From Paracoccaceae bacterium (GTDB lineage: Bacteria > Pseudomonadota > Alphaproteobacteria > Rhodobacterales > Rhodobacteraceae): a stretch of DNA of 64,000 bases. Of the stretch, positions 1-64,000 are shown in pieces. The first letter of the stretch is position 1; each line of letters begins with the position of its first letter. The position numbers were made by a program, and so were the translations under genes. The DNA is taken from contig JAFWNM010000010.1 in NCBI GenBank assembly GCA_017510335.1, positions 1 to 64,000 on the forward strand. Reading direction: 5' to 3'. The notes under the pieces are model-generated. The model was not told where the DNA came from, did not search any database, and was given only the letters and a program-made list of their open reading frames with translations.

Positions 1-280
1 CTGCCGGTCCCACGTTTTAGGGGCGCAGTTTATGCAGGGGGCATACTCCTGAGTTCAAAGGCTTGGCGTGGAACTGGCGAAATCGGCAGGCCGCGGGACG
101 GCCCGCCGATGGTGCGGCGGCCTGCGGCCTTTGCTCCGCACTGGGGCATTCCCCCGAACCTCTCCTTCAGGCCAAAACCAACAACAAGCGCGTGCCATTC
201 TGTTTTGCCCGATCCACAAAGCCCAACAGCTGCCAGCGTTCAGGGAACGCATATCTTGCGCGGTGACCCGCGCGCCTTGG
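1..280. other. Unassigned leader region at window start
   Basis: I could not assign a gene here. The first bases CTGCCG (1-6) and CCACG (10-14) are complementary to CGTGG (about 66-70) and CGGCAG (about 86-91), so the first 91 nt could fold into a closed stem, perhaps part of a structured RNA that begins outside the window. A second GC-rich inverted repeat lies near 92-130 (CAGGCCGC against GCGGCCTG). I looked for hallmarks of tmRNA, RNase P RNA and SRP RNA and did not find them. Short open frames in this stretch overlap on both strands and resemble nothing I know. Confidence 0.3.
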
Positions 281-383
281 GGCATGGCGCGTTCATCTGT
301 ATTCACGCGACATGCTTCAACCTATTGGTTTTGCCTGTCCGCGAAGCACAAAACATGTTCCCACTTCTAAGCCAAATGCGCTA
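281..383 (+). repeat. Dispersed ~104-bp palindromic repeat, copy 1
   Basis: This copy aligns along its whole length with 37179-37282 (same strand) and 57462-57565 (opposite strand). It has a left inverted repeat (GCATGTCGCG-like arm, then ACGCGACATGC) followed by a right half ending in TTCCCACTT..AGC..ATGC. It is the most diverged of the three long copies. Its last three bases (381-383) are the stop codon of the leftward DUF1178 gene. It is probably a small non-coding interspersed element; no open frame is shared between copies. Confidence 0.75.
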
Positions 384-827
384 GTTGGCCTTGCGCGTGG
401 GGGTGAAGGGCAGCGGCAGAACAGGAACGCCGTCTTCCAGCAGCGCCTTCGCCTCGCTTACCTGGGCTTCGCCATAGATGGGGCGGTCGGGGATGTCGCC
501 CAGATACATGGCGCGTGCCTGCGACGCGAAATTGTCGCCAACGTATTCTGAATGCGCTTCGACATGGGCGCGCAATTCGCGCAGTCTGGCTGCAATTTCG
601 GGGGGATGGCCCTGCGCGGGGGGGGTGTCAGGTTGCGCAGGCGCAATCTGGACTGCCTTTTCGCCCTGCGCGACGGCTGGGGCCATCAGGGCTTTTTCAA
701 CCTGTGTCCCGCCACAGACCGGACAAACGACAAGCCCGCGCCCCTTCAGCCCATCAAATGACGCGCCGGATTGAAACCAGCTTTCAAAACGGTGATCCTG
801 CGCACATCGAAGCGAAAACCTGATCAT
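381..827 (-). CDS. DUF1178 family protein
   Basis: This 148-residue protein has the DUF1178 pattern common in alphaproteobacteria: N-terminal MIRFSLRCAQDHRFESWFQS, a CPVCGG pair of cysteines at about 35-38 that could bind zinc, a variable Pro/Gln-rich middle, and a conserved C-terminal half containing YVGDNFASQARAMYLGD and RPIYGEA. Its molecular function is unknown. The start is supported by an AAGGTCGCAGG-like sequence just upstream. Its TAG stop lies inside the end of repeat copy 1, so the C-terminal end may have been set by insertion of that element. It stands alone, divergent from the glutathione peroxidase gene. Confidence 0.85.
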   Translation of the reverse strand: MIRFSLRCAQDHRFESWFQSGASFDGLKGRGLVVCPVCGGTQVEKALMAPAVAQGEKAVQIAPAQPDTPPAQGHPPEIAARLRELRAHVEAHSEYVGDNFASQARAMYLGDIPDRPIYGEAQVSEAKALLEDGVPVLPLPFTPTRKAN

Positions 828-948
828 TACCTGCGACCTTCAAGACCCATGACGCCTAGTTAAACGCTGCCAAGCCTAATTCAAGATGAAACGGCTTGTC
901 TTTGGGGCGAACGGCCCTAATTGCCCCATGATGAAGCCAGGGGGTGAC

Positions 949-1461
949 ATGATGCGCGCAGTGATGGTCTTTCTTCTTGGCGTGATCCTGGCACTTCCTG
1001 CGCAAGCCTTCAGCTTCACGGGCCTTGATGGCCGGCCCATAGACCTGGAGGGCTGGCGCGGTCAGCCGGTTCTGGTGGTCAACACAGCGTCCCTGTGCGG
1101 GTTTACACACCAATACGCGGATATGCAGGCGCTGCATGAAAATTACGGGCCGCGCGGTCTGGTTGTGCTGGCCGTCCCGTCCGATGATTTCCGGCAGGAA
1201 TTGTCCAGCAACGCCGAAGTGGCCGATTTTTGCCGCGTGCAAACCGGACTGACATTTCCCATTACCGAAATCACGCCTGTGCGCGGGCCGGATGCGCACC
1301 CGTTCTATCGCTGGCTGGCGCAAGCGCATGGTGCAGTGCCGACATGGAATTTCAACAAGGCGCTGATTGGTCCTGATGGCACATTGCTGGGGTTCTGGGG
1401 GTCGGGCACCCGCCCCAATGCGCGCGCCATCACCCGCCAAATCCGCGCCACACTGCCATGA
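949..1461 (+). CDS. Glutathione peroxidase-like protein, exported
   Basis: This is a thiol peroxidase of the glutathione peroxidase family that would reduce H2O2 or lipid peroxides. I start it at the ATG at 949 because AGGGGG lies just upstream and residues 1-20 form a clean signal peptide ending LPAQA; an in-frame ATG at 886 would bury that signal. The peroxidatic Cys is C50 in NTASLCGFT, and the Trp and Asn of the catalytic tetrad are in TWNFNKALIG. The usual NQFGGQEP block reads DDFRQEL, so the tetrad Gln is replaced by Asp. A possible resolving Cys lies in ADFCRVQ. Its ATGA overlaps the start of the deacetylase-like gene, so the two are probably co-translated. The export prediction points to the periplasm. 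Confidence 0.85.
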   Translation: MMRAVMVFLLGVILALPAQAFSFTGLDGRPIDLEGWRGQPVLVVNTASLCGFTHQYADMQALHENYGPRGLVVLAVPSDDFRQELSSNAEVADFCRVQTGLTFPITEITPVRGPDAHPFYRWLAQAHGAVPTWNFNKALIGPDGTLLGFWGSGTRPNARAITRQIRATLP

Positions 1462-2642
1462 CGCCGGTTTTCATCGGGTCGGGCATTTATCGCGGGTCCA
1501 GCTACGGGGCGTGGCACCCGCTGCATATTCCGCGCGTGTCCACAGTCATGGACCTGTCGCGTGCCCTTGGGTGGCTGCCGCACGCGCAATACCGCACCAG
1601 TCCACGCGCGAAGCCGCAAGCACTGGGCATGTTTCACACCCCGGACTATGTCGCGGCCCTGATGCAGGCGGAAGCGACGCAAACTGTGGATGACGTGATG
1701 CGCGCCCGCCACGGGCTGGGCACAACGGCCAATCCGGTCTTTGCGGAAATGTTCCGCCGCCCTGCCACGGGGGCAGGCGGGGTAATGCTGGCGGCCGAAC
1801 TGGTACGCGATGGCGGTGTGGTGCATGTGCCCGGCGGCGGCACGCATCACGCGATGGCGGACCGCGCAAACGGGTTTTGCTATCTGAATGACCCGGTGCT
1901 GTGCCTGTTGTCGCTGCGGCGCGTGGGGCTGTCGCGCATTGCCTATGTCGATATTGACGCGCATCATTGCGACGGGGTGCAGGACGCGCTGGCAGGTGCG
2001 CAAGATATGCTGATGATTTCCATCCATGAAGACCGGCGCTGGCCCTTCACCGGGGCGCTGCATGATGATGGCGGCGGGCGGGCGCTGAACCTGCCGGTGC
2101 CGCGCGGGTTTAATGACAGTGAAATGCGCCATATCTTGCAGCGGCTTATTCTGCCGGTTCTGGACAGGTTCAACCCGCAAGCGGTGGTGTTGCAATGCGG
2201 GTCAGACGCCATAGAAGAAGACCCGCTGTCGCGGCTGGCGCTGTCAAATAATGCCCATGTGGAAACTGCGCTGGCATTGCGCGATCTGGCCCCGCGCCTG
2301 ATTGTTCTGGGGGGTGGCGGCTATAACCCGTGGTCTGTCGCGCGCTGCTGGACGCGGGTGTGGGGCGCACTGAACGGCCACAGCGCCGATGGCCCCCTGC
2401 CCGGTCCCGCGCAGGACATCTTGCGCGCGCTGGACTGGAACCGGCGCGGCACCGGGCGCAGACCGCAGGACCATTGGCACAGCACCCTGAACGACCCGCC
2501 CCGCAATGGCCCCGTGCGCGCCGAAATCAGCGACAGCGCAGCCCATCTGCGTGCGCGATTTGACGCTGCGTCATCACCTATGGGCCGTCGGGGGCGACCG
2601 GGCCGGAAAAAAACCGCCCAAAGCCCTGCCCCAACCCCATAG
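1458..2642 (+). CDS. Histone deacetylase/AcuC-like hydrolase
   Basis: This 394-residue protein belongs to the arginase/deacetylase superfamily (class II-type histone deacetylase-like amidohydrolase, often called AcuC in bacteria). The tandem His pair is in PGGGTHHAM, zinc ligands are in DIDAHHCDG and CGSDAIEEDP, and the transition-state Tyr is in GGGGYNPW, so the active site looks complete. It would remove acyl groups from amines on a protein or small-molecule substrate; the substrate cannot be read from the sequence. The C-terminal 30 residues are basic and Pro-rich and look disordered. Its start overlaps the peroxidase stop by four bases. A second, different family member lies at 33999. Confidence 0.85.
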   Translation: MTPVFIGSGIYRGSSYGAWHPLHIPRVSTVMDLSRALGWLPHAQYRTSPRAKPQALGMFHTPDYVAALMQAEATQTVDDVMRARHGLGTTANPVFAEMFRRPATGAGGVMLAAELVRDGGVVHVPGGGTHHAMADRANGFCYLNDPVLCLLSLRRVGLSRIAYVDIDAHHCDGVQDALAGAQDMLMISIHEDRRWPFTGALHDDGGGRALNLPVPRGFNDSEMRHILQRLILPVLDRFNPQAVVLQCGSDAIEEDPLSRLALSNNAHVETALALRDLAPRLIVLGGGGYNPWSVARCWTRVWGALNGHSADGPLPGPAQDILRALDWNRRGTGRRPQDHWHSTLNDPPRNGPVRAEISDSAAHLRARFDAASSPMGRRGRPGRKKTAQSPAPTP

Positions 2643-2709
2643 GCCACCTTGCGCAACCCCCTGCACACGCATATGAAGTGGCGCGAAAACCGTTTGGAGG
2701 GGTCGGCCA

Positions 2710-3969
2710 ATGCCGCTTCTGGTAATGAAATTCGGCGGCACCTCGGTTGCGGATCTGGATCGGATTCGCAACGCGGCGCAAAAGGTCAAGGCAGAGGTCG
2801 CGCGCGGCTATGACGTGATCGTTATCGTCTCGGCCATGTCGGGCAAGACCAACCAGCTTGTGGGCTGGGTCAATGACACCTCGCCGCTGTATGACGCGCG
2901 CGAATATGATGCGGTTGTCAGTTCGGGCGAGAATGTGACCGCCGGCCTGATGGCCCTGACGCTGCAGGAAATGGATGTGCCCGCGCGCAGCTGGCAGGGG
3001 TGGCAAGTGCCCATCCAGACCACAAGCCAGCACGGCGCTGCGCGCTTTGTCGATATTCCACGCACCAATCTGGACGCAAAATTTTCCGAAGGCTTCAAGG
3101 TTGCCGTGATCGCTGGCTTTCAGGGTGTTAGCCCCGAAGGGCGCATCACCACCTTGGGGCGCGGCGGGTCTGACACCACGGCAGTGGCCTTTGCTGCAGC
3201 TTTTGACGCGGAACGCTGCGACATCTACACAGATGTGGACGGCATTTACACAACCGACCCGCGCATCACGTCCAAGGCGCGCAAGCTGGACAAGATCAGC
3301 TTTGAAGAAATGCTGGAACTGGCCAGCCTTGGCGCGAAAGTGCTGCAAACGCGCTCGGTCGAGTTGGCGATGCGCTACAAGGTGCGGCTGCGTGTGCTGT
3401 CATCTTTCGATGATACGAATGAGCAATCAGGAACCCTGGTCTGTGATGAGGATGAAATCATGGAATCGAAAGTTGTGTCTGGCGTGGCCTATAGCCGCGA
3501 AGAAGCCAAGCTGACCCTTGTGACCGTCGAGGACCGCCCCGGCATTGCCGCCGCCATTTTCGGCCCCCTGTCCGAAGCGGGCGTGAATGTGGACATGATT
3601 GTTCAGAATATTTCGGAACAAAATTACAAGGGCCGCGAAAAGCCGGTCACAGACATGACATTTTCCTGCCCTGTTGAACAGGTTGCCCGCGCGCGCAAGG
3701 CACTGGAAACCGCGCGCGATGCCGGGTCCATCAGCTATGACACGCTGGAAATCGACGAAGACGCGGCCAAGGTGTCGGTTGTGGGAATTGGCATGCGCAG
3801 CCATGCCGGGGTTGCCGCGCGTATGTTCCGCGCACTTGCCGATGAAGGTGTCAATATCAAGGTCATTGCGACATCGGAAATCAAGATTTCCGTGCTGATC
3901 GACAGAAAATATATGGAACTGGCTGTTCAGGCCCTTCATGATGCGTTTGAACTGGATAAGGCGGGCTGA
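2710..3969 (+). CDS. lysC: Aspartate kinase
   Basis: This cytosolic enzyme phosphorylates L-aspartate, the first step towards lysine, methionine, threonine and diaminopimelate. It has 419 residues, normal for the monofunctional enzyme. The KFGGTS motif is at 7-12, the kinase core contains GRGGSDTTAVA, and two C-terminal ACT domains begin near VEDRPGIAAAIFGPL and GIGMRSHAGVAARMF, which normally give feedback inhibition by lysine and threonine. TTGGAGGGG precedes the start. A perfect 8-bp inverted repeat covers the stop codon, and ptsP follows 29 bp later; lysC-ptsP adjacency is common in Rhodobacteraceae. Confidence 0.97.
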   Translation: MPLLVMKFGGTSVADLDRIRNAAQKVKAEVARGYDVIVIVSAMSGKTNQLVGWVNDTSPLYDAREYDAVVSSGENVTAGLMALTLQEMDVPARSWQGWQVPIQTTSQHGAARFVDIPRTNLDAKFSEGFKVAVIAGFQGVSPEGRITTLGRGGSDTTAVAFAAAFDAERCDIYTDVDGIYTTDPRITSKARKLDKISFEEMLELASLGAKVLQTRSVELAMRYKVRLRVLSSFDDTNEQSGTLVCDEDEIMESKVVSGVAYSREEAKLTLVTVEDRPGIAAAIFGPLSEAGVNVDMIVQNISEQNYKGREKPVTDMTFSCPVEQVARARKALETARDAGSISYDTLEIDEDAAKVSVVGIGMRSHAGVAARMFRALADEGVNIKVIATSEIKISVLIDRKYMELAVQALHDAFELDKAG

Positions 3970-3981
3970 GAAACAGCCCGC
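3961..3981 (+). terminator. Hairpin over the lysC stop codon
   Basis: GCGGGCTG (3961-3968) is the exact reverse complement of CAGCCCGC (3974-3981), with loop AGAAA. No run of T follows, so it is more likely an RNA stability or partial attenuation element between lysC and ptsP than a full intrinsic terminator. Confidence 0.45.
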
Positions 3982-3998
3982 AACAACTTGGAGGGGCC

Positions 3999-6242
3999 AT
4001 GCCCCACAGAACACAGACAGACAGCCGAATGCTGTTGCGTCGTTTGCGCGACACTCTTGCGCAAGGAAGCCCCGGACAGGAGCGGCTTGACCGCATCACA
4101 ACGATTATCGCGGAATCAATGCGCACGGATGTGTGCTCGGTCTATCTGTTCCGCGACCCGGACACGCTGGAACTATGTGCGACTGAAGGGCTGAAACCGG
4201 AATCGGTGCACCACACCCGGTTGCGGCTGGGCGAAGGGCTGGTGGGTAAATCCGCGCGGTTGGCACGCCCCATCAACACCGCCAATGCCCCCGCTGAACC
4301 CGGCTTTCGCTACATGCCCGAAACCGGCGAAGACGTGTTCACCTCCTTTCTGGGGGTGCCGATTCAGCGTCTTGGCGAAAGGCTGGGCGTGCTGGTCGTC
4401 CAGTCCCGCGAATCACGCCTGTATTCCGAGGACGAGATTTACGGCCTAGAAGTCGTGGCCATGGTGCTGGCGGAAATGACCGAACTGGGCGCGTTTGTCG
4501 GCATGTCCGCAGATATGCCCTCGCCTCATATGAGTCAGGCTGTCTTGCATGGCATTCCCGCGCAGGAAGGCGAAGCCGAGGGCCATGTCTGGTTGCACCA
4601 GCCGCGTGTGGTCATCACCAATCTGGTCAATGATGATTCCGAAGCCGAACTGGAGCGCCTGAATCAGGCAGTCAATGCGCTGCGCGTGTCCGTCGATGAC
4701 ATGCTGGCCGCGACCCGTTCGCGCGACAAGGAACATACCGAAGTGCTGCAGACATACCGCATGTTTGCGCATTCGCGCGGCTGGCTGAAACGTATGGAAG
4801 AAGACATACGCCTTGGCCTGTCCGCAGAAGCCGCCGTCGAGAAGGAACAATCCGAAGCGCGCGCGCGGCTGGAAACGGTGCCGGATGCCTATTTGCGCGA
4901 CCGGCTGCATGATCTGGACGACCTGTCGAACCGCTTGCTGCGTATTCTGACCGGACAGGGGCAGGAAACTGGCGCCGCGATGCCCGAACGCCCCATTCTG
5001 GTGGCGCGCAATATCGGGCCGGGGGAATTGCTGGAATATGGGCGCAACCTGCGCGGTGTGGTGCTGGAAGAAGGGTCCGTGGGCAGCCATGCGGCGATTG
5101 TCGCGCGCGCGCTGGCCATTCCACTGGTCATCAATGTGGCGCGCATCACCACAGAGGCGCTGAATGGCGACCATATTCTGGTGGACGGCACCGAAGGCGT
5201 CGTGCATCTGCGCCCAGATGACAGCATCAGCGCAGCCTTCCGCGACAAGATGGCGATGCAGGCCAAGGCACAGGAACGCTATGCCAGCCTGCGCGACAAA
5301 CCCGCAATGGCGCTGTGCGGCACGCATATCAGGTTGAAAATGAATGCGGGCCTGATGGCAGATTTGCCGTCCCTGCCCAGTTCCGGCGCCGAGGCCGTGG
5401 GCCTGTTTCGCACCGAACTGCAGTTCCTGATCCGCGACAAAATGCCGAAGCGGTCGGAACTGGTGGCCAATTACACCCGCGTTCTGGATGCAGCAGGGGA
5501 CAAGAAGGTGTATTTTCGCACGCTAGACATAGGGTCTGACAAGGTCATGCCCTATATGAAGCGCCCTGATGAGCCAAACCCCGCGATGGGGTGGCGGGCG
5601 CTGCGTGTGGGGCTGGACAAACCCGGTGTGCTGCGCATGCAGTTGCAGGCGCTGATCCGCGCGGCGGCAGGCCGCCCTTTAAGCGTGATGTTCCCGCTGG
5701 TCGCGCAAGCTGGCGAATTTGACCGCGCGCGCGATGTCTTGATGCGTGAACTGGACCGCGAACGCCGGCTGGGGCATGTGCTGCCCGCCAAGGTGGATGT
5801 GGGCACCATGCTGGAAACCCCATCACTGGCCTTTGCGCCCGACAGTTTCTTCCAGACGGTGGATTTCATTTCGATTGGCGGGAATGACCTCAAACAATTC
5901 TCCTTTGCTGCAGATCGTGAAAACGAACTGGTGCGGCGCAGATATGACACGCTGAACCTTAGTTTTCTGACATTCCTTCAGCATATTGTGGACCGTTGCC
6001 ACAATGCGGGCACGGACCTGTCATTTTGCGGCGAGGATGCGGGCCGCCCGCTGGATGCGCTGGCTTTTGCGGGGATCGGCATTCAGGCACTGTCCATGCG
6101 TCCTGCTTCCGTCGGGCCGGTCAAATCCCTGATCCGGCGCGCCAACCTGAACGAGGTTTCCGAACTTATTGCCCGCTGCAAGGCCCGCGGGCTGGAAAGC
6201 GTGCGCCCTGCCTTGCTGGATTATGTGGCGTCACTGCCGTGA
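3999..6242 (+). CDS. ptsP: PEP-protein phosphotransferase EI-Ntr
   Basis: This is enzyme I of the nitrogen phosphotransferase system. It takes phosphate from phosphoenolpyruvate and passes it to NPr, feeding a regulatory rather than a sugar-transport chain. The 747 residues comprise an N-terminal GAF domain (about 20-165, ligand-sensing in this family), a helical HPr-binding part, the phospho-His block GSVGSHAAIVARA with His364, and the PEP-binding barrel carrying LFRTELQFL, NPAMGWRALR, GTMLETPS and SIGGNDLKQF. A catalytic Cys is in SFCGEDAG. TTGGAGGGG precedes the start. The last 22 bases overlap the convergent GNAT gene. Confidence 0.95.
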   Translation: MPHRTQTDSRMLLRRLRDTLAQGSPGQERLDRITTIIAESMRTDVCSVYLFRDPDTLELCATEGLKPESVHHTRLRLGEGLVGKSARLARPINTANAPAEPGFRYMPETGEDVFTSFLGVPIQRLGERLGVLVVQSRESRLYSEDEIYGLEVVAMVLAEMTELGAFVGMSADMPSPHMSQAVLHGIPAQEGEAEGHVWLHQPRVVITNLVNDDSEAELERLNQAVNALRVSVDDMLAATRSRDKEHTEVLQTYRMFAHSRGWLKRMEEDIRLGLSAEAAVEKEQSEARARLETVPDAYLRDRLHDLDDLSNRLLRILTGQGQETGAAMPERPILVARNIGPGELLEYGRNLRGVVLEEGSVGSHAAIVARALAIPLVINVARITTEALNGDHILVDGTEGVVHLRPDDSISAAFRDKMAMQAKAQERYASLRDKPAMALCGTHIRLKMNAGLMADLPSLPSSGAEAVGLFRTELQFLIRDKMPKRSELVANYTRVLDAAGDKKVYFRTLDIGSDKVMPYMKRPDEPNPAMGWRALRVGLDKPGVLRMQLQALIRAAAGRPLSVMFPLVAQAGEFDRARDVLMRELDRERRLGHVLPAKVDVGTMLETPSLAFAPDSFFQTVDFISIGGNDLKQFSFAADRENELVRRRYDTLNLSFLTFLQHIVDRCHNAGTDLSFCGEDAGRPLDALAFAGIGIQALSMRPASVGPVKSLIRRANLNEVSELIARCKARGLESVRPALLDYVASLP

Positions 6243-6757
6243 CAGCTGCGGCGATGGGGCGGCGGGGCTGGTGGGGTGTCATATTTGACGACATCCCCGC
6301 GCACGCCATCCCAGCCCCCCGGCACCAGCGCCAGCGCCAGAATACGCGCGGGGTTTGTGGGGGGTGGCATATGGACGCCGTCCAGGCGCTGGAAACCGAA
6401 ACGCCGGTAATAGGGTTCATCGCCCACCAGCAACACCCGCGCCCAGCCCAGTTGCGCGGCGCGTGACAGGCTTTCGCGCATCAGCCAGCCGCCAAGCCCT
6501 TCGCTTTGATGGGTGGGGTGAACGGCGATAGGGCCAAGAAGCAGCACGTCATGGCCCCCAATGCGCACAGGCCAGAACCGGATCGCGGCCGCCACCCCGC
6601 TATCATCGCGCAGCAACAGGCACAGCTTGGCCACCGGCGCCACACCTTCGCGCAACCGGTAGGATGACAGCGCTTCGCGGCCCGGCGCGAAGCACAGGTC
6701 ATAAAGGGCCTCGACCTCCCACCAATCCGCATTAGTTTCCTGAAGTAACTGCATCAT
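6221..6757 (-). CDS. GNAT family N-acetyltransferase
   Basis: This 178-residue acyl-CoA-dependent N-acyltransferase resembles the YhbS subgroup. The acetyl-CoA pyrophosphate loop is around IAVHPTHQSEGLGGWLM, followed by the helix and strand containing RVLLVGDEPYYRRFGF, which is very typical of the subgroup. The C-terminal tail is His/Pro-rich and runs into the 3' end of ptsP on the other strand. The substrate is unknown. Two adjacent ATG codons follow a GGGGAAAAG ribosome site. It is divergent from the flavin reductase-like gene. Confidence 0.85.
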   Translation of the reverse strand: MMQLLQETNADWWEVEALYDLCFAPGREALSSYRLREGVAPVAKLCLLLRDDSGVAAAIRFWPVRIGGHDVLLLGPIAVHPTHQSEGLGGWLMRESLSRAAQLGWARVLLVGDEPYYRRFGFQRLDGVHMPPPTNPARILALALVPGGWDGVRGDVVKYDTPPAPPPHRRSCHGSDAT

Positions 6758-6795
6758 CTTTTCCCCGCGCCATCAGCGCTGGCCGCGGCCCTAGC

Positions 6796-7440
6796 ATGCC
6801 GCTAGACTGGGCGCAAATAGACAAGAGGCTTGATTTGTTTTACGAACCCCGCAACGGCCACGGTTTGCCGCATAACCCGTTCAACGCCATCGTCACCCCC
6901 CGCCCCATCGGCTGGATTTCCACGCGCGGGCGCGATGGACAGGACAATCTGGCGCCCTATTCGTTTTTCAACGCGGTCGCGTATGAACCGCCCCAAGTGA
7001 TGTTCGCATCCACCAGCGCCAAGTCCGACCGCGACGGGACCAAGGACAGCGTTGCCAATATACGCGACACAGGGGTGTTTTGCGTCAATATCGTGGAACA
7101 TGCCGCGCGCGATGTGATGAACACCACCTCCGGGCCATGGCCACGTCAGGTCGATGAATTCCAGAAGGCGGGCATCGCGCGCGCGCCCTGCCAGATGATC
7201 GACGCCACGCGCGTGGCAAACGCCCCTGCGGCGCTGGAATGCCGGATGACCCAGATTGTCACACTGGCCGGAGAGGCGAATTTTCTGGTTCTGGGCGAAG
7301 TCGTCGGTGTGCATATGCGCGATGATTGCATGGTGGATGGCCTGTTTGACATCACCAGTTTCAAACCGCTTGCGCGCTGCGGATACCGTGATTACGCTGT
7401 GGTTGAACAGGTGTTCAGCCTGAAGCGGCCGGGCGAATGA
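6796..7440 (+). CDS. Flavin reductase-like domain protein
   Basis: This 214-residue protein belongs to the FMN-binding split-barrel flavin reductase family (DIM6/NTAB type). The start of the domain is seen in NPFNAIVTPRPIGWISTRG, with the flavin-contacting stretch LAPYSFFNAVAYEPPQVMF and the later NFLVLGEVVGVHM. Members bind FMN and either reduce free flavin for a monooxygenase or carry it as a cofactor; no partner oxygenase is nearby, so the role stays open. The gene stands alone between a divergent GNAT gene and the convergent rppH, with a shared hairpin downstream. Confidence 0.85.
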   Translation: MPLDWAQIDKRLDLFYEPRNGHGLPHNPFNAIVTPRPIGWISTRGRDGQDNLAPYSFFNAVAYEPPQVMFASTSAKSDRDGTKDSVANIRDTGVFCVNIVEHAARDVMNTTSGPWPRQVDEFQKAGIARAPCQMIDATRVANAPAALECRMTQIVTLAGEANFLVLGEVVGVHMRDDCMVDGLFDITSFKPLARCGYRDYAVVEQVFSLKRPGE

Positions 7441-7441
7441 C

Positions 7442-7462
7442 ACGGGCAGGGCTGCTGCCCGT
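7442..7462. terminator. Bidirectional hairpin between flavin reductase and rppH
   Basis: ACGGGCAG (7442-7449) pairs perfectly with CTGCCCGT (7455-7462) around loop GGCTG, in the 27-bp gap between two convergent genes. The position suits a terminator serving both strands, although no long T run is present on either side. Confidence 0.55.
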
Positions 7463-7467
7463 TCAGG

Positions 7468-7953
7468 TCAGGCCAGCCATTCGCTGAATTCATCAATGAC
7501 GCTGGCATAAATATCGCGCTTGAACGGCACGATTTCCGCCAGCATGTCCTGTGCCGCAATCCAGCGCCATTGCGAAAATTCGGGGTGTTGCGTCTGGATG
7601 TCGATCTGGTCATCGCGGCCTGTGAAGCGCATGAGGAACCAGCGCTGTTTCTGCCCGCGATAGCGCCCCTTCCAGATGCGCGGCACAATGTCATGCGGCA
7701 GATCATAGGCCAGCCAGTCGCGGGTTTCCGCCAGCGGCACCACCAGATCAGGGGTAACGCTGATTTCTTCGTTCAATTCGCGCAAGGCGGCCACGCCGGG
7801 GGCTTCGCCTTCGTCAATGCCGCCTTGGGGCATTTGCCAGGCGGGGACCGCACTATCAAGACGTTGGGCCGCGAAGATCAGCCCGTCGTCGTTTATCAGC
7901 ATGATCCCCACACAGGGACGATAAGGCAGGTGCGCAATCTGCTCGGGCGTCAT
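7468..7953 (-). CDS. rppH: RNA pyrophosphohydrolase (Nudix)
   Basis: This enzyme converts 5'-triphosphate mRNA ends to monophosphate and so opens transcripts to RNase E-type decay; it may also hydrolyse dinucleoside polyphosphates. The 161 residues start [11 protein letters not shown], carry the RppH signature [12 protein letters not shown], and contain the full Nudix box from G44 to about 66 ([16 protein letters not shown]) with the metal-binding Glu residues. It is the last gene of the leftward run gpmI-envC-ctpA-rppH, nine bases after ctpA. Confidence 0.93.
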
Positions 7954-7962
7954 GGCGGGTGT

Positions 7963-9291
7963 TTACCGTCCGTTCAGCGCAGTCAGACCACGCAGGATAT
8001 CCAGCGCATAGGCCAGTTGGTAATCGTCCTGACGCAGGCGCGCGACATCTTCGGCCTGTCTGCGCTCATCCTCCAGCTGGCGGCGTTCGTCATCGGTGAT
8101 GTCGCTGTTGTCCAATCGCCCGCGCAAGTCGTTTTCCGACCGGGTGGGGGGCGTTTCCGCCTGTGTTTCCTCAATCGGTTGGCGGCGGGGTTGTTCAACG
8201 ACAATGTCAGGTGACACGCCCAGCGCCTGAATGGACCGCCCCGACGGGGTATAATAGCGCGATGTCGTCAACCGGATTGCACCATCCCCGCGCAAGGGCA
8301 CCACAGTCTGAACCGACCCTTTGCCGAAACTGCGGGTGCCCACCACAATGGCGCGGCGGTGGTCCTGCAGCGCGCCCGCCACGATTTCCGACGCAGAGGC
8401 CGACCCAGCATTGACAAGGACAACCATCGGCTTGCCCTCGATCAGGTCGCCGCTTTGGGCGTTGAACCGTTCGCCCGCGCCTTCGTTGCGGCCGCGGGTC
8501 GAGACAATCTCGCCCTGATCAAGGAATGCATCGGATACGCGGATGGCCTGGGTCAGCAAACCGCCGGGGTTGTTGCGCAGGTCCAGCACGACACCGCCCA
8601 GTTCGTCCAGCCCGCCCAGGTCCTCGATTGCGTCCTGCAACCCGTCGCGCAGATTGGGGAAGGTTTGTTCGTTGAAAGTGGTCACGCGCAAAATGACGTT
8701 ATTGCCTTCGGTGCGCACACGCACGGCCTGCAGGCGAATTGTGTCGCGGATGATCGACAGGTCAAACGGTTCGGTCACACCTTCGCGGATGACGGTGATG
8801 ATGATTTCGGACCCGACAGGCCCGCGCATCAGATCAACGGCCTGCGACAGGTTCAGGCCCATCAGCGCCTCGCCATCGACATGGGTGATCAGATCGCCCG
8901 GTTCCACCCCTGCCTGATCAGCGGGCGTGCCGTCCATGGGGGTGACAACCTTGATGAACCCGTCTTCCTGCGTCACCTCTATGCCCAGCCCGCCGAAGGA
9001 ACCGCGCGTCTGGGTGCGCATGTCGTCAAAATCATCCGGCGGCAGATAGCCGGAATGCGGGTCCAGCGATGTCAGCATGCCATTGATGGCCGCTTCAATC
9101 AGTTGTGCAGTTTCAACATCATCCACATACTGGTTGCGAATGCGTTCAAACACATCGCCGAACAGATCAAGCTGTTCATAGACAGAACTGGTCTGACCAC
9201 GTTCCTGTGCCAGCAGCGGGGCTGCAACCTGGGTGGCCAGCACCACACCCGCAAGCGCGCCGCCAAATCCTGCCACAACGTAACGTTTCAT
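7963..9291 (-). CDS. ctpA: C-terminal processing peptidase, S41 family
   Basis: This periplasmic serine protease of the tail-specific (Prc/CtpA) family trims C-termini of envelope proteins and peptidoglycan-associated factors. I start it at the ATG at 9291, which gives a 442-residue protein beginning MKRYVVAGFGGALAG with a signal sequence ending near PLLAQ; the longer open frame back to 9453 overlaps envC. A PDZ domain sits at about 95-170 (GSFGGLGIEVTQEDGFIKV). The catalytic Ser is in the GSASASE block and the Lys in RSFGKGSVQT. The C-terminal tail is long, charged and Glu/Arg/Asp-rich. It lies 10 bp after envC, which encodes a likely partner in cell-wall remodelling. Confidence 0.93.
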   Translation of the reverse strand: MKRYVVAGFGGALAGVVLATQVAAPLLAQERGQTSSVYEQLDLFGDVFERIRNQYVDDVETAQLIEAAINGMLTSLDPHSGYLPPDDFDDMRTQTRGSFGGLGIEVTQEDGFIKVVTPMDGTPADQAGVEPGDLITHVDGEALMGLNLSQAVDLMRGPVGSEIIITVIREGVTEPFDLSIIRDTIRLQAVRVRTEGNNVILRVTTFNEQTFPNLRDGLQDAIEDLGGLDELGGVVLDLRNNPGGLLTQAIRVSDAFLDQGEIVSTRGRNEGAGERFNAQSGDLIEGKPMVVLVNAGSASASEIVAGALQDHRRAIVVGTRSFGKGSVQTVVPLRGDGAIRLTTSRYYTPSGRSIQALGVSPDIVVEQPRRQPIEETQAETPPTRSENDLRGRLDNSDITDDERRQLEDERRQAEDVARLRQDDYQLAYALDILRGLTALNGR

Positions 9292-9301
9292 GCTGTCGTC
9301 C

Positions 9302-10417
9302 CTATTCTGGTTCCTGGCGCCCAGTGAATGCGAACCATGGCTCCGGGTCAATGGGGTTCGCGCCGTCTCGCATCTCAAAATAGAGTGTTTGGCTGCGGGT
9401 TCCAGTGCCTGCAGCGCTGGAATTTTCTGCAGGCATGGTTCCCAAGGGGGCATTGCGGGGCAGAATTTCGCCGGTTTCCACCATCAACGCCCCCAGCCCC
9501 ACGAAAACCATCAGCTTGTCTTCTGCAGGTTCCAGTATGACCGCGTTGCCCTGCCCTGCCAACGTCCCCGCATAGCGCACTGTGCCCGACCACGGGGCAG
9601 TGACCAGCGCATCAGGCGTTGTGGCCAGAACCAGCCCCGCGCGCGATATGCCTGCCGCATCGGGCTGGTTGAACCGGCGTAAAACGGTTGCGCGCACTGG
9701 CAAGTCCAGTGTGCCATGTGCCGCAGCAATACCCGCGACAGGCGTGGTTCCCAACGCGGACCCGCCTTGCGCCAGTTCGGCGGCGAACTCATCCAGGGTT
9801 GCGGCATCCTGCGCCAGCATCTGCAGGCGATCGGGATCATCGACAAGCCGCTTGGGCAGCGGGCCGCGTTCGGAAATGGCCTGTGCAAGGGCCACGCGGG
9901 CCTCCTGCGCGGTGCCAAGGCCCTGTTCCAGCGCCAGAAGCCCGTATTGCCGCGCACGGCGCAGGGCGCGCAATTCCTGCAATTCGTCGCGCAATACCGC
10001 AACTTCCGTTCCAAGGCTTGGGGCCACTTCCCCCAGCAATTGCGCAGCGCGCGCAGCATCCAGCGCGCCGGACGGGTGCACAAGCGCTGTGTTGGCGTCC
10101 AGCCTGTCGGTCGCCATCAGGACCGCCAGCAAACGCGACAGGTCACTGCCCCGCGCCGAGAAAACCCGCGCCAGCGCCGTTTCGCGCAACTGCGCATCGC
10201 GCAACCCTTCGCGCAGGGCGACCATGCCATCTTCATAGGCCTGAATGGTCACACCAAGTGCGGCAATCCGGTCACTGCCCGAACTGGCCTGCCGCAAATG
10301 ATTCCCCGCATCCAGCAAGGCCTGTGCGGCCGCCATTGCACGTTGCGCGGGGTCTGCCAGCCCGGGGGCCGGTACGCCAAGCGCAAGCCCTGCCGCCATC
10401 AGGGCTGCGCGAATCAT
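9302..10417 (-). CDS. EnvC-like murein hydrolase activator (degenerate M23)
   Basis: This exported protein of 371 residues has a signal peptide ending near APGLA, a long helical and probably coiled-coil region (about 25-240, rich in Ala, Leu, Gln and Arg), and a C-terminal LytM/M23 fold (about 255-365). The zinc-binding HxxxD and HxH motifs of active M23 peptidases are absent: the corresponding stretches read GNAVILEPAEDKLMVFVGLG and TLYFEMRDG. That pattern is known for EnvC, which activates amidases at the division septum instead of cutting peptidoglycan itself. The start ATG overlaps the gpmI stop (ATGA), so translation is probably coupled. Confidence 0.85.
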   Translation of the reverse strand: MIRAALMAAGLALGVPAPGLADPAQRAMAAAQALLDAGNHLRQASSGSDRIAALGVTIQAYEDGMVALREGLRDAQLRETALARVFSARGSDLSRLLAVLMATDRLDANTALVHPSGALDAARAAQLLGEVAPSLGTEVAVLRDELQELRALRRARQYGLLALEQGLGTAQEARVALAQAISERGPLPKRLVDDPDRLQMLAQDAATLDEFAAELAQGGSALGTTPVAGIAAAHGTLDLPVRATVLRRFNQPDAAGISRAGLVLATTPDALVTAPWSGTVRYAGTLAGQGNAVILEPAEDKLMVFVGLGALMVETGEILPRNAPLGTMPAENSSAAGTGTRSQTLYFEMRDGANPIDPEPWFAFTGRQEPE

Positions 10418-11931
10418 TTCCGTACGATCAGGGTTTTGCCCGTCATTTCGGGCGGGATGGGCAGGCCCATCAGGTCCAGCACTGTGGGCGCGACGTCTGC
10501 CAGCCGCCCGGCGCGCAGCCCTGCCCCTTCTGGCCCGCCGACCAGCACCACAGGCACAGGGTTCAGGGTATGCGCCGTATGCGGCCCGCCGGTTTCAGGG
10601 TCGATCATCATTTCGCAATTGCCATGATCTGCCGTCAGCACCATGGCCCCGCCCGCAACGGAAAGCGCATCAAGCGCCGCACCAAGGCCCGCATCCACCG
10701 ATTCGACCGCGCGGATGGCCGCGCCCAGATCGCCAGTATGCCCGACCATGTCAGGATTGGCGAAATTCACCACAATCAAGTCATAGCCCGCGCCAATAAC
10801 CTCGACCAGTTTCTGTGTCACCTGTGGCGCGGCCATTTCGGGTTGCAGATCATAGGTTGCCACTTTCGGGCTGGAAGGCATGAAGCGGTCTTCGCCCGCT
10901 TCGGCATCTTCCTTGCCGCCATTCAGAAAGAAGGTGACATGGGGGTATTTCTCAGTCTCGGCCAGACGAAACTGACGCAGCCCATGTGCGCCAACCCATG
11001 CGCCAAGCGTGTTCACGATTTTGCGTTTGGGGAAGGCTGCGGACATGAACGCATTATGCGAATCCGAATATTCGACCATACCGAGAGCCGCACTCCATTG
11101 AGGGGGGGTGCCGCGGTCAAAACCGCTGAAACTGGGCGCGGCCAGTGCGGCCAGAATTTCGCGGGCGCGGTCGGCGCGGAAATTCAGGCAAAACAACCCA
11201 TCCCCCGCCCGCGCGCCCAGATAGCCGGGCAGCACTGTGGGCGCGATGAATTCATCATGCTCGCCGCGCGCATAGGCGTCGGTCACGGCCAGTGCAGCAG
11301 TTTGCGCATGCAGCCCTTGGGCGCGCATGATGGCGTCATGTGCGCGCTGCACACGGTCCCAACGATTGTCGCGGTCCATGGCCCAATACCGCCCGATGAC
11401 CGTGCCGATACTGGCGCCCTGCGGCAGGCTGGCTTGCAAGTCGTCCAGAAATGGACCGGCTGATTGCGGGGCCACATCGCGCCCGTCGGTGATGGCATGC
11501 ACCACGACTGGCACACCGGCAGCACAGATCGCGGCAATTGCCGCTTTCAGGTGGGTGATATGGCCATGCACCCCCCCGTCCGATACAACGCCGAACAGAT
11601 GCGCCGTTCCCTTGCTGGCCTGCATTTTTTCAATGAAGGCCAGCAGCCCGCTATTTTGCAAGAAACTGCCATCTTCCAGCGCAAGATCGATTTGCCCCAG
11701 ATCCATGGCCACGACACGGCCCGCGCCAATATTGGTATGGCCCACTTCGGAATTACCCATCTGCCCGCTGGGCAGGCCCGCATCGGGGCCATGGGTGACA
11801 AGAGTGGCGTTGGGGCACACGCGCATGACGCGGTCAAAATTGGGCGTGTTAGCCTGTGCCACTGCGTTGCCTGCGCTGTCGGCGTTCAGGCCCCACCCAT
11901 CAAGAATGCACAAAACGACAGGTTTGGTCAT
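10414..11931 (-). CDS. gpmI: 2,3-bisphosphoglycerate-independent phosphoglycerate mutase
   Basis: This cytosolic glycolytic and gluconeogenic enzyme interconverts 3- and 2-phosphoglycerate using two metal ions and a phosphoserine. I start it at the ATG at 11931, with AAGGGAACG upstream, giving 505 residues, the usual size. The first metal Asp is in ILDGWGLN (D11), and the nucleophile is S61 in MGNSEVGHTNIGAGR. Other metal-site blocks are present, such as VNFANPDMVGHTGD and LTADHGNCE. It is the first gene of the gpmI-envC-ctpA-rppH run; argG lies upstream on the same strand with a hairpin repeat in the 85-bp gap. Confidence 0.96.
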   Translation of the reverse strand: MTKPVVLCILDGWGLNADSAGNAVAQANTPNFDRVMRVCPNATLVTHGPDAGLPSGQMGNSEVGHTNIGAGRVVAMDLGQIDLALEDGSFLQNSGLLAFIEKMQASKGTAHLFGVVSDGGVHGHITHLKAAIAAICAAGVPVVVHAITDGRDVAPQSAGPFLDDLQASLPQGASIGTVIGRYWAMDRDNRWDRVQRAHDAIMRAQGLHAQTAALAVTDAYARGEHDEFIAPTVLPGYLGARAGDGLFCLNFRADRAREILAALAAPSFSGFDRGTPPQWSAALGMVEYSDSHNAFMSAAFPKRKIVNTLGAWVGAHGLRQFRLAETEKYPHVTFFLNGGKEDAEAGEDRFMPSSPKVATYDLQPEMAAPQVTQKLVEVIGAGYDLIVVNFANPDMVGHTGDLGAAIRAVESVDAGLGAALDALSVAGGAMVLTADHGNCEMMIDPETGGPHTAHTLNPVPVVLVGGPEGAGLRAGRLADVAPTVLDLMGLPIPPEMTGKTLIVRK

Positions 11932-11956
11932 GACGTTCCCTTTTTCCGGGTGTCGG

Positions 11957-12005
11957 GCCGAAGGCATGGCGCCTTCGGCGAGAGAGTATTTGTGGCAAGA
12001 TGAAA
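11957..12005 (+). repeat. Hairpin plus GAGTATTTNNGGCAAGATGAA repeat, copy 1
   Basis: GCCGAAGGC (11957-11965) pairs with GCCTTCGGC (11971-11979) and is followed at 11984-12005 by GAGTATTTGTGGCAAGATGAA. The same arrangement, a GC hairpin then GAGTATTTCCGGCAAGATGAA, occurs at 30058-30107. Here it lies between argG and gpmI in the orientation opposite to those genes, so the leftward transcript would read the motif first and the hairpin second; it may end or process the argG message. I recall similar strings in other roseobacters but cannot check this here. Confidence 0.6.
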
Positions 12006-12016
12006 CAGGGCTTCGA

Positions 12017-13255
12017 TCAGCCCTTCAGCCGCCGGTTGCACGCCGCAAGCAGTTTCAGACGCAGCGCGTTGAGCTGGATGAAGCCTGCCGCATCCTTCTG
12101 GTCATAAGCGCCTGCGTCATCTTCAAAAGTGACATGCGCTTCGGAATACAGGCTATGGTCAGACCAGCGGCCCACAGTGCGCACAGACCCTTTGTACAGT
12201 TTCAACCGGACAGTGCCAGTCACATGTTCCTGACTTTTGTCGATGGCAGCTTGCAGCATCTCGCGTTCGGGGGAGAACCAGAACCCGTTATAGATAAGTT
12301 CCGCGTAGCGCGGCATCAGGCTGTCTTTTAGGTGGCCTGCGCCGCTGTCGAGCGTGATCTGTTCGATCCCGCGATGCGCTTCCAGCAAGATGGTGCCGCC
12401 GGGGGTTTCATAAATCCCGCGCGATTTCATGCCAACAAAGCGGTTTTCAACGAAATCCAGCCGCCCGATACCGTGTTTGCGGCCATATTCGTTCAGCGCG
12501 GTCAAAATGGTGGCCGGCGACATTGCCTCGTTGTTGATGGCGGTGGCATCGCCCTTCTTGAACGTCACTTCGATGAATTCGGGGGTGTCGGGCGCATCTT
12601 CTGGGTTTACGCTGCGCTGATAGACGTAATCGGGCGCATCCTCGGCGGGGTTTTCCAGAACCTTGCCTTCTGATGATGTGTGCAAAAGGTTTGCATCCAC
12701 GCTGAAGGGCGCTTCGCCGCGCTTGTCCTTGGCGATGGGGATCTGGTTGGCTTCGGCGAATTCAAGCAATTTGGTGCGACTGGTCAGGTCCCATTCGCGC
12801 CATGGCGCGATCACCTTGATGTCGGGGTTGAGCGCATAGGCCGCCAATTCAAAGCGCACCTGATCATTGCCCTTGCCAGTTGCACCATGGGCCACGGCAT
12901 CTGCGCCGGTGGCTTCGGCGATTTCCACAAGGCGTTTGGAAATCAGCGGCCGCGCGATGGAGGTGCCCAGCAGATATTGCCCTTCATACAGCGCATTGGC
13001 GCGGAACATGGGAAACACGAAATCGCGCACGAATTCTTCGCGCAGATCCTCGATAAAGATGTTTTCAGGCGCAACACCCAGCAATTCCGCCTTTTTGCGG
13101 GCAGGGTCCAGTTCCTCTCCCTGCCCCAGATCGGCGGTGAAGGTCACGACTTCGCAATCATATTCGGTTTTCAACCATTTCAGGATGATCGAGGTATCCA
13201 GCCCGCCGGAATAGGCAAGCACGACTTTCTTGGGGGCATTGGGTTTGGCGCACAT
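12017..13255 (-). CDS. argG: Argininosuccinate synthase
   Basis: This enzyme condenses citrulline and aspartate with ATP to form argininosuccinate, the penultimate step of arginine synthesis. I start it at the ATG at 13255, giving 412 residues beginning [18 protein letters not shown]; upstream codons in the longer frame do not resemble the family. The ATP pyrophosphatase P-loop AYSGGLDTS is at 14-22, and the conserved [13 protein letters not shown]-type block appears as [13 protein letters not shown]. Downstream motifs such as [10 protein letters not shown] and [16 protein letters not shown] are intact. The gene is divergent from the thioesterase gene, with 133 bp between the starts. Confidence 0.97.
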
Positions 13256-13388
13256 GACGGCAACTCCGGTTGGATGGGTGGTTTTGCTTTCGTCTATTGG
13301 CTTTAGCGCAGTGCTGCAAGGGTGCAGGGGGTTTTGCTGCGCCACAGATGTGATATGCGTAAACCCAAAGCTGGCTGTCGGAGGTCGC

Positions 13389-13814
13389 ATGCAAAACCGT
13401 CTGGACCTACTGCGCGGGGTCATTCACCCATGGCACCATGACCATTTCGGCCATATGAATGTGCGCCATTACGCGCCGTTTTTTGACGATGCCTGCTATC
13501 ATATGTGGTCCGGGCTTGGCCTGCCCTACAGCCAGATGATGACCGAACACGGTGTTCACACAGTATCGGCGCAGGCGACAACGCGGTTTGTTCAGGAATT
13601 GCAAGCGGGTGATCTGATCATGATTGATGGCGCTGTGTCGCGCATTGGCACCAAAAGCTGTGCGTTCCATCTGCGCATGCTGCATGCCGATACCGGCGCG
13701 GTGCACGCCACCTATGATGTGGTCGAGGTGTTTTTCGACCCGAAGACGCGAACATCCGCCCCGATGCCCCAATACATCAGGGAAAAGCTGGAACGCTGGC
13801 AGGTTTCGTCATGA
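13389..13814 (+). CDS. Acyl-CoA thioesterase (hotdog, 4HBT type)
   Basis: This 141-residue single-domain hotdog protein starts at the ATG at 13389 after a good GGAGG. The helix-start signature [20 protein letters not shown] contains the conserved Asp/His and Asn residues of the 4-hydroxybenzoyl-CoA thioesterase family. It would hydrolyse short-chain or aromatic acyl-CoA, but the substrate is not readable. Its stop overlaps the ilvA start (ATGA), so the two are co-transcribed. Confidence 0.87.
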
Positions 13815-15058
13815 CAACATTCCTGCATGATGCGCGCATGGCCACAGCGGCGCTGCGCGAAGTGTTCCCCCCCACCCCCCTGTTGCGCAATGATCACCTG
13901 TCGCAACGCTATGAGGCTGATATCTGGCTGAAGCGCGAAGACCTGTCACCTGTGCGCAGCTACAAGATTCGCGGCGCATTCAACGCCATGCGCAAACGCA
14001 TGGCCGCCTTCCCCGACCAGCGCCATTTCGTATGCGCCAGCGCAGGCAACCACGCACAGGGCGTGGCCTTTGCGTGCCGTCATTTCGGGGTGCAGGGCAC
14101 AATTTTCATGCCGGTCACCACACCGCAGCAGAAAATCATGAAAACCCGCACCTTTGGCGGCCAGTATATCGACATCAAGCTGACGGGGGATATTTTCGAC
14201 CAGGCCCTTGATGCCGCGCAGCGCTTTTGCAGTGAAGCGGGGGCGTATTTCCTGTCCCCCTTCGATGATGATGATGTGATTGAAGGGCAATCCAGCGTTG
14301 CGGTCGAATTGCTGGATCAGTTGGGCCATGCCCCGGACATGCTGATCCTGCCGGTTGGCGGCGGGGGCTTGGGCGCGGGCATGGCCAGCTATCTTCAGCT
14401 TGCGGCCCCCGATATCGCGCTGCGCTATGTGGAACCCACGGGCGGCGCAAGCCTTACGGCGGCATTGGCGGCAGGCAAGCCAGTGACCCTGCCGCGGCTG
14501 GACACTTTCGTGGATGGCGCATCGGTCGCGCGGATCGGGGCGCGCACATTCGAAAAACTGCGCAACACCGCCCCAGAGCAGGTTTTGCTTGCAGCCGAAA
14601 ACAGGGTGTGCGTGACAATTCTGGACATGCTGAACCATGACGGCATTGTTCTGGAACCCGCAGGCGCGCTGTCACTGGATGCGTTGCAAGATATGGCCGC
14701 AGACATACAGGGCAAAACCGTTATTTGCGTGGCGTCTGGGGGGAATTTCGATTTCGAGCGCCTGCCGGAAGTCAAGGAACGCGCCATGCGCTTTGCGGGC
14801 ACCAAAAAATACATGTTGCTGCGCCTGCCCCAGCGCCCCGGAGCGTTGAAGGACTTTCTGGGCATACTTGGGCCGAATGATGACATTGCGCGGTTCGAAT
14901 ACCTGAAGAAAACCGCGCGGAATTTCGGCACGGTTCTGCTGGGAATCGAAACCACAGAACCCGCAAATTTCGCAAGCCTGTTTGCGCGCATGGAACAGCA
15001 CGGGTTCACCTTCACCGACATCACCAATGATGAAGTCATCGCAAATTTTGTGATTTGA
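13811..15058 (+). CDS. ilvA: Threonine ammonia-lyase (short IlvA form)
   Basis: This PLP enzyme converts threonine to 2-oxobutanoate and ammonia, the entry to isoleucine synthesis. The 415 residues resemble the shorter class with a single C-terminal regulatory ACT-like domain (about 325-415) in place of the two in E. coli IlvA. The PLP Lys is K52 in VRSYKIRGAFNAM, the Gly-rich phosphate loop is PVGGGGLGAGM, and the Ser near the ring nitrogen is in CVASGGNFDF. The regulatory part starts YMLLRLPQRPGALKDFL. Translation is coupled to the preceding thioesterase gene. Confidence 0.93.
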   Translation: MTTFLHDARMATAALREVFPPTPLLRNDHLSQRYEADIWLKREDLSPVRSYKIRGAFNAMRKRMAAFPDQRHFVCASAGNHAQGVAFACRHFGVQGTIFMPVTTPQQKIMKTRTFGGQYIDIKLTGDIFDQALDAAQRFCSEAGAYFLSPFDDDDVIEGQSSVAVELLDQLGHAPDMLILPVGGGGLGAGMASYLQLAAPDIALRYVEPTGGASLTAALAAGKPVTLPRLDTFVDGASVARIGARTFEKLRNTAPEQVLLAAENRVCVTILDMLNHDGIVLEPAGALSLDALQDMAADIQGKTVICVASGGNFDFERLPEVKERAMRFAGTKKYMLLRLPQRPGALKDFLGILGPNDDIARFEYLKKTARNFGTVLLGIETTEPANFASLFARMEQHGFTFTDITNDEVIANFVI

Positions 15059-15095
15059 CCCTGCGCCACCAGCCGCTGAACGGGGGCGCGGGTTT

Positions 15096-15133
15096 AGAAC
15101 ATGTCGCGTTCATCCGCATTGCAGAGACATGCT
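15096..15133 (+). repeat. Fragment of the ~104-bp dispersed repeat
   Basis: The stretch AGAACATGTCGCGTTCATCC (15096-15115), continuing to GAGACATGCTC, matches the left inverted-repeat half of the element at 37179 with a few changes and a short deletion. The right half (TTCCCACTTTTGAGC) is missing. It lies in the gap between the convergent ilvA and HPt genes. Confidence 0.55.
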
Positions 15134-15160
15134 CGTGCGCCACTACACGCGCACGGAGTG

Positions 15161-15487
15161 TCAAATCTTGTCGCGCCAGCCATCGCGTAAGACGGCAATG
15201 GCCACAGGGAAATCCGACAGGACAACATCGCGGTCCGATTCTGTTGGCATGCCGTCACTTGCAAGCGCTTCTGCCTGACCACAGCGGTTTGCCATTTCCT
15301 GCAACCCGAGGTTCAGCGCAGCCCCTTTCAGAAAGTGGAATTCGGCCATGCGGGATGCGGGCGTCTGCGCGCCCTGAAGGCGTTCAAGGGCTTCATCCAC
15401 TTCCTCTACGAACAGCGAAAGCACTTCTTCAAAAGCTTCCTCGCCGATTTCATCGTATAGTTCCCGAACACGCTTCCAGTCTATCAC
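15161..15487 (-). CDS. HPt domain phosphotransfer protein
   Basis: This single-domain histidine phosphotransfer protein of about 108 residues would shuttle phosphate between receiver domains. The phospho-accepting His is H51 in EFHFLKGAALNLGLQ, the normal HxLKGxA context. I prefer the GTG start at 15487, preceded by AAAGGTGG; an in-frame ATG at 15520 has no ribosome site. It is divergent from a response regulator with a PP2C output at 15676, a likely partner. Confidence 0.82.
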   Translation of the reverse strand: MIDWKRVRELYDEIGEEAFEEVLSLFVEEVDEALERLQGAQTPASRMAEFHFLKGAALNLGLQEMANRCGQAEALASDGMPTESDRDVVLSDFPVAIAVLRDGWRDKI

Positions 15488-15675
15488 GGGTCCACCTTTC
15501 ACTCGGATTGGCCACTGCATAAATGTATTTTGTTAACGACGGGTAATCCGGCGGGGTAATAAAATCGTCGTGGGGTTCACCTGTTATTAAACTGGAGATG
15601 CGACCTTTCGAAGGATGCTATTTTGCCAGCCACTGCTACCCGGGGCCTTTTTTGGAAACAGATGTCAGCAAGCGT

Positions 15676-16920
15676 ATGGTTTCTGAAGTTGGAAAACCAG
15701 CCCGAAAGCGTGCCCTGATTGTAGATGACAGTCGCGCACAACGACTTATCTTTTCCAGACATCTGCAAGGCTGGGGCTATGAAACGACGCAAGCGGCCTC
15801 TGGTCAGGAAGCGCTGGAACTGTGCGCGCGAACCCATTTCGACCTTGTGCTGTCGGACTGGATGATGCCGGAAATGAATGGCCTGCAATTCTGTCAGGCC
15901 TTTCGGGCGCGTCAGAACGAATTTTACAGCTATTTCATTCTTCTTACGTCGAAAAACGACAAAACTGCCGTGGCAGAGGGGCTGAATGTCGGGGCTGACG
16001 ACTTTCTGACCAAGCCAGTGTCCACGATGGAATTGCGCGCCAGAATCAGCGCAGGTGAACGCCTGCTGGACATGGAACGCGAAGTGCGCAAGGCGCTGCG
16101 GCAGTTGCAACAAGTGCATGACGCGCTGGAACGCGATCTTCAACAGGCGCGCAAACTGCAACACGCGCTGATTCGTGAACGGTTCAGGGAGTATGGCACC
16201 AGCCAGCTGGCGCTTTTGCTGCAATCATCGGGCCATGTGGGCGGCGATCTGGTCGGCAGTTTTCGAATTTCGGACACCAGAATCGCCATATATTCGATTG
16301 ATGTGTCTGGCCACGGCGTGGCCGCCGCCATGCTTAGCGCGCGCATCAGCGCCTTGTTTGCCGAAGGGGCGCAAAGCCAAAACATCGCCCTGACACATGA
16401 CCCGCTTAGCGGCGCCACGAATGCCTGCGCGCCCGAACAAGTGGCCGCGCGCATGAACGACCTTATGCTGAGCGAGATGGAAACAGAAACCTATCTGACC
16501 CTTGCCTATGCGGATCTGGACCTTGCCACGGGGCGCGCAACCATCGTGCAGGCGGGGCACCCGCATCCAGCCGTGCAGCGCAAATCCGGCAAGGTGGAAT
16601 TTGTGGGCGATGGGGGGTTGCCTGTGGGGTTGATCCCGCAAGCCAGCTATTCCAGCTTTACAGTGTCACTTGCGCCGGGGGACCGGCTGTTTCTGTATTC
16701 GGACGGGGTGACCGAATGCTCCGATCCGGCGGATCAGGAATTCGGGCAGGACAGGCTGGGCCAGATGATGGAAACGCTGGCAGATATCCGCGGGCTTGAT
16801 TTTCTGGACGCGTTGAAATGGAATCTGGGCAAATGGGCCGGCAAGGATGACTTCAGTGATGATGTGTCCGGCGTGATCTTCGAATTTCTGGACTATGCCA
16901 GTCCCGGTGCGCCGGACTGA
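15676..16920 (+). CDS. Response regulator with PP2C/SpoIIE phosphatase output
   Basis: This 414-residue protein has an N-terminal receiver domain (about 10-130; phospho-Asp D61 in VLSDWMMPEMNG, Lys in LTKPVS), a helical linker likely to form a coiled coil (about 135-175), and a C-terminal SpoIIE/RsbU-type phosphatase (about 180-410). The phosphatase metal motifs are GGDLVGSF, IDVSGHGVAAAM and FLYSDGVTEC. Such proteins dephosphorylate anti-anti-sigma factors in partner-switching stress pathways; no STAS or anti-sigma gene is nearby. The frame is open back to 15598, but that stretch does not resemble the family and its ATG touches the GGAG. The HPt gene is divergent. Confidence 0.85.
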   Translation: MVSEVGKPARKRALIVDDSRAQRLIFSRHLQGWGYETTQAASGQEALELCARTHFDLVLSDWMMPEMNGLQFCQAFRARQNEFYSYFILLTSKNDKTAVAEGLNVGADDFLTKPVSTMELRARISAGERLLDMEREVRKALRQLQQVHDALERDLQQARKLQHALIRERFREYGTSQLALLLQSSGHVGGDLVGSFRISDTRIAIYSIDVSGHGVAAAMLSARISALFAEGAQSQNIALTHDPLSGATNACAPEQVAARMNDLMLSEMETETYLTLAYADLDLATGRATIVQAGHPHPAVQRKSGKVEFVGDGGLPVGLIPQASYSSFTVSLAPGDRLFLYSDGVTECSDPADQEFGQDRLGQMMETLADIRGLDFLDALKWNLGKWAGKDDFSDDVSGVIFEFLDYASPGAPD

Positions 16921-17094
16921 ACCATTCTGGTCGGGCGGCCTTGCCTTCGCCAGCGTTTGCGGCAAAGGTGACCTTGCGCCCCATGACAACAGGCATGCGG
17001 CGCCAGAAGGCAATGCCAGGCGGTGCCCGATCTGCCGGATCAGCGCCAGCCATGACACCGCCCAAGACCACGACCAGGAACACAAGGAGCCGTC

Positions 17095-17856
17095 ATGCCC
17101 ACAATCCTGACATCCCCGAAGGGGCGATCATTGGCCTATGTCCGCACTGAAGGCAGCGGGCCGGGCGTGGTTTTTCTGGGCGGGTTCAAATCGGATATGA
17201 CAGGCACCAAAGCGGTGTTTCTAGAAGATTGGGCAAAAAGGAACGGGCGTGCGTTCCTGCGTTTTGATTATTCGGGGCATGGGCAAAGTTCGGGCGCGTT
17301 TACAGATGGCTGCATCGGCGACTGGGCAGAGGATGCGATGGCCGCGCTGGAGGCGTTGACCACAGGCCCGCAAATTCTGGTGGGGTCGTCAATGGGCGGA
17401 TGGATCGCCTTGCTTGTCGCGCGCAAGATGCCTGCGCGCGTGCATGCGATTGTGGGCGTGGCGGCCGCGCCGGATTTTACCGAAGACAGCATGTGGCCAC
17501 AGCTATCAGCGGCGCAGCAACAGCAGGTCTTGCAGATTGGGCAGACCGAACTTGCGCATGGCCATGACGACCAGCCCTATTTTCTGACGCGGCGCCTGTT
17601 CGAGGATGGAAAGCGCAATCTGGTTTTGCGGGATCCGCTACCGCTGCCCTTCGCGGTGCGCTTGTTGCAAGGAACCCGTGATGACGCTGTGGATGTTTCG
17701 GTGCCCTTGCGCCTGATGGAACATGCGGATTGCCCGGACATGGAGTTGCGGCTACTCAAGGATGTGGATCACAGGTTTTCAACGCCACGATGCCTGCACC
17801 TGATTGCCGCAGCAATAGAGGATGTGTCTGCCACCGCGCCGACCGCAGGGGCGTGA
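17095..17856 (+). CDS. Alpha/beta hydrolase
   Basis: This 253-residue alpha/beta hydrolase has the nucleophile elbow GSSMGGW (S99), an oxyanion-side motif LGGFKSDMTG, and a terminal Asp/His pair in the region of GTRDDAVDVS and KDVDHRFS. The FDYSGHGQSSG stretch is typical of carboxylesterase or lipase-like members related to human ABHD10. Substrate unknown. The start follows AAGGAGCCGTC. It converges with hisN, with 12 bp between the stop codons. Confidence 0.88.
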   Translation: MPTILTSPKGRSLAYVRTEGSGPGVVFLGGFKSDMTGTKAVFLEDWAKRNGRAFLRFDYSGHGQSSGAFTDGCIGDWAEDAMAALEALTTGPQILVGSSMGGWIALLVARKMPARVHAIVGVAAAPDFTEDSMWPQLSAAQQQQVLQIGQTELAHGHDDQPYFLTRRLFEDGKRNLVLRDPLPLPFAVRLLQGTRDDAVDVSVPLRLMEHADCPDMELRLLKDVDHRFSTPRCLHLIAAAIEDVSATAPTAGA

Positions 17857-17868
17857 CGCCGACATCGT

Positions 17869-18678
17869 TCAGGCAGACAGCAAGGCAAGCGCGCGGGCAT
17901 GGATTTGTGGGTTTGCAGCCGCGATAACCTGCCCGCTGTCACCGACCGCCGCGCCCTGCCAGTCCGTCACTACACCGCCTGCAGCTTCGATCACGGCCAA
18001 GGGGGCCGCGATGTCATAGATATTCAACCCCGCTTCAATCACCAGATCGATCTGGCCCAACGCCAGAAGCGCGTATGCATAACAATCCATGCCATAGCGC
18101 GTCAGGCGGCAGGCTGCCGACACCCGCTGAAACGCGGCGCGTTCCCCTTCGGTGCCGATTTCAGGAAATGTCGAAAACACGATAGCGTCGGCCAGAACCC
18201 GGGTGTTGCGACAGCGCAAAGCTGTTGTTCCATGGGGGCCAGTGACCTGCGCCACACCAAGGCCGCCAACAAAACGCTCGCCAATATAGGGTTGGTCGAT
18301 CACGCCCAGAAACGGCCCCTGATCATCAGCAACCGCGACCAGAACCCCCCAACACGGGGTTCCACTTAGGAAAGACCGTGTTCCGTCAATGGGGTCAATA
18401 ATCCATGTCAGGCCCGAAGATGTGGGAACCGGCCCGAATTCTTCGCCTGTGATCCCGTCTTGCGGGCGCAAGCGGGCAAGGCTGTCGCGGATAAGCTGTT
18501 CTACAGCGCGGTCTGCGATGGTCACAGGGTCGAACCCGTCGCCGGACTTGTTGTCGGCTGTCAATTCCGGCTGTCGGAAATGGCGAAGGGTTTCGGTTCG
18601 CGCGCGATCAGCGAAAGCGTGGATCAGGTCCAGAAGCTGTGCTTTTTCGGCTGCGGAAATATTGGTTCGGTTCTTCAC
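17869..18678 (-). CDS. hisN: Histidinol-phosphatase, inositol monophosphatase family
   Basis: This Mg-dependent phosphatase of 269 residues has the metal motifs GEEFG, WIIDPIDGTRSF and YDIAAPLAVIEAAGG of the inositol monophosphatase superfamily. Its length and the ADRAVEQLIRDSL and ITGEEFGP blocks fit the HisN-type histidinol-phosphatase of alphaproteobacteria, which removes phosphate in histidine synthesis. Other family members hydrolyse inositol phosphate or 3'-phosphoadenosine phosphates, so the substrate is an inference. No other his gene is in the window. Confidence 0.82.
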   Translation of the reverse strand: MKNRTNISAAEKAQLLDLIHAFADRARTETLRHFRQPELTADNKSGDGFDPVTIADRAVEQLIRDSLARLRPQDGITGEEFGPVPTSSGLTWIIDPIDGTRSFLSGTPCWGVLVAVADDQGPFLGVIDQPYIGERFVGGLGVAQVTGPHGTTALRCRNTRVLADAIVFSTFPEIGTEGERAAFQRVSAACRLTRYGMDCYAYALLALGQIDLVIEAGLNIYDIAAPLAVIEAAGGVVTDWQGAAVGDSGQVIAAANPQIHARALALLSA

Positions 18679-18769
18679 CCCGGTGTCCTTGTGTCGCGAT
18701 CTGGCACGCCCTTATTGGCGTGCCCCCCCCCGGACTGCAAGCACACACCTGCCCATGCGCGCGATAAAA

Positions 18770-19123
18770 TCAGGCAGCTTCACCCAATGCCCGCGCCAGT
18801 TCGAACAGGCGTTTTCGCTGATTTTCAGGAATCGCGTAATATGTGCGCAACAGATCAAGGGTTTCCTTGTTCGACAGCATGTCATCATGCTGGCCGGTCT
18901 GTTCCTGTGTCACATCCTGAAAAAAGAAGGTGATGGAAACTTTCAGCGCCTGTGCAATATCCCAAAGTCTGGACGCGGAAACGCGGTTCATGCCGGTTTC
19001 GTATTTCTGGATCTGCTGGAACTTGATGCCGACAACTTCGGCAAGCTGCTGCTGGGTCATGCCAACAGCCCAGCGACGCTGTCTGATACGCTGCCCGACA
19101 TGAATATCAACAGGATGCGACAT
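18770..19123 (-). CDS. XRE family transcriptional regulator
   Basis: This 117-residue protein has an N-terminal Cro/C1-type helix-turn-helix (about 9-65: RIRQRRWAVGMTQQQLAEVVGIKFQQIQKYETG) and a short C-terminal helical region. It resembles a small XRE group that is very common and conserved in Rhodobacteraceae, usually present in several paralogues. The target is unknown. GGGGAAT lies before the start. A 359-bp gap separates it from the divergent quinone oxidoreductase gene. Confidence 0.85.
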   Translation of the reverse strand: MSHPVDIHVGQRIRQRRWAVGMTQQQLAEVVGIKFQQIQKYETGMNRVSASRLWDIAQALKVSITFFFQDVTQEQTGQHDDMLSNKETLDLLRTYYAIPENQRKRLFELARALGEAA

Positions 19124-19482
19124 TATATTCCCCGTCCCTTATTTTTTTCATTTACTCGTATTCGCATGAACCAAAGCGACAACGCCTTGAAACCGAACAA
19201 CAAAGCCCAAAGGGCAAGCTTGCCGCAACTTTACTGCCCTGGATCGGGCGACACGAACTCTGGCGCGGCAAGCTCAACCACTGGTGTAAGGTATGTTGCC
19301 CCAAAAGGGTTGATCAATTGTTTCAATCCCGGCGATTTTCAAAAAATTCGCAATTTGCATTGCGTTTTGCAAACAACTTAAGGCTGAATGAAGCGCATTG
19401 CGAATACCGCGCCCGGTGAGGCCCTTGTTCGCCCCCTTCACTTCGGTAAGATTGTCCAAAATGGTAACGACAGGACACCCTG
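19124..19482. other. Intergenic region between XRE and quinone oxidoreductase genes
   Basis: I see no convincing gene in this 359-bp gap between two divergent starts. The first 40 bases are T-rich and probably hold the XRE promoter. A stretch near 19340-19375 has repeated GCAATTTGC/GCATTGCG/GTTTTGCAA-like words. Two overlapping leftward frames here lack family resemblance. Confidence 0.4.
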
Positions 19483-20454
19483 ATGCGCGCAGTTCGCCTT
19501 GAAAGCACCGAATCAACTCCGGTCTTCGCCGACATTCCACCCCCCATCCCGAGACAAGGGGAAATCACTGTGGATGTTGCCGCATGTGGCCTGAATTTCG
19601 CTGATCTACTTATGGTTAAAGGGCAATATCAGGAACGCCCTGCCTTGCCCGCGACATTGGGCATGGAACTTGCAGGCACGATTCGCGCCATTGGCCCGAA
19701 TGTGACGGGGTTTGCGGTGGGCCAGCGGGTTGCGGCATTCACGGGTCTGGGCGGGCTGGCCGAAGTTGCCCTTTGCCCGGCAGACCGCTGCATCGCCCTG
19801 CCCGACGCAATGTCGATGACAGATGCCGCCGGCTTTCTGGTGGCCTATGGCACGTCGCATCTGGCATTGGGCCACCGCGCCCGGTTGAAACAAAATGAAA
19901 CACTTGTTGTTCTGGGGGCCGCAGGCGGCGTTGGGCTGACCGCAGTGGAGATCGGCGCGCAAATGGGCGCGCGTGTCATTGCGGTTGCACGGGGCGCACA
20001 GAAATTGCAGGTCGCAAAAGACGCGGGTGCGGCCATCTGTCTGGACAGCGACACAACAGACCTGCGCACCACGCTGAAGGAATTGGGCGGGGTGGATGTG
20101 GTCTATGATGCCATAGGCGAACCAATGGCTTCCGAGGCCCTGCGCGCCCTGCGCCCAGAGGGGCGCTTTCTGGCCATCGGGTTTGCAGGCGGGAAGGTGC
20201 CACAGTTTCCGGCCAATATTCTGTTGGTCAAAAACCTGACCGTGATGGGGCTGTATTGGGGGGGCTACCTGAATTTTGCCCCCAATGCACTGGCCGACAG
20301 CTTAAGAGAGTTGTTTGACTGGTATGCGCAGGGGCGGATCAAACCCCATGTCAGCCATGTCGTGCCCTTTGAGCAGGTATTCGACGGGTTCGAGCTGTTG
20401 CGCACCCGCAAATCCACTGGCAAAGTGGTCATTTCCATAGGGGGAAGCGCATAG
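19483..20454 (+). CDS. NADPH:quinone oxidoreductase family protein
   Basis: This zinc-independent medium-chain dehydrogenase/reductase has 323 residues, with an N-terminal GroES-like part (PRQGEITVDVAACGLNFADLL) and a Rossmann domain with the nucleotide motif LGAAGGVGLTAVEIG. It resembles quinone reductases and enoyl reductases that use NADPH and lacks the catalytic zinc Cys/His set of alcohol dehydrogenases. The final stretch, HVVPFEQVFDGFELLRTRKS.GKVV, is typical. The physiological substrate is not evident. It is monocistronic. Confidence 0.88.
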   Translation: MRAVRLESTESTPVFADIPPPIPRQGEITVDVAACGLNFADLLMVKGQYQERPALPATLGMELAGTIRAIGPNVTGFAVGQRVAAFTGLGGLAEVALCPADRCIALPDAMSMTDAAGFLVAYGTSHLALGHRARLKQNETLVVLGAAGGVGLTAVEIGAQMGARVIAVARGAQKLQVAKDAGAAICLDSDTTDLRTTLKELGGVDVVYDAIGEPMASEALRALRPEGRFLAIGFAGGKVPQFPANILLVKNLTVMGLYWGGYLNFAPNALADSLRELFDWYAQGRIKPHVSHVVPFEQVFDGFELLRTRKSTGKVVISIGGSA

Positions 20455-20590
20455 GATTGGGGCGTGCGCGCGAAACCCGATCAAATCCTGTCCAGTTTAC
20501 TCCGGAAATGCTTGAATTCGGTGGCATTCGGCACGATATTCCAGTCATGACCGCGCGGGAACCCGCGCATTTTTTTGACCGGAGGTGAAA

Positions 20591-21373
20591 ATGGCCAATT
20601 TCAACACGATGCGCGCTCAGACGAGTGGTGCTCGCGCTGAACAGATTGACGCGGGTTTGCGCGCCCATATGAACAAGGTTTACGGAACCATGTCCGTTGG
20701 CATGCTGATTACGGCTGCCGCGGCATGGGCCATTTCCGGGCTGGCAGTTACAACAGACCCGAACGCGGCTGTGGCGCAACTGCCCAACGGAACGCTGCTG
20801 AACAGCCTTGGGGGCGCGATTTACCTGTCGCCGCTGCGCTGGGTCATCATGTTCGCACCGCTGGCGTTCATTCTGTTCGGCTGGGGCGCGCTGATGCGCC
20901 GTGCATCCGCCGCTGGTGTGCAGCTTGGCTTTTTCGTATTCGCAAGCGCGATCGGCCTGTCGCTAAGCTCCATCTTCCTGATGTTCACCAGCTATTCGAT
21001 CACACAGACATTCCTTGTGACCGCAATCGCGTTTGGCGGGCTTAGCCTGTGGGGTTACACCACCAAGAAAGACCTGTCCGGCATGGGCACTTTCCTGATC
21101 ATGGGTGTTATTGGCCTGATCGTGGCGATGGTGATCAACATCTTCCTTGCAAGCCCAGCAATGATGTTTGCAATTTCGGCCATCGGCATCCTGATCTTTG
21201 CTGGTCTGACCGCGTTTTACACCCAGCAAATCAAGAGTGACTATGTCGCGCATGCCATGGCAGGCGATCAGGACTGGCTGGACAAGGCCGCCATCGATGG
21301 CGCGCTAAGCCTGTATATCAGCTTCCTGAACATGTTCCAGTTCCTGCTGATGTTCATGGGCCAGCAAGAATAA
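20591..21373 (+). CDS. Bax inhibitor-1/YccA family membrane protein
   Basis: This 260-residue integral membrane protein has about seven hydrophobic segments after a short N-terminal tail. The family hallmarks are the first-helix MNKVYGTMSVGMLITAAAAW and the Asp-rich last loops around QDWLDKAAIDGALSLYISFLNMF. Bacterial members act as pH-sensitive calcium leak channels or interact with FtsH. I start at the ATG at 20591, eight bases after GGAGG, rather than the GTG at 20585. A strong terminator follows. Confidence 0.92.
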   Translation: MANFNTMRAQTSGARAEQIDAGLRAHMNKVYGTMSVGMLITAAAAWAISGLAVTTDPNAAVAQLPNGTLLNSLGGAIYLSPLRWVIMFAPLAFILFGWGALMRRASAAGVQLGFFVFASAIGLSLSSIFLMFTSYSITQTFLVTAIAFGGLSLWGYTTKKDLSGMGTFLIMGVIGLIVAMVINIFLASPAMMFAISAIGILIFAGLTAFYTQQIKSDYVAHAMAGDQDWLDKAAIDGALSLYISFLNMFQFLLMFMGQQE

Positions 21374-21399
21374 GAGACGAACAGCACCAACAGTTGAAC

Positions 21400-21430
21400 G
21401 GGCCAGTGGAAACGCTGGCCCTTTTCTTTT
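21400..21430 (+). terminator. Intrinsic terminator after the BI-1 gene
   Basis: GGGCCAG (21400-21406) pairs with CTGGCCC (21415-21421) and is followed by TTTTCTTTT. Stem, loop and T run form a classical Rho-independent terminator 27 bp after the stop codon. Confidence 0.9.
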
Positions 21431-21471
21431 GTGCCACAGGGTGACCGGCTTCGGGAACAGCGCGGCCCGCA

Positions 21472-21966
21472 CTAGGGATACAGACGGTTCAGCATGTCCA
21501 GAAGCGCATAGGCATCCTGCGTGTCCAGTTTCGGTGCCAAGGCAGCATGCACCTGTCGGGAATACCCGTTCCAGACCTGTTCATGCAAACCACGGGCCGC
21601 GACGGTCACAAAGACTGTCTGTCCCCGCCCCTTGCCCGATGCGGCCTTGCGGTGGACAAGCCCTGCCTTCTGCATCCGTGCAATATGGCGCGACACTGCA
21701 TATTGCGGCAGGAACAGGCGGCGTTGCAATTCCAGCATCTGCACACCGTTCTCGCCCGCTTCCTCGGCGGCCAGTAATATTTCATACCAGACAGGGTCAG
21801 CAATGCCCTGGGCGCGCAAGACGGCTTCAATCGGGGGCATCAGGGTCCGGTTGATCCGCATCAAGGCAAAGTAGATGCGAAAATACGCGATTTGCGGGTC
21901 GCTGTCACCATAGCGGTCCTGTGCACAGCGAACGGGGGGCGCGGCTGGGTCGTCGGGGTGGCGCAT
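21472..21966 (-). CDS. MarR family transcriptional regulator (iron operon end)
   Basis: This 164-residue winged-helix protein starts at the ATG at 21966, preceded by GAGAGG. The dimerisation helix (AYFRIYFALMRINRTLMP) precedes the DNA-binding part with LPQYAVSRHIARMQKAGLVHRK and the wing GKGRGQTVFVTV. Its ligand and targets are unknown. It lies 79 bp downstream of the iron ABC ATPase on the same strand, so it may be read through from that operon, which would tie it to iron or redox control. Confidence 0.85.
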   Translation of the reverse strand: MRHPDDPAAPPVRCAQDRYGDSDPQIAYFRIYFALMRINRTLMPPIEAVLRAQGIADPVWYEILLAAEEAGENGVQMLELQRRLFLPQYAVSRHIARMQKAGLVHRKAASGKGRGQTVFVTVAARGLHEQVWNGYSRQVHAALAPKLDTQDAYALLDMLNRLYP

Positions 21967-22045
21967 GCTGCCTCTCTGTCGGGTTGCGGATGGTGGTGCG
22001 CGTCTGGCTTGGGCACTGTCAGCGCCCGCGCGCAAGGGCCATGCG

Positions 22046-22807
22046 CTACAGTCCCATCACGACCGGCACGCCGTCAAGCTGTGCCACCCGCAAGGGGGTG
22101 TCATACAGGTCCGAAAGCAAATCAGATGTCACAATGTCCCGCCACGGACCCGCAGCGATAATGCGCCCCGCCTTCATTGCGATACAGAAATCGGCATAGC
22201 GCGCAGCCACCGACAGGTCATGCAAAACCAGCGCGATGCTGCGTTGCCCGGTCTTATCTCCGGTCATGTCACGCAGCCTGTCCATGATGTCGCGGACGTA
22301 TTTCGGGTCCAGTGCGGCCAGCGGTTCATCCAGAAACATCCAGGGGGTGGATTGCGCATAGGCCATGGCCACAAATGCCCGCTGGCGCTGCCCGCCCGAC
22401 AGCGTTTCCACATTGCGCGTTGCAAGCTGGTCAAGGTCGAAACGCGCCAATGCCTTGGCAGTGATGGCGCGGTCTGTGGCAGTGGGCCTGCCACGATGAT
22501 GCGGCCAACGCCCGAAGGCTACCAGATCCTGCACGCTCAGGCGGGGAATAGTGCCCTGTGCCTGCGTCAGCAGCGACAGGATCAGCGCGCGGCGGGCTTC
22601 GGACAAGGCATGGATGTTGCGGCTATTGACCAGCACCTGCCCGCAATCGGGGGGCAACAACCCCGCCATACAATGCAACAGCGTGGACTTGCCCGCCCCG
22701 TTCGGCCCGATGATCGCCGCCAACCGCCCCGGGGGCACATTCAGCGTGACGTCATGCAAAATGCGCGCACCGTCGCGCGACACGGACAGGTTGTTGATTT
22801 CGATCAT
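22046..22807 (-). CDS. Iron-siderophore ABC transporter ATP-binding protein
   Basis: This 253-residue FecE/FepC-like ATPase has Walker A GPNGAGKSTLL, signature LSGGQRQRAFVAMA, Walker B WMFLDEP and switch His in LVLHDLSVAARY. It powers import through the two permeases encoded just upstream and ends the transport set. Its start overlaps the permease stop (ATGA). The substrate class (ferric siderophore, possibly haem or cobalamin) is inferred from the whole operon. Confidence 0.92.
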   Translation of the reverse strand: MIEINNLSVSRDGARILHDVTLNVPPGRLAAIIGPNGAGKSTLLHCMAGLLPPDCGQVLVNSRNIHALSEARRALILSLLTQAQGTIPRLSVQDLVAFGRWPHHRGRPTATDRAITAKALARFDLDQLATRNVETLSGGQRQRAFVAMAYAQSTPWMFLDEPLAALDPKYVRDIMDRLRDMTGDKTGQRSIALVLHDLSVAARYADFCIAMKAGRIIAAGPWRDIVTSDLLSDLYDTPLRVAQLDGVPVVMGL

Positions 22808-23748
22808 CTTGCGCGCCTTCCCAGAACAAGGGCCAGAAACAGCAGGCCGCCGGCGAATTCCACAATCACCGCCAGCGCCGATTGCAGGCCCAGCAGACGC
22901 TCAAAGACTGCCTGCCCTGCCACCAGAATGGCCGCCCCCATCAGGGCCGCCGCCGGTATCAGCACACTATGCCGGTGGTCCCGCAACAGCGCATGGGCGA
23001 AACTGGCCGCCAGCAACCCCAGAAAGGTGACAGGCCCGACAAGCGCCGTGGACACAGCAACCAGCGCCGCCACCACACCAAGGCTTGTCAGCACCAGCCG
23101 GTCATGGTCCAGCCCCAGAACACGCGCCTGCACCCGCCCCAACGCTGCAACATCCAGCCGCGGCGCCAGCCACAGCGCGGCGCCCAGACCACATATCAGC
23201 ACCAGCGCGGCAATTCCCGACATTTCGGGGTCGACTGCGTTGAAACTTGCAATGCTGGCCTGCTGGACAACCGCGAATTCTGACGGGTCCAGCAAGCGCT
23301 GTGCAAACCCCGCAAGCCCGCGCAGCAACACCCCCAGAATAACGCCGGTCAGGATCATGCGGATCATATCCTCGGCGCCGTTTCGAAACAATATTCCGAA
23401 CAACGCCATCGCGGCCGCCATCAGCACGGCGGCTTCAACAACGAATTTCACCGTGCCCGCAAGCGCTACATAGCCCGCCCCGCCAAGGGCCAGAACCAGC
23501 ATCGTCTGGGTAAAGACAAACAGCGCGTCGAATCCCACAATACCCGGTGTCAGCAGCCGGTTGGTGGCGATGGTCTGGAAAATGACAGTTGCAGCGCCTG
23601 TTGCAGCCCCCACCATGACCAGTGCGGCAAGTTTTTCGGCCCGCAGTTCCAAAATCAAGCCAATTGGCGCACGCAGGTTCCACAACAGGAACACCGCGCA
23701 TAACCCCAGCACCGCGACCCCCAGCGCAACAAGACGACGTTCAGCCAT
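22804..23748 (-). CDS. Iron-siderophore ABC transporter permease, second
   Basis: This polytopic FecCD-family permease has about 314 residues when started at the ATG at 23748, which overlaps the previous permease stop. Features include an N-terminal hydrophobic helix (LVALGVAVLGLCAVFLLW), a region with RAEKLAALVMVGAATGAATVIFQTI, and a late GPVTFLGLLAASFAHALL. The last block corresponds to the GxxxFxGLxxPHxxR contact segment of the family, here less conserved than in the partner permease. It would pair with the 23741 permease as a heterodimer. Confidence 0.9.
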   Translation of the reverse strand: MAERRLVALGVAVLGLCAVFLLWNLRAPIGLILELRAEKLAALVMVGAATGAATVIFQTIATNRLLTPGIVGFDALFVFTQTMLVLALGGAGYVALAGTVKFVVEAAVLMAAAMALFGILFRNGAEDMIRMILTGVILGVLLRGLAGFAQRLLDPSEFAVVQQASIASFNAVDPEMSGIAALVLICGLGAALWLAPRLDVAALGRVQARVLGLDHDRLVLTSLGVVAALVAVSTALVGPVTFLGLLAASFAHALLRDHRHSVLIPAAALMGAAILVAGQAVFERLLGLQSALAVIVEFAGGLLFLALVLGRRAR

Positions 23749-24697
23749 GGCGGCGCACCTTCCTGTTGTGAAGCAGCCACAGAAACAGGCCCGCACCCAG
23801 CACCGCGAAAATGGTTGCCGCCGGTATTTCATATGGCCAGCGCACCACCCGCCCCAGAAGATCAGCGCCCAGCACGAACAAAGCCCCCAAAAGCGCCACC
23901 CATGGCAGGTTCCGGCGCAGATTGTCCCCGCGCCAGCGCGACACGATATTGGGCACCACAAGGCCCACAAACGGCATGGCCCCCACAGTCACCACCACCA
24001 CAGCGAAGGTCACAGCCACACAGCCCAGTCCCAGCAACACGGTTTGCAGGTAGTTCAGGCCCAGCGCGCGGGCATATTCCTCGCCCAGCCCCAACAGGGT
24101 TATCCGGTCGGCCAGAATGAACAACACCACCGCCAGCGCAGCGATGATCCACAGCAATTCATAGCGCCCGCGCAAAACGCCCGAAAACTCGCCTGTTTGC
24201 CAGATGCCCATGAACTGCACCAGATCGCTCATCCAGGCCAGCCACAATGCCATCGCCCCAAGGATGCCACCGTAGATCAGCCCCACCAGCGGCAGCAACA
24301 TGGGGTCGCGCCGGGGCACCAGCCGCGCCAACAGGAAAAACCCCGCCGTGCCCGCCAGCGCACTGACCGAGGCAACCGACATCTTGACCAGAAGCGCCGC
24401 GCCAGGGGCCAGCAACGTGACCGCCAGCAGCCCCAGCATGGCCGCTTCCGGTGTGCCGATCAGGCCGGGGTCAACCAGCCGGTTCTGGACGCTTTGCTGC
24501 ACAACCACCCCCGCCAGCGCCAGACCAGCCCCCGCCAGAATGGCCGCCAGCGTGCGCGGCACGCGGCTGATGGCAAGCACCATGCCCGTATCAAGCTGCG
24601 TGTTCCATAAATTGGTGGCCCCCACCAGCAGGCTTGCGCCAGCCAGCAGGAAAAGCCCGATCAGCCCCCCGATCAGGGCGCGGGGAAACAGGCGCAA
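23741..24697 (-). CDS. Iron-siderophore ABC transporter permease, first
   Basis: This FecCD-family permease of 318 residues has the conserved RxPRTLAAILAGAGLALAG motif near residue 45 and the coupling segment VGAMPFVGLVVPNIVSR. The only start that gives a full first helix is the TTG at 24697, four bases after the substrate-binding protein stop, so translation appears coupled through a weak start codon. It forms the membrane channel with the next gene product. Confidence 0.9.
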   Translation of the reverse strand: MRLFPRALIGGLIGLFLLAGASLLVGATNLWNTQLDTGMVLAISRVPRTLAAILAGAGLALAGVVVQQSVQNRLVDPGLIGTPEAAMLGLLAVTLLAPGAALLVKMSVASVSALAGTAGFFLLARLVPRRDPMLLPLVGLIYGGILGAMALWLAWMSDLVQFMGIWQTGEFSGVLRGRYELLWIIAALAVVLFILADRITLLGLGEEYARALGLNYLQTVLLGLGCVAVTFAVVVVTVGAMPFVGLVVPNIVSRWRGDNLRRNLPWVALLGALFVLGADLLGRVVRWPYEIPAATIFAVLGAGLFLWLLHNRKVRRHG

Positions 24698-24700
24698 CTG

Positions 24701-25603
24701 TCAGCTACCGGACCCGTCAAACGCGGCCCTGATCTGGCCAAGGACAACCTGCAGGGACTGAATACCCCCACCCGCAAGATAGATCGCGCCCCCATCCAGA
24801 TAGATGATCTGCCCGCGCTGGCCTGCAGTCGTTCCCGCAATCAGCGGGGTGTCCAGTGTCACGGCTGCGGCTTCGCCATCCTGTCCGATCGCTGCCGCAC
24901 GGTCCAGCACCAGCAGCCAGTCGGGGTTCACTTCGGCGATGAATTCAAAGGACACGGATTCGCCGTGATTTTCGGCTGTGATCGCGCCAAATGCTTCGGG
25001 CAGGCCCACTGCCTTATGCAACCAGCCAAAGCGGCTGTCTGCCCCATAGGCCGAAAGCTTTCCGCCATTGGTCTGCACAATCAGGGCGTTTCCCTTCCCC
25101 GCCACTGCTGCCGCCGTTTTTGCCAGCGCATCATCCAGGTCACTGACCAGTGCAGCGGCGGCATCTTGTTTGTCAAACAATGTGCCATAGGCCAGAACCC
25201 GCGCGCGCGCCTGCCCGATCAGGTCATCATTCAGGATTGTCATGTCGATTGTCGGCGCAATACGCGACAACGCACCAACCTGCGCCTGTGACCGCCCGCC
25301 CGCAACAACAAGATCCGGCCCCATGACGGCCAGTGCTTCAAAATCCGGTTCGAACAGGCTGCCCACTGTCGGCAATCCGGCCAAGACCCCCGCCAGATAG
25401 GCGGGCGGGGCAATGGCGGGCACCGCCGCAACGGGCACATCCAGCGCCGCAAGCGCGTCAATCGCCGCAAGGTCCAGCGCGACCACGTTTTGCGGGGCGT
25501 GTTGCAGTGACACGGGGCCGGTATGCGTTTCAATCGTCACGTCCTGCGCAACGCCGACAAGGGGGGCCAGACACACTGCCGCTGTGCAAAGCATTGTCTT
25601 CAT
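24701..25603 (-). CDS. Iron-siderophore ABC transporter substrate-binding protein
   Basis: This exported binding protein of 300 residues starts at the ATG at 25603 with a signal peptide ending near LVGVAQ. It has the class III (FepB/TroA-like) fold, seen in the long-helix-linked lobes: VVALDLAAIDALAALDVPVAAVP, then PDLVVAGGRSQAQ, and later FEFIAEVNPDWLLVLDRAAA. It captures a ferric siderophore or similar chelate in the periplasm and starts the operon. A strong dyad sits 42 bp upstream. No Cys lipobox is seen. Confidence 0.9.
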   Translation of the reverse strand: MKTMLCTAAVCLAPLVGVAQDVTIETHTGPVSLQHAPQNVVALDLAAIDALAALDVPVAAVPAIAPPAYLAGVLAGLPTVGSLFEPDFEALAVMGPDLVVAGGRSQAQVGALSRIAPTIDMTILNDDLIGQARARVLAYGTLFDKQDAAAALVSDLDDALAKTAAAVAGKGNALIVQTNGGKLSAYGADSRFGWLHKAVGLPEAFGAITAENHGESVSFEFIAEVNPDWLLVLDRAAAIGQDGEAAAVTLDTPLIAGTTAGQRGQIIYLDGGAIYLAGGGIQSLQVVLGQIRAAFDGSGS

Positions 25604-25644
25604 AGGGGTATTCCTTATTTTGCCCGGGCTATCTGGCGGCGGCT

Positions 25645-25679
25645 GGACATACCCGATGATTTTTGTCATCCTTATGTCC
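25645..25679. promoter_or_regulatory. Nested dyad between iron-uptake operon and DUF2218 gene
   Basis: GGACATA (from 25645) is mirrored by TATGTCC (ending 25679), and inside it GATGA (25655-25659) is mirrored by TCATC (25666-25670). The 35-bp dyad lies in the divergent gap, 42 bp before the binding-protein start and 27 bp before the DUF2218 start. It may be an operator for an iron regulator or a transcript hairpin. It does not obviously match the Fur or Irr consensus I know. Confidence 0.55.
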
Positions 25680-25705
25680 GACCAAATAAATCAGGAATTC
25701 AGAAG

Positions 25706-25996
25706 ATGCAATACACGCAAAAAGCAACCGGACACTTCCCGACGCTGAAGGCCAGTGCCTACCTTCAGCAGCTTTGCAAGCATTTTGCCCATAAGATCGC
25801 AGTCACATTCGACGCCACCAGCGCGCAGGCGGCGCTTCCCACCGGGCCTTGCATCATGGCCGCGTCAGATCACAGCCTGCGCATAAGCCTTGCCGCCGCA
25901 ACGCTTGAAGATATGGAACGCGCGAAATCCATTATCGACACCCATCTTGAACGCTTCGCATTCCGCGAAGGGTTCAAAACGATGGACTGGGAATAA
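25706..25996 (+). CDS. DUF2218 family protein
   Basis: This 96-residue protein of the DUF2218 family is often found beside siderophore uptake genes. Family-typical stretches are TLKASAYLQQLCKHFAHK near the start, the SLRISLAAATLEDMERAKSI middle, and the C-terminal HLERFAFREGFKTMDW. The fold has alternating strands and helices, and its function is unknown. I start it at the ATG at 25706 within a longer open frame because the upstream part overlaps the divergent regulatory gap. Its context suggests an iron-responsive role. Confidence 0.85.
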   Translation: MQYTQKATGHFPTLKASAYLQQLCKHFAHKIAVTFDATSAQAALPTGPCIMAASDHSLRISLAAATLEDMERAKSIIDTHLERFAFREGFKTMDWE

Positions 25997-26065
25997 CCCT
26001 ATCGCGGGGCCAATGCGCAGGCGGGTCGCCACCGCGCCATACAAAAACAACGCTGCACGCCTGTT

Positions 26066-27076
26066 TTACGGGTCGTCCGGCGTCTGGCTGGCGTCGTGGT
26101 GGTCGTCCCCCCCCTCCAGGCCATAGGTCCGCTGCGTGATGGGAACGGCGCCGATTGCGCGTTGCAACGCAGCAAGCAACGCGCTTTCGGCACGGTTCAG
26201 CGCGGCCTTGGGGTTCCATGCCAGATGCACGTCAATGGCGGGCGGGTTGGAATAGGGCGGCAGGCGCCACAGCAGCCCGTCGGCCACATCGCGCGCCACG
26301 ACATGCAAGGGCAGCGGGCCTATTCCCAGCCCCGCGATGACCATGCGCCGCACTTCTTCCAGATGGCTGGATGTGCCTATGATGCGTTCCCTCAACTCCG
26401 ACTCGGCGCGCAGAAGGGTTACGGATCGCAGCGCATCATGCAGCCTGTCCGTTTCGAAACTGACTGCGGAATGGCCTGCAAGATCTTTCTGGCGCAGCCC
26501 CTTGCGCCCGAACAACGGATGCGGCGGGCCACAGAACAGGCCGAAAAATTCCCGATACAGGCGCATATATTCAATTTTCGGGTCACGCCGGTGAACAAGA
26601 CAAATCGCAAAGGACGCGGTGCGCGCCGTCACGCTGGCCAGCGCCGCGCTGGACCCCAGAACGGAGATCGACAAGGTCGCGCGGGGGTGGCGGGCATGGA
26701 AATCCGCCAACACATCATCAAATAGCGGGCAAACAACATGGCTGGCCACAGCGATACGCACATGGCCTGTGATTTCATCCGTCATGTCGCGCATAAGCGT
26801 CGAAAGACGGTGAACCGCACCGTGTATTTCCACGGCCTCTCGATAGAGCAGCGCGCCTGCGCGCGTCAGTTCATACCGCCCCGGCGCGCGATCGATCAGG
26901 CGCTTTCCAATCCGGTCTTCCAGTTTTTTCAACGCCGTCGAAACAGAAGGCTGGGTCAGGCGCAAGCGCTGCGCAGCGTCCGTGATGGACCGCGCTTCGG
27001 CCATAACCACAAAGCTGCGCAGCAGGTTCCAGTCCAGATCACGGGTCAGGCGGTCGATGTCATCGGCATGGGACAT
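26066..27076 (-). CDS. LysR family transcriptional regulator
   Basis: This 336-residue LysR-type regulator has an N-terminal winged HTH (about 15-75: LRSFVVMAEARSITDAAQRL, then SVSTALKKLEDRIGKRL) and a periplasmic-binding-like effector domain. The C-terminal 30 residues are a His/Asp-rich tail beyond the usual end. It is divergent from the polyamine-type transport and catabolism operon starting at 27184, across a 107-bp AT-rich gap, so it is the likely regulator of that operon. Confidence 0.88.
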   Translation of the reverse strand: MSHADDIDRLTRDLDWNLLRSFVVMAEARSITDAAQRLRLTQPSVSTALKKLEDRIGKRLIDRAPGRYELTRAGALLYREAVEIHGAVHRLSTLMRDMTDEITGHVRIAVASHVVCPLFDDVLADFHARHPRATLSISVLGSSAALASVTARTASFAICLVHRRDPKIEYMRLYREFFGLFCGPPHPLFGRKGLRQKDLAGHSAVSFETDRLHDALRSVTLLRAESELRERIIGTSSHLEEVRRMVIAGLGIGPLPLHVVARDVADGLLWRLPPYSNPPAIDVHLAWNPKAALNRAESALLAALQRAIGAVPITQRTYGLEGGDDHHDASQTPDDP

Positions 27077-27183
27077 TGATGAAACCTATATTCATTATTC
27101 CATTTATTAATTTGCCTTATGCCCCCGGAGTTTGCAATCACTTGGGGATCGGGATTTCCCGATGGCCTCACAGGAACGCAGTC

Positions 27184-28050
27184 ATGTCTGTTGAAGCCCG
27201 TGAAAAGCGGCAACCTTGGATCTTGCTGTCGCCCGCACTTGGGGCGGTGCTGGTGTTGTTGCTGGTGCCGCTGATGTTCATTGTCGTTTATTCCTTCTGG
27301 CTGCGCTCTGCGGTCGGGCCGGATATTCAGGGTTTCCATATCGACAATTGGCAGCGCGCGCTGACAGACCCGTTTTACCGCTACATCTTGTTCAACACCC
27401 TGAAAATTGCCGCGATCACCACATTCTTTTGTGCCGCGCTTGGCTATCCCGCTGCCTATTTCATCACCCGGTCCAGCGGGAACAAACTGATTTTGCTGTT
27501 GTTACTGATGCTTCCCTTCTGGATCAGCTACATCATCCGCACGATGAGCTGGATCAACATTCTGGGCAGTTCCGGCGCGCTGAACACGCTGTTGATGACC
27601 GCAGGCATCACATCTTCCCCCATTCAGATGCTGTATAATGAAGCAACTGTCATTCTGGGGCTGGTGCATTTCCTGCTGCCGTTCATGGTGCTGAATATCT
27701 ATGTCAGCCTTGACGGGATCGACACAAATCTGGAAGCGGCGGCCACATCCCTGGGGGCCACGCGCTGGCAGGCCTTCTTGCAAGTGACCCTGCCTTTGTC
27801 GCTGCCCGGTCTGGCGGCGGGGGGATTGCTGTGTTTCGTTCTGGGCGCGGGCACATATATTACGCCGCTGGTGCTGGGCGGGCCGCGGGATGCGATGTTC
27901 GCCAATCTGGTGTTTGAAGCCATTATCACGCAGCTGAACTGGCCTATGGGGTCGGCGCTGTCACTGCTGCTGCTGGTGGTTCTGGGCGCGCTGGTGGCCG
28001 TTTACAACCGATTTCTGGGCATGTCGCAACTGACAAAAGGGCTTGGGTAA
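27184..28050 (+). CDS. PotB-like ABC transporter permease
   Basis: This 288-residue inner-membrane permease of the spermidine/putrescine family has six predicted helices. It starts at the ATG at 27184 after AGGAAC; the longer frame to 27076 enters the LysR gap. The first helix is LLSPALGAVLVLLLVPLMFI, and the EAA coupling loop is in EAAATSLGATRWQAFLQVTLP. With the next product it forms the channel for a small cationic or acylated amine. It is the first gene of a ten-gene operon with very tight spacing. Confidence 0.92.
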   Translation: MSVEAREKRQPWILLSPALGAVLVLLLVPLMFIVVYSFWLRSAVGPDIQGFHIDNWQRALTDPFYRYILFNTLKIAAITTFFCAALGYPAAYFITRSSGNKLILLLLLMLPFWISYIIRTMSWINILGSSGALNTLLMTAGITSSPIQMLYNEATVILGLVHFLLPFMVLNIYVSLDGIDTNLEAAATSLGATRWQAFLQVTLPLSLPGLAAGGLLCFVLGAGTYITPLVLGGPRDAMFANLVFEAIITQLNWPMGSALSLLLLVVLGALVAVYNRFLGMSQLTKGLG

Positions 28051-28871
28051 TGGGCAGCGGCAGAAACACAGGGGCGCGCGGAAATATCGGCTGGTCGGTT
28101 ATTCGCGCCTATACGGTCGGGGTGTATCTGTTCATGTTCCTGCCTGTGGCTGTGGTGGTGCTGCTGTCGTTCAACCAAAACCAGTTTGGCAGCTTTCCCA
28201 TGACGGGCCTTTCCCTGCGCTGGTTCGAGGCGCTTTGGAACAATGACGCGGTGATGCGCGCCTTTCGCACCTCCATCATCCTTGGCCTGCTGACGGCGCT
28301 GATTTCCACCACGCTGGGCGTGCTGGCCAGTCTGGCGCTGGTGCGCTACGCCGTGCCGGGCAAGAACCTGATCACCACAATCCTGATTGCGCCCATTCTG
28401 GTGCCCGAAGTGGTGCTGGCGGTGGCGCTGTTGCTGTTCCTGAACTGGCTGGGCATTGGCAAAAGCTTCGCATTGTTGCTGGCGGGGCATGTCATCTTCA
28501 CGCTGCCCTTCGTCATATTGGTGGTGCAGGCACGGCTGGTCAGTATCCGGCGCGATGTGGAAGAAGCTGCGCTTAGCCTTGGGGCCTCGCCCGTCCAGAC
28601 ATTCTTCGCGGTCACGTTGCCGCTTCTTATGCCTGCTGTGGCCGCAGGCGCGCTGTTTGCCTTCACCATTTCTTTCGATGACATCACCGGCACGCTGTTC
28701 TGGAAACCCGGCGGGGTGGAAACAGTGCCAACGCAGATTTTTTCGATGCTGCGCAATTCCATCAGTCCCGAAATCAACGCGTTGGGCACGGTCATGATTG
28801 TCATGACTGTGGGCCTGCCGCTTCTGGGCGCTGCGATTGCGCGCACCATCGCCATAAAACGCGGCATGTAA
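28050..28871 (+). CDS. PotC-like ABC transporter permease
   Basis: This 273-residue second permease has an EAA loop in EEAALSLGASPVQTFFAVTLP and the segment ISFDDITGTLFWKPGG typical of PotC. Its start shares a base with the previous stop (TAATG), so translation is coupled. The family usually takes up putrescine, spermidine or related compounds. Confidence 0.92.
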   Translation: MGSGRNTGARGNIGWSVIRAYTVGVYLFMFLPVAVVVLLSFNQNQFGSFPMTGLSLRWFEALWNNDAVMRAFRTSIILGLLTALISTTLGVLASLALVRYAVPGKNLITTILIAPILVPEVVLAVALLLFLNWLGIGKSFALLLAGHVIFTLPFVILVVQARLVSIRRDVEEAALSLGASPVQTFFAVTLPLLMPAVAAGALFAFTISFDDITGTLFWKPGGVETVPTQIFSMLRNSISPEINALGTVMIVMTVGLPLLGAAIARTIAIKRGM

Positions 28872-28906
28872 GAACCGCGCCCCCCCACCGACAAGGAGAG
28901 ACCAAA

Positions 28907-30049
28907 ATGGACAATACAACACGTTATGACCGCCTTCTGCAACGCTACCGCAACGGTGACCTGGACAGGCGCAGCTTTCTGGGCCTGATCGGCGCTGCCG
29001 GTGTCGCTTATGGTGTGCAGACACCGTTTGCGCGCATGGCCTTCGCACAGGACGTGACCGAGGTGCGCTTCGATGGTTGGGGCGGCGTTGTGTCCGAGGC
29101 CTTCCGCCGCCACGCGTTCGACCCCTACACTGCCGCAACCGGCATCAATGTGGTTGACGGCACTTTTGCGGGCGGCGACGAATACCTTGCGCAGGTTCGG
29201 TCATCGCGCGAAGGGGAATATAACATCGCCCATCTGTCCGGCGTGTTCGACTATGCCCGCTATGTGAATTTCGGGCTGGATGTGGAACTGAACCTTACGA
29301 ATATTCCGAATATGGAACTGGTCATGGATGCGCTGACCAATGCCTTCCGCGGGATCACGCCAGACCACCTGTCCGCAGTGCCCTATAACTACGGCACCAC
29401 AGGGCTGGCCTATAACCGGGCCTATATCTCGGATGAGGAAATCCGCGAGAAGGGCGCGTCCATCCTGATTGACCCCGCCTATCAGGGGAAAATCGGCGGA
29501 TGGACCGACTGGCGCACGCGGCTGTGGTATGCGGCCCTGCAAACCGGCCAAAGCCCCAATGACATTCAGGACATGGACGCCGCATGGGACGCCATCCGCA
29601 CCCATCGTGACCTTGCGCTGAAATACTGGGGATCGGGCGCCGAATTGATGAGCCTGCTGGCCGAGGAAGAAATCTATGTGACCGAAGGCTGGTCAGGCCG
29701 GATTGCGGCCTTGCAGGAACAGGGCCATGACATTGGCTATTATGACCCGCCCAACAGCTTTGGCTGGCAGGAATGCATGTTCGTTCTGAAAGGATCCCCT
29801 GTAGAGGCCTGCGAGGAGCTGCTGAACTTCATGCTTGCGCCCGAAACCTCGATCGCGGTGGCAGAGGGGCAGAATTACCCGCCCTCGCTGGATGGCACCA
29901 AGGTCGATCTGGGCAGCAAAATCCCCACCCTGCCCGCGTATGACCCCAGCGGCACACTGGAGGCGCTGACCTTCGCCAACCCGGCCTATTGGAACGGCAA
30001 CGAGGGGGAATGGTCCGAAACCTTCGCGCGGGTGCAGCGCGGGTTCTGA
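28907..30049 (+). CDS. PotD-like polyamine ABC transporter substrate-binding protein
   Basis: This 380-residue extracytoplasmic binding protein has a twin-Arg signal (DRRSFLGLIGAAG at about 21-33), so it is probably exported by Tat. The mature part has the two-lobe fold of spermidine/putrescine-binding proteins, with the hallmarks SAVPYNYGTTGLAYNR and LLEEEIYVTEGWSG-like LLAEEEIYVTEGWSG. The ligand-binding residues cannot be assigned by eye. It follows potC by 36 bp with AAGGAGAG before the start. Confidence 0.9.
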   Translation: MDNTTRYDRLLQRYRNGDLDRRSFLGLIGAAGVAYGVQTPFARMAFAQDVTEVRFDGWGGVVSEAFRRHAFDPYTAATGINVVDGTFAGGDEYLAQVRSSREGEYNIAHLSGVFDYARYVNFGLDVELNLTNIPNMELVMDALTNAFRGITPDHLSAVPYNYGTTGLAYNRAYISDEEIREKGASILIDPAYQGKIGGWTDWRTRLWYAALQTGQSPNDIQDMDAAWDAIRTHRDLALKYWGSGAELMSLLAEEEIYVTEGWSGRIAALQEQGHDIGYYDPPNSFGWQECMFVLKGSPVEACEELLNFMLAPETSIAVAEGQNYPPSLDGTKVDLGSKIPTLPAYDPSGTLEALTFANPAYWNGNEGEWSETFARVQRGF

Positions 30050-30057
30050 AGAAAGGG

Positions 30058-30107
30058 CCGGGGGGCCAGCCCCCCGGACCCCCCGGAGTATTTCCGGCAA
30101 GATGAAG
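30058..30107 (+). repeat. Hairpin plus GAGTATTTNNGGCAAGATGAA repeat, copy 2
   Basis: CCGGGGGG (30058-30065) pairs with CCCCCCGG (30070-30077), and the string CGGAGTATTTCCGGCAAGAT follows, running on to GAAG. It matches the element at 11957-12005 in layout and in 19 specified bases. It sits in the 107-bp gap between potD and potA, where it could attenuate downstream transcription so that the binding protein is made in excess. Confidence 0.6.
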
Positions 30108-30156
30108 GGAAAGCGGCGTGATTTTCAGGCTGCTGTCCCACCACGGAAGGCGGAAC

Positions 30157-31230
30157 ATGGGCGCAGTCAGTCTCAATAACATCGTCAAGCGTTTCGGCAC
30201 GTTTACAGCGGTCGAGAGAACGTCGCTGACCATACCCGAGGGCGGTTTCACCACGCTGCTGGGGCCATCAGGCTGTGGCAAGACGACGACATTGCGCATG
30301 ATCGCGGGGCTGCTGGACCCAACCGAGGGCGAGATTGTCATCAATGGCAAACGCGTCAACGACGTGCCCATTCACAAGCGCAATCTGGGGCTGGTGTTCC
30401 AGAACTACGCGTTATTCCCACATAAGACGGTGGCCGAGAATGTGGCCTTCGGGCTGCGCTATCGGAATGTCTCCAAAGCCGACATCGCGCGGCGGGTGGG
30501 GGATGCGCTGGAACTGGTGCAACTGCCGCATCTGGGCAACCGTTACCCCAAGGCGCTGTCGGGCGGGCAGCAACAGCGCATTGCGCTGGCGCGTGCCATT
30601 GTCATTGAACCCGATGTGTTGTTGCTGGATGAACCCCTGTCCGCGCTGGACGCCAACCTGCGCGAAGATATGCGCGTGGAGTTGAAGAATATTCAGGAAC
30701 GTATTGGCGTGACGACTGTATTTGTGACGCATGACCAGTCCGAAGCGCTGGCCATGTCCGACCAGATTGTTGTCATGAGCAATGGGCGCATCGAACAGGT
30801 CGGCGCCCCCGAAGACGTGTATAACACCCCCGCCAGCGAATTCGTGGCCCGTTTTCTGGGCGCATCCAACATTCTGGAAGGGCGCTGTGTGTCGCGCGGG
30901 CCGGAAGGTGCGGTGCTGGAGGTGCCTGTATTCGGGCAGGTGATTGTCCCTGCCGCCAAGGCCCCCCATCTGGCGGGCGAAGGGGCGGCCAAGCTGGTCA
31001 TTCGCGCCGAAAAGCTGCTGCTGCGCGACACCCTGCCCCCGGACGGGGTGTTCAGTGCCCCGGCCACCATTGAGACAGTGGACTATCTGGGCCAGTCGGT
31101 GCGCTATTTCATCCGTGCGGGCGACATGCAGCTTCAGGCCATCAACATGATCGAGGACCGCCCCTTCAGTGCGGGCGCGCAGGTTCACATGACACTCAGG
31201 CCGCAAGATTGCGCAGCATTGCCCGGATAG
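30157..31230 (+). CDS. PotA-like ABC transporter ATP-binding protein
   Basis: This 357-residue ATPase has Walker A GPSGCGKTTTL, Q-loop VFQNYALFPH, signature LSGGQQQRIALARA, Walker B LLLLDEP-type VLLLDEPLSALD and switch TVFVTHDQSEALAMSD, then a C-terminal TOBE domain (about 270-350). I start it at the ATG at 30157, after GGAAGGCGGAAC; a GTG at 30118 would add 13 unlikely residues. It energises the PotBC channel. Confidence 0.93.
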   Translation: MGAVSLNNIVKRFGTFTAVERTSLTIPEGGFTTLLGPSGCGKTTTLRMIAGLLDPTEGEIVINGKRVNDVPIHKRNLGLVFQNYALFPHKTVAENVAFGLRYRNVSKADIARRVGDALELVQLPHLGNRYPKALSGGQQQRIALARAIVIEPDVLLLDEPLSALDANLREDMRVELKNIQERIGVTTVFVTHDQSEALAMSDQIVVMSNGRIEQVGAPEDVYNTPASEFVARFLGASNILEGRCVSRGPEGAVLEVPVFGQVIVPAAKAPHLAGEGAAKLVIRAEKLLLRDTLPPDGVFSAPATIETVDYLGQSVRYFIRAGDMQLQAINMIEDRPFSAGAQVHMTLRPQDCAALPG

Positions 31231-31234
31231 CCCC

Positions 31235-32581
31235 ATGACCAAGCCTGAAAGCCATCTTTTCTATCAGTCCAGCCAGCGCCGCCCTGTTCTGGATCAGGCG
31301 CGCGGTGTCTATATGTGGGACGTGGACGGCAAGCGCTATCTGGACGGATCTTCGGGGGCGATGGTGTGCAATATCGGGCATTCCAACGAGCATGTGCTGG
31401 ACGCCATGCGCCGCCAGATGGAGAAATCGACCTTCGGATACCGGCTGCATTTCGAAACCGACGCGTCAGAAAAACTTGCGGCCAGAACGGCGGCATTGTG
31501 CCCCGCGGGCATGGACAAGGTGTTCTTCGTTTCGGGCGGGTCGGAAGCGGTGGAATCTGCCATCAAACTGGCGCGCCAGCACGCGCTGGCAGTGGGGCAA
31601 GCGGCGCGCTGGAAGGTCATCAGCCGCGCGCCCAGCTATCACGGGTGCACCTTGGGTGCGCTGGCAGTGACCGGCTATGCGCCCCTGACGGACCCTTTCG
31701 CGCCGATGATGCGCGAGATGCCGAAAATTCCTGCCCCGCGCGCCTATCTGGACGGGCTGGACGCCAACGACCCCGCCACTGGCGCCCATTATGCCGCCAT
31801 GCTGGAAGCTGAAATCCTGGCCCAGGGGCCGGACACAGTGCTGGCGTTCATTGTCGAACCTGTTGGCGGCGCATCCACTGGCGCATTGGTGCCGCCGGTG
31901 GGGTATATGCAAGCCGTGCAGGAGATTTGCCGCCGGCATGGCGTGTTGTTGATCCTGGACGAGGTGATGACAGGTGCAGGGCGCACAGGGCGGTTTCTGG
32001 CGTTGGAACATTGGGGGCTGGCACCTGATATCGTGGTGCTGTCCAAGGGGTTTGCGGCCGGATATGTGCCCCTTGGCGCGATTGTCGCGCGCGACGATCT
32101 GGTGGGCGCAGTGCTGGAGGGGGGCGGTTTCCTGCATGGGTTCACCTATGCCGGCAACCCGCTGGCCTGTGCGGCTGGCGCGGCGGTGATTGACGAAATC
32201 GCGCGGCTGGGGCTGGTGCAAAACGCCGAAATCATGGGTGTGGCCCTGCGCAAGCGGCTGGATGGATTGATGGCCCGTCATCCAATCATTGGTGATGTGC
32301 GCGGTCAGGGGTTGCTGCTGGCGTTTGAGCTGATGGCTGACCCGGTCACAAAAGCCCCCCTGCCCGCCCGGTTGCATGCCCATCAGCGGCTGGTGGATAT
32401 CGCCTTCGAGATGGGTTTGATTGTCTATTCGCGCCGCACCCGCAACGGGCTGGAGGGCGACCATATCATGGTTTGCCCGCCGCTGATCGTGTCTGAACAG
32501 CATCTGGACGAAATGATCGAAACGCTGGACAAGGCCTTGGCCAAGCTGGTCGATGATCTGGCGCTGGCAGAAATGGTGTAA
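31235..32581 (+). CDS. Class III pyridoxal-phosphate aminotransferase
   Basis: This 448-residue omega-aminotransferase has the motif ILDEVMTGAGRTG with the PLP-ring Asp, the Schiff-base Lys K271 in LSKGFAAGYVPLGA, and a phosphate site around FVSGGSEAVESAIK. Members transfer terminal amino groups of diamines, beta-alanine, GABA or similar compounds to pyruvate or 2-oxoglutarate. Its place four bases after potA suggests that it acts on the imported amine. The exact substrate is an inference. Confidence 0.9.
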   Translation: MTKPESHLFYQSSQRRPVLDQARGVYMWDVDGKRYLDGSSGAMVCNIGHSNEHVLDAMRRQMEKSTFGYRLHFETDASEKLAARTAALCPAGMDKVFFVSGGSEAVESAIKLARQHALAVGQAARWKVISRAPSYHGCTLGALAVTGYAPLTDPFAPMMREMPKIPAPRAYLDGLDANDPATGAHYAAMLEAEILAQGPDTVLAFIVEPVGGASTGALVPPVGYMQAVQEICRRHGVLLILDEVMTGAGRTGRFLALEHWGLAPDIVVLSKGFAAGYVPLGAIVARDDLVGAVLEGGGFLHGFTYAGNPLACAAGAAVIDEIARLGLVQNAEIMGVALRKRLDGLMARHPIIGDVRGQGLLLAFELMADPVTKAPLPARLHAHQRLVDIAFEMGLIVYSRRTRNGLEGDHIMVCPPLIVSEQHLDEMIETLDKALAKLVDDLALAEMV

Positions 32582-32585
32582 ACGC

Positions 32586-33515
32586 ATGTCGGGTATCATC
32601 ATCACCTGTGCGCTGACAGGGTCCATTCACACGCCCAGCATGTCGCCATATCTGCCTGTCACCGGGGCGCAGATTGCGCAACAGGGGCTGGAGGCCGCGC
32701 AGGCGGGCGCGTCCATCCTGCACCTGCATGCGCGCAACCCGGTGACGGGCCAGCCATCCGCAGCATTGCAGGATTTCAATGGGTTTGTGCCTGCGCTGGC
32801 CCGCGACACGGACGCGGTGCTGAACCTGTCGACTGGCGGCAGTGCGGTCATGTCGCTGGATGACCGGCTGGCCGCCCCCCTGGCGATTGCGCCGGAAATG
32901 GCGTCGCTGAACATGGGAACAATGAATTTCGCACTATACCCCATGCTTGGGCGCGATCGCGACTGGCTGCATGACTGGGAAAGGCCGTTTTTGGAAAATA
33001 CCGATGATCTGGTGTTCAAAAACACCCCGCGCGACATTGCCCGCATCCTGCACAACCTGGGCGTGGAGCGCGGCGCGCGGTTCGAATTTGAATGCTACGA
33101 CCTGAGCCATCTTTATATGCTGCGCCATTTTGCGGATCGCGGGCTGATACAGCCGCCCTATTTCATCCAGTTTGTGTTCGGTGTGCTGGGTGGCATGGGG
33201 CCGGACGCGGAAAACCTGACGCATATGGTGCGCATGGCCGACAAGCTGTTCGGGGGGGAAGACTATCTGTTTTCCGTGCTGGCAGCCGGGCGGTTCCAGA
33301 TGCCGCTGGTCACCATGGCGGCCGCGATGGGCGGGCATGTGCGCGTGGGGCTGGAAGACAGCCTGACCATTGCACGCGGCCAACTTGCGCGCAGCAACGC
33401 CGAACAGGTGGCCAAAATCCGCGAGATTGTGGAACGGCTGGGCCGCGTCGTCATGCCGCCCGATCAGGTGCGCGCCACGTTGGGGCTGAAAGGGGCGGAA
33501 CACATCAATGCATAA
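32586..33515 (+). CDS. Beta-keto acid cleavage enzyme (BKACE family)
   Basis: This 309-residue TIM-barrel protein of the 3-keto-5-aminohexanoate cleavage enzyme family has metal-binding His residues in SILHLHARNP and the family motifs LTGSIHTP, NLSTGGSAV and MGGHVRVGLEDS. These enzymes cleave a beta-keto acid with acetyl-CoA to give acetoacetate and a new CoA ester. Start at the ATG at 32586. It suggests that the degraded compound passes through a beta-keto acid. The last eight bases overlap the next gene. Confidence 0.88.
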   Translation: MSGIIITCALTGSIHTPSMSPYLPVTGAQIAQQGLEAAQAGASILHLHARNPVTGQPSAALQDFNGFVPALARDTDAVLNLSTGGSAVMSLDDRLAAPLAIAPEMASLNMGTMNFALYPMLGRDRDWLHDWERPFLENTDDLVFKNTPRDIARILHNLGVERGARFEFECYDLSHLYMLRHFADRGLIQPPYFIQFVFGVLGGMGPDAENLTHMVRMADKLFGGEDYLFSVLAAGRFQMPLVTMAAAMGGHVRVGLEDSLTIARGQLARSNAEQVAKIREIVERLGRVVMPPDQVRATLGLKGAEHINA

Positions 33516-34002
33516 GCTGGCAACCCTGTTTCGCGACGTGCAAGACACCGACGATCTGGCGCGTCTGGACGAGGCCCTGCGCACCCTTAGCGCAGATATA
33601 GGCGAGGAATACGCCGCACCTAGCGCGACACTGGCGCGCGCAGTTCTGGGCGCGCGCCCGGCAGCGCACGGGCTTTTGGCGCTGGATGGCGACCAGACCC
33701 TGGGCGCGGCCCTATATAGCCCCGTGTTTTCAACTGTGCGCGGTGCGGCGGGGGTGTATGTGTCCGACCTTTGGGTAAGCAAGGACGCGCGCGGCCAAGG
33801 ACTTGGTGCGCGGCTGCTGGCGCAGGTTGCGCGCAACGGGGCCGCAGGCTGGCAGGCGACATGGTTGAAACTGGCCGTGTATGACCACAGCCATTCGGCG
33901 CAGCACTTCTACCAGCGGCTTGGCTTTGAACCCACCAGCGGCATGCAGGAAATGCACCTTGGGGCGCAAGGCGTTGCAGATCTTATCAAGAGGACCGCAT
34001 GA
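33508..34002 (+). CDS. GNAT family N-acetyltransferase in amine operon
   Basis: This 164-residue acetyltransferase has the acetyl-CoA loop in VSDLWVSKDARGQGLGARLL and the C-terminal SAQHFYQRLGFEP motif. It is embedded by overlapping starts between the BKACE gene and the deacetylase gene, so acylation and deacylation of a pathway intermediate are both encoded. The substrate is unknown but is likely the amine handled by the operon. Confidence 0.85.
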   Translation: MHKLATLFRDVQDTDDLARLDEALRTLSADIGEEYAAPSATLARAVLGARPAAHGLLALDGDQTLGAALYSPVFSTVRGAAGVYVSDLWVSKDARGQGLGARLLAQVARNGAAGWQATWLKLAVYDHSHSAQHFYQRLGFEPTSGMQEMHLGAQGVADLIKRTA

Positions 34003-35015
34003 AAGCCATATTCGACGAACGACAGCGCCTGCATGACCCCTGCCACTTCATGGCCAATGGCAAAACCTACCCCAGCCCCGAAACCCCCGAACGCATTGCC
34101 CGCCTGATGGCTGGCGCACAGGCGGCGGGATGTGCGTTTCAGCCACCGCTGGATGCGGGCCTTGGCCCGATTGCCGCCATTCACAGCGCGGAATACCTGC
34201 AATTCCTGCGCACCATCTATCCGCGCTGGCAGCGCATCCCGGATGCGGGGGCAGAAGTGATCCCCAATATCCACCCCGCCACACGGGGCGATAATTACCC
34301 CAAATCTGCCATCGGGCAGGCAGGCTATCATCAGGCGGACACTGCCTGCCCCATTGGCGCGCAAACATGGGATGCGGCCTATTGGTCAGCGCAATCGGCC
34401 ATCACCGGGGCCGATCTGGTCGCGGGGGGGGAGGCCGCGGTTTATGTCCTGTCGCGCCCGCCCGGCCATCATGCGTTTTGCGATCTGGCGGGGGGGTTTT
34501 GCTTTCTGAACAATTCGGCCATTGCTGCGCAACGGTTGCGCGCAAACGGGTTGCGGCCTGCCATTCTGGATGTCGATGTGCATCATGGGAATGGCACGCA
34601 GGGCATATTCTACGCCCGCGACGATGTGCTGACAGTGTCCCTGCATGCCGACCCCGACCGCTTTTACCCGTTTTTCTGGGGCGCTGCGCAAGAACGCGGC
34701 GAAGGGCGCGGGATGGGGTGCAACCTGAACCTGCCACTGCCGCGCGGCACGGATGATGCGGGCTATATGGCGGCGCTTGACACGGCACTGGCACGCATCA
34801 GCGCGTTTGGGGCTGATGTGGTGGTCGTGGCGCTGGGGCTGGATGCGCATATTGACGACCCGTTCAAGGGGCTGGCGATCACCACGCCGGGGTTTCAGGC
34901 AATGGCGGCGGCCATCGCGGGGCTGGGTCTGCCGCTGGTGCTGGTGCAGGAAGGCGGCTATGTCAGTGACGCGCTGGCCGATAATCTGACAGCTTTTCTG
35001 GGTGGGATTTCATGA
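33999..35015 (+). CDS. Acetylpolyamine amidohydrolase-like deacetylase
   Basis: This 338-residue zinc hydrolase of the histone-deacetylase superfamily is closest in look to acetylpolyamine amidohydrolase. The His pair is in RPPGHHAF, zinc ligands are in ILDVDVHHGNG and LGLDAHIDDP, and the Tyr is in QEGGYVSD. It would remove an acetyl group from an acetylated polyamine or amino acid in the cytoplasm. It overlaps both neighbours by four bases. Its placement with DgcA/DgcN raises the option that it hydrolyses N-acetyl-L-glutamate or a related product. Confidence 0.88.
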   Translation: MKAIFDERQRLHDPCHFMANGKTYPSPETPERIARLMAGAQAAGCAFQPPLDAGLGPIAAIHSAEYLQFLRTIYPRWQRIPDAGAEVIPNIHPATRGDNYPKSAIGQAGYHQADTACPIGAQTWDAAYWSAQSAITGADLVAGGEAAVYVLSRPPGHHAFCDLAGGFCFLNNSAIAAQRLRANGLRPAILDVDVHHGNGTQGIFYARDDVLTVSLHADPDRFYPFFWGAAQERGEGRGMGCNLNLPLPRGTDDAGYMAALDTALARISAFGADVVVVALGLDAHIDDPFKGLAITTPGFQAMAAAIAGLGLPLVLVQEGGYVSDALADNLTAFLGGIS

Positions 35016-36043
35016 AGATCGACTTTCATACGCTGTATCTGAAAAAACGCTTCCCCTTGCGGATTTCACGCGGTGAAATTCTGGGCGGGGAAAACCTGTT
35101 TATCAGCGTCAGTGACGGCACGCTGACCGGATGGGGCGAAATGGCCCCGGGCGACACAGAAGGGGCCGCAACCGTGGCAGAGGGGCGCGCGCAACTGGAA
35201 GGATTTTGCGCAGGCGGGCTGGACGGGGCCATTCATGACATCTGGGCGCGCGCGCATGCGGGCGGTGTGGGGGCCTGCGCCCTGGCGGCGCTGGACATGG
35301 CCCTGTGGGATTTGCGCGCCAAACAGGCGAATATGCCGCTTTACAAGCTGTTGGGGCTGGCGCGGCGGGGGGTGGTTTCGTCGTTGACAGTGGGTATCAA
35401 CCCGCCAGAAGTGGTGTTTGAACGTGTGCCCCTGTTGCTGGCGCGCGGGGCGCGTGCGCTGAAAGTCAAACTGGGCAGCAGGGACGGCATTGACGCGGAC
35501 AAGGCCATGTTCACGGCAGTCCATGACGCGGCAGCAGGCAGCGGCGCGGCGTTGCGGGTGGACGCCAATGGCGGCTGGTCGCTGCGCGATGCGCGCCACA
35601 TGATGGACTGGCTGGCCAAGCGCGGCGTGGAATATGTGGAACAACCCCTTGTTCAGGGCGCTGAGGACCAGCTGCCCGACCTGTTCCAGTCCCGCGCCCT
35701 GCCGATATTTGTGGATGAATCCTGCCGCTTTTCCACAGACATTCCTGCATTCGCGCATTGCGTGGACGGGGTAAACCTGAAGCTGATGAAAGCAGGCGGT
35801 ATTACCGAAGCGCTGCGCATTGTCGCCACTGCCCGCGCGCATGGGCTGAAAACCATGATCGGGTGCATGGGCGAAAGCGCGGTCGCGATTGCGGCTGGCG
35901 CATCACTATCGGCGCTGTTTGACTATATCGACCTTGATTCACACCTTAATCTTGATCCCGACCCGGCCAGCGGCGCGCCCTTCATAGATGGTGTGACCCT
36001 GCCCGCAGACCGGCCCGGCCACGGAGGATGCCTGAATGCTTGA
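35012..36043 (+). CDS. dgcA: N-acetyl-D-amino acid racemase DgcA-like, enolase superfamily
   Basis: This 343-residue member of the enolase superfamily (dipeptide epimerase/muconate cycloisomerase subgroup) has the KxK base pair in ALKVKLGS, metal ligands in RVDANGGW, YVEQPL and FVDES, and the opposite Lys in NLKLMKAGG. Next to a DUF1611 gene this is the DgcA arrangement, known from marine bacteria that convert N-acetyl-D-glutamate to N-acetyl-L-glutamate. Dipeptide epimerase activity remains an alternative. It overlaps its neighbours on both sides. Confidence 0.8.
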   Translation: MKIDFHTLYLKKRFPLRISRGEILGGENLFISVSDGTLTGWGEMAPGDTEGAATVAEGRAQLEGFCAGGLDGAIHDIWARAHAGGVGACALAALDMALWDLRAKQANMPLYKLLGLARRGVVSSLTVGINPPEVVFERVPLLLARGARALKVKLGSRDGIDADKAMFTAVHDAAAGSGAALRVDANGGWSLRDARHMMDWLAKRGVEYVEQPLVQGAEDQLPDLFQSRALPIFVDESCRFSTDIPAFAHCVDGVNLKLMKAGGITEALRIVATARAHGLKTMIGCMGESAVAIAAGASLSALFDYIDLDSHLNLDPDPASGAPFIDGVTLPADRPGHGGCLNA

Positions 36044-37076
36044 CCCCACACACCCCATCGCGTTGTTTGCCGAAGCGACCATGGGCAGCCTGAACGCCAA
36101 AATGGCCGAAGGCATATTGCGCTATGGGCGCAATCCGGTGGTGGCGGTGATCGACAGCACGCAGGCGGGCAAGCGTGTTCGCGACCTGTGTGCGCTGGAC
36201 AGCGATGTGCCGGTTGTGGCCACGCTGGCCCACGCGCAGGCCCTTGGCGCGTCCGTGCTGGTTCTGGGCACGGCCCCGTCAGGCGGGCGCCTGCCCGTCG
36301 CGTGGAAGGGCGTCTTGCAACAGGCCATCGACGACGGGATGAACCTTGTCAACGGCATGCATGACCGCCTTCAGCCGCTGTTTGCCGACAGGTTGCGCGC
36401 CGGTCAATGGGTCTGGGATTTGCGCGTGCCCCAAGGCGACGCGCCCCCCATCGCCATGGCGCGTGCGGCGGCGCTGGACAATATTCGCGTGCTGATGGTG
36501 GGCACGGATATGGCGATTGGCAAAATGACCGCAGGGCTGGAACTGACGCGCAGCTTGCAATCCTTGGGTCATGATGCCGCGTTTCTGGCCACGGGGCAAA
36601 CGGGTATTGCCATCACGGGCCGCGGCATTCCGCTGGACGCCATCCGTGTGGACCATGCAGGCGGCGCAGTGGAACGCATGGTGCTGGACGCTGGCGGGCA
36701 TGAAATTGTCGTGGTCGAGGGGCAAGGTTCGCTTCTGCATCCGGGCAGCACGGCCACCTTGCCGCTGATGCGCGGCAGCGCCTGCACCCATATGGTGCTG
36801 TGCCACCGGGCGGGCATGGAAACACTGGACGAACTGGACAGCGTCCGCATTCCGCCCCTGCGCGATGTCATTGCCCTGAATGAAGCCGTGGCGCGCGCAG
36901 GCGGCGCGCTGACTGCGGCCAAAGTGGTGGCCATCGCGCTGAACACTGCGCGCCTGTCCGAAGCCGAAGCCCGCGCAGCACTTGACGCGGTCGAGGATGA
37001 AACAGGACTGCCAACCACCGATCCAGTGCGCCATGGGGCTAGCAAACTGGCGCTGGCAGTGACGGGCGGGCGCTAG
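36036..37076 (+). CDS. dgcN: N-acetyltransferase DgcN-like (DUF1611)
   Basis: This 346-residue DUF1611 protein has an N-terminal Rossmann-like half and a C-terminal P-loop-type domain starting near VLMVGTDMAIGKMTAGLEL (about 153-171). In D-glutamate degradation of marine bacteria, DgcN acetylates the D-amino acid before DgcA racemises it. It is the last gene of the operon; a perfect hairpin and a dispersed repeat follow. Confidence 0.8.
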   Translation: MLDPTHPIALFAEATMGSLNAKMAEGILRYGRNPVVAVIDSTQAGKRVRDLCALDSDVPVVATLAHAQALGASVLVLGTAPSGGRLPVAWKGVLQQAIDDGMNLVNGMHDRLQPLFADRLRAGQWVWDLRVPQGDAPPIAMARAAALDNIRVLMVGTDMAIGKMTAGLELTRSLQSLGHDAAFLATGQTGIAITGRGIPLDAIRVDHAGGAVERMVLDAGGHEIVVVEGQGSLLHPGSTATLPLMRGSACTHMVLCHRAGMETLDELDSVRIPPLRDVIALNEAVARAGGALTAAKVVAIALNTARLSEAEARAALDAVEDETGLPTTDPVRHGASKLALAVTGGR

Positions 37077-37082
37077 CGCGTC

Positions 37083-37113
37083 ATGCGCAAAACCGGATGC
37101 CGGTTTTGCGCAT
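37083..37113 (+). terminator. Perfect 14-bp inverted repeat after the amine operon
   Basis: ATGCGCAAAACCGG (37083-37096) is exactly mirrored by CCGGTTTTGCGCAT (37100-37113) with a 3-nt loop, seven bases after the dgcN stop. No T run follows. It probably ends or protects the long rightward transcript. Confidence 0.65.
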
Positions 37114-37178
37114 ATAAACACGCGACCACAAGCAGTTTGAATGGGCCGCGTGCATACCGGTGAACGCGGCGCACCCTA

Positions 37179-37282
37179 GTGCATGTCGCGTTCATTCGTA
37201 TTCACGCGACATGCTCTAACTTATTGGCTTTGCATGTTCGAGGAGCTCAAAACCGGTTCCCACTTTTGAGCAACATGCTCTA
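37179..37282 (+). repeat. Dispersed ~104-bp palindromic repeat, copy 2
   Basis: This is the best-preserved rightward copy. The left half is a hairpin with arms GCATGTCGCG and CGCGACATGC around a TTCATTCGTATTCA-type centre; the right half ends GTTCCCACTTTTGAGCAACATGCTCTA. The last three bases (37280-37282) are the TAG stop codon of the leftward TRAP large-permease gene, as in copy 1 with the DUF1178 gene. Confidence 0.85.
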
Positions 37283-38575
37283 AAGATAGGGAAGCCAAAG
37301 AACCAGCATGGGAAAGGCGATCAGCAGCGCGACATGCAAGATATCTGCCCCCACGAAGGGCAAGGCGCCACGGAAAATCTTGTTTAACGGCACATCCCGT
37401 GCAACGCCTGACAGGATATAAACATTCATGCCGACCGGCGGCGTGATCAAGGCAATCTCGGTCATGCGCACCACAAGGACACCGAACAAAACGGCATCGA
37501 ACCCCATATTCGTGACCAGCGGGAAAAACAGTGGCACTGTCAGGGTCATCATCGCGGATGCGTCAAGAACCATGCCCAGCACAAAATAGACGACCAGTAT
37601 CAACAGCAGAACAGTCATGGGGGCAAAGCCGCTATTGCTGACAAAATCGACAATATGAAGCGGTATGCGGGTGACTGTGATAAAACTGTTGAACACCAGC
37701 GCGCCAAACAGGATGCCGAAGATCATACCTGTCGTTTTGACGGTTGCATAGATTGCCGTGCGCGCGGTTGCCCATGTCAGACGGCCACGCGCCGCCGTAA
37801 TGACAATGGCCCCGAACGCGCCCACAGCCCCGGCTTCGGTGGGGGTAAACCAGCCCAGAATGATCCCGCCCATCACAAGGCCAAACAGAAAAATCACTTC
37901 GCCGGTTGTCTTGAAGCTGCGCAGTTTTTCGCGGAAGGTATATTTCGGCCCACGGGGGCCAGCGTCAGGGTTGATGCGGCAGATTATGGCAATCGTGATA
38001 ATGTAGAACACCGCCAGCAGGATGCCGGGAATGATACCGGCGGCAAACATCGCCCCGATGGATGTTTCTGTCAGAATCCCGTAGATAATGAACATGCCCG
38101 ATGGCGGGATCAGCGCGCCGATGGTGCCGCCCGCGACCACGCTGCCAGATGCCAGCGACAGATCATATTTATGTTTGCGCATTTCGGGCATGGCAACCAG
38201 ACCCATGGTTGCCGTTGTCGCCAGACTGGACGCGCTGACCGATGCAAACCCTGCTGACGCCCCGATCGTTGCCATCGCCAGCCCGCCACGCCTGCGGCCA
38301 ATCCATTTTGCCGCGAATTCATACATGTCCTTGCCGATGCCGGATGCGAACATCAGATGCGCCATGAACAGGAATAGCGGAATGGTCCCGATAGCGTGGT
38401 TGGTGACAATCCCATAAGTTGTCACCCCGATCCGCACCACAGCCGCATCGAAACTGATGATCGCGGCAAAACCGGCAAACCCCACCAGCCCCATTGCAAA
38501 CCCGATCGGCATTCCCGCCGCTATAAGGGCGAAGACCACAGCAAGCCCCATAAATCCGATAGCGACAGTGCTCAT
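37280..38575 (-). CDS. TRAP transporter large permease
   Basis: This 431-residue DctM-type permease has a dozen or more hydrophobic segments and the conserved blocks AMGLVGFAGF, GRRRGGLAMATIGASAGFASVSASSLATTATMG and LIPPSGMFIIYGILTE. It moves a small organic anion with sodium using the DctP receptor. Its start overlaps the small-permease stop (ATGA). Its stop codon is supplied by repeat copy 2, so the C-terminus may have been set by the element. It is the last gene of the operon that begins at 43661. Confidence 0.93.
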   Translation of the reverse strand: MSTVAIGFMGLAVVFALIAAGMPIGFAMGLVGFAGFAAIISFDAAVVRIGVTTYGIVTNHAIGTIPLFLFMAHLMFASGIGKDMYEFAAKWIGRRRGGLAMATIGASAGFASVSASSLATTATMGLVAMPEMRKHKYDLSLASGSVVAGGTIGALIPPSGMFIIYGILTETSIGAMFAAGIIPGILLAVFYIITIAIICRINPDAGPRGPKYTFREKLRSFKTTGEVIFLFGLVMGGIILGWFTPTEAGAVGAFGAIVITAARGRLTWATARTAIYATVKTTGMIFGILFGALVFNSFITVTRIPLHIVDFVSNSGFAPMTVLLLILVVYFVLGMVLDASAMMTLTVPLFFPLVTNMGFDAVLFGVLVVRMTEIALITPPVGMNVYILSGVARDVPLNKIFRGALPFVGADILHVALLIAFPMLVLWLPYL

Positions 38576-39093
38576 AGTTTGTTTTCCAGTTTTTCGGGGG
38601 TATTGATGCTGTCATCATGTCCGAACAAAAGCTGGACAACCTTGAACAGCAGCGTCACGCAGATCAGGATCATGGCGGCAGCCATCATCCACCTGAAGGG
38701 CGCAATCGGAATATTGATGATGGGCGATGTTTCGCCCTGCGCGCCACGCCGGATGGCTTCGCGTATCGTTGCCAATGCAACGGCCATCCAGAACAGCGAC
38801 CCCAAACCAAGCATCAGCCCCTTCAGCGTCAGGCGAAACCGCCGGTGGTGCAGCCGGTCTACAAAAAGCGACACGCCGGTATGTTCGTTTTGCATCGTCG
38901 CATAAGCCAGCGCAAAGCTGATGGCCGGAATAAGCAACAGTTCCGCAATAACGTAGGTGCCGGGAAAGGCTATTCCGACTGCGCGGAACACGACCGTCAC
39001 CACTGTCAGCATCATAAGGGCCAGAATGCCTGCCACGGCAATCATGCCTGACACACGGCTGAAGAAATCCAGAATGCGCTGACCGTATCGCAT
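38572..39093 (-). CDS. TRAP transporter small permease
   Basis: This DctQ-type protein has about 173 residues from the ATG at 39093, which follows AAGG; two further upstream ATG codons are possible. It has four hydrophobic helices: MIAVAGILALMMLTVV, YVIAELLLIPAISFALAY, GLMLGLGSLFWMAVAL and WMMAAAMILICVTLLF. The EHTGVSLFVDRL loop is typical of the family. It partners the large permease. Confidence 0.9.
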   Translation of the reverse strand: MRYGQRILDFFSRVSGMIAVAGILALMMLTVVTVVFRAVGIAFPGTYVIAELLLIPAISFALAYATMQNEHTGVSLFVDRLHHRRFRLTLKGLMLGLGSLFWMAVALATIREAIRRGAQGETSPIINIPIAPFRWMMAAAMILICVTLLFKVVQLLFGHDDSINTPEKLENKL

Positions 39094-39122
39094 ATATCCA
39101 TACCTTGAGTGTTTGGGAAAGC

Positions 39123-39149
39123 GGGGCATGGCGGGGGCCAGCATGCCCC
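39123..39149 (-). promoter_or_regulatory. Hairpin between dctP and dctQM
   Basis: GGGGCATG (39123-39130) pairs with CATGCCCC (39142-39149) in the 77-bp gap after the TRAP receptor gene. A stable hairpin here fits partial termination or mRNA protection, which would give more receptor than permease, as is common in TRAP operons. Confidence 0.5.
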
Positions 39150-39170
39150 CACCACAGTCACATTGCGGGA

Positions 39171-40178
39171 TCAGTCACGGGGCGCGCGCACGCGTTCCAG
39201 AATTTCCGTTCCCGGCAGGCCAAGTGTGTCCAGCCGCTGGGCGGTGGCGCGGGCGGGTTCTGCGAAAGCGGCCGAATATTCGGTGATCACGCTGTCGTCC
39301 ACGGCGTTGAATGCCACACCCAGTTCCTCGCCATAGGCGCGGCCCGCCTCTTCGGACGCTTGTGCCAGTTCATAGGTCATTGTGGTCAGCCACAGGACGT
39401 TGTCTTCAAAGACCTGTTGAATGTCAGCGGGCAGCCGGGACCAGACAGCACCATTCATACCGCGCGAAGGATAGGCCCCCCGGCTATGGGGCAATTCCGA
39501 GTAATAGCTGATGACTTCGGCAAAGCTGAGGGAACGCAGCGCTTCATATGGCGCGATGACACCGTCCACGACACCACGTTCCAGCGCGGGATAGGTGTCT
39601 GTCATGGGCATGGTCACCCCTTCTGCACCAAAACCGGCCAATGCGCTGACATAGTCAACTGCAGACCGGATACGCAGGCCCTGCAGGTCGCCAAGCTGCT
39701 GGAACGGGCGGTCGCGCAGCATAAGATGCATGGGCGTGCCCACATTGAACCCCAGAACCTTGACGCCGTCCAACTCCTCCTCGAACTGGGGAAATTCGTT
39801 CCATAGGTCCAGATACACATCCAGCACTTCAAGCGCGTCTTCATAGCCATAAAAGAACGATGGCGTGTTGCGCGACAATTCATACCCGGAACTGGCATAG
39901 ATCGGCGCGATATAGGCAAGATCGGCTACCCCTGCCGCCAGTTCGTCAATCCCCTCGCGGCTGGTGATCAGCGACCGCCCCCAGAAGGGTGTAATTTCAA
40001 CACGCCCGTCGGTTTGTTCGTGAATGCGGTCAATCCATGCCTGATCCGCCTCGCCATATGGGTGCGTCGGGCCATAGGGCGACGCATAGGTAAGCCGAAA
40101 TTCCTGGGCAGTTGCCATGCCCAGCCCAAGGATGGTGCAAATTCCACCCACTATTGCAGTTTTCGTCAGGTTCGCCAT
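39171..40178 (-). CDS. TRAP transporter substrate-binding protein
   Basis: This 335-residue DctP-type receptor has a signal peptide ending at MATAQ. The mature part starts EFRLTYASPYGPTHPYG, and the family carboxylate-binding Arg is expected in the DLQGLRIRSAVDY segment. It captures an organic acid in the periplasm. It is encoded 26 bp after a CoA-transferase gene on the same strand, so the imported acid is a plausible substrate for CoA activation. Confidence 0.9.
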   Translation of the reverse strand: MANLTKTAIVGGICTILGLGMATAQEFRLTYASPYGPTHPYGEADQAWIDRIHEQTDGRVEITPFWGRSLITSREGIDELAAGVADLAYIAPIYASSGYELSRNTPSFFYGYEDALEVLDVYLDLWNEFPQFEEELDGVKVLGFNVGTPMHLMLRDRPFQQLGDLQGLRIRSAVDYVSALAGFGAEGVTMPMTDTYPALERGVVDGVIAPYEALRSLSFAEVISYYSELPHSRGAYPSRGMNGAVWSRLPADIQQVFEDNVLWLTTMTYELAQASEEAGRAYGEELGVAFNAVDDSVITEYSAAFAEPARATAQRLDTLGLPGTEILERVRAPRD

Positions 40179-40204
40179 CGTTTCCTCCCGATTTGATGGT
40201 TAGG

Positions 40205-41389
40205 TCAAGTGTCGTCTCCGAACACGCCGGACGCGGTGAGGGCGGTAATTTCATCCACCTTCAGCCCCGCCGCATGCAGGATTTCATCGCGGTTCTGTCC
40301 GGGCAACGGTGCCAGATTGCGAAACTGCGCAGGCGTTCCCGTTAATTTGACCGGCGTTCCGATATGGCGCATCGTTCGCCCTGTGGCGGATTGCACGCGC
40401 AGCACCATCCCGCGCGCCATGTTATGGTCATCGGCAAGCGCATCATGCACGTCATGCACCGCGCTGAACTGGGTTTGGGCGGCGGCAAGCACCTCCAGCC
40501 ATTCATCGCGCGTGCGCGTGGCGAATATGCGTTCCAACTCTGCGCGCAGCGTTGGCCAAGAGTCGACGTCATGCTGCAATTGCGCATATTCCGGCTTTCC
40601 AACCGCATCGCAAAAGCGGCGCCAATAGCGCGGTTCCATATCTGTGGTGACAATGAATTTTCCATCCTTCGTGCGCCATAACCCCATATCCGCGCGGCGC
40701 ATTCCGCGGGGCGGAATGCTGGCAGGGTCAGGATGGCGTGACAGGACGTTTACAAGAAGCGACATGGAACAATCGCTCATGGCGATATCAACATGCTGCC
40801 CATGGCCAGTGCGCGCCCGCGCGGTCAAGGCCGCCAGAATGCCAAAAGCCGCATGCGTTCCCGTGACAATATCGGCAACAGGCACCCCTGCGAAGGACGG
40901 TGCGTCAGGGTTTTCCCCCATCCGCGACAGCGCACCCGACACGGCCAGCGCAACCGGGTCATGGCCGGGTTTGTCGCGGTAAGGGCCGGTCTGCCCGCAT
41001 AAGGTCAGGCTGCAGTAAACCAGCCCCGGATTGACCTGTACAAGGTCGTCAAACCCCAAGCCCAGCCCGGCAAGAACGCCGGGGCGATAGTCCTCGACCA
41101 CGACATCGGCATCGCGCGCCAGTCGTTTGACAAGCGCCTGCGCGTCAGGATTGCCGATATCAAGTTTCATCGATTTCTTGTTGCGCGACAGGATGTCGTT
41201 GTGCCGTATGTCAGCGCGCGCGTCTGCCGACAGGCGGTCCCAGCCAAAAACCTTCGCCTGTTTGTCCAGTTCGCGCGGGTTTTCAAGGCGAATGACCTCC
41301 GCGCCCATGTCGGCAAGCAGCCATGTGCAATACGGCCCCGGCAACAAACGCGAGAAATCCAGCACCTTTATTCCTTGCAGCGCGGTCAT
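40205..41389 (-). CDS. CaiB/BaiF class III CoA-transferase, Asp-containing
   Basis: This 394-residue class III CoA-transferase has the N-terminal motif KVLDFSRLLPGPYCTWLLAD and the catalytic-Asp context GQHVDIAMSDCSM, so the active-site Asp is kept. These homodimers move CoA between carboxylic acids through a mixed-anhydride path. Its start overlaps the preceding CoA-transferase gene (ATGA). Third gene of the operon running from 43661 into the TRAP genes. Confidence 0.88.
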   Translation of the reverse strand: MTALQGIKVLDFSRLLPGPYCTWLLADMGAEVIRLENPRELDKQAKVFGWDRLSADARADIRHNDILSRNKKSMKLDIGNPDAQALVKRLARDADVVVEDYRPGVLAGLGLGFDDLVQVNPGLVYCSLTLCGQTGPYRDKPGHDPVALAVSGALSRMGENPDAPSFAGVPVADIVTGTHAAFGILAALTARARTGHGQHVDIAMSDCSMSLLVNVLSRHPDPASIPPRGMRRADMGLWRTKDGKFIVTTDMEPRYWRRFCDAVGKPEYAQLQHDVDSWPTLRAELERIFATRTRDEWLEVLAAAQTQFSAVHDVHDALADDHNMARGMVLRVQSATGRTMRHIGTPVKLTGTPAQFRNLAPLPGQNRDEILHAAGLKVDEITALTASGVFGDDT

Positions 41390-42483
41390 TCAAACGCCTC
41401 CCAGCCGGGAAAGCTGTTCAGCGTAGCCTTGGGCGACAGCGTCCGAGGGGGGGGCGGGCCGCCTGCGTCATGGCCGAATAATGGCCCCGGCAGGCGTGTT
41501 GTGCCGGTGTCGGAGGTGACTGGAACGAACAGGCCGCGCTGTGCCAGATGGTCACTTTCGCGCACCTCGTCCAGGTTCTGAATGACCGAAAGCCCCCAGC
41601 CCAGTTCAAGCGACCATTGCCCAAGCTGCACCTTTGGGTGGCGTGCAAAGAACGCTTCCAGAATGCTTTGCCAATGGTCGATCACGTCCTGGGGCATGTC
41701 GGCAACCAGAATTGCGGACCAGTCCACCGCCGCCAGTTCGCCTGCCGCGTTGTGTTGTTCCAGAACCTTGACGACTGCGCGCATCATGTTCGGGTTGTCG
41801 ATCATGGACCATGTCACATACCCGTCGGCACAGGGCCAGACCTGACGCACACCCGACTTGCCGCGCACAAGGCGGTTTCCCGTGCGTGTGCCGATCCGGC
41901 CCGTCCATTCATACATGATGGCTTCACGGTAATTCGCCAGGGTTGTGGACTGTAGCGCCGACACATCGACACGCTGCCCCTGTCCGGTGCGGTGGCGTGC
42001 ATGAAGGGCCATCAACCCCGCCGTTGCCACCTGTATTCCTGTCAACGCATAGGCCTGTTCACCGGGAAACCGAAGTGGCGGGCGATCTGGATCGCCGGTA
42101 ATATGCATCAACCCGCTTTGCGCCATCAGCGTCAGGTCCGTGGCCACATGGCCGCTGCGTGGCCCGTCCGCGCTATAGGGGCGCGCGATTACATGGATCA
42201 GGCGGTCGTTTTCCACCAACAGGTTTTCGGGCAAGGCAGGACCGCGTCTGCGGTCATCCAGAAACATATCCGCCCCGGCCAGCACCGGCAAAAGTGACGA
42301 AACATCCTCGGGCCAGCTATAGCGGTGCTTGCCATGGCCCCACGCAAGCTCACGCGCTTGCGTGGACGTGTCCCTGCGCGACACGCTGATGACTGTAGCG
42401 CCCAGTTCCGCCAGCATGCGCCCGCCCAGGTCCACCAGACCGTCCGACAGTTCCAGAACGCGAATTCCCTGAAGCTGGCTCAT
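41386..42483 (-). CDS. CaiB/BaiF CoA-transferase-like protein lacking the catalytic Asp
   Basis: This 365-residue protein of the class III CoA-transferase family starts RVLELSDGLVDLGGRMLAELG. Where active enzymes have Asp in GQxVDVAMxD, this one reads GQRVDVSALQS, with Gln at the aligned position. It is also shorter than its neighbours. It may be a non-catalytic partner of the next-door protein, as in two-subunit enzymes such as benzylsuccinate CoA-transferase. ATGA overlaps at both ends couple it to the two other CoA-transferase genes. Confidence 0.85.
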   Translation of the reverse strand: MSQLQGIRVLELSDGLVDLGGRMLAELGATVISVSRRDTSTQARELAWGHGKHRYSWPEDVSSLLPVLAGADMFLDDRRRGPALPENLLVENDRLIHVIARPYSADGPRSGHVATDLTLMAQSGLMHITGDPDRPPLRFPGEQAYALTGIQVATAGLMALHARHRTGQGQRVDVSALQSTTLANYREAIMYEWTGRIGTRTGNRLVRGKSGVRQVWPCADGYVTWSMIDNPNMMRAVVKVLEQHNAAGELAAVDWSAILVADMPQDVIDHWQSILEAFFARHPKVQLGQWSLELGWGLSVIQNLDEVRESDHLAQRGLFVPVTSDTGTTRLPGPLFGHDAGGPPPPRTLSPKATLNSFPGWEAFE

Positions 42484-43661
42484 GCGATGACCCCTTGTGC
42501 GTGCAGTTCTTCGACATCGCGCGCGGACATTCCCAGCATGTCACAAAACACGTCCTTGTTATGCGCCCCCAGACAGGGGGCGGCGGTGACACATGCAGGG
42601 GTGTGCGAGAATTTCATCGGCGGGGTGGGCATCATGCTTGTGCCCAGAACGGGATGATCCACTGCAACAAAATGGCCAGCCGCGCGCAATTCCGGGTCTT
42701 CAAACACATCGCGCCCGTCCTGCACGGCTGCCGCAGGAACGCCCGCTGCAGCAAGTTCCGCTAGCAACGTGTCGCGGTCCACCACTGCCGTGGCGCGGCC
42801 AAGCGCCTGATCAACGGCATCTGCATGTGTGACGCGGTCCTGTGCTGTGTCGAACACCGGGTCGGGGGCGATGCGCAGCACGGCGCAAATGCTGCGCCAC
42901 TGCGCATCTGTTTCGGTAGCGATTGCGATCCATTTTTCATGACCGGCGCAGGGATAGACACCATGCGGTGACATCACGGGGTCCGAATTCCCCGTTTTGC
43001 GGGCCTGTGGTGCGGCAAACAGGTCGGCAATGACATGAACCATCGGCTCAATCTGCGAAATGTCCAGATGCTGGCCCTTGCCCGTCCGCTGGCGGTATTC
43101 CAGCGCCGACAACACAGCCACAGTGGCAAACATGGGCGCAACGACATCGCCATAGGCAAGTGGCGGCATGTGTGGGGGGCGGTCCGGCCAGCCCGACAGC
43201 GCGGCATGCCCAGAATGGGCGGCGGCAGAATTGCCATACCCGCGAAACCCCGCCATGGGGCCACTGCGCCCCGCAACCGACACACTGGCCAGAATGATAT
43301 CCGGCTTGATCTGGCGCAGGGTATCATAGCCAAGCCCGATGCGTTCCATATAGCCGGGGCCGAAGTTTTCCACCACGACATCGGCCCACAGGACAAGCTG
43401 ACGCGCCAGTTCCACCCCGCGCGGGTCCGACAGGTTCAGCGTCACACTTTTCTTCGATGTGTTGGATTGCGCGAAAAAGGCCGAGCCGTCATGGTCAGTA
43501 GACTTGCCTGCAAAAGGTGGCGAACGCCGCCCCAGATCAAGCCTGCGCGCAGACTCGATCTTGATGACCATGGCCCCGTTATCGGCCAGGTCCATTGTCG
43601 CCCTTGGTCCGGCACCGACCCAACTGAAGTCAGCTATCTTTACACCTTCTAGTGCGCGCAT
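42480..43661 (-). CDS. CaiB/BaiF CoA-transferase, Glu at the active position
   Basis: This 393-residue class III CoA-transferase starts at the ATG at 43661 after GGGGGAAAC. The N-terminal fold motif is KIADFSWVGAGPRATMDLADNG. At the catalytic position it reads GQHLDISQIEPMV, with Glu for Asp. It is the first gene of a six-gene leftward operon (three CoA-transferases, then TRAP PQM), and a palindromic operator lies 30 bp before the start. Confidence 0.85.
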   Translation of the reverse strand: MRALEGVKIADFSWVGAGPRATMDLADNGAMVIKIESARRLDLGRRSPPFAGKSTDHDGSAFFAQSNTSKKSVTLNLSDPRGVELARQLVLWADVVVENFGPGYMERIGLGYDTLRQIKPDIILASVSVAGRSGPMAGFRGYGNSAAAHSGHAALSGWPDRPPHMPPLAYGDVVAPMFATVAVLSALEYRQRTGKGQHLDISQIEPMVHVIADLFAAPQARKTGNSDPVMSPHGVYPCAGHEKWIAIATETDAQWRSICAVLRIAPDPVFDTAQDRVTHADAVDQALGRATAVVDRDTLLAELAAAGVPAAAVQDGRDVFEDPELRAAGHFVAVDHPVLGTSMMPTPPMKFSHTPACVTAAPCLGAHNKDVFCDMLGMSARDVEELHAQGVIA

Positions 43662-43690
43662 GTTTCCCCCAAGCAACCTGGTCCCTTAAC

Positions 43691-43707
43691 GGTTCATCAT
43701 ATGAACT
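43691..43707. promoter_or_regulatory. Putative MarR operator, site A
   Basis: GGTTCATCATATGAACT contains GTTCAT-CAT-ATGAAC, a perfect 6-bp inverted repeat. It lies 30 bp before the start of the first CoA-transferase gene, between that gene and the dehydratase-like gene. Two further copies lie at 46109 and 46781. Confidence 0.7.
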
Positions 43708-43719
43708 ATTCAGAGCAAT

Positions 43720-44976
43720 TCAACTTATTCCGTCCAGCGCCTTGCCGACATGGGCTTGCATGTCCGCGCGGTTCCAATCGCGCCGGTCCACCATGTCCGA
43801 CCAGATTTCAATGACCTTCACACCCGCCGCTTCCAGTGCGCGGCGCGCAAATCCCGACCCATAGCCCGAAAACCGGTCATGGCGTGGCACCAGCATCACG
43901 GCGGCATCGATCCGGTAGCGCCGCGCCTGTTCAACCAGCCATTCATTCACCCAAGGCGGTTGATGCAACTGTTCATTCATCAATGACATGCGTGCGGCCA
44001 GCGCGCGCAACGGGTCATCCCCGATTTTGCGAATATACCCGTCCGAGGCAAATGGCAGATACATGGACCACACAAACACCGCCCCGTGGCTGTCCTCGAA
44101 TGCCGAATAGAAATCCGTATCAAACCAAAGCCCTGCCCCGATCCACATCATGCGGATGCGTTCATTCGGGCACACGGCCTGCCCGTTTGCAACCCGGTCC
44201 GCCACTTCGTCCCGAAAGGTTGCGGCATGCGCCAAAGCCCAGTCAGACCCTCGGTGCCATTGTGGCACCATGACATTCGGGATTTGCTCGGAAATGCGCA
44301 AAGGCGCTTTGGGCGCTTGCGCGATCATCTGATCGACATGTTCGAAGATCGATTCCTGCCGGTTTATAGCGTGCATATACTGCGCGAATTCATCCATGTC
44401 GAAACGTCTGCCTGTCATCTTTTCTAGTGTCGTGATCAGGGTTTTCATTTCCTCGACCATCAGATCCAGCCGGTCCGGGTGATACAGCTGTTCCCAATTG
44501 TCGCGCGCCAGTTCCCACCAACGCGGTTCAGGGTCAGCCACGCCCGGCGCACTGAACAGGTGCAACGGTGCCCCCGTCGCTTTCGCCCATAGGGCAAATA
44601 CCTTCTGATGTTCATCAGAACTCTGGCGTGCGCACAGAATGGACGGGGTGGGCAAACCGCCCCAAGGCTGGCGCGACGGGTCGTTATCCAGTGCGGCAAT
44701 CAGCGGCAGGCTGGAATAGCGCGGAAGATGGGGGTGAAACCCCATTTCTGTTGCACGGTCCAGATAATGCTCGGACAATTGCTTGGCAGCGATCACCGCA
44801 GACCACCATTGGTTGGTGACAATAGGCATGCCCATTGCGTGGAACAGTTCATGCGGCGTATCTGCGTTGACGAAGGCAAATTTCTCGCCGCCGGTAATAT
44901 CCTCGCGCAGCTGGCGCACCCAGTCGCGCTGATAGCTCATCGCGGCCGCAGTCGCGTTCAGTGGCGTATAGCTCAT
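43720..44976 (-). CDS. 2-hydroxyacyl-CoA dehydratase-like subunit, larger
   Basis: This 418-residue protein resembles the HgdB/BcrB/FldB subunit family of 2-hydroxyacyl-CoA dehydratases and benzoyl-CoA reductases. Family-like parts are ADTPHELFHAMGMPIVTNQWW near the N-terminus, SILCARQSSDEHQKVFALW, and the C-terminal YRIDAAVMLVPRHDRFSGYGSGFARRALEAAGVKVIEIWSD. I count only two Cys residues, fewer than the three that usually hold the [4Fe-4S] cluster. I start it at the ATG at 44976, overlapping the upstream gene. Known members need an ATPase activator, and none is nearby. Confidence 0.7.
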   Translation of the reverse strand: MSYTPLNATAAAMSYQRDWVRQLREDITGGEKFAFVNADTPHELFHAMGMPIVTNQWWSAVIAAKQLSEHYLDRATEMGFHPHLPRYSSLPLIAALDNDPSRQPWGGLPTPSILCARQSSDEHQKVFALWAKATGAPLHLFSAPGVADPEPRWWELARDNWEQLYHPDRLDLMVEEMKTLITTLEKMTGRRFDMDEFAQYMHAINRQESIFEHVDQMIAQAPKAPLRISEQIPNVMVPQWHRGSDWALAHAATFRDEVADRVANGQAVCPNERIRMMWIGAGLWFDTDFYSAFEDSHGAVFVWSMYLPFASDGYIRKIGDDPLRALAARMSLMNEQLHQPPWVNEWLVEQARRYRIDAAVMLVPRHDRFSGYGSGFARRALEAAGVKVIEIWSDMVDRRDWNRADMQAHVGKALDGIS

Positions 44977-46088
44977 ACCAGCCCCCGCTGTTTCAGGTCT
45001 GTTCGCAGAACCGTGTCCAGCACAGCCAGGCTTTGGTCTGTGGGAACAGGGTCCACGAAACCCAGGTTCACAAGCGCGATGCCTGCATCGTTCAGACGCC
45101 GCGTAATATGTGGCACGTCCCAACCAAACACATCATCATGCGGATGAAGCTGACAGATGACCGCATCGCATTTCGCGGCCAGCAAGCGGTCTATCAGGGT
45201 GTCGGTGTAGGCATCGGGGGGAACAAGCCTTTGGCAATCCCTATCGGATGCGGCTGCCTTCAAAATGGCATCAGGCGTCGGGTGATCAGGCAAATCCACC
45301 GGCCAGGCGGCAACCAAAGGCTGCATGTCGCAGATGACCGCACCGTAGGAGTCGATCATGTCATACAGGGCAGTATGCGTAATGGCCGCCCCAATCAAGC
45401 CCAAGCGCGGCGCGGCGCGGGGGGCTTGCGCGACGGGTGCAAGGGCCGCGCGCAGCAGGTCTGCGTGCTGTCCCCCTGCCATCCACCGCCCTGCCACACG
45501 CCACGTCATCGCTGTGCCTGCGCGAACAGGTGCATTCGTGGCGCGAAGACACTCTGTCAGGTCCTCAAGCGCCTGTGCGCGCGCCACTTCGTCCTGAAAG
45601 GCCCGTGAAAGGGCATCAGGTGTAGGCGGTGCGCTGCCCAGATGCTGCCATAGCGTTTCCAACTGCCGCATGTTGAATTCATGCGCATGGGGCGCATGGA
45701 CCAGGTTCCACAAGACCAGTTTGGGTGTGGCCGGCGCCAGGCCAAGGCGCCGCAGTTCAAGTGCGTATTGATACGCGACCAGCGCGGCCGTATCGTCGCG
45801 GCAAAAGATAATTGCCCGCAGGTCATTGAAACAGCCGCATGCGAAACGGTGCAGGAAGCGCTGCACGGCATGGTCGACGAAGGGTTCGATGCACTGGGAC
45901 ACATTATGCCCGGCATCGACAATGTCCTCCTGCGGCAGGATATGCAGGCATGTGACCGGCGCACCAGTGGCATGCAAAAGAATTTCGGGGAACCCTTCGC
46001 CGAATATGCCGATCATATCTTTCGAAAGCACTGTGCCGCGCAAGGCAAAGGCATTTTCCAGCAGGTTGGCCGCATCATCAGACGTCAC
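44973..46088 (-). CDS. 2-hydroxyacyl-CoA dehydratase-like subunit, smaller
   Basis: This 371-residue companion of the preceding protein is also of the HgdB/BcrC type. The family pattern is seen in GFPEILLHATGAPVTCLHILPQ, QCIEPFVDH, AIIFCRDDTAALVAYQYALELRRLG and the C-terminal KCDAVICQLHPHDDVFGWDVP. It has about ten Cys residues, enough for a cluster. It is first in its transcript; a palindromic operator lies 20 bp before its ATG, and the regulator gene is divergent. The reaction is inferred to be dehydration of a 2-hydroxyacyl-CoA. Confidence 0.68.
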   Translation of the reverse strand: MTSDDAANLLENAFALRGTVLSKDMIGIFGEGFPEILLHATGAPVTCLHILPQEDIVDAGHNVSQCIEPFVDHAVQRFLHRFACGCFNDLRAIIFCRDDTAALVAYQYALELRRLGLAPATPKLVLWNLVHAPHAHEFNMRQLETLWQHLGSAPPTPDALSRAFQDEVARAQALEDLTECLRATNAPVRAGTAMTWRVAGRWMAGGQHADLLRAALAPVAQAPRAAPRLGLIGAAITHTALYDMIDSYGAVICDMQPLVAAWPVDLPDHPTPDAILKAAASDRDCQRLVPPDAYTDTLIDRLLAAKCDAVICQLHPHDDVFGWDVPHITRRLNDAGIALVNLGFVDPVPTDQSLAVLDTVLRTDLKQRGLV

Positions 46089-46108
46089 GTCGCACCCTTT
46101 CCCATATT

Positions 46109-46125
46109 AGTTCATTTAGTGAACT
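46109..46125. promoter_or_regulatory. Putative MarR operator, site B
   Basis: AGTTCATTTAGTGAACT forms an inverted repeat with AGTTCA and TGAACT arms, matching sites A and C. It lies in the divergent gap, 20 bp before the dehydratase-like gene and 90 bp before the MarR gene, so it could control both. Confidence 0.72.
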
Positions 46126-46215
46126 GTTAATGGTGCATGTGTCAATCCCCTTTTCTGCCTTTGACAGCGGGGCCGCCCTTTCTATAGGTTCAATGAAAAC
46201 CCGAGAGAGGCCTCA

Positions 46216-46740
46216 ATGACCGAACACGAAGGCGCAGACCCGTCCTGTGTCGATTCAATAAACCTTGGCCATTTACGCGAAAACCTGCCGTTCCTGTCGC
46301 GCACGATACGGGCTTTCATCCGCGCCGAGAATGCCGAGCATTTTGGCGATATGAACACCGAACACGGGGAAATTGCGACCCTTAGCCTGATCCGCGAGAA
46401 TGAAGGCATTTCGCAAAACGATCTTGCCCAATACATTGTTTTGAAAAAATCTGCTGTTGCCAGCCTGATCAAGACCCTTGAAAAACGCGGGCTGGTGCAG
46501 CGGCGCAAGGTTCTGAGCGACCGGCGCTACAATGCGCTTTCGCTGACACCGGCGGGGTTGGCATGGCATGATCAGCTGATGCAACGGATGGACGCACAGC
46601 ATAAGGCCATGCTTGGCCCGTTCAGTGCAGATGATCGCGCCGCGCTGCTGGATTTGCTGAACCGGCTTCATCTGCACCTTGCGGCACGGTCATCACAGCG
46701 CACCGCCCCATCGCCCCAGCGCATGACGCAAAAGGACTAA
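46216..46740 (+). CDS. MarR family regulator of the CoA-transferase cluster
   Basis: This 174-residue MarR protein has an N-terminal dimer helix, a winged HTH with SQNDLAQYIVLKKSAVASLIKTLEKRGLVQRRK, and the wing DRRYNALSLTPAGLAW. It sits between the divergent dehydratase and CoA-transferase transcription units, and three matching palindromes flank the cluster. A CoA ester or the imported acid is the likely signal, as in other MarR regulators of aromatic-acid pathways; that is inference. Confidence 0.87.
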   Translation: MTEHEGADPSCVDSINLGHLRENLPFLSRTIRAFIRAENAEHFGDMNTEHGEIATLSLIRENEGISQNDLAQYIVLKKSAVASLIKTLEKRGLVQRRKVLSDRRYNALSLTPAGLAWHDQLMQRMDAQHKAMLGPFSADDRAALLDLLNRLHLHLAARSSQRTAPSPQRMTQKD

Positions 46741-46780
46741 TCGCGCATATCGGCTGGAAACTTGACCCTGCCCCACATAA

Positions 46781-46797
46781 AGTTCATAATATGAACT
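46781..46797. promoter_or_regulatory. Putative MarR operator, site C
   Basis: AGTTCATAATATGAACT has perfect 7-bp arms AGTTCAT and ATGAACT around AAT. It lies 40 bp after the MarR stop and 20 bp before the CoA-transferase start at 46818. Confidence 0.75.
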
Positions 46798-46817
46798 AAT
46801 TTATATGGAGGGTCATC

Positions 46818-48008
46818 ATGGGGCAGCCACTTGCCGGTATGCGTGTCGCGGATTTTTCGCATGTGATTGCAGGCCCGCTTGCAACACATTTCCTGCGCCT
46901 GATGGGGGCAGAAGTCATCAAGGTGGAACCGCCAACAGGGGATGTGCTGCGCAACTACACCCAACGGCAGGAACTGCGCGGAATGGCCGAACCGTTTATC
47001 GGCGTGAATGCCGGAAAGAAATCCCTGGTTCTGGACCTGAAGTCGGAGTTCGGGCAGGAAGCCGCACGGCGGTTGATCGCAACAAGCGACGTGATGATCG
47101 AGAATTTCCGCCCCGGTGTTATTGACAGGCTGGGACTGGGCCATGCGCGCGTCATGAAAGACAACCCGTCCCTGATTTATTGTTCGGTGTCGGGATACGG
47201 GCAAGACGGGCCGATGCGCGACCATCCCGCAATCGACCAGATTATTCAAAGTGTGTCCGGCCTGATGACCCTTTCAGGCGAAGACGGTGCGTCGCCCATG
47301 CGAATCGGTTTTCCGGTTGTTGACACCTACAGTGCGCTGATGACGGCGTTTGCAGTGCAATCCGCCTTGCTTCAGCGTGAACGTGACCCGCAAAAGCAAG
47401 GGCAATATGTCGATGTGGCCATGCTTGACGCGTCGCTGGTGATGATGGCGTCTGTGGTCTATCCGTTGCTGATTTCCGGTCTGGCCCCTGTTCGCACTGG
47501 AAACCGCGGCTTTTCCCTGGCCCCGACTGCGGACACGTTTCCAACACGCGATCAGCCGATCACAATCGGGGCTGTTCAGCAAAACCAGTTCGAACGGCTT
47601 TGTGCTGTGCTTGGGCTTGACGGGCTGGTGCATGACCCGCGGTTCAAGGATTCTGATACGCGCATTGCCAATGACGACGCGCTACAAGCAGAACTGCGCA
47701 GCGCATTTGCCCAATATGATGCTGTGGAATGTGAAGCCCTGCTGGCCAGGGCGGGCGTGCCCGCTGGCGCCGTGCGGCAGGTTTCCGAAGCGCTGGCCCT
47801 GGACCAGCTGAAAGGGCGCAACCTGGCCCTTGATGTGCCAACCCCCAATCCGCATGTGCCCATGGCAAAGATCCTGAACGCCGGTTTCCAGTTCGCGCAT
47901 GACGGCCCCGGCCATGATGCCCCCCCGCCTGCCCTGGGCGAACATTCCGCCGAAATACTGGCGGAACTGGGCATGACTGACCCGCTGCCCAGTCAGCCGG
48001 TTGCATGA
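46818..48008 (+). CDS. CaiB/BaiF class III CoA-transferase, rightward unit
   Basis: This 396-residue class III CoA-transferase has the N-terminal motif RVADFSHVIAGPLATHFLRLMGAEVIKVE. The active-site Asp is kept in GQYVDVAMLDASL. The C-terminal part is complete. It follows MarR site C by 20 bp and GGAGG by seven bases. It ends 35 bp before the convergent enhancer-binding-protein gene. It is the only cluster member on this strand besides the regulator. Confidence 0.9.
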   Translation: MGQPLAGMRVADFSHVIAGPLATHFLRLMGAEVIKVEPPTGDVLRNYTQRQELRGMAEPFIGVNAGKKSLVLDLKSEFGQEAARRLIATSDVMIENFRPGVIDRLGLGHARVMKDNPSLIYCSVSGYGQDGPMRDHPAIDQIIQSVSGLMTLSGEDGASPMRIGFPVVDTYSALMTAFAVQSALLQRERDPQKQGQYVDVAMLDASLVMMASVVYPLLISGLAPVRTGNRGFSLAPTADTFPTRDQPITIGAVQQNQFERLCAVLGLDGLVHDPRFKDSDTRIANDDALQAELRSAFAQYDAVECEALLARAGVPAGAVRQVSEALALDQLKGRNLALDVPTPNPHVPMAKILNAGFQFAHDGPGHDAPPPALGEHSAEILAELGMTDPLPSQPVA

Positions 48009-48043
48009 AGACAACACGGGGCCGATAGCCCAGATCAGCGCCA

Positions 48044-49927
48044 TCACTGCGGGTCATTCGCCATGTCGGGGCCTAGCCATTCGTCAGGCTGGATGCGCAG
48101 CTTCTTGATGCGTGAATATAAGGTGGTCGGTTGCAGGCCCAGCAGATGGGCCGCGCCATCCTCGCCCGCGACCTTGCCTTGGGTCATGCGCAGGGCATTG
48201 ACAAGATTGGCACGCCACACCGACGACAATTCCGCTTCCGTCATCACAACTGCAGTGATTGCCCCTGTCGGGGACGGTCGATGCGCAAGATCCACTTGCA
48301 GTTTTCCACCGGTCGAAATGATTGCGCCGCGGTCAATCACGTTCTGGAGTTCGCGCACATTGCCGGGCCATTCATAGCGGATCAGCTTCTCCATGGAATG
48401 GCGCGAAATGCTTGGCGGTTTCATGTTCAGACGTTTGCACGCCAGCGCCAGAAAATGCGTGGCAAGCGCGGGAATATCTTCTGGCCGTTTGCGCAGCGGC
48501 ACGCATTCGATCGGAAAGACATTCAGATACATATGCAATTCCTGACGAAACTCGCCCCGGCGGGCAAGCGTGTCCAGCGATCTGCGGCTGGCGGCAATAA
48601 CACGCAGGTTGATTGCGCGCGCCCGCGTGTCACCCAGCCGCGTGACGCTGCCTTCTTGCAGCGCATACAGCAGGCGTCCTTGCAGCCCCAAGGGCAATTC
48701 ATCGACATCATCCAGAAACAACGTGCCGTTATGGGCCAGTTCCAGCATCCCCGGCTTATCGCGCAACGCCCCCGGAAACGCACCGCGAATCTGGCCAAAC
48801 AGTTCTGCCTCTATGGCGTCGGTGGTGACAGCGCTGCATTTGAAATGAATCAGCGATCTGCGGCGGCGTGAACTGCCCTTATGGATGGCGGATGCGACCA
48901 GCGCCTTGCCGGTTCCGGCCTCGCCGGTGATCAGCACATTCGCTTCGGTCGCGGCCACCAGGTCGATCTTGCTTAGAATTTGCAAAATGGCCGGGGACGC
49001 ACCGATAATGTCGTGATGCGCGCGTTCAGACGCGATGGTTTCCTGCAAATAGGCGTTTTCCTGTTCCAGTTGTTCGCGCAGTTCCTGCACCTGTTGCATG
49101 GCATCGCGCAATTTCCGTTCATTTTCCTTGCGTTCGGTAATGTCGCGGAAAATGACCACGGCCCCCGCCAGAACATTCTGATCATAGATCGGGGTCGATA
49201 CATATTCGACGCGAATGGGCTTGCCATCCTTGCGCCAGAAAACTTCGTCTTCGATGCGGTTGACCTGTTCGAAGCGGAACGACTGATAGATCGGGCAGTC
49301 ATGGGCCGGGTATGCGTCACCATTCAGGTGATGGTGATGAATCATCGTATGGATGTCACGGCCAAGCAGGTCTTCGGCACTCCAGCCCAGCATCTCGCGC
49401 GCGGCGCGGTTGACGAATGTGGTCTTGCCATCAGCGTTGACCCCGTAAATCCCCTCGCCTGCGGCGTTCAGGATAAGCTGGTTCTGACGTTCCAGTTCGT
49501 TGAAGAAATCCTGTGCGCGCTGCCATTCCAGCAGGCCAAGGCGCTGCAACTCGCTGGCTTCGGCGATCTGGTCATGGCGCGACATTTCATTCAGGTCGAT
49601 CAGCGTCAACATGACCTGATGGGAAACATCAGCTATCACTGTGCCGCGCAATTCACAGGTCAGCGGGTGTTTCGCATTGTCCTGCAGCGGAATGTCACGC
49701 CGCCACGCCTGACCGCGATGGCCAAGTTCATCCAGAAACACCAGAAACTGGCCAAAATTTCCGGCAATATGCGGGGCAAACCGGAAATCCGCCTTGCCCC
49801 CCTGTCCAAGGAAGCGGCGCGCGCGGGAATTGGCGGCCAGAACCCTGTCCCGTGCGGTGTCCAGAACAAGGGTCGGGTGGGGGAAAGCGTCCAGCAGGGA
49901 ATCAGGCGTCATCTGGTTCAGGGTCAT
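48044..49927 (-). CDS. PAS-containing sigma-54-type enhancer-binding protein with GAFPGA loop
   Basis: This 627-residue regulator has a divergent N-terminal PAS-like part (about 10-125), a second PAS domain (about 165-275) carrying the HHHHLNGDAYPAHDCPIY motif, a coiled-coil linker, an AAA+ domain (about 310-545) and a C-terminal HTH (about 580-615, LLGLQPTTLYSRIKKLRI). The Walker A is GEAGTGKA and the Walker B region LFLDDVDELPL. The sigma-54 contact loop reads ELFGQIRGAFPGA, with Pro385 in place of the Thr of GAFTGA. It is divergent from the cyanate operon, whose leader has a sigma-54-type promoter and tandem palindromes. Confidence 0.88.
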   Translation of the reverse strand: MTLNQMTPDSLLDAFPHPTLVLDTARDRVLAANSRARRFLGQGGKADFRFAPHIAGNFGQFLVFLDELGHRGQAWRRDIPLQDNAKHPLTCELRGTVIADVSHQVMLTLIDLNEMSRHDQIAEASELQRLGLLEWQRAQDFFNELERQNQLILNAAGEGIYGVNADGKTTFVNRAAREMLGWSAEDLLGRDIHTMIHHHHLNGDAYPAHDCPIYQSFRFEQVNRIEDEVFWRKDGKPIRVEYVSTPIYDQNVLAGAVVIFRDITERKENERKLRDAMQQVQELREQLEQENAYLQETIASERAHHDIIGASPAILQILSKIDLVAATEANVLITGEAGTGKALVASAIHKGSSRRRRSLIHFKCSAVTTDAIEAELFGQIRGAFPGALRDKPGMLELAHNGTLFLDDVDELPLGLQGRLLYALQEGSVTRLGDTRARAINLRVIAASRRSLDTLARRGEFRQELHMYLNVFPIECVPLRKRPEDIPALATHFLALACKRLNMKPPSISRHSMEKLIRYEWPGNVRELQNVIDRGAIISTGGKLQVDLAHRPSPTGAITAVVMTEAELSSVWRANLVNALRMTQGKVAGEDGAAHLLGLQPTTLYSRIKKLRIQPDEWLGPDMANDPQ

Positions 49928-49961
49928 GCCCTACCCTGCCGCCAGCATGTGTGCAGCACAA

Positions 49962-49992
49962 TACGAAAAATCGTAATTTACGAAAAGTCGTA
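49962..49992. promoter_or_regulatory. Tandem palindromes, likely enhancer sites
   Basis: TACGAAAAATCGTA (49962-49975) and TACGAAAAGTCGTA (49979-49992) are two palindromes with TACGA/TCGTA arms, spaced 17 bp start to start. They lie 58-88 bp before a sigma-54-like promoter and 35 bp before the start of the divergent enhancer-binding-protein gene, the standard place for its binding sites. Confidence 0.75.
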
Positions 49993-50049
49993 TTTCCAAT
50001 CGCAGCCAAGAACGCACAACATACTGAAAATAAATATTTTATTAAAAAA

Positions 50050-50065
50050 CGGCACGCTTGGTGCT
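50050..50065 (+). promoter_or_regulatory. Sigma-54 (-24/-12) promoter of the cyanate operon
   Basis: CGGCACGCTTGGTGCT matches TGGCACG-N4-TTGCW at 9 of the 12 specified or degenerate positions if scored strictly, with the invariant GG and GC elements at correct spacing. An AT-rich tract precedes it (50025-50049), suitable for DNA bending. Transcription would begin near 50077, about 55 bp before the binding-protein start. Confidence 0.7.
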
Positions 50066-50132
50066 TTTTTGTCTTCTGCGCTGCAGAATTGCTACTGTGG
50101 TTTCAGGATCATCAACCTGCATAGGGGAAGCC

Positions 50133-51509
50133 ATGTCGACCAATAGCCTTGGGAACCCGTTTTCTCATAAAACAGACCTGCGCCATGGCGCAGCTTGCGG
50201 CTGCGAAACCTGCGTCACCGATGCGCGCGCCCGGGCCAGCGCGCCCACCACATCTGACGCCATGCTGGAACGCGCTGTGGAAAGCGCGGTTGTCCGGTCG
50301 GTTTTTGGGCATAACGATATAAGCCGCCGGTCGATGATGGGCATGCTGGGGGGCGGCGCCTTCGCGGCGGCGCTGGCGTCTGTGTTTCCGCTGGATCAGG
50401 CCAAGGCGCTGATCATGGATGAACTTGGCGCGCCTGAAAAGCCCGACCTGAAAGTGGGCTTCGTGGCGATTACCTGCGCGACGCCCATCATCATGGCAGA
50501 ACCCATGGGCTTTTACCGACGCTACGGGTTGAACGTGGAAGTGGTGAAAACGGCAGGGTGGGCCGTGGCGCGGGACATGTCGCTTTCGGGCCAGTATGAC
50601 GCCAGCCATATGCTGACGCCCATGCCGCTGGCAATGACGATGGGGGCCGGATCGACGGCCGCGCCCTATATCATGCCCGCTGTGGAAAACATCAACGGGC
50701 AGGCAATTGTGCTGTCAAACGAACATCTGGACAAGCGCGACCCCCAGCAATGGAAGGGCATGACCTTCGGGGTGCCGTTCGAATATTCGATGCACAACTT
50801 CCTGCTGCGGTATTATGTGGCCGAACACGGGCTGGACCCCGATCAGGACATCCAGATCCGCGTTGTGCCCCCGCCCGAAATGGTGGCGAACCTGCGTGCG
50901 GGCAATCTGGATGGCTACCTGTCACCCGACCCGTTCAACCAGCGCGCAGTTTGGGAAGGGATCGGCTTTATCCATATGCTGACCAAGGACATCTGGGAGG
51001 GCCACCCCTGCTGCGCCTTCGCAGCGCCACGTCGTTTCGCGGTGGAAATGCCCAACACCTATGGCGCGCTGCTGAAATCCATTATCGACGCCACGCAATA
51101 TGCGTCCAACCCGGAAAACCGCAAAGAAATATCAGAAGCCATCGCGCCCACGAACTACCTTAACCAGCCGGTCCCGGTGATCGAGCAGGTTCTGACCGGC
51201 ACCTATGCTGATGGTCTGGGCAATGTGCAGCGCGTGCCGGACCGGATCGATTTTGACCCGTTCCCGTGGCAATCCATGGGCGTGTGGATCCTGACCCAGA
51301 TGAAACGGTGGGGCTATATCAGCGGCGATGTGGATTACAAGGGCATTGCCGAACAGGTCTATCTGGCATCGGATGCGCGCAAGGTCATGAAAGATCTTGG
51401 TTATGACGCGCCAGAGGTGAACTACAAATCCCACATGATCATGGGCAAAAGCTTCGATCCTGACCAGCCCGAAGCCTATGTCGACAGCTTTGCCATTAAG
51501 CGGGGGTAA
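50133..51509 (+). CDS. CmpA/NrtA-type ABC substrate-binding protein, likely for cyanate
   Basis: This 458-residue binding protein of the nitrate/bicarbonate/cyanate family starts at the ATG at 50133 after AGGGGAAG. Its unusual N-terminus has CGCETC (C22, C24, C27) and then a twin-Arg signal SRRSMMGMLGGGAFAAAL (from about 64), pointing to Tat export. The mature part starts LKVGFVAITCATPIIMAEPMGFYRRYG, which is family-typical. With cynS three genes downstream, cyanate is the likely ligand; nitrate or nitrite is an alternative. Confidence 0.87.
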   Translation: MSTNSLGNPFSHKTDLRHGAACGCETCVTDARARASAPTTSDAMLERAVESAVVRSVFGHNDISRRSMMGMLGGGAFAAALASVFPLDQAKALIMDELGAPEKPDLKVGFVAITCATPIIMAEPMGFYRRYGLNVEVVKTAGWAVARDMSLSGQYDASHMLTPMPLAMTMGAGSTAAPYIMPAVENINGQAIVLSNEHLDKRDPQQWKGMTFGVPFEYSMHNFLLRYYVAEHGLDPDQDIQIRVVPPPEMVANLRAGNLDGYLSPDPFNQRAVWEGIGFIHMLTKDIWEGHPCCAFAAPRRFAVEMPNTYGALLKSIIDATQYASNPENRKEISEAIAPTNYLNQPVPVIEQVLTGTYADGLGNVQRVPDRIDFDPFPWQSMGVWILTQMKRWGYISGDVDYKGIAEQVYLASDARKVMKDLGYDAPEVNYKSHMIMGKSFDPDQPEAYVDSFAIKRG

Positions 51510-51512
51510 GCC

Positions 51513-52346
51513 ATGCAACTGCTTTCTGTCAACAAACGCGCAGCGCTTCTGTCCGTGGTTTTGCTGGTTGTTGCCCTTGGGGCATGGGAAGTCTCGGTAA
51601 CGCGGCAAGTGATGGGCGAGGCGCTGACGGAATATGAAATCCTAATGGGTCTGGGGCAGCCGCGCGCGGCTGTGCCCCCCCCCAGCGATGTTCTGGTCAA
51701 GGCGTGGGAACAACTGAGCAACCCGTTTTACGACGCCGGCCCCAATGACAAGGGCATTGGCATTCAGCTTGCCTATTCGCTGTATCGTGTGCTGACAGGG
51801 TTTGCGATGGCTGCAGCGATTGCCATACCGCTTGGGTTTCTGATCGGAATGTCGCCAGTGGCCTACAAGGCGCTAAACCCGTTCATTCAGGTATTGCGCC
51901 CCATATCGCCGCTGGCATGGATGCCGCTTGCGCTGTTCATCATCCAAGACAGCGAAGCCAGCGCGATATTCGTGATCTTCATCTGTTCGGTCTGGCCCAT
52001 GCTGCTGAACACAGCGTTCGGCGTGGCCGGTGTGCGCAGTGACTGGGTGAATGTCGCGCGCACCCATGAACTGGGCAATCTGCGCACTGCGCTGACAGTC
52101 ATCTTGCCCGCAGCCGCGCCAACAATCCTGACGGGCATGCGCATTTCCATCGGCATTGCATGGCTTGTGATCGTCGCCGCCGAGATGCTCGTGGGGGGAA
52201 CCGGCATCGGGTATTATGTCTGGAACGAGTGGAACAACCTTGATCTGACTTCGGTGATCTTCTCGATCCTGATGATCGGGTTGGTGGGCATGATGCTGGA
52301 TGCGGTTTTTGCAATGCTGCAGCGCGCCGTCACCTATGCCGAATGA
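51513..52346 (+). CDS. NrtB-type ABC transporter permease, likely for cyanate
   Basis: This 277-residue permease has a first helix near AALLSVVLLVVALGAWEVSV, a cytoplasmic coupling loop in ARTHELGNLRTALTVILPAAAPTILTGMRISIGIAW, and the terminal helices of the NrtB/SsuC family. It is encoded three bases after the binding-protein stop and would form the homodimeric channel. Confidence 0.9.
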   Translation: MQLLSVNKRAALLSVVLLVVALGAWEVSVTRQVMGEALTEYEILMGLGQPRAAVPPPSDVLVKAWEQLSNPFYDAGPNDKGIGIQLAYSLYRVLTGFAMAAAIAIPLGFLIGMSPVAYKALNPFIQVLRPISPLAWMPLALFIIQDSEASAIFVIFICSVWPMLLNTAFGVAGVRSDWVNVARTHELGNLRTALTVILPAAAPTILTGMRISIGIAWLVIVAAEMLVGGTGIGYYVWNEWNNLDLTSVIFSILMIGLVGMMLDAVFAMLQRAVTYAE

Positions 52347-52359
52347 AAGGACAGCTTCC

Positions 52360-53274
52360 ATGAGCAAACCGTTTCTAAGTGTCGAGCGCCTGACCCAATC
52401 TTTTCCTGATGGTGCAGGCGGAACCCTGACTGTGTTCGAGAATGCCAGCTTCGGCATTGAAAAGGGCGAATTTGTTTGCATCCTTGGCCATTCCGGTTGT
52501 GGGAAATCCACCATCATGAATGTGCTTGCGGGCCTTGCCGACCCCACATCAGGGGTGGTCAAGATGGACGGGGTGGCCGTATCCGGCCCCAGTCTGGACC
52601 GTGGCGTGGTGTTTCAGAACTATTCGCTTCTGCCGTGGCTGTCCGCGCTGAAGAACGTCACGTTCGGGGTCAAGGCGCGGTATCGTGACTGGTCGCGCGA
52701 GAAGGTCATCGCACATGCGACCCAGTATCTGGCCATGGTCGGGCTGGAAGGGGATGTGATCCACCGCAAGCCCAGCCAATTGTCGGGCGGCATGCGCCAG
52801 CGGGTGTCCATAGCGCGGGCCTTCGCCAACCAGCCCAAACTTTTGTTGCTGGACGAACCGTTCGGGGCATTGGACGCCCTGACGCGTGGCACCATTCAGG
52901 AAGAATTGCTGAAAATCTGGGGGCAGACCGAACAGACCGTGTTCATGATCACCCATGACATTGACGAAGCGATCCTGCTGGCGGACCGCATCTTGCTGAT
53001 GACAAATGGCCCGTTTGCGCGTGTCGCGGAATCTGTGGAAATTACCATTCCGCGCCCGCGCGTGCGCACCGAGATTGTCGAGCATCCGAATTACTACGCC
53101 ATTCGCAACCATCTGGTGCAGTTTCTGGGCAAACGATCGAAAGAACTGGCCGGCCAGGCCTCTGACGGGGAAAGCCAGTCGCCCCAATCCGTGCGCATAG
53201 ACCTGACCACCCCCCCGACCGAAGACCCGGAGCCTGCGCCCCGCCCCCCGCGGCTGCAGGCCGTGAATAGCTGA
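52360..53274 (+). CDS. NrtD/CynD-type ABC transporter ATP-binding protein
   Basis: This 304-residue ATPase has Walker A GHSGCGKSTIM, Q-loop VFQNYSLLPWL, signature LSGGMRQRVSIARA, Walker B LLLLDEPFGALD and switch MITHDIDEAILLADR. A Pro-rich tail of about 50 residues extends beyond the NBD. I start it at the ATG at 52360; the upstream part of the frame overlaps the permease gene. Confidence 0.91.
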   Translation: MSKPFLSVERLTQSFPDGAGGTLTVFENASFGIEKGEFVCILGHSGCGKSTIMNVLAGLADPTSGVVKMDGVAVSGPSLDRGVVFQNYSLLPWLSALKNVTFGVKARYRDWSREKVIAHATQYLAMVGLEGDVIHRKPSQLSGGMRQRVSIARAFANQPKLLLLDEPFGALDALTRGTIQEELLKIWGQTEQTVFMITHDIDEAILLADRILLMTNGPFARVAESVEITIPRPRVRTEIVEHPNYYAIRNHLVQFLGKRSKELAGQASDGESQSPQSVRIDLTTPPTEDPEPAPRPPRLQAVNS

Positions 53275-53307
53275 CATCCGGCCCCCAACAAGAAAGAGGA
53301 GACACCA

Positions 53308-53778
53308 ATGAAAGACCACATGATGGATACCGAGATGCTGACCAAAGAAGACGTGACCGCCCTGATCATTGCCGCGAAAAAGCGCAAGAAAATGAAATGG
53401 GAAGAAATTGGCACCGCTATCGGACTGTCGCCTGTCTTCACTCATTCCGCCGCGATGGGGATGAATTCCATGCCCGCCGACAAGGCCGCGGCCCTTGTTG
53501 CGCTTCTTGATCTGCCCCTTGAAGCAAAGGACGTGCTGGAAGACTATCCCACCAAGGTCTGGGAACAGGCAGTGCCCACAGACCCTTGCATCTACCGGCT
53601 TTATGAAATTGTGGGGGTGTATGGTCCCACAATGAAGGCCATCATTCAGGAAGAATTTGGCGATGGCATCATGTCCGCGATTGATTTTGACATGATCATC
53701 AGCCGCGTGCCCCACCCCAAAGGCGACCGCGTCAAGGTTGAAATGACAGGCAAGTTCCTGAAATACAACGACTGGTAA
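53308..53778 (+). CDS. cynS: Cyanate hydratase (cyanase)
   Basis: This 156-residue enzyme uses bicarbonate to decompose cyanate to ammonia and CO2, detoxifying it and supplying nitrogen. The catalytic Arg97, Glu100 and Ser123 are in IYRLYEIVGVYG and GIMSAIDFD, equal to Arg96, Glu99 and Ser122 of the E. coli enzyme. The N-terminal helix-turn-helix-like domain (WEEIGTAIGLSPVF) is intact. It is the last gene of the operon, 33 bp after the ATPase gene, and is followed by a strong hairpin. Confidence 0.96.
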   Translation: MKDHMMDTEMLTKEDVTALIIAAKKRKKMKWEEIGTAIGLSPVFTHSAAMGMNSMPADKAAALVALLDLPLEAKDVLEDYPTKVWEQAVPTDPCIYRLYEIVGVYGPTMKAIIQEEFGDGIMSAIDFDMIISRVPHPKGDRVKVEMTGKFLKYNDW

Positions 53779-53786
53779 GCGCAAAG

Positions 53787-53812
53787 TCCCGCACCGCGCC
53801 TGCGGTGCGGGA
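53787..53812 (+). terminator. Hairpin terminator after cynS
   Basis: TCCCGCACCGC (53787-53797) pairs perfectly with GCGGTGCGGGA (53802-53812) around GCCT, eight bases after the cynS stop. The stem is very stable but no T run follows. Confidence 0.7.
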
Positions 53813-53826
53813 ACAGGGTAGCATCA

Positions 53827-53852
53827 TCAGTGATGCGCCTCAGTGATGCGCC
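53827..53852. repeat. 13-bp tandem duplication
   Basis: TCAGTGATGCGCC occurs twice in direct succession (53827-53839 and 53840-53852). It overlaps the 3' end of the small leftward open frame and, because 13 is not a multiple of three, creates two TGA codons in different frames. It looks like a recent slippage event. Confidence 0.7.
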
Positions 53853-54027
53853 CCTGGCCAGCGGTTGAGCACAGAATGGCAAAATTGCGTGCCCGTTGCG
53901 GGTGTTGCTGAATAAGGTTCAGCAGCGCCTTTTTTCGTTGCGCATATTGGTATTTGGACTGTTCAACCCGCGCTTTGGGCCCGACAAACAATCGCATGCA
54001 TTCCCAAACCAGCATCAAGCCCGCCAT
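53827..54027 (-). CDS. Small hypothetical protein
   Basis: I do not recognise this 66-residue protein. It starts MAGLMLVWECMRLFVG and has a basic helical middle (SKYQYAQRKKALLNLIQQHPQRARNF), then AILCSTAGQGRITEAHH. I choose the ATG at 54027, which follows AAGGAATTGCAG with good spacing; the frame remains open to 54237, but the upstream part looks non-coding. Its end falls in a 13-bp tandem duplication that may have changed the last residues. It converges with cynS. Confidence 0.5.
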   Translation of the reverse strand: MAGLMLVWECMRLFVGPKARVEQSKYQYAQRKKALLNLIQQHPQRARNFAILCSTAGQGRITEAHH

Positions 54028-54431
54028 CTGCAATTCCTTTCGGGCGTTGCTGGGTCTTGCCCGTCCGCGCATTTGACCCAAGACCGAACGACACTGCCAT
54101 CGGGGCCAAAACGCGGGCGCGGGCAGCATAAACAGGACCCCGTTTTGGGGTTCAGCTTTCCACAAAGCGACACGACAAGCCCCTGCCACGCAGCGCAAAA
54201 CAGGGCTTTCCGGCCAGGGCAATGCGCGTTCACGCACCGACCAACCCCACCCGCATGCGTTTGCTAAACCGAAGACCCCTTTTGGTTAAAAAAAGCTTGC
54301 GGGACGCGAGGATTCGGGTGATCCTGATACGCAGTGGCAAGTCTATTTTAATGCTGCATAGAATTTTGCCACACAAGCCGAGAGATTTTTCTACTCTTCT
54401 TCGTTATTTTATTTTGATTAAGGAATTTCCC
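54028..54431. other. Intergenic leader of the large surface protein gene
   Basis: This gap of about 400 bp holds no gene I can support. The left half is G+C-rich. The right half, from about 54270, turns T/A-rich (GGTTAAAAAAAGC; the T-rich tract 54385-54420) and should hold the promoter of the 996-residue protein. No repeat or operator was identified. Confidence 0.4.
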
Positions 54432-57422
54432 ATGTCTATTTCCCGTAGCGGCACGTTCAACGAAAACCCCGGTGCCGGGGAATGGGCCTATGGTGTCAAC
54501 GGCACCGGGTCGCTGACGGTTAATGAGGGCAGTGTCCTGACAATGTTCTCATCCTCCGGGGGGGGGCCTTATGTGCGGGTTGGTCGCTTTGCCAATGGCG
54601 ACGGCACCATGACGATCACCGGCACCGGCAGCACGGTCCAGATCAATTCAGCCAGCAGCATCGATAATCGTGACGGCGCAGGGTTGCAGATCGGGCGCGA
54701 TGGCGCAGTGGGCGTGGTGAATGTGCTCGATGGTGCAGCGCTGCGAATAATTGACCCTGTCACGGAATTCGTCAGCGGCTCCGGGGATGAATACCTGTAT
54801 GTCGGGCGTGGCCTTGACGGGAACGGCACCCTGAATGTGCAAGCCAGCGAGGTTGAGGTCAGGGGCAATGGCGCTGCGCTTTTCGTCGGAGAAGACGGCG
54901 CAACCGGCACCCTGAACGTGTCGCAGGCGTCCCAGATCCATATCACGAACAGTGTGCCGGAACTGACCAGAAGTGCAAACCTGACTGTAGGGCGCGCAAA
55001 TTCCACCGGAACAGCGACAGTCGACAATTCAGCCATCATTTTGGAAAACCACGGACGGGGTGAAGCGTATCTGGCGGTCGGCCGGTTTGGCACGGGCACC
55101 ATGACGGTTACAGGCACCGGCGCCGCCGATCACGGGGTTTTCCTGCATGGCGGAAGTGACGACTACGCCTTCGCCGATATCGGGCGTGGCGTAGGGGGCA
55201 ATGGCGCAGTGACGGTGACCAATGCCACCTTGCGGTTGCAAAACGATGGTGTCGGGTTCGACGGCGCCACCTATGGCACAGGTGGGGACGCGGAACTGAT
55301 AATCGGGCGCGCGGGCGGCACAGGCCACCTGACGCTGAATACTGACGCCAAGCTGGAGATGAACGCCAGCACTGACAGCTTGCTTCTTGTCGGCTACGGG
55401 GGCGATGGCACCCTGACGGCAAATCACGCCAGCATCGATCTTGTCGCAGGGGACCGTGCGGCGATTATGGTTGGCCATACTGCGGATAGCACCGCAGCGG
55501 CCAGTTTCACCGATGGCAGCACAATCAGCCTGGATGGGGCCAGGGCAGGTTTGATTGTCGGTTGGGGAAACGGAAATGCCCAAAGCAACGTCACACTTGA
55601 CGCGTCAAGCCTGACAATAGCTGCAACTCAGGCGGCGGCGATCACCATCGGAACACCCCCGCCGACCGAAACCGAAGTCACAGGTCCGGGCACAGGCACA
55701 ATGGCCTTGACCAACAACGCCAGCGTGACGCTGGACGGATCAAGCGGTCAGGCCGGGCTTTTCGTTGGCGGCAGCGCCGGGGGGTCGGGCGCGCTGAATA
55801 TTGTTGGCGGGTCTTCGCTCACCCTGTCAGGGGCCACGACAATTGCCGAAATCGGCACGAATGGCGGCACCGGCGCGGTGAGCGTCGGGCAAGGCAGTCA
55901 GATTGTCGGGTTTGACACTGCCGAAATCGGATCAGTTGGCGGGTCGGGGCGGGTTGCCCTGCAAGACGGCGGAACCTTTGGCGGTGCAGGTTCGGTGACA
56001 ACCCTGCATCAAAACGGGGTTCTGGAAGCGGGCACTGGTTCGGTCGGCGGTGATCTGGTGATGGATGGCGGCACGGTTGACATGGGGTCGCTGGGTCTGT
56101 CGCGCCTGGACGTGATGGGCAATGCCAATCTGGGTGCCGGGCGCGTGCGGCTGGATATCGGCGCGTCGACGAATGACAGCATCGACATTGCAGGCAGTGC
56201 CACAGTTGGGACGGGCACCGCTGGCGACACGGAATTCATGGTTAATCTGATCGAAGGCCGCATTCTGGCCGCAGGGCAGACAGTCGATCTGTTGCATGCG
56301 ACAGGGGGACTTACTGTAAGTGATGTCGGGCAGTTGGCGGCCGGGGTCGGCGGGGCAAATGCCGGGTTTTCCTGGGTCTTCGGGGTGCAGGCATCCCATG
56401 CAGACCGCCTGGCGCTGACGGCGTTGACAGCATCTGACAGCGCGGCGGGAACAGGCGGCACGCTGGAATTGGCGGGCGGTACGGCGGCCGTCGCAGTCTG
56501 GGATAGCAGCACAGCCCATTGGGTGATCGAAGGCGGCGACTGGGTAGCAGGCATCGCAACAAACCTTGACGTCATGTCAGGCACCGCATTCGGGGACCGG
56601 ATCGACGCAAGGGGGCTTTCCAGCGCGATCCGCATCAATGGCGGCGCGGGCAACGATACCTTCTATGGCGGCAGCGGTGATGACATCATCATGGGCGGCG
56701 GCGGGCAGGACATTGCCATTTATGGCGCTGCGCGCGCGCAGTATGACATTCATACTGATCGCGCCACCGGGGTAACAACTGTCACAGACCTGCGCAATGC
56801 CGGCACAACCCCAGATCACGGTGGAACCGACACCCTGACCCGCGTGGAGCTGCTGCGTTTCGCAGATATAGACGTTTCGCTTACTGTCGATACAACGATT
56901 GCGATTGCCGGTCGCCCCGGCACGGGAATGACGGGTGTGACGTTACACGCGACCCTAGCCGATGGGTCCGTTGAGGCAGTGGGAAATACCGGAGAAGATG
57001 GCCAAGTCCTGTTTTCGACTGCCGCAGCCGGTGACATCCGGATCACGGGCGCGAAACCGTATGACCCCGCCACAGATGGCACGATCACGGCAAGAGATGC
57101 GCTGGATGTGCTGCGCCTTGCTGTCGGGCTGTCGCCAAGCTGGGGTTCGGCCGCCCCGCTGGATTTTATTGCCGCAGACATCAATCAAGATGGCCAGATC
57201 ACTGCCGCCGATGCGCTGGATGTGCTGCGCGCAGCCGTCGGGCTGCAAAGCCCCAACCAGCCACGCTGGTTCTTCATTGACAGTGACACTGACCTGTCGG
57301 CCATAAGCCGCAGCAACACATCTGTTGAAGAAGGGGTTCTTTTCAACCCGATCAACGCCGATATATCCGGCCTGAGCATGACAGGCATTTTGCTGGGCAA
57401 TATGCAGGAATTCCTGCAATGA
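54432..57422 (+). CDS. Large beta-helix/RTX/dockerin-like surface protein
   Basis: This 996-residue acidic, Gly/Thr/Asn-rich protein has four parts. Residues 1-690 form at least a dozen imperfect repeats of about 25-35 residues of the kind VGRxxxGxGTLTV(T/N)xxS, typical of a parallel beta-helix. About 730-770 has RTX-type calcium motifs (GGAGNDTFYGGSGDDIIMGG). A short Ig-like segment follows (GTGMTGVTLHATLADG). About 880-935 has two dockerin-like calcium loops and helices (DGTITARDALDVLRLAVGL, DINQDGQITAADALDVLRAA). No signal peptide or autotransporter barrel is seen, so type I secretion is likely. I start it at the ATG at 54432 after AAGGAA. It is a probable adhesin or matrix protein; no secretion genes are nearby. 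Confidence 0.8.
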   Translation: MSISRSGTFNENPGAGEWAYGVNGTGSLTVNEGSVLTMFSSSGGGPYVRVGRFANGDGTMTITGTGSTVQINSASSIDNRDGAGLQIGRDGAVGVVNVLDGAALRIIDPVTEFVSGSGDEYLYVGRGLDGNGTLNVQASEVEVRGNGAALFVGEDGATGTLNVSQASQIHITNSVPELTRSANLTVGRANSTGTATVDNSAIILENHGRGEAYLAVGRFGTGTMTVTGTGAADHGVFLHGGSDDYAFADIGRGVGGNGAVTVTNATLRLQNDGVGFDGATYGTGGDAELIIGRAGGTGHLTLNTDAKLEMNASTDSLLLVGYGGDGTLTANHASIDLVAGDRAAIMVGHTADSTAAASFTDGSTISLDGARAGLIVGWGNGNAQSNVTLDASSLTIAATQAAAITIGTPPPTETEVTGPGTGTMALTNNASVTLDGSSGQAGLFVGGSAGGSGALNIVGGSSLTLSGATTIAEIGTNGGTGAVSVGQGSQIVGFDTAEIGSVGGSGRVALQDGGTFGGAGSVTTLHQNGVLEAGTGSVGGDLVMDGGTVDMGSLGLSRLDVMGNANLGAGRVRLDIGASTNDSIDIAGSATVGTGTAGDTEFMVNLIEGRILAAGQTVDLLHATGGLTVSDVGQLAAGVGGANAGFSWVFGVQASHADRLALTALTASDSAAGTGGTLELAGGTAAVAVWDSSTAHWVIEGGDWVAGIATNLDVMSGTAFGDRIDARGLSSAIRINGGAGNDTFYGGSGDDIIMGGGGQDIAIYGAARAQYDIHTDRATGVTTVTDLRNAGTTPDHGGTDTLTRVELLRFADIDVSLTVDTTIAIAGRPGTGMTGVTLHATLADGSVEAVGNTGEDGQVLFSTAAAGDIRITGAKPYDPATDGTITARDALDVLRLAVGLSPSWGSAAPLDFIAADINQDGQITAADALDVLRAAVGLQSPNQPRWFFIDSDTDLSAISRSNTSVEEGVLFNPINADISGLSMTGILLGNMQEFLQ

Positions 57423-57447
57423 CCCGGCCATGCAAAACGTCCGGGGC

Positions 57448-57579
57448 GGCGCTTTTGCCATAGAGCATGTTGTTCAATAGTGGGAACGGGTTTTGAGCTT
57501 CTTGAACATTAAAAATCATTAAGTCAGAGCATGTCGCGTGAAGACGAATGAACGCGACATGCTCTATGGCAAAAGCGCC
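57448..57579 (-). repeat. Dispersed ~104-bp repeat, copy 3, with 23-bp terminal inverted repeats
   Basis: The core 57462-57565 is the reverse complement of copies 1 and 2. Here the inverted repeat extends further: 57448-57470 (starting GGCGCTTTTGCCATAGAGCA) is an exact reverse complement of 57557-57579. The extra 14 bp on each side are not shared with the other copies. The element lies in the gap between the surface protein gene and the AlgX-like gene and could end both convergent transcripts. Confidence 0.8.
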
Positions 57580-57674
57580 ACAAGAAGCACGACCTGAGCG
57601 TATCAGCCCTTCACTGGCCTGCCAGCGCTGGAAGACCCCGATGCTGGCCCAGGAATGGACACACCAAACAGCCC

Positions 57675-59054
57675 TTACAATTGTGAACTGCAGGCGGATG
57701 CATGCATCTGAACAGGAGTGGTCAGATCGGGGGCGCGTATGCGCAGCTTCACGGGGTTCTGGGTATCGCTAAAGGGCGCGGCAAGCGGATCGGACAGAAA
57801 CAATCGCCATGTCTGAGGGCGACGGTCTTCAGCTACACGATCATTTCGCCTTAATTCATATGTGAATCTAGTGTCATCAGCGTATGTCGCTTCGATCTGG
57901 ATCACTCCTGTTTTCATATCAGGAATAGAAAGTTCAAGTAAATCCTGCAAAAATAAACCACTAAATTCTATATCCCCCCATTCGTTATCGAGGGCACTTT
58001 GCGCGTTTAGGGTGAAAGGTCCGGGACTGCATGCCGACAAGGCCGCACCATAGATTTGGCTTAAGGAGGAACGCGACAGTGCCCTGAATTGATAATGCGG
58101 CAATTCCCAAATTAACATACTTGTGGCTTCTCGTTCACTTTTTAAGAAAAGGTAAGATTCAATTGAAGACGTTTGACTTCCGCCACCAACTCCGAAATTG
58201 CTTACCGAGTATCTAGTACTGAACGCTAGGCTGTCACCTGCTCGGAACACGTCAGTCCCACCACCGTTAGAAAAACTGGTGCCAACCAAAACTACCCGAT
58301 CTGAATTAACTTCAGAATCAGAAAAAAGAATGTCGGCAAGATCAGTGGATGCCGTCTCCGATCGTTCGAATATCGGCGCTTCGAAAAGTATCGAAGATGG
58401 GTCAGCGTTACAAACAGACGCTATCACCCTATTATAAGCGCCAACCTGACTTACTTCGTCAAACCCAACAAGATCATATTGTGTATCGCCTAATGCGATG
58501 CCGTTTTCTTCAAGTAAGTTTGCTAGCGCTGTAAACGCAGTCAATGCACCAGATGGCGACCAATGATTGTCGCCAGAAAGAAAAAAATCGTTTCGGATTT
58601 CGGAATTATTACGCACAATTACTCCAAGGTCAGGTGCGAAAATTCCATTTCTTTTAAGATTATTAATGGCTTCTGAGAAGTTATTAAAAGCACTCTGTAT
58701 CGAATATGGTGCCGGAGTCGGCATCATTGTATCAAAGCTGTCTTGTTCAAGCGCAAATGACCGTGATGGAGGTATTACAAGTGCAAGAACACCCTCACGT
58801 TCCATAATATTCTCATTTAATAGCTTTAGAATTTCCAGTGCGTCATTCTGTAGTGCATAATCCGTTTGCAGATCAAGTTTAGTGATCACAAATCCGCTCT
58901 CTGTATCAATATGGAATGGAGCTTGATCCGAGAACAAAGCATACGCCTCTGGATCCGCCATGGCATCGCAGTAAAGCGGCACGTCTTGTGCGGCAGCGAA
59001 GGACACGGGCGCGGCACTTAGGAGCAGCGCTGTGCAAGTATAACGCAAATTCAT
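57675..59054 (-). CDS. AlgX/AlgJ-like SGNH O-acetyltransferase, AT-rich
   Basis: This exported protein of 459 residues has a signal peptide ending near FAAAQ and an SGNH-type acyltransferase domain like that of AlgX/AlgJ. The catalytic Asp162 and His164 are in GDNHWSPSGA and Ser260 in LVGTSFSNGGG. The C-terminal 120 residues may be a carbohydrate-binding part, as in AlgX. It would move acetyl groups from AlgI to a polysaccharide in the periplasm. Its base composition is clearly lower in G+C than its neighbours (25 of 60 at 58681-58740), suggesting acquisition by transfer. The start overlaps the upstream gene. Confidence 0.8.
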   Translation of the reverse strand: MNLRYTCTALLLSAAPVSFAAAQDVPLYCDAMADPEAYALFSDQAPFHIDTESGFVITKLDLQTDYALQNDALEILKLLNENIMEREGVLALVIPPSRSFALEQDSFDTMMPTPAPYSIQSAFNNFSEAINNLKRNGIFAPDLGVIVRNNSEIRNDFFLSGDNHWSPSGALTAFTALANLLEENGIALGDTQYDLVGFDEVSQVGAYNRVIASVCNADPSSILFEAPIFERSETASTDLADILFSDSEVNSDRVVLVGTSFSNGGGTDVFRAGDSLAFSTRYSVSNFGVGGGSQTSSIESYLFLKSEREATSMLIWELPHYQFRALSRSSLSQIYGAALSACSPGPFTLNAQSALDNEWGDIEFSGLFLQDLLELSIPDMKTGVIQIEATYADDTRFTYELRRNDRVAEDRRPQTWRLFLSDPLAAPFSDTQNPVKLRIRAPDLTTPVQMHASACSSQL

Positions 59055-60106
59055 TCTTCCAACCTTTTCAGTGTGCTGAGGGTCAAATACCGCTCGGGGA
59101 TTTCCCAGATCACCAGATCCGGCGCGCTTGTTGTCAGGTCGGCATCCTGCAGCCAGCGTTCCATGGGGGCAAAGGGGCCGCGCCCTTCTTGCGCAACATT
59201 CAGGATGTCGGCACTGAAGGATGTTTTAAGAAATCCCTCGAAATTCCAGGCCGGGTTGGCAGAATAGCTGCTTCCCACCAGAACAACAGGGATTTGCTGT
59301 TCCCCAAAAAGCGACTGGAAATCGCCTGCAACTGCCCCTGACACCGTAGAATAAGTGGTAATATCTTCAGGATGGGGACCAACCAGCGGGGCAAAAGGCC
59401 CGGTATTTGCGAACCGCATCAGGTCACCTGTATGCGGTTCAGTTCCGGTGGCAAGGGTCACAAACTCGCTTGGGGCGCTGATGGGGCCATCAACCAGAAA
59501 GGCAAGATGATAGGCTGCGGCGCGCGCGCCTTCTGGCGTCCAATGCGTATCAGTCCGCAGAAACGGGGTGTCCCCCTCCTCCAGAAGCGCCGACAAAGCG
59601 GGCCGCAGGTCGGGGGCAACGACACCGCCCCCTTGCAGCGCACCAAGCGCGGCGTCATAGCGCCCGCCAATGGCCGGACCACGGTCCGGGTGCGGCAAAT
59701 ATGCAGACATGATGCGCGCCTTGTCGGGGATCAACGCAACCACAAGCGCCACCTCTTGCGCGCGCAGGGCCGTTTCCACATCAAGGATGCGCGCAATCTG
59801 CGCATTGAACTGCGCGTCGAAATCGGGATGGGTCTCAAACTCCTCGGTGGTGAACAGCCACTCCCCTTCGCCGGCCAGCGCCCCGTCCGACATCTGGCCA
59901 AAGACACCGAAAAGGAATGCCGACCACGCGTGAATGGCACCATCCCGGATGACCACTGCTTCGTCGAAGGCGGCCTCCAGCGCGGGCTGGATTACCCCGT
60001 CCGTCACTGGACCATCAAACGCAGCGCGCCACGGCGTCACGGCCGATGTCACGGTTCCGATGCAGCCGATTGTCACCATGATTGCCAGACCTGATGCTTT
60101 TTCCAT
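59051..60106 (-). CDS. AlgX/AlgJ-like SGNH O-acetyltransferase, second
   Basis: This 351-residue protein has an N-terminal hydrophobic segment that is a signal or anchor (SGLAIMVTIGCIGTVTSAV). The SGNH catalytic pair is in RTDTHWTPEGA (D186, H188) and the Ser in LVGSSYSANPAW (S280). It has normal G+C, unlike its paralogue just downstream. I start it at the ATG at 60106; a TTG at 60109 is also in frame. It lies 11 bp after the AlgI-like gene and is translationally coupled to the next gene. Confidence 0.82.
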   Translation of the reverse strand: MEKASGLAIMVTIGCIGTVTSAVTPWRAAFDGPVTDGVIQPALEAAFDEAVVIRDGAIHAWSAFLFGVFGQMSDGALAGEGEWLFTTEEFETHPDFDAQFNAQIARILDVETALRAQEVALVVALIPDKARIMSAYLPHPDRGPAIGGRYDAALGALQGGGVVAPDLRPALSALLEEGDTPFLRTDTHWTPEGARAAAYHLAFLVDGPISAPSEFVTLATGTEPHTGDLMRFANTGPFAPLVGPHPEDITTYSTVSGAVAGDFQSLFGEQQIPVVLVGSSYSANPAWNFEGFLKTSFSADILNVAQEGRGPFAPMERWLQDADLTTSAPDLVIWEIPERYLTLSTLKRLEE

Positions 60107-60117
60107 CAACCCGCGTC

Positions 60118-61512
60118 CTAAAACTGAAAATAAAGAAAAGGGCTGTCAGATTGCGCTGTAAGCCGACTGATGGACAAGACTGCAAGCATCAGCATTACGG
60201 TTGAACGCAACGCCGGACCAGGGCGCACGTCACGGCCACGCGACAGCAACGGGAAGAAGCTTATGCCAAGGCCGATAGCCAGCATCAGCACTTCGCTGGG
60301 GGCAATCTGCCAGGCAATTTCCGGGCGGATGGACAACCCGTTCAGACCGATCATTCCCGCATACATGTCCAGCGCGGCACCGACACTGGTTGCGCGGAAC
60401 ATCACCCAACCGATCACGACAAACGTGAATGTCAGCGGCAAGGCGATCAGCGGTGGCCAGACCTGCCGCTTCTTTACACCCATGGCCCGTTCCAGCGCCA
60501 TCAACCCGCCATGCCATGCCCCCCATAACAGGAATGTCCAGTTCGCACCGTGCCAGAACCCGCCCAACACCATTGTGACGATCAGGTTGACATAGGTGCG
60601 CACCCGGCCTTTTCTGTTGCCGCCCAGCGGAAGATACAGATAGTCCCGAAGCCATGTCGACAGGCTGATATGCCAACGCCGCCAGAATTCGGTGATGGAC
60701 CGACTGACATATGGCGCATTGAAGTTTTCAATAAAGCGAAACCCGATCATCAGACCAATGCCGATTGCCATCGCGGAATACCCGGCAAAGTCAAAGAACA
60801 ATTGCACTGTATAGGCAAGAGCGCCCAGCCAGCTTTCAGCCAGTGTCGGGTCGGTCAAGGCAAATATGCGATCAGCAAGTGGCGCGACGCTGTCTGCCAC
60901 AAGCACCTTCATCGCCAGCCCCAGCACAAAACGGTAGACACCTGCCGCGAACAGTTCCAGCGAATGGGTGCGCGAAACGAACTGCGCTGCCAAATCCTTG
61001 TAGCGCAGCACCGGACCCGCAATTAGCTGCGGAAAAAGCGAACTGAAGGCCAGAAAATCAATGATATTCCGCGCAGGGGGCGCATCACGACGGTATATAT
61101 CGATGACATAGCTGATCGACTGGAATGTATGAAAGGAAATTCCGATGGGCAGCAAAACATCAATTACATGGATCTCCCGGCCCATGAACATTTCTGACAT
61201 CGCGGAAATATTGGTCATCAGAAAAGTTGTGTATTTGAAATATGCAAGTGCCGCCAGATCGAACCCGACCCCCACACCCACAGCCCAGCGGCGCACCCGT
61301 TCATCCGTCGACCAAACGGTGACCTGGGCCGCAAAGTAGCTGACCAGCGACATACCGAATATGACAAGCAGGTATTCGTAGCGCCACCAGCCATAAAACC
61401 CATAGCTGAAACACAATATAAGAAGGGATCGGAACCGAAGTGGCGTAAGGTAATAGCAGGCAAGAAACAGAGGAAGAAAAAGGAAAACAAACAAGCTGGT
61501 CGAGAAAATCAA
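60118..61512 (-). CDS. MBOAT family O-acyltransferase, AlgI-like
   Basis: This 464-residue polytopic membrane O-acyltransferase starts MIFSTSLFVFLFLPLFLACYY. The active-site His is in GGFWHGANWTFLLWGAWHG, and PIGISFHTFQSISYVIDIYR is a strong AlgI/DltB-family marker. It passes acetyl groups across the inner membrane to the periplasmic AlgX-like enzymes. It overlaps the AlgF-like gene by four bases. Confidence 0.93.
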   Translation of the reverse strand: MIFSTSLFVFLFLPLFLACYYLTPLRFRSLLILCFSYGFYGWWRYEYLLVIFGMSLVSYFAAQVTVWSTDERVRRWAVGVGVGFDLAALAYFKYTTFLMTNISAMSEMFMGREIHVIDVLLPIGISFHTFQSISYVIDIYRRDAPPARNIIDFLAFSSLFPQLIAGPVLRYKDLAAQFVSRTHSLELFAAGVYRFVLGLAMKVLVADSVAPLADRIFALTDPTLAESWLGALAYTVQLFFDFAGYSAMAIGIGLMIGFRFIENFNAPYVSRSITEFWRRWHISLSTWLRDYLYLPLGGNRKGRVRTYVNLIVTMVLGGFWHGANWTFLLWGAWHGGLMALERAMGVKKRQVWPPLIALPLTFTFVVIGWVMFRATSVGAALDMYAGMIGLNGLSIRPEIAWQIAPSEVLMLAIGLGISFFPLLSRGRDVRPGPALRSTVMLMLAVLSISRLTAQSDSPFLYFQF

Positions 61513-62093
61513 TTGAGCGGCTCCGAGATCAACTCACTTTGAATCAATTCAACACCGTCAACAGTGACAACAAGGGCGGGATTCTGCCCGCGACGCAACG
61601 ACAAAGGGATCACGTCGCCCAATTGCGCGTCGCCTGCATGGACCGCAACTGGCACCTGAACGGGGTTTATTTCGCGAAATCCCATCTGGCGCGGGCCAGT
61701 AGCCCCAATAATGTCGATGCTTCCATCTGCAGTCTTCAGCGTTATGTCGGCATTCGTCAGGTTAACAAGTGCCAGCATGACACGGGCCGGGTCCCGCGCG
61801 GGTTCCTGAAATAATGTCGTTCCATCTGGCTGCCCACCCAGAACTGTATACGACGCCCCCGCTTCGGCACCATCAAGTCCAGTGGCCCGCACGACCCGGT
61901 AGGCCGGACTGGAAAGACCATCACCTGACACATCAATCCCGAACACAGTGGTGGGCGCGTCAACACCAATGAAACGCACGAACGCGGCATCATCAGGAAC
62001 AGGAGCGTCATAAAGCGCTTCCTCTTGCGCGGAAACCGGGACGCCACCGAAGCTAAAGGACAATAGGATCAAAACGAACAAGTGTCGCATCAT
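61509..62093 (-). CDS. AlgF-like periplasmic acetylation protein
   Basis: This 194-residue exported protein has a signal peptide of about 22 residues (LFVLILLSFSFGGVPVSAQ). Mature-part patterns such as ALYDAPVPDDAAFVRFIG and VMLALVNLTNADITLKTADGSI match the AlgF family of alginate O-acetylation adaptors. I start at the ATG at 62093, preceded by GGGGAA; a second ATG follows directly. It is the first gene of the algF-algI-algX-algX module. No polymer synthase is in the window, so the polysaccharide is unknown. Confidence 0.8.
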   Translation of the reverse strand: MMRHLFVLILLSFSFGGVPVSAQEEALYDAPVPDDAAFVRFIGVDAPTTVFGIDVSGDGLSSPAYRVVRATGLDGAEAGASYTVLGGQPDGTTLFQEPARDPARVMLALVNLTNADITLKTADGSIDIIGATGPRQMGFREINPVQVPVAVHAGDAQLGDVIPLSLRRGQNPALVVTVDGVELIQSELISEPLN

Positions 62094-62448
62094 GGCTGAA
62101 ATTCCCCTGCTGCCAAGATTGGCCAAGTCGCTTTCAAATCAGTGCTGGGATAAAGCCATACTTGGCGAGGAGATCAAGTGTTTTTCGCTTCACGGCGCGT
62201 CAGGTTCTGCCAGATTGCCCGAATTCGGGCAAATCGAACTACAGTTCTGGTCATCGTGACCCATGTTTCAGCAAGGATGAGGGTGAAATGCGCCCCCTCA
62301 AAAGGGTGCGTATAATCTTTCCTTGATTGGCGCAGCGGGGTTGCCCCGCGACGGCTGGCAAACCCCTTCCCTGCCGAACGAACGGCGCGCGCCTGCACGG
62401 CACCCCAATTCCCAAAAGCGCCGCATTGCGGCTTCGGGAACTGTGGAA
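62094..62448. other. Gap between tRNA-Leu and AlgF-like gene, with palindrome
   Basis: I see no convincing gene in this 355-bp stretch, through which leftward tRNA transcripts would run. It holds a perfect 18-bp palindrome TTGCCCGAATTCGGGCAA (62215-62232), 122 bp before the AlgF-like start, a candidate operator or hairpin for that operon. A leftward frame at 62174-62398 has no family resemblance. Confidence 0.45.
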
Positions 62449-62535
62449 TGGTGGCCCCTGAGGGACTCGAACCCTCACGCCCATACGAGCCTCAGATTTT
62501 AAGTCTGGTCTGTCTACCAGTTCCAGCAAGGGGCC
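62449..62535 (-). tRNA. tRNA-Leu (UAA)
   Basis: Read leftward, this 87-nt gene folds into a class II tRNA: acceptor stem GGCCCCT with AGGGGCC, an anticodon arm CAGA-CTTAAAA-TCTG with anticodon TAA, a long variable arm (GGCTCGTATGGGCGT area), and a T arm with GGTTCGAGTCC. The 3' CCA is encoded. It stands alone between the AlgF-like and deacetylase genes. Confidence 0.93.
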
Positions 62536-62796
62536 TGATGCTGTCCTCTATCCACAGTAATTTGGTTTCTCAAGTTGAAATTCCTGTCCCGACACTGGGC
62601 GCGGCGCGCCAACAGGGCGCCAAGTGCATGTTGTATCTTTGGAATTCAGGCAGAACCCCTGAATATGGGGGCAGAATTTTTCAACCATCTGCGGCAAGCT
62701 GCCCTGGCAAAGCGCCGCAACAGACCACGTTTGCAGACCGTCACACCCGCTGCCACGACGGGCCGATCTTGCGTGACACAGACGGCCGCCCCCCCT

Positions 62797-62816
62797 ATGC
62801 GCCTTTTGCGGCGCAT
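62797..62816 (-). terminator. Hairpin after the divergent polysaccharide deacetylase gene
   Basis: ATGCGCC (62797-62803) pairs with GGCGCAT (62810-62816) around TTTTGC, three bases past the leftward stop codon. It may be a simple terminator without a T run on that strand. Confidence 0.5.
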
Positions 62817-62819
62817 CCA

Positions 62820-64000
62820 TTACTGCCGCTGCAAGATGGCGGACACTGGAACAAGGCTGATCTGGTCCACCCGCCCTTCGGATTGCCACAAATCCAGGGC
62901 ATCCAGCGTCGATTGGGTGCTGGCTTCACCAAATACCATCACAAACCCGACCTGACTTGCCTGAAATACCGCACGGTCCAGAAAACGCCGGATGGTGATT
63001 GCGCTTTCGCCTTCGGCGTCAAGGATGCGGAACACTTCGGCATGGGGCACCCCCATCGCAGCGGCACTGCGCGCCGCCTGCCCCAGCCCACCCGCGAAGG
63101 TTACAAGCCCGTAGCCATCGCGCGCAAGAACCTTCATCACCTCGGATGATAGGCGCGTGTTGCGCCCGAAACCATCGCGCGGCAAATCGATCACGCCCGC
63201 AGCCAGCGGCACATTCTCGAAATAGGCCCCGAACGTGACATCTATATCGGACGCTGTGGCCCCGGCGGGAATGCCATTGGCCAAAATCAGCACTTCCTTG
63301 CCGGCTTCGTGATACAGCTGCGCAGCTTCTGTGGCGCTTGGGTCCATGGGGTTCAGCGCCACGGTGAAGGGCAGATCACGCGCCGCCAGGTCCCGCCGCA
63401 ACGGCATGGGCAAGCCGGGGTCATTCAGCACGATCGCCATGAAGGGCCGGTCTGCGGTGTCATCAACCGCAATGGCATTGCGTTCCAGCGCTGTGCGGGT
63501 CACTTCCGCGGGCGCGGCGTCCGCGTCATCAGTGGCGACGGGCAGCGCAGACACGGTCGCGCGCGGCGGCGGGGGCAAGCCGGGCATGCCCGCATTGCGG
63601 GTTCCGGGCATCGCCGCGCCAGTCTGGGCGTCTGTGGGGGTGCCATCGGGGGCGTCGGTGGGGTCTGGCACAGGTTCTGCCATGTCACTGGCCGGGGCTT
63701 GCGCTTCGGGGACGACACCCTGCGGCTGATCTTGATCATCCTGTGGCGGGGCCGCATCATCAGTGTCTGTTCCCCCGGTCGCGGCGGGCAATGGTGCGGG
63801 CAGCGAGGGGGGCATGTCCCCCCCCGCCCCCGGCGCGCGGCCTGTGCCCTGCGCAACAGGGGACAATGCAAGCCGCATGTCCTGCCGGACCGGCGCGGGG
63901 GGCGTGTCGGCGGACATATCCGCTTGCATCTCGGGTGTGGCGCCTGCATCTGGCGCAACCGCGACAGGGGGTTGCACCGGCGCGGGGCGGTCGGCGGCAG
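62820..64000 (-). CDS. Divergent polysaccharide deacetylase family protein, 5'-truncated
   Basis: The gene runs leftward off the window end, so its start is missing; the frame is open to the last base. The visible part has a long low-complexity region rich in Pro, Ala and Asp (first 150 residues), then the domain PFMAIVLNDPGLPMPLRRDL, VALNPMDPSATEAAQLYHEAGKEVLI and GVIDLPRDGFGRNTRLSSEV of the family often called DUF610/YibQ. Members are envelope proteins of unclear activity. In many alphaproteobacteria the gene lies between ctpA and rppH, but here those two are directly adjacent at 7953-7963. Confidence 0.85.
   Translation of the reverse strand, partial: AADRPAPVQPPVAVAPDAGATPEMQADMSADTPPAPVRQDMRLALSPVAQGTGRAPGAGGDMPPSLPAPLPAATGGTDTDDAAPPQDDQDQPQGVVPEAQAPASDMAEPVPDPTDAPDGTPTDAQTGAAMPGTRNAGMPGLPPPPRATVSALPVATDDADAAPAEVTRTALERNAIAVDDTADRPFMAIVLNDPGLPMPLRRDLAARDLPFTVALNPMDPSATEAAQLYHEAGKEVLILANGIPAGATASDIDVTFGAYFENVPLAAGVIDLPRDGFGRNTRLSSEVMKVLARDGYGLVTFAGGLGQAARSAAAMGVPHAEVFRILDAEGESAITIRRFLDRAVFQASQVGFVMVFGEASTQSTLDALDLWQSEGRVDQISLVPVSAILQRQ

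Follow-up and report, generated by a model that had tools for sequence, protein, structure and literature searches.

A widespread gene module for predicted acid uptake and CoA activation carries a dehydratase-like protein pair without the aligned iron-sulfur ligands

A gene cluster in a Paracoccaceae bacterium is best read, by a modest leaning on our part, as a MarR-controlled catabolic module that takes up an acid and activates it with CoA, and in which a dimer of two HGD-D proteins (A and B) performs redox-neutral acyl-CoA chemistry. The genes lie within a stretch of 64,000 nucleotides, hereafter called the window (positions 1-64,000, forward strand, of contig JAFWNM010000010.1, assembly GCA_017510335.1; genome size 3.6 Mb). 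The genes and the predicted operator sites of the module are as follows.

37280..38575, minus strand: TRAP large permease DctM (PF06808, 5e-87; TIGR00786 above cut-off)
38572..39144, minus strand: TRAP small permease DctQ (PF04290, 1.5e-13)
39171..40178, minus strand: TRAP solute-binding protein DctP (PF03480, 4e-30; closest solved receptors 4n6d, 4pgn and 4nap)
40205..41389, minus strand: coaT4, class III CoA-transferase (PF02515, 2e-98)
41386..42483, minus strand: coaT5, BbsE-like class III CoA-transferase subunit (best solved match 9fn0_A, 1e-16)
42480..43661, minus strand: coaT6, BbsF-like class III CoA-transferase subunit (best solved match 9fn0_B, 1.7e-76; start taken as ATG 43661)
43691..43707, unstranded: palindrome before the coaT6-coaT5-coaT4-TRAP unit, one mismatch, 29 bp before the coaT6 ATG
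43720..44976, minus strand: HGD-D subunit B, HadB/BzdO-like (PF06050, 5e-44)
44973..46088, minus strand: HGD-D subunit A, hgdA, HadC/BzdN-like (PF06050, 1.2e-14)
46109..46125, unstranded: palindrome between hgdA and marR, one mismatch relative to the fully symmetric form, 20 bp before the hgdA GTG 46088
46216..46740, plus strand: MarR-family regulator (PF01047, 1e-12)
46781..46797, unstranded: palindrome before coaT10, exact, 20 bp before the coaT10 ATG 46818
46818..48008, plus strand: coaT10, class III CoA-transferase (PF02515, 9e-112)

The gene set proposed in an earlier note on this DNA (TRAP P/Q/M, four class III CoA-transferases, a dehydratase-like pair, and MarR) is real, given that the DctM, DctQ, DctP, four CoA_transf_3, two HGD-D, and MarR matches all exceed their Pfam cut-offs. 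The search for the same set in other genomes, which that note had recommended, revealed that the module recurs, with A, B, a CoA-transferase, and TRAP P/Q/M present together in 60 of 87 non-redundant loci. Counted gene by gene across these 87 loci, a CoA-transferase is present in 83, A in 76, TRAP M in 72, TRAP P in 71, and TRAP Q in 59, with a second DctQ type in 12 more. The order of the genes is likewise recurrent. A full-text literature search, whose coverage of subscription journals is thin, found no paper on this gene set, which is widespread but apparently undescribed.

The genes on the minus-strand side of the module provide a complete TRAP gene set (DctP, DctQ, and DctM), and the transporter would import a carboxylic acid, perhaps one that is bulky or aromatic. 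The suggestion that an organic acid is imported agrees well with the predicted proteins; nothing that was found shows the substrate to be a hydroxy acid. Once inside the cell, the acid would receive CoA from a donor through the action of a BbsEF-like coaT5/coaT6 heterodimer and of coaT10 and coaT4, and the proposed CoA activation also fits the sequence well. The aligned coaT4 protein has Asp at the presumed position of the catalytic Asp of FRC-type enzymes. At this position, coaT6 carries Asp and coaT5 does not. The pair therefore has the pattern of a BbsEF-type heteromeric enzyme, with two different class III subunits of which only coaT6 carries the Asp, and we name the subunits after BbsE and BbsF.

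The likeness to benzylsuccinate CoA-transferase (BbsEF) lies in the correspondence of coaT5 and coaT6 to its two different subunits. The differences are that two further CoA-transferases are encoded at the window locus and that the coaT5-like and coaT6-like parts are joined in one protein in sphingomonads. Such a fused pair occurs in 34 of the 87 non-redundant loci, and homologues of coaT10 are also found in sphingomonad clusters. No other bbs-like genes are present among the neighbors scanned.

The three predicted transcription units of the module are each preceded by a copy of the palindrome AGTTCAT-N3-ATGAACT, at distances of 29, 20, and 20 bp from the start codons, in line with the 20-30 bp given in the earlier note. 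Elsewhere in the 3.6-Mb genome, there is a single site with one mismatch (C40:53768), which falls inside a 158-aa ORF or at its beginning, and allowing two mismatches adds five more places. Among 41 MarR-bearing loci, including the window, 20 carry the palindrome with at most two mismatches, whereas 199 scrambled palindromes gave a mean of 0.015 and a maximum of 1 of 41 loci. The sites lie before A (17), at the MarR-coaT10 junction (12), and at the junction of B with the next CoA-transferase gene (12). This count leaves out same-genome duplicates (L045, L048, L049, L050, and L051) plus L058; L049 and L051 also carry palindrome sites. The remaining 21 loci lack this palindrome. Ten of these were viewed by eye, and several have a different palindrome of the GTTTC..GAAAC type, while L105 and L110 have a less well matching version of the original palindrome.

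The predicted operator is thus found at all three units and is kept together with MarR in relatives, which agrees well with the shared regulon that had been proposed. By this reading, MarR would let go of the operators in response to the imported acid or the corresponding CoA ester. The arrangement resembles TRAP and MarR regulons for aromatic or organic acids in having P/Q/M genes and a MarR gene with a palindromic operator. It differs in that this MarR protein falls far under the cut-off of every named NCBIfam family. Its best match, the Saro_0803 family, scores 63.7 against a cut-off of 200 bits, which is too weak to use.

Both HGD-D proteins score above the PF06050 cut-off of 28.4 bits (151.8 for B and 55.1 for A). 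Higher-scoring HGD-D proteins, at about 170-250 bits, occur in certain further genomes from the same family as the host. B likely starts at ATG 44976, where the sequence ATGA also contains the stop codon of the preceding gene, and is therefore 418 aa long instead of 467. In profile searches, the top solved matches are MbdO, BzdO, and HadB for B, and BzdN and HadC for A; both proteins also match the double-cubane protein DCCP. The earlier note had named placement outside the dehydratase superfamily as one of two findings that would speak against its reading, and by family score and profile alignment with HadB/HadC and BzdO/BzdN the pair lies inside it. Like HadBC, the (R)-2-hydroxyisocaproyl-CoA dehydratase of the radical BCR/HAD family whose activase is HadI, A and B would form a heterodimer of two HGD-D proteins, with B aligned to HadB and A to HadC over nearly full length, and HadBC likewise works with a class III CoA-transferase. 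In contrast to HadBC, many host lineages of the module are aerobic.

Known-type 2-hydroxyacyl-CoA dehydration, which the earlier note had proposed, is unsupported because neither subunit has the aligned iron-sulfur ligands, the catalytic Glu is replaced, and no ATP-dependent activase was found. The Glu in question is HadB E55, a catalytic residue, which corresponds to Q56 in window B. Across 95 aligned B rows (a set that includes the window and seven same-genome duplicates), 87 have Gln here. The BzdO residue Glu65 lies two residues ahead of the printed alignment and was placed by counting back. Cys95, Cys128, and Cys380 are the cluster ligands of BzdO, and HadB has the same coordination (PMC11971306). 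In the profile alignment, these residues and HadB Cys84/117/346 correspond to P85/S120/D367 in window B, which has only two cysteines in total (C115 and C269). The presumed ligands of HadC, assigned by their positions as Cys72/99/325, correspond in one profile alignment to D72/D99/D318 in window A, a subunit with low conservation (16-57% identity between its relatives and window A). Thus, each of the six presumed ligand cysteines is replaced.

Some features of the acyl-CoA site are nevertheless retained relative to BzdNO and MbdNO, the class I benzoyl-CoA reductases that provide the best solved matches of B (MbdO and BzdO) and A (BzdN). Tyr97 and Tyr298 of BzdO hold the thioester oxygen, next to which Gln274 is a third residue (PMC11971306). 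The first tyrosine is Y87 in window B (kept in 92 of 95 aligned B rows, the other 3 being gapped), and the second is Y306 (95 of 95), whereas Gln274 is replaced by Ala281. Equivalents of Gln124 are also missing, His131 is not retained across the clade of B, and no BzdPQ-type ATPase subunits were found.

A search of the window's genome for an HgdC-type activase found none; the sole PF01869 protein detected adjoins an SIS-domain gene and resembles a sugar kinase. Among 12 further module-bearing genomes, 8 have a PF01869 match, 6 of them above the cut-off. The other four (Novosphingobium ovatum, Sphingosinicella CPCC 101087, Maritimibacter alkaliphilus, and Wenxinia marina) have no activase-family match at an E value of 0.001.

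A four-cysteine CxxC/CxC set in B (C85/C88/C120/C122) is present in 39 of 85 complete rows, present as three of four residues in one (L117), and entirely absent from 45; three partial rows and the canonical L061 were set aside. All three B ligand positions are kept in L115 and L117, the third persists in L116 (a partial row), and another 38 complete rows retain two of the three inside the CxxC/CxC set. Some members of the clade may thus still have a cluster or a different metal in B. The best tree, built without an outgroup, places the cysteine-free rows in one group that requires one change (support 85/69), and the nearly all-or-none pattern may thus reflect a single loss inherited by many rows. 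An earlier quick tree had indicated loss in at least two clades, which this more careful tree did not bear out. For A, the ligand cysteine triad is absent from all 85 rows apart from L061. Asp is the commonest residue at positions 72, 99, and 318, with 47, 57, and 71 of 85 rows, respectively, and 318 is either Asp or Glu in 84 of 85.

Because the iron-sulfur ligands are absent, A/B probably works in another way than its oxygen-sensitive anaerobic relatives, which depend on such ligands. We favor a dimer that descends from the catalytic dimer of benzoyl-CoA reductases and 2-hydroxyacyl-CoA dehydratases, and that would bind acyl-CoA through the conserved thioester-holding tyrosines. What is missing from A/B leads us to infer a redox-neutral step, in which a hydro-lyase, lyase, or isomerase would use acid/base chemistry that is oxygen tolerant and ATP independent, without ketyl-radical dehydration. 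It is highly unlikely that A/B is instead a genuine 2-hydroxyacyl-CoA dehydratase, eliminating water through ATP-activated ketyl-radical chemistry, despite the family scores of both proteins and the adjoining CoA-transferase and transporter genes, an arrangement also known beside the dehydratases of fermentative pathways. The lost ligands, the Gln in place of Glu55, and the results of the activase searches all argue against it. The annotation of relatives of B as 2-hydroxyacyl-CoA dehydratase family proteins suggests radical dehydration in aerobes, which the sequences contradict. It is also very improbable that the clusters persist through other ligands, making A/B an unusual iron-sulfur enzyme. 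The four-cysteine set of sphingomonad-type B members is compatible with this proposal, but window B offers only its two cysteines and the commonest cysteine column of A is Cys in just 32 of 86 rows.

One possibility that we regard as unlikely, while giving it some weight, is that A/B is an acyl-CoA-binding dimer without catalytic activity, which would hold, sense, or channel the CoA ester between the CoA-transferases. The loss of known catalytic residues alongside retention of the two tyrosines would be explained, as would the CoA-transferase gene near B in 83 of 87 loci. However, B has 50 invariant columns, many of them W, H, R, or E, among 52 sequences with 44-70% identity to window B, seemingly more than a binding shell needs. 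Quite unlikely, in our view, is that D72/D99/D318 in A or H42-E43-x-x-H46 in B bind a metal in place of the clusters, at a new site that would still prepare a hydroxyacyl-CoA for elimination. The prevalence of Asp at the A positions and of HExxH in B (80 of 85 complete rows) favors such a site, but residues 72 and 99 of A vary, and the HExxH motif falls within the P-x-E-x helix that is usual for the family and is absent from L120 and L121. A broader and similarly doubtful scenario is that a widespread and largely aerobic pathway relies on a rebuilt form of the anaerobic catalytic dimer, now an oxygen-tolerant, ATP-independent acyl-CoA enzyme. The electron-relay cluster of A would have been lost first; the active-site cluster of B would then have become a four-cysteine site, dropped in one branch, and a new carboxylate or HExxH metal site would dehydrate a new class of substrates or cleave their C-C bonds.

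The genes surrounding the module offer hints regarding its substrate but disagree on a single compound. Recurrent neighbors, as labeled from scanned representatives, encode an S15/CocE-type hydrolase, a PGA_cap protein weakly like the MslH epimerase, a P450, MmgE/PrpD, and an FAD monooxygenase, and a TonB receptor also recurs (TonB and GntR labels are taken from record annotation). A glycyl-radical enzyme gene is present in L117.

A/B and its associated genes indicate an uncharacterized catabolic route in Rhodobacterales, Rhizobiales, Sphingomonadales, and relatives of Steroidobacter. Moreover, the clade of B presents a series that runs from retention of all ligand positions, through the four-cysteine form, to none, among proteins that are 44-70% identical to window B. 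Such a series makes the conversion of a radical iron-sulfur fold into a cofactor-poor enzyme testable.

The module lies in a 3.6-Mb draft genome, and the gene set described in the earlier note (TRAP PQM genes, four class III CoA-transferase genes, a dehydratase-like pair and a MarR gene) is present there, with every product above its Pfam cut-off:

37280–48008: TRAP M/Q/P; class III CoA-transferase genes coaT4, coaT5 and coaT6; HGD-D genes B and A (hgdA); marR; fourth CoA-transferase gene coaT10

Because the A and B genes overlap by ATGA, B is 418 amino acids long. Among named relatives, Roseinatronobacter sp. HJB301 and one Rhodobacteraceae MAG come closest at this locus, with 86–87% identity in B. 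Distribution within the host's genus is patchy, with B found in 3 of 25 searched genomes, host counted, several of which are incomplete.

Homology searches kept A and B in the dehydratase superfamily proposed for them, given that the B and A profiles match solved MbdO/BzdO/HadB and BzdN/HadC chains; a double-cubane protein was matched too. PMC11971306 gives Cys95, Cys128 and Cys380 as the BzdO cluster ligands, with the same coordination in HadB, and describes Glu65 and His131 flanking the cluster-bound water and Tyr97, Tyr298 and Gln274 hydrogen bonded to the thioester oxygen. In our alignment, the ligand cysteines become P85, S120 and D367 in the window's B. The thioester tyrosines of BzdO are kept as Y87 and Y306, whereas Gln274 is replaced by A281, and E55 of HadB becomes Q56. 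Among 95 aligned B sequences, Tyr stands at position 306 in all 95 and at position 87 in 92 (gapped in three), while 87 have Gln at position 56. In the window's A, the HadC cysteines assigned as ligands from their positions (72, 99 and 325) are replaced by D72, D99 and D318, and this triad is absent from all 85 A sequences except that of L061, the canonical family member.

The host genome has a single match to the activase family PF01869, located beside a SIS-domain gene, and on our reading this protein looks like a sugar kinase. Twelve further module-bearing genomes include eight with some PF01869 match (six above cut-off) and four with none. Of the two deltaproteobacterial MAGs, one has nine matches and the other ten, and none of those in the L116 genome is near B. 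The 2-hydroxyacyl-CoA dehydration suggested in the earlier note is, in its known radical form, not supported for A/B: the ligand cysteines are missing in both subunits, E55 is changed to Q56 and the lone PF01869 match looks kinase-like.

Among 85 complete, non-duplicate B sequences (window included), 39 carry C85, C88, C120 and C122, with L115, one of the 39, having C367 as well; B of L117, a deltaproteobacterial MAG locus, has C85, C88, C120 and C367; and the remaining 45 carry none of these cysteines. A quick tree (39 sequences, very distant outgroup) placed the cysteine-free B proteins in two supported groups with no settled relation between them. A careful tree (33 sequences, no outgroup) made them one group (support 85/69, not starred), recovered in 83% of 200 bootstrap trees. 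Because the careful tree needs one change and the outgroup sequences carry ligand cysteines, the simplest reading is that B lost its cysteines once, not repeatedly. Their joint change fits one metal or iron-sulfur site, although a single event makes this weak evidence. Sphingomonad-type B proteins (L057, L058, L060, L123 and similar loci) have a four-cysteine CxxC/CxC set, which may bind zinc or form a remodelled iron-sulfur site.

The A-subunit cluster would be the entry point for electrons. Because its cysteines are gone even where B retains its own (L115 and L117), ATP-driven electron feeding is unlikely in the clade.

One scan of species genomes gave 178 stretches encoding B relatives; the 80 best were retained. 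Host-family genomes and plasmid records were added, and the window, L061 and seven same-genome duplicates were removed, leaving 87 non-redundant loci. Within this set, CoA-transferase genes occur in 83, A in 76, MarR in 41, and TRAP M, P and Q in 72, 71 and 59, with a second DctQ type in 12 (two of them scanned); A, B, CoA-transferase and P/Q/M occur together in 60. These counts are likely lower bounds because loci are truncated and gene calling relied on a simple script.

The window's layout, in which coaT10 and marR run divergently to A, B, T, T, T, P, Q, M (T, CoA-transferase), is shared by many loci of Rhodobacterales and Rhizobiales. Many sphingomonad and Steroidobacter loci have the order Q, M, A, TT, B, P, T, where TT fuses T5-like and T6-like parts; a fused CoA-transferase (ORF > 550 amino acids) occurs in 34 of the 87. 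Maritimibacter-type loci have A, B, a single CoA-transferase and TRAP genes, then two P450 genes. L117 combines four CoA-transferases, A, B and TRAP genes with neighbours that may aid in finding the substrate:

L117 13848–19590: PGA_cap, MmgE/PrpD and PFL-like glycyl-radical enzyme, following the module

Of the 87 loci, 34 (L138, L086, L115, L117 and others) encode PGA_cap-cluster proteins close to the module. An NCBIfam scan of two such proteins gave weak matches to the lasso-peptide epimerase MslH, hinting at a possible epimerase role.

Around the window's module, positions 31235–37076 (forward strand) encode a class III aminotransferase, a beta-keto acid cleavage enzyme, a histone-deacetylase-fold protein, MR_MLE and DUF1611, the last two possibly akin to the D-glutamate DgcA/DgcN pair; at other loci the module is not accompanied by this run as a block. 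The intergenic stretch 37080–37280 holds inverted-repeat-like sequence, with the string CATGCTCTAA present twice, and looks like a dispersed repeat. Just outside the module, a PAS-containing sigma-54 activator adjoins NMT1-type ABC transporter genes (48044–52346). RTX and dockerin-like repeats mark a large protein encoded at 54222–57422.

The palindrome reported 20–30 bp before each of three transcription units was found as AGTTCAT-N3-ATGAACT, 20–29 bp upstream of hgdA, coaT6 and coaT10. Elsewhere in the 3.6-Mb genome there is one further one-mismatch site, which we estimate to be about the chance expectation. Other Rhodobacterales carry the operator at these junctions too, as do Rhizobiales (Aquamicrobium, Devosia, Pelagibacterium, Nitratireductor and Chelativorans). 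It is present in 20 of 41 MarR-bearing loci, compared to a mean of 0.015 and a maximum of 1 of 41 for 199 scrambled palindromes, and was not found in the other 21. Ten operator-less loci were inspected by eye: several have a GTTTC..GAAAC-type palindrome, and in two the operator is present in a more degenerate form. This distribution is good evidence for one predicted regulon.

For the coaT5 and coaT6 products, the best matches are the two different benzylsuccinate CoA-transferase subunits; of this pair, only coaT6 has the Asp at the FRC-type catalytic position. The nearest solved relatives of the TRAP receptor include 4pgn and 4nap, which we take to be receptors binding indole-type aromatic acids. 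The main rival explanation is that A/B are silent and have only a binding role. Under the catalytic reading that we favor, a bulky or aromatic acid would be imported, CoA would be transferred onto it, and A/B would act on the resulting CoA ester in a redox-neutral step. No description of this gene set was found in searches of an open full-text library. The parts of the module are known families; as far as these searches go, what is new is the cluster-free dimer, as a conserved clade that has a regulon of its own.
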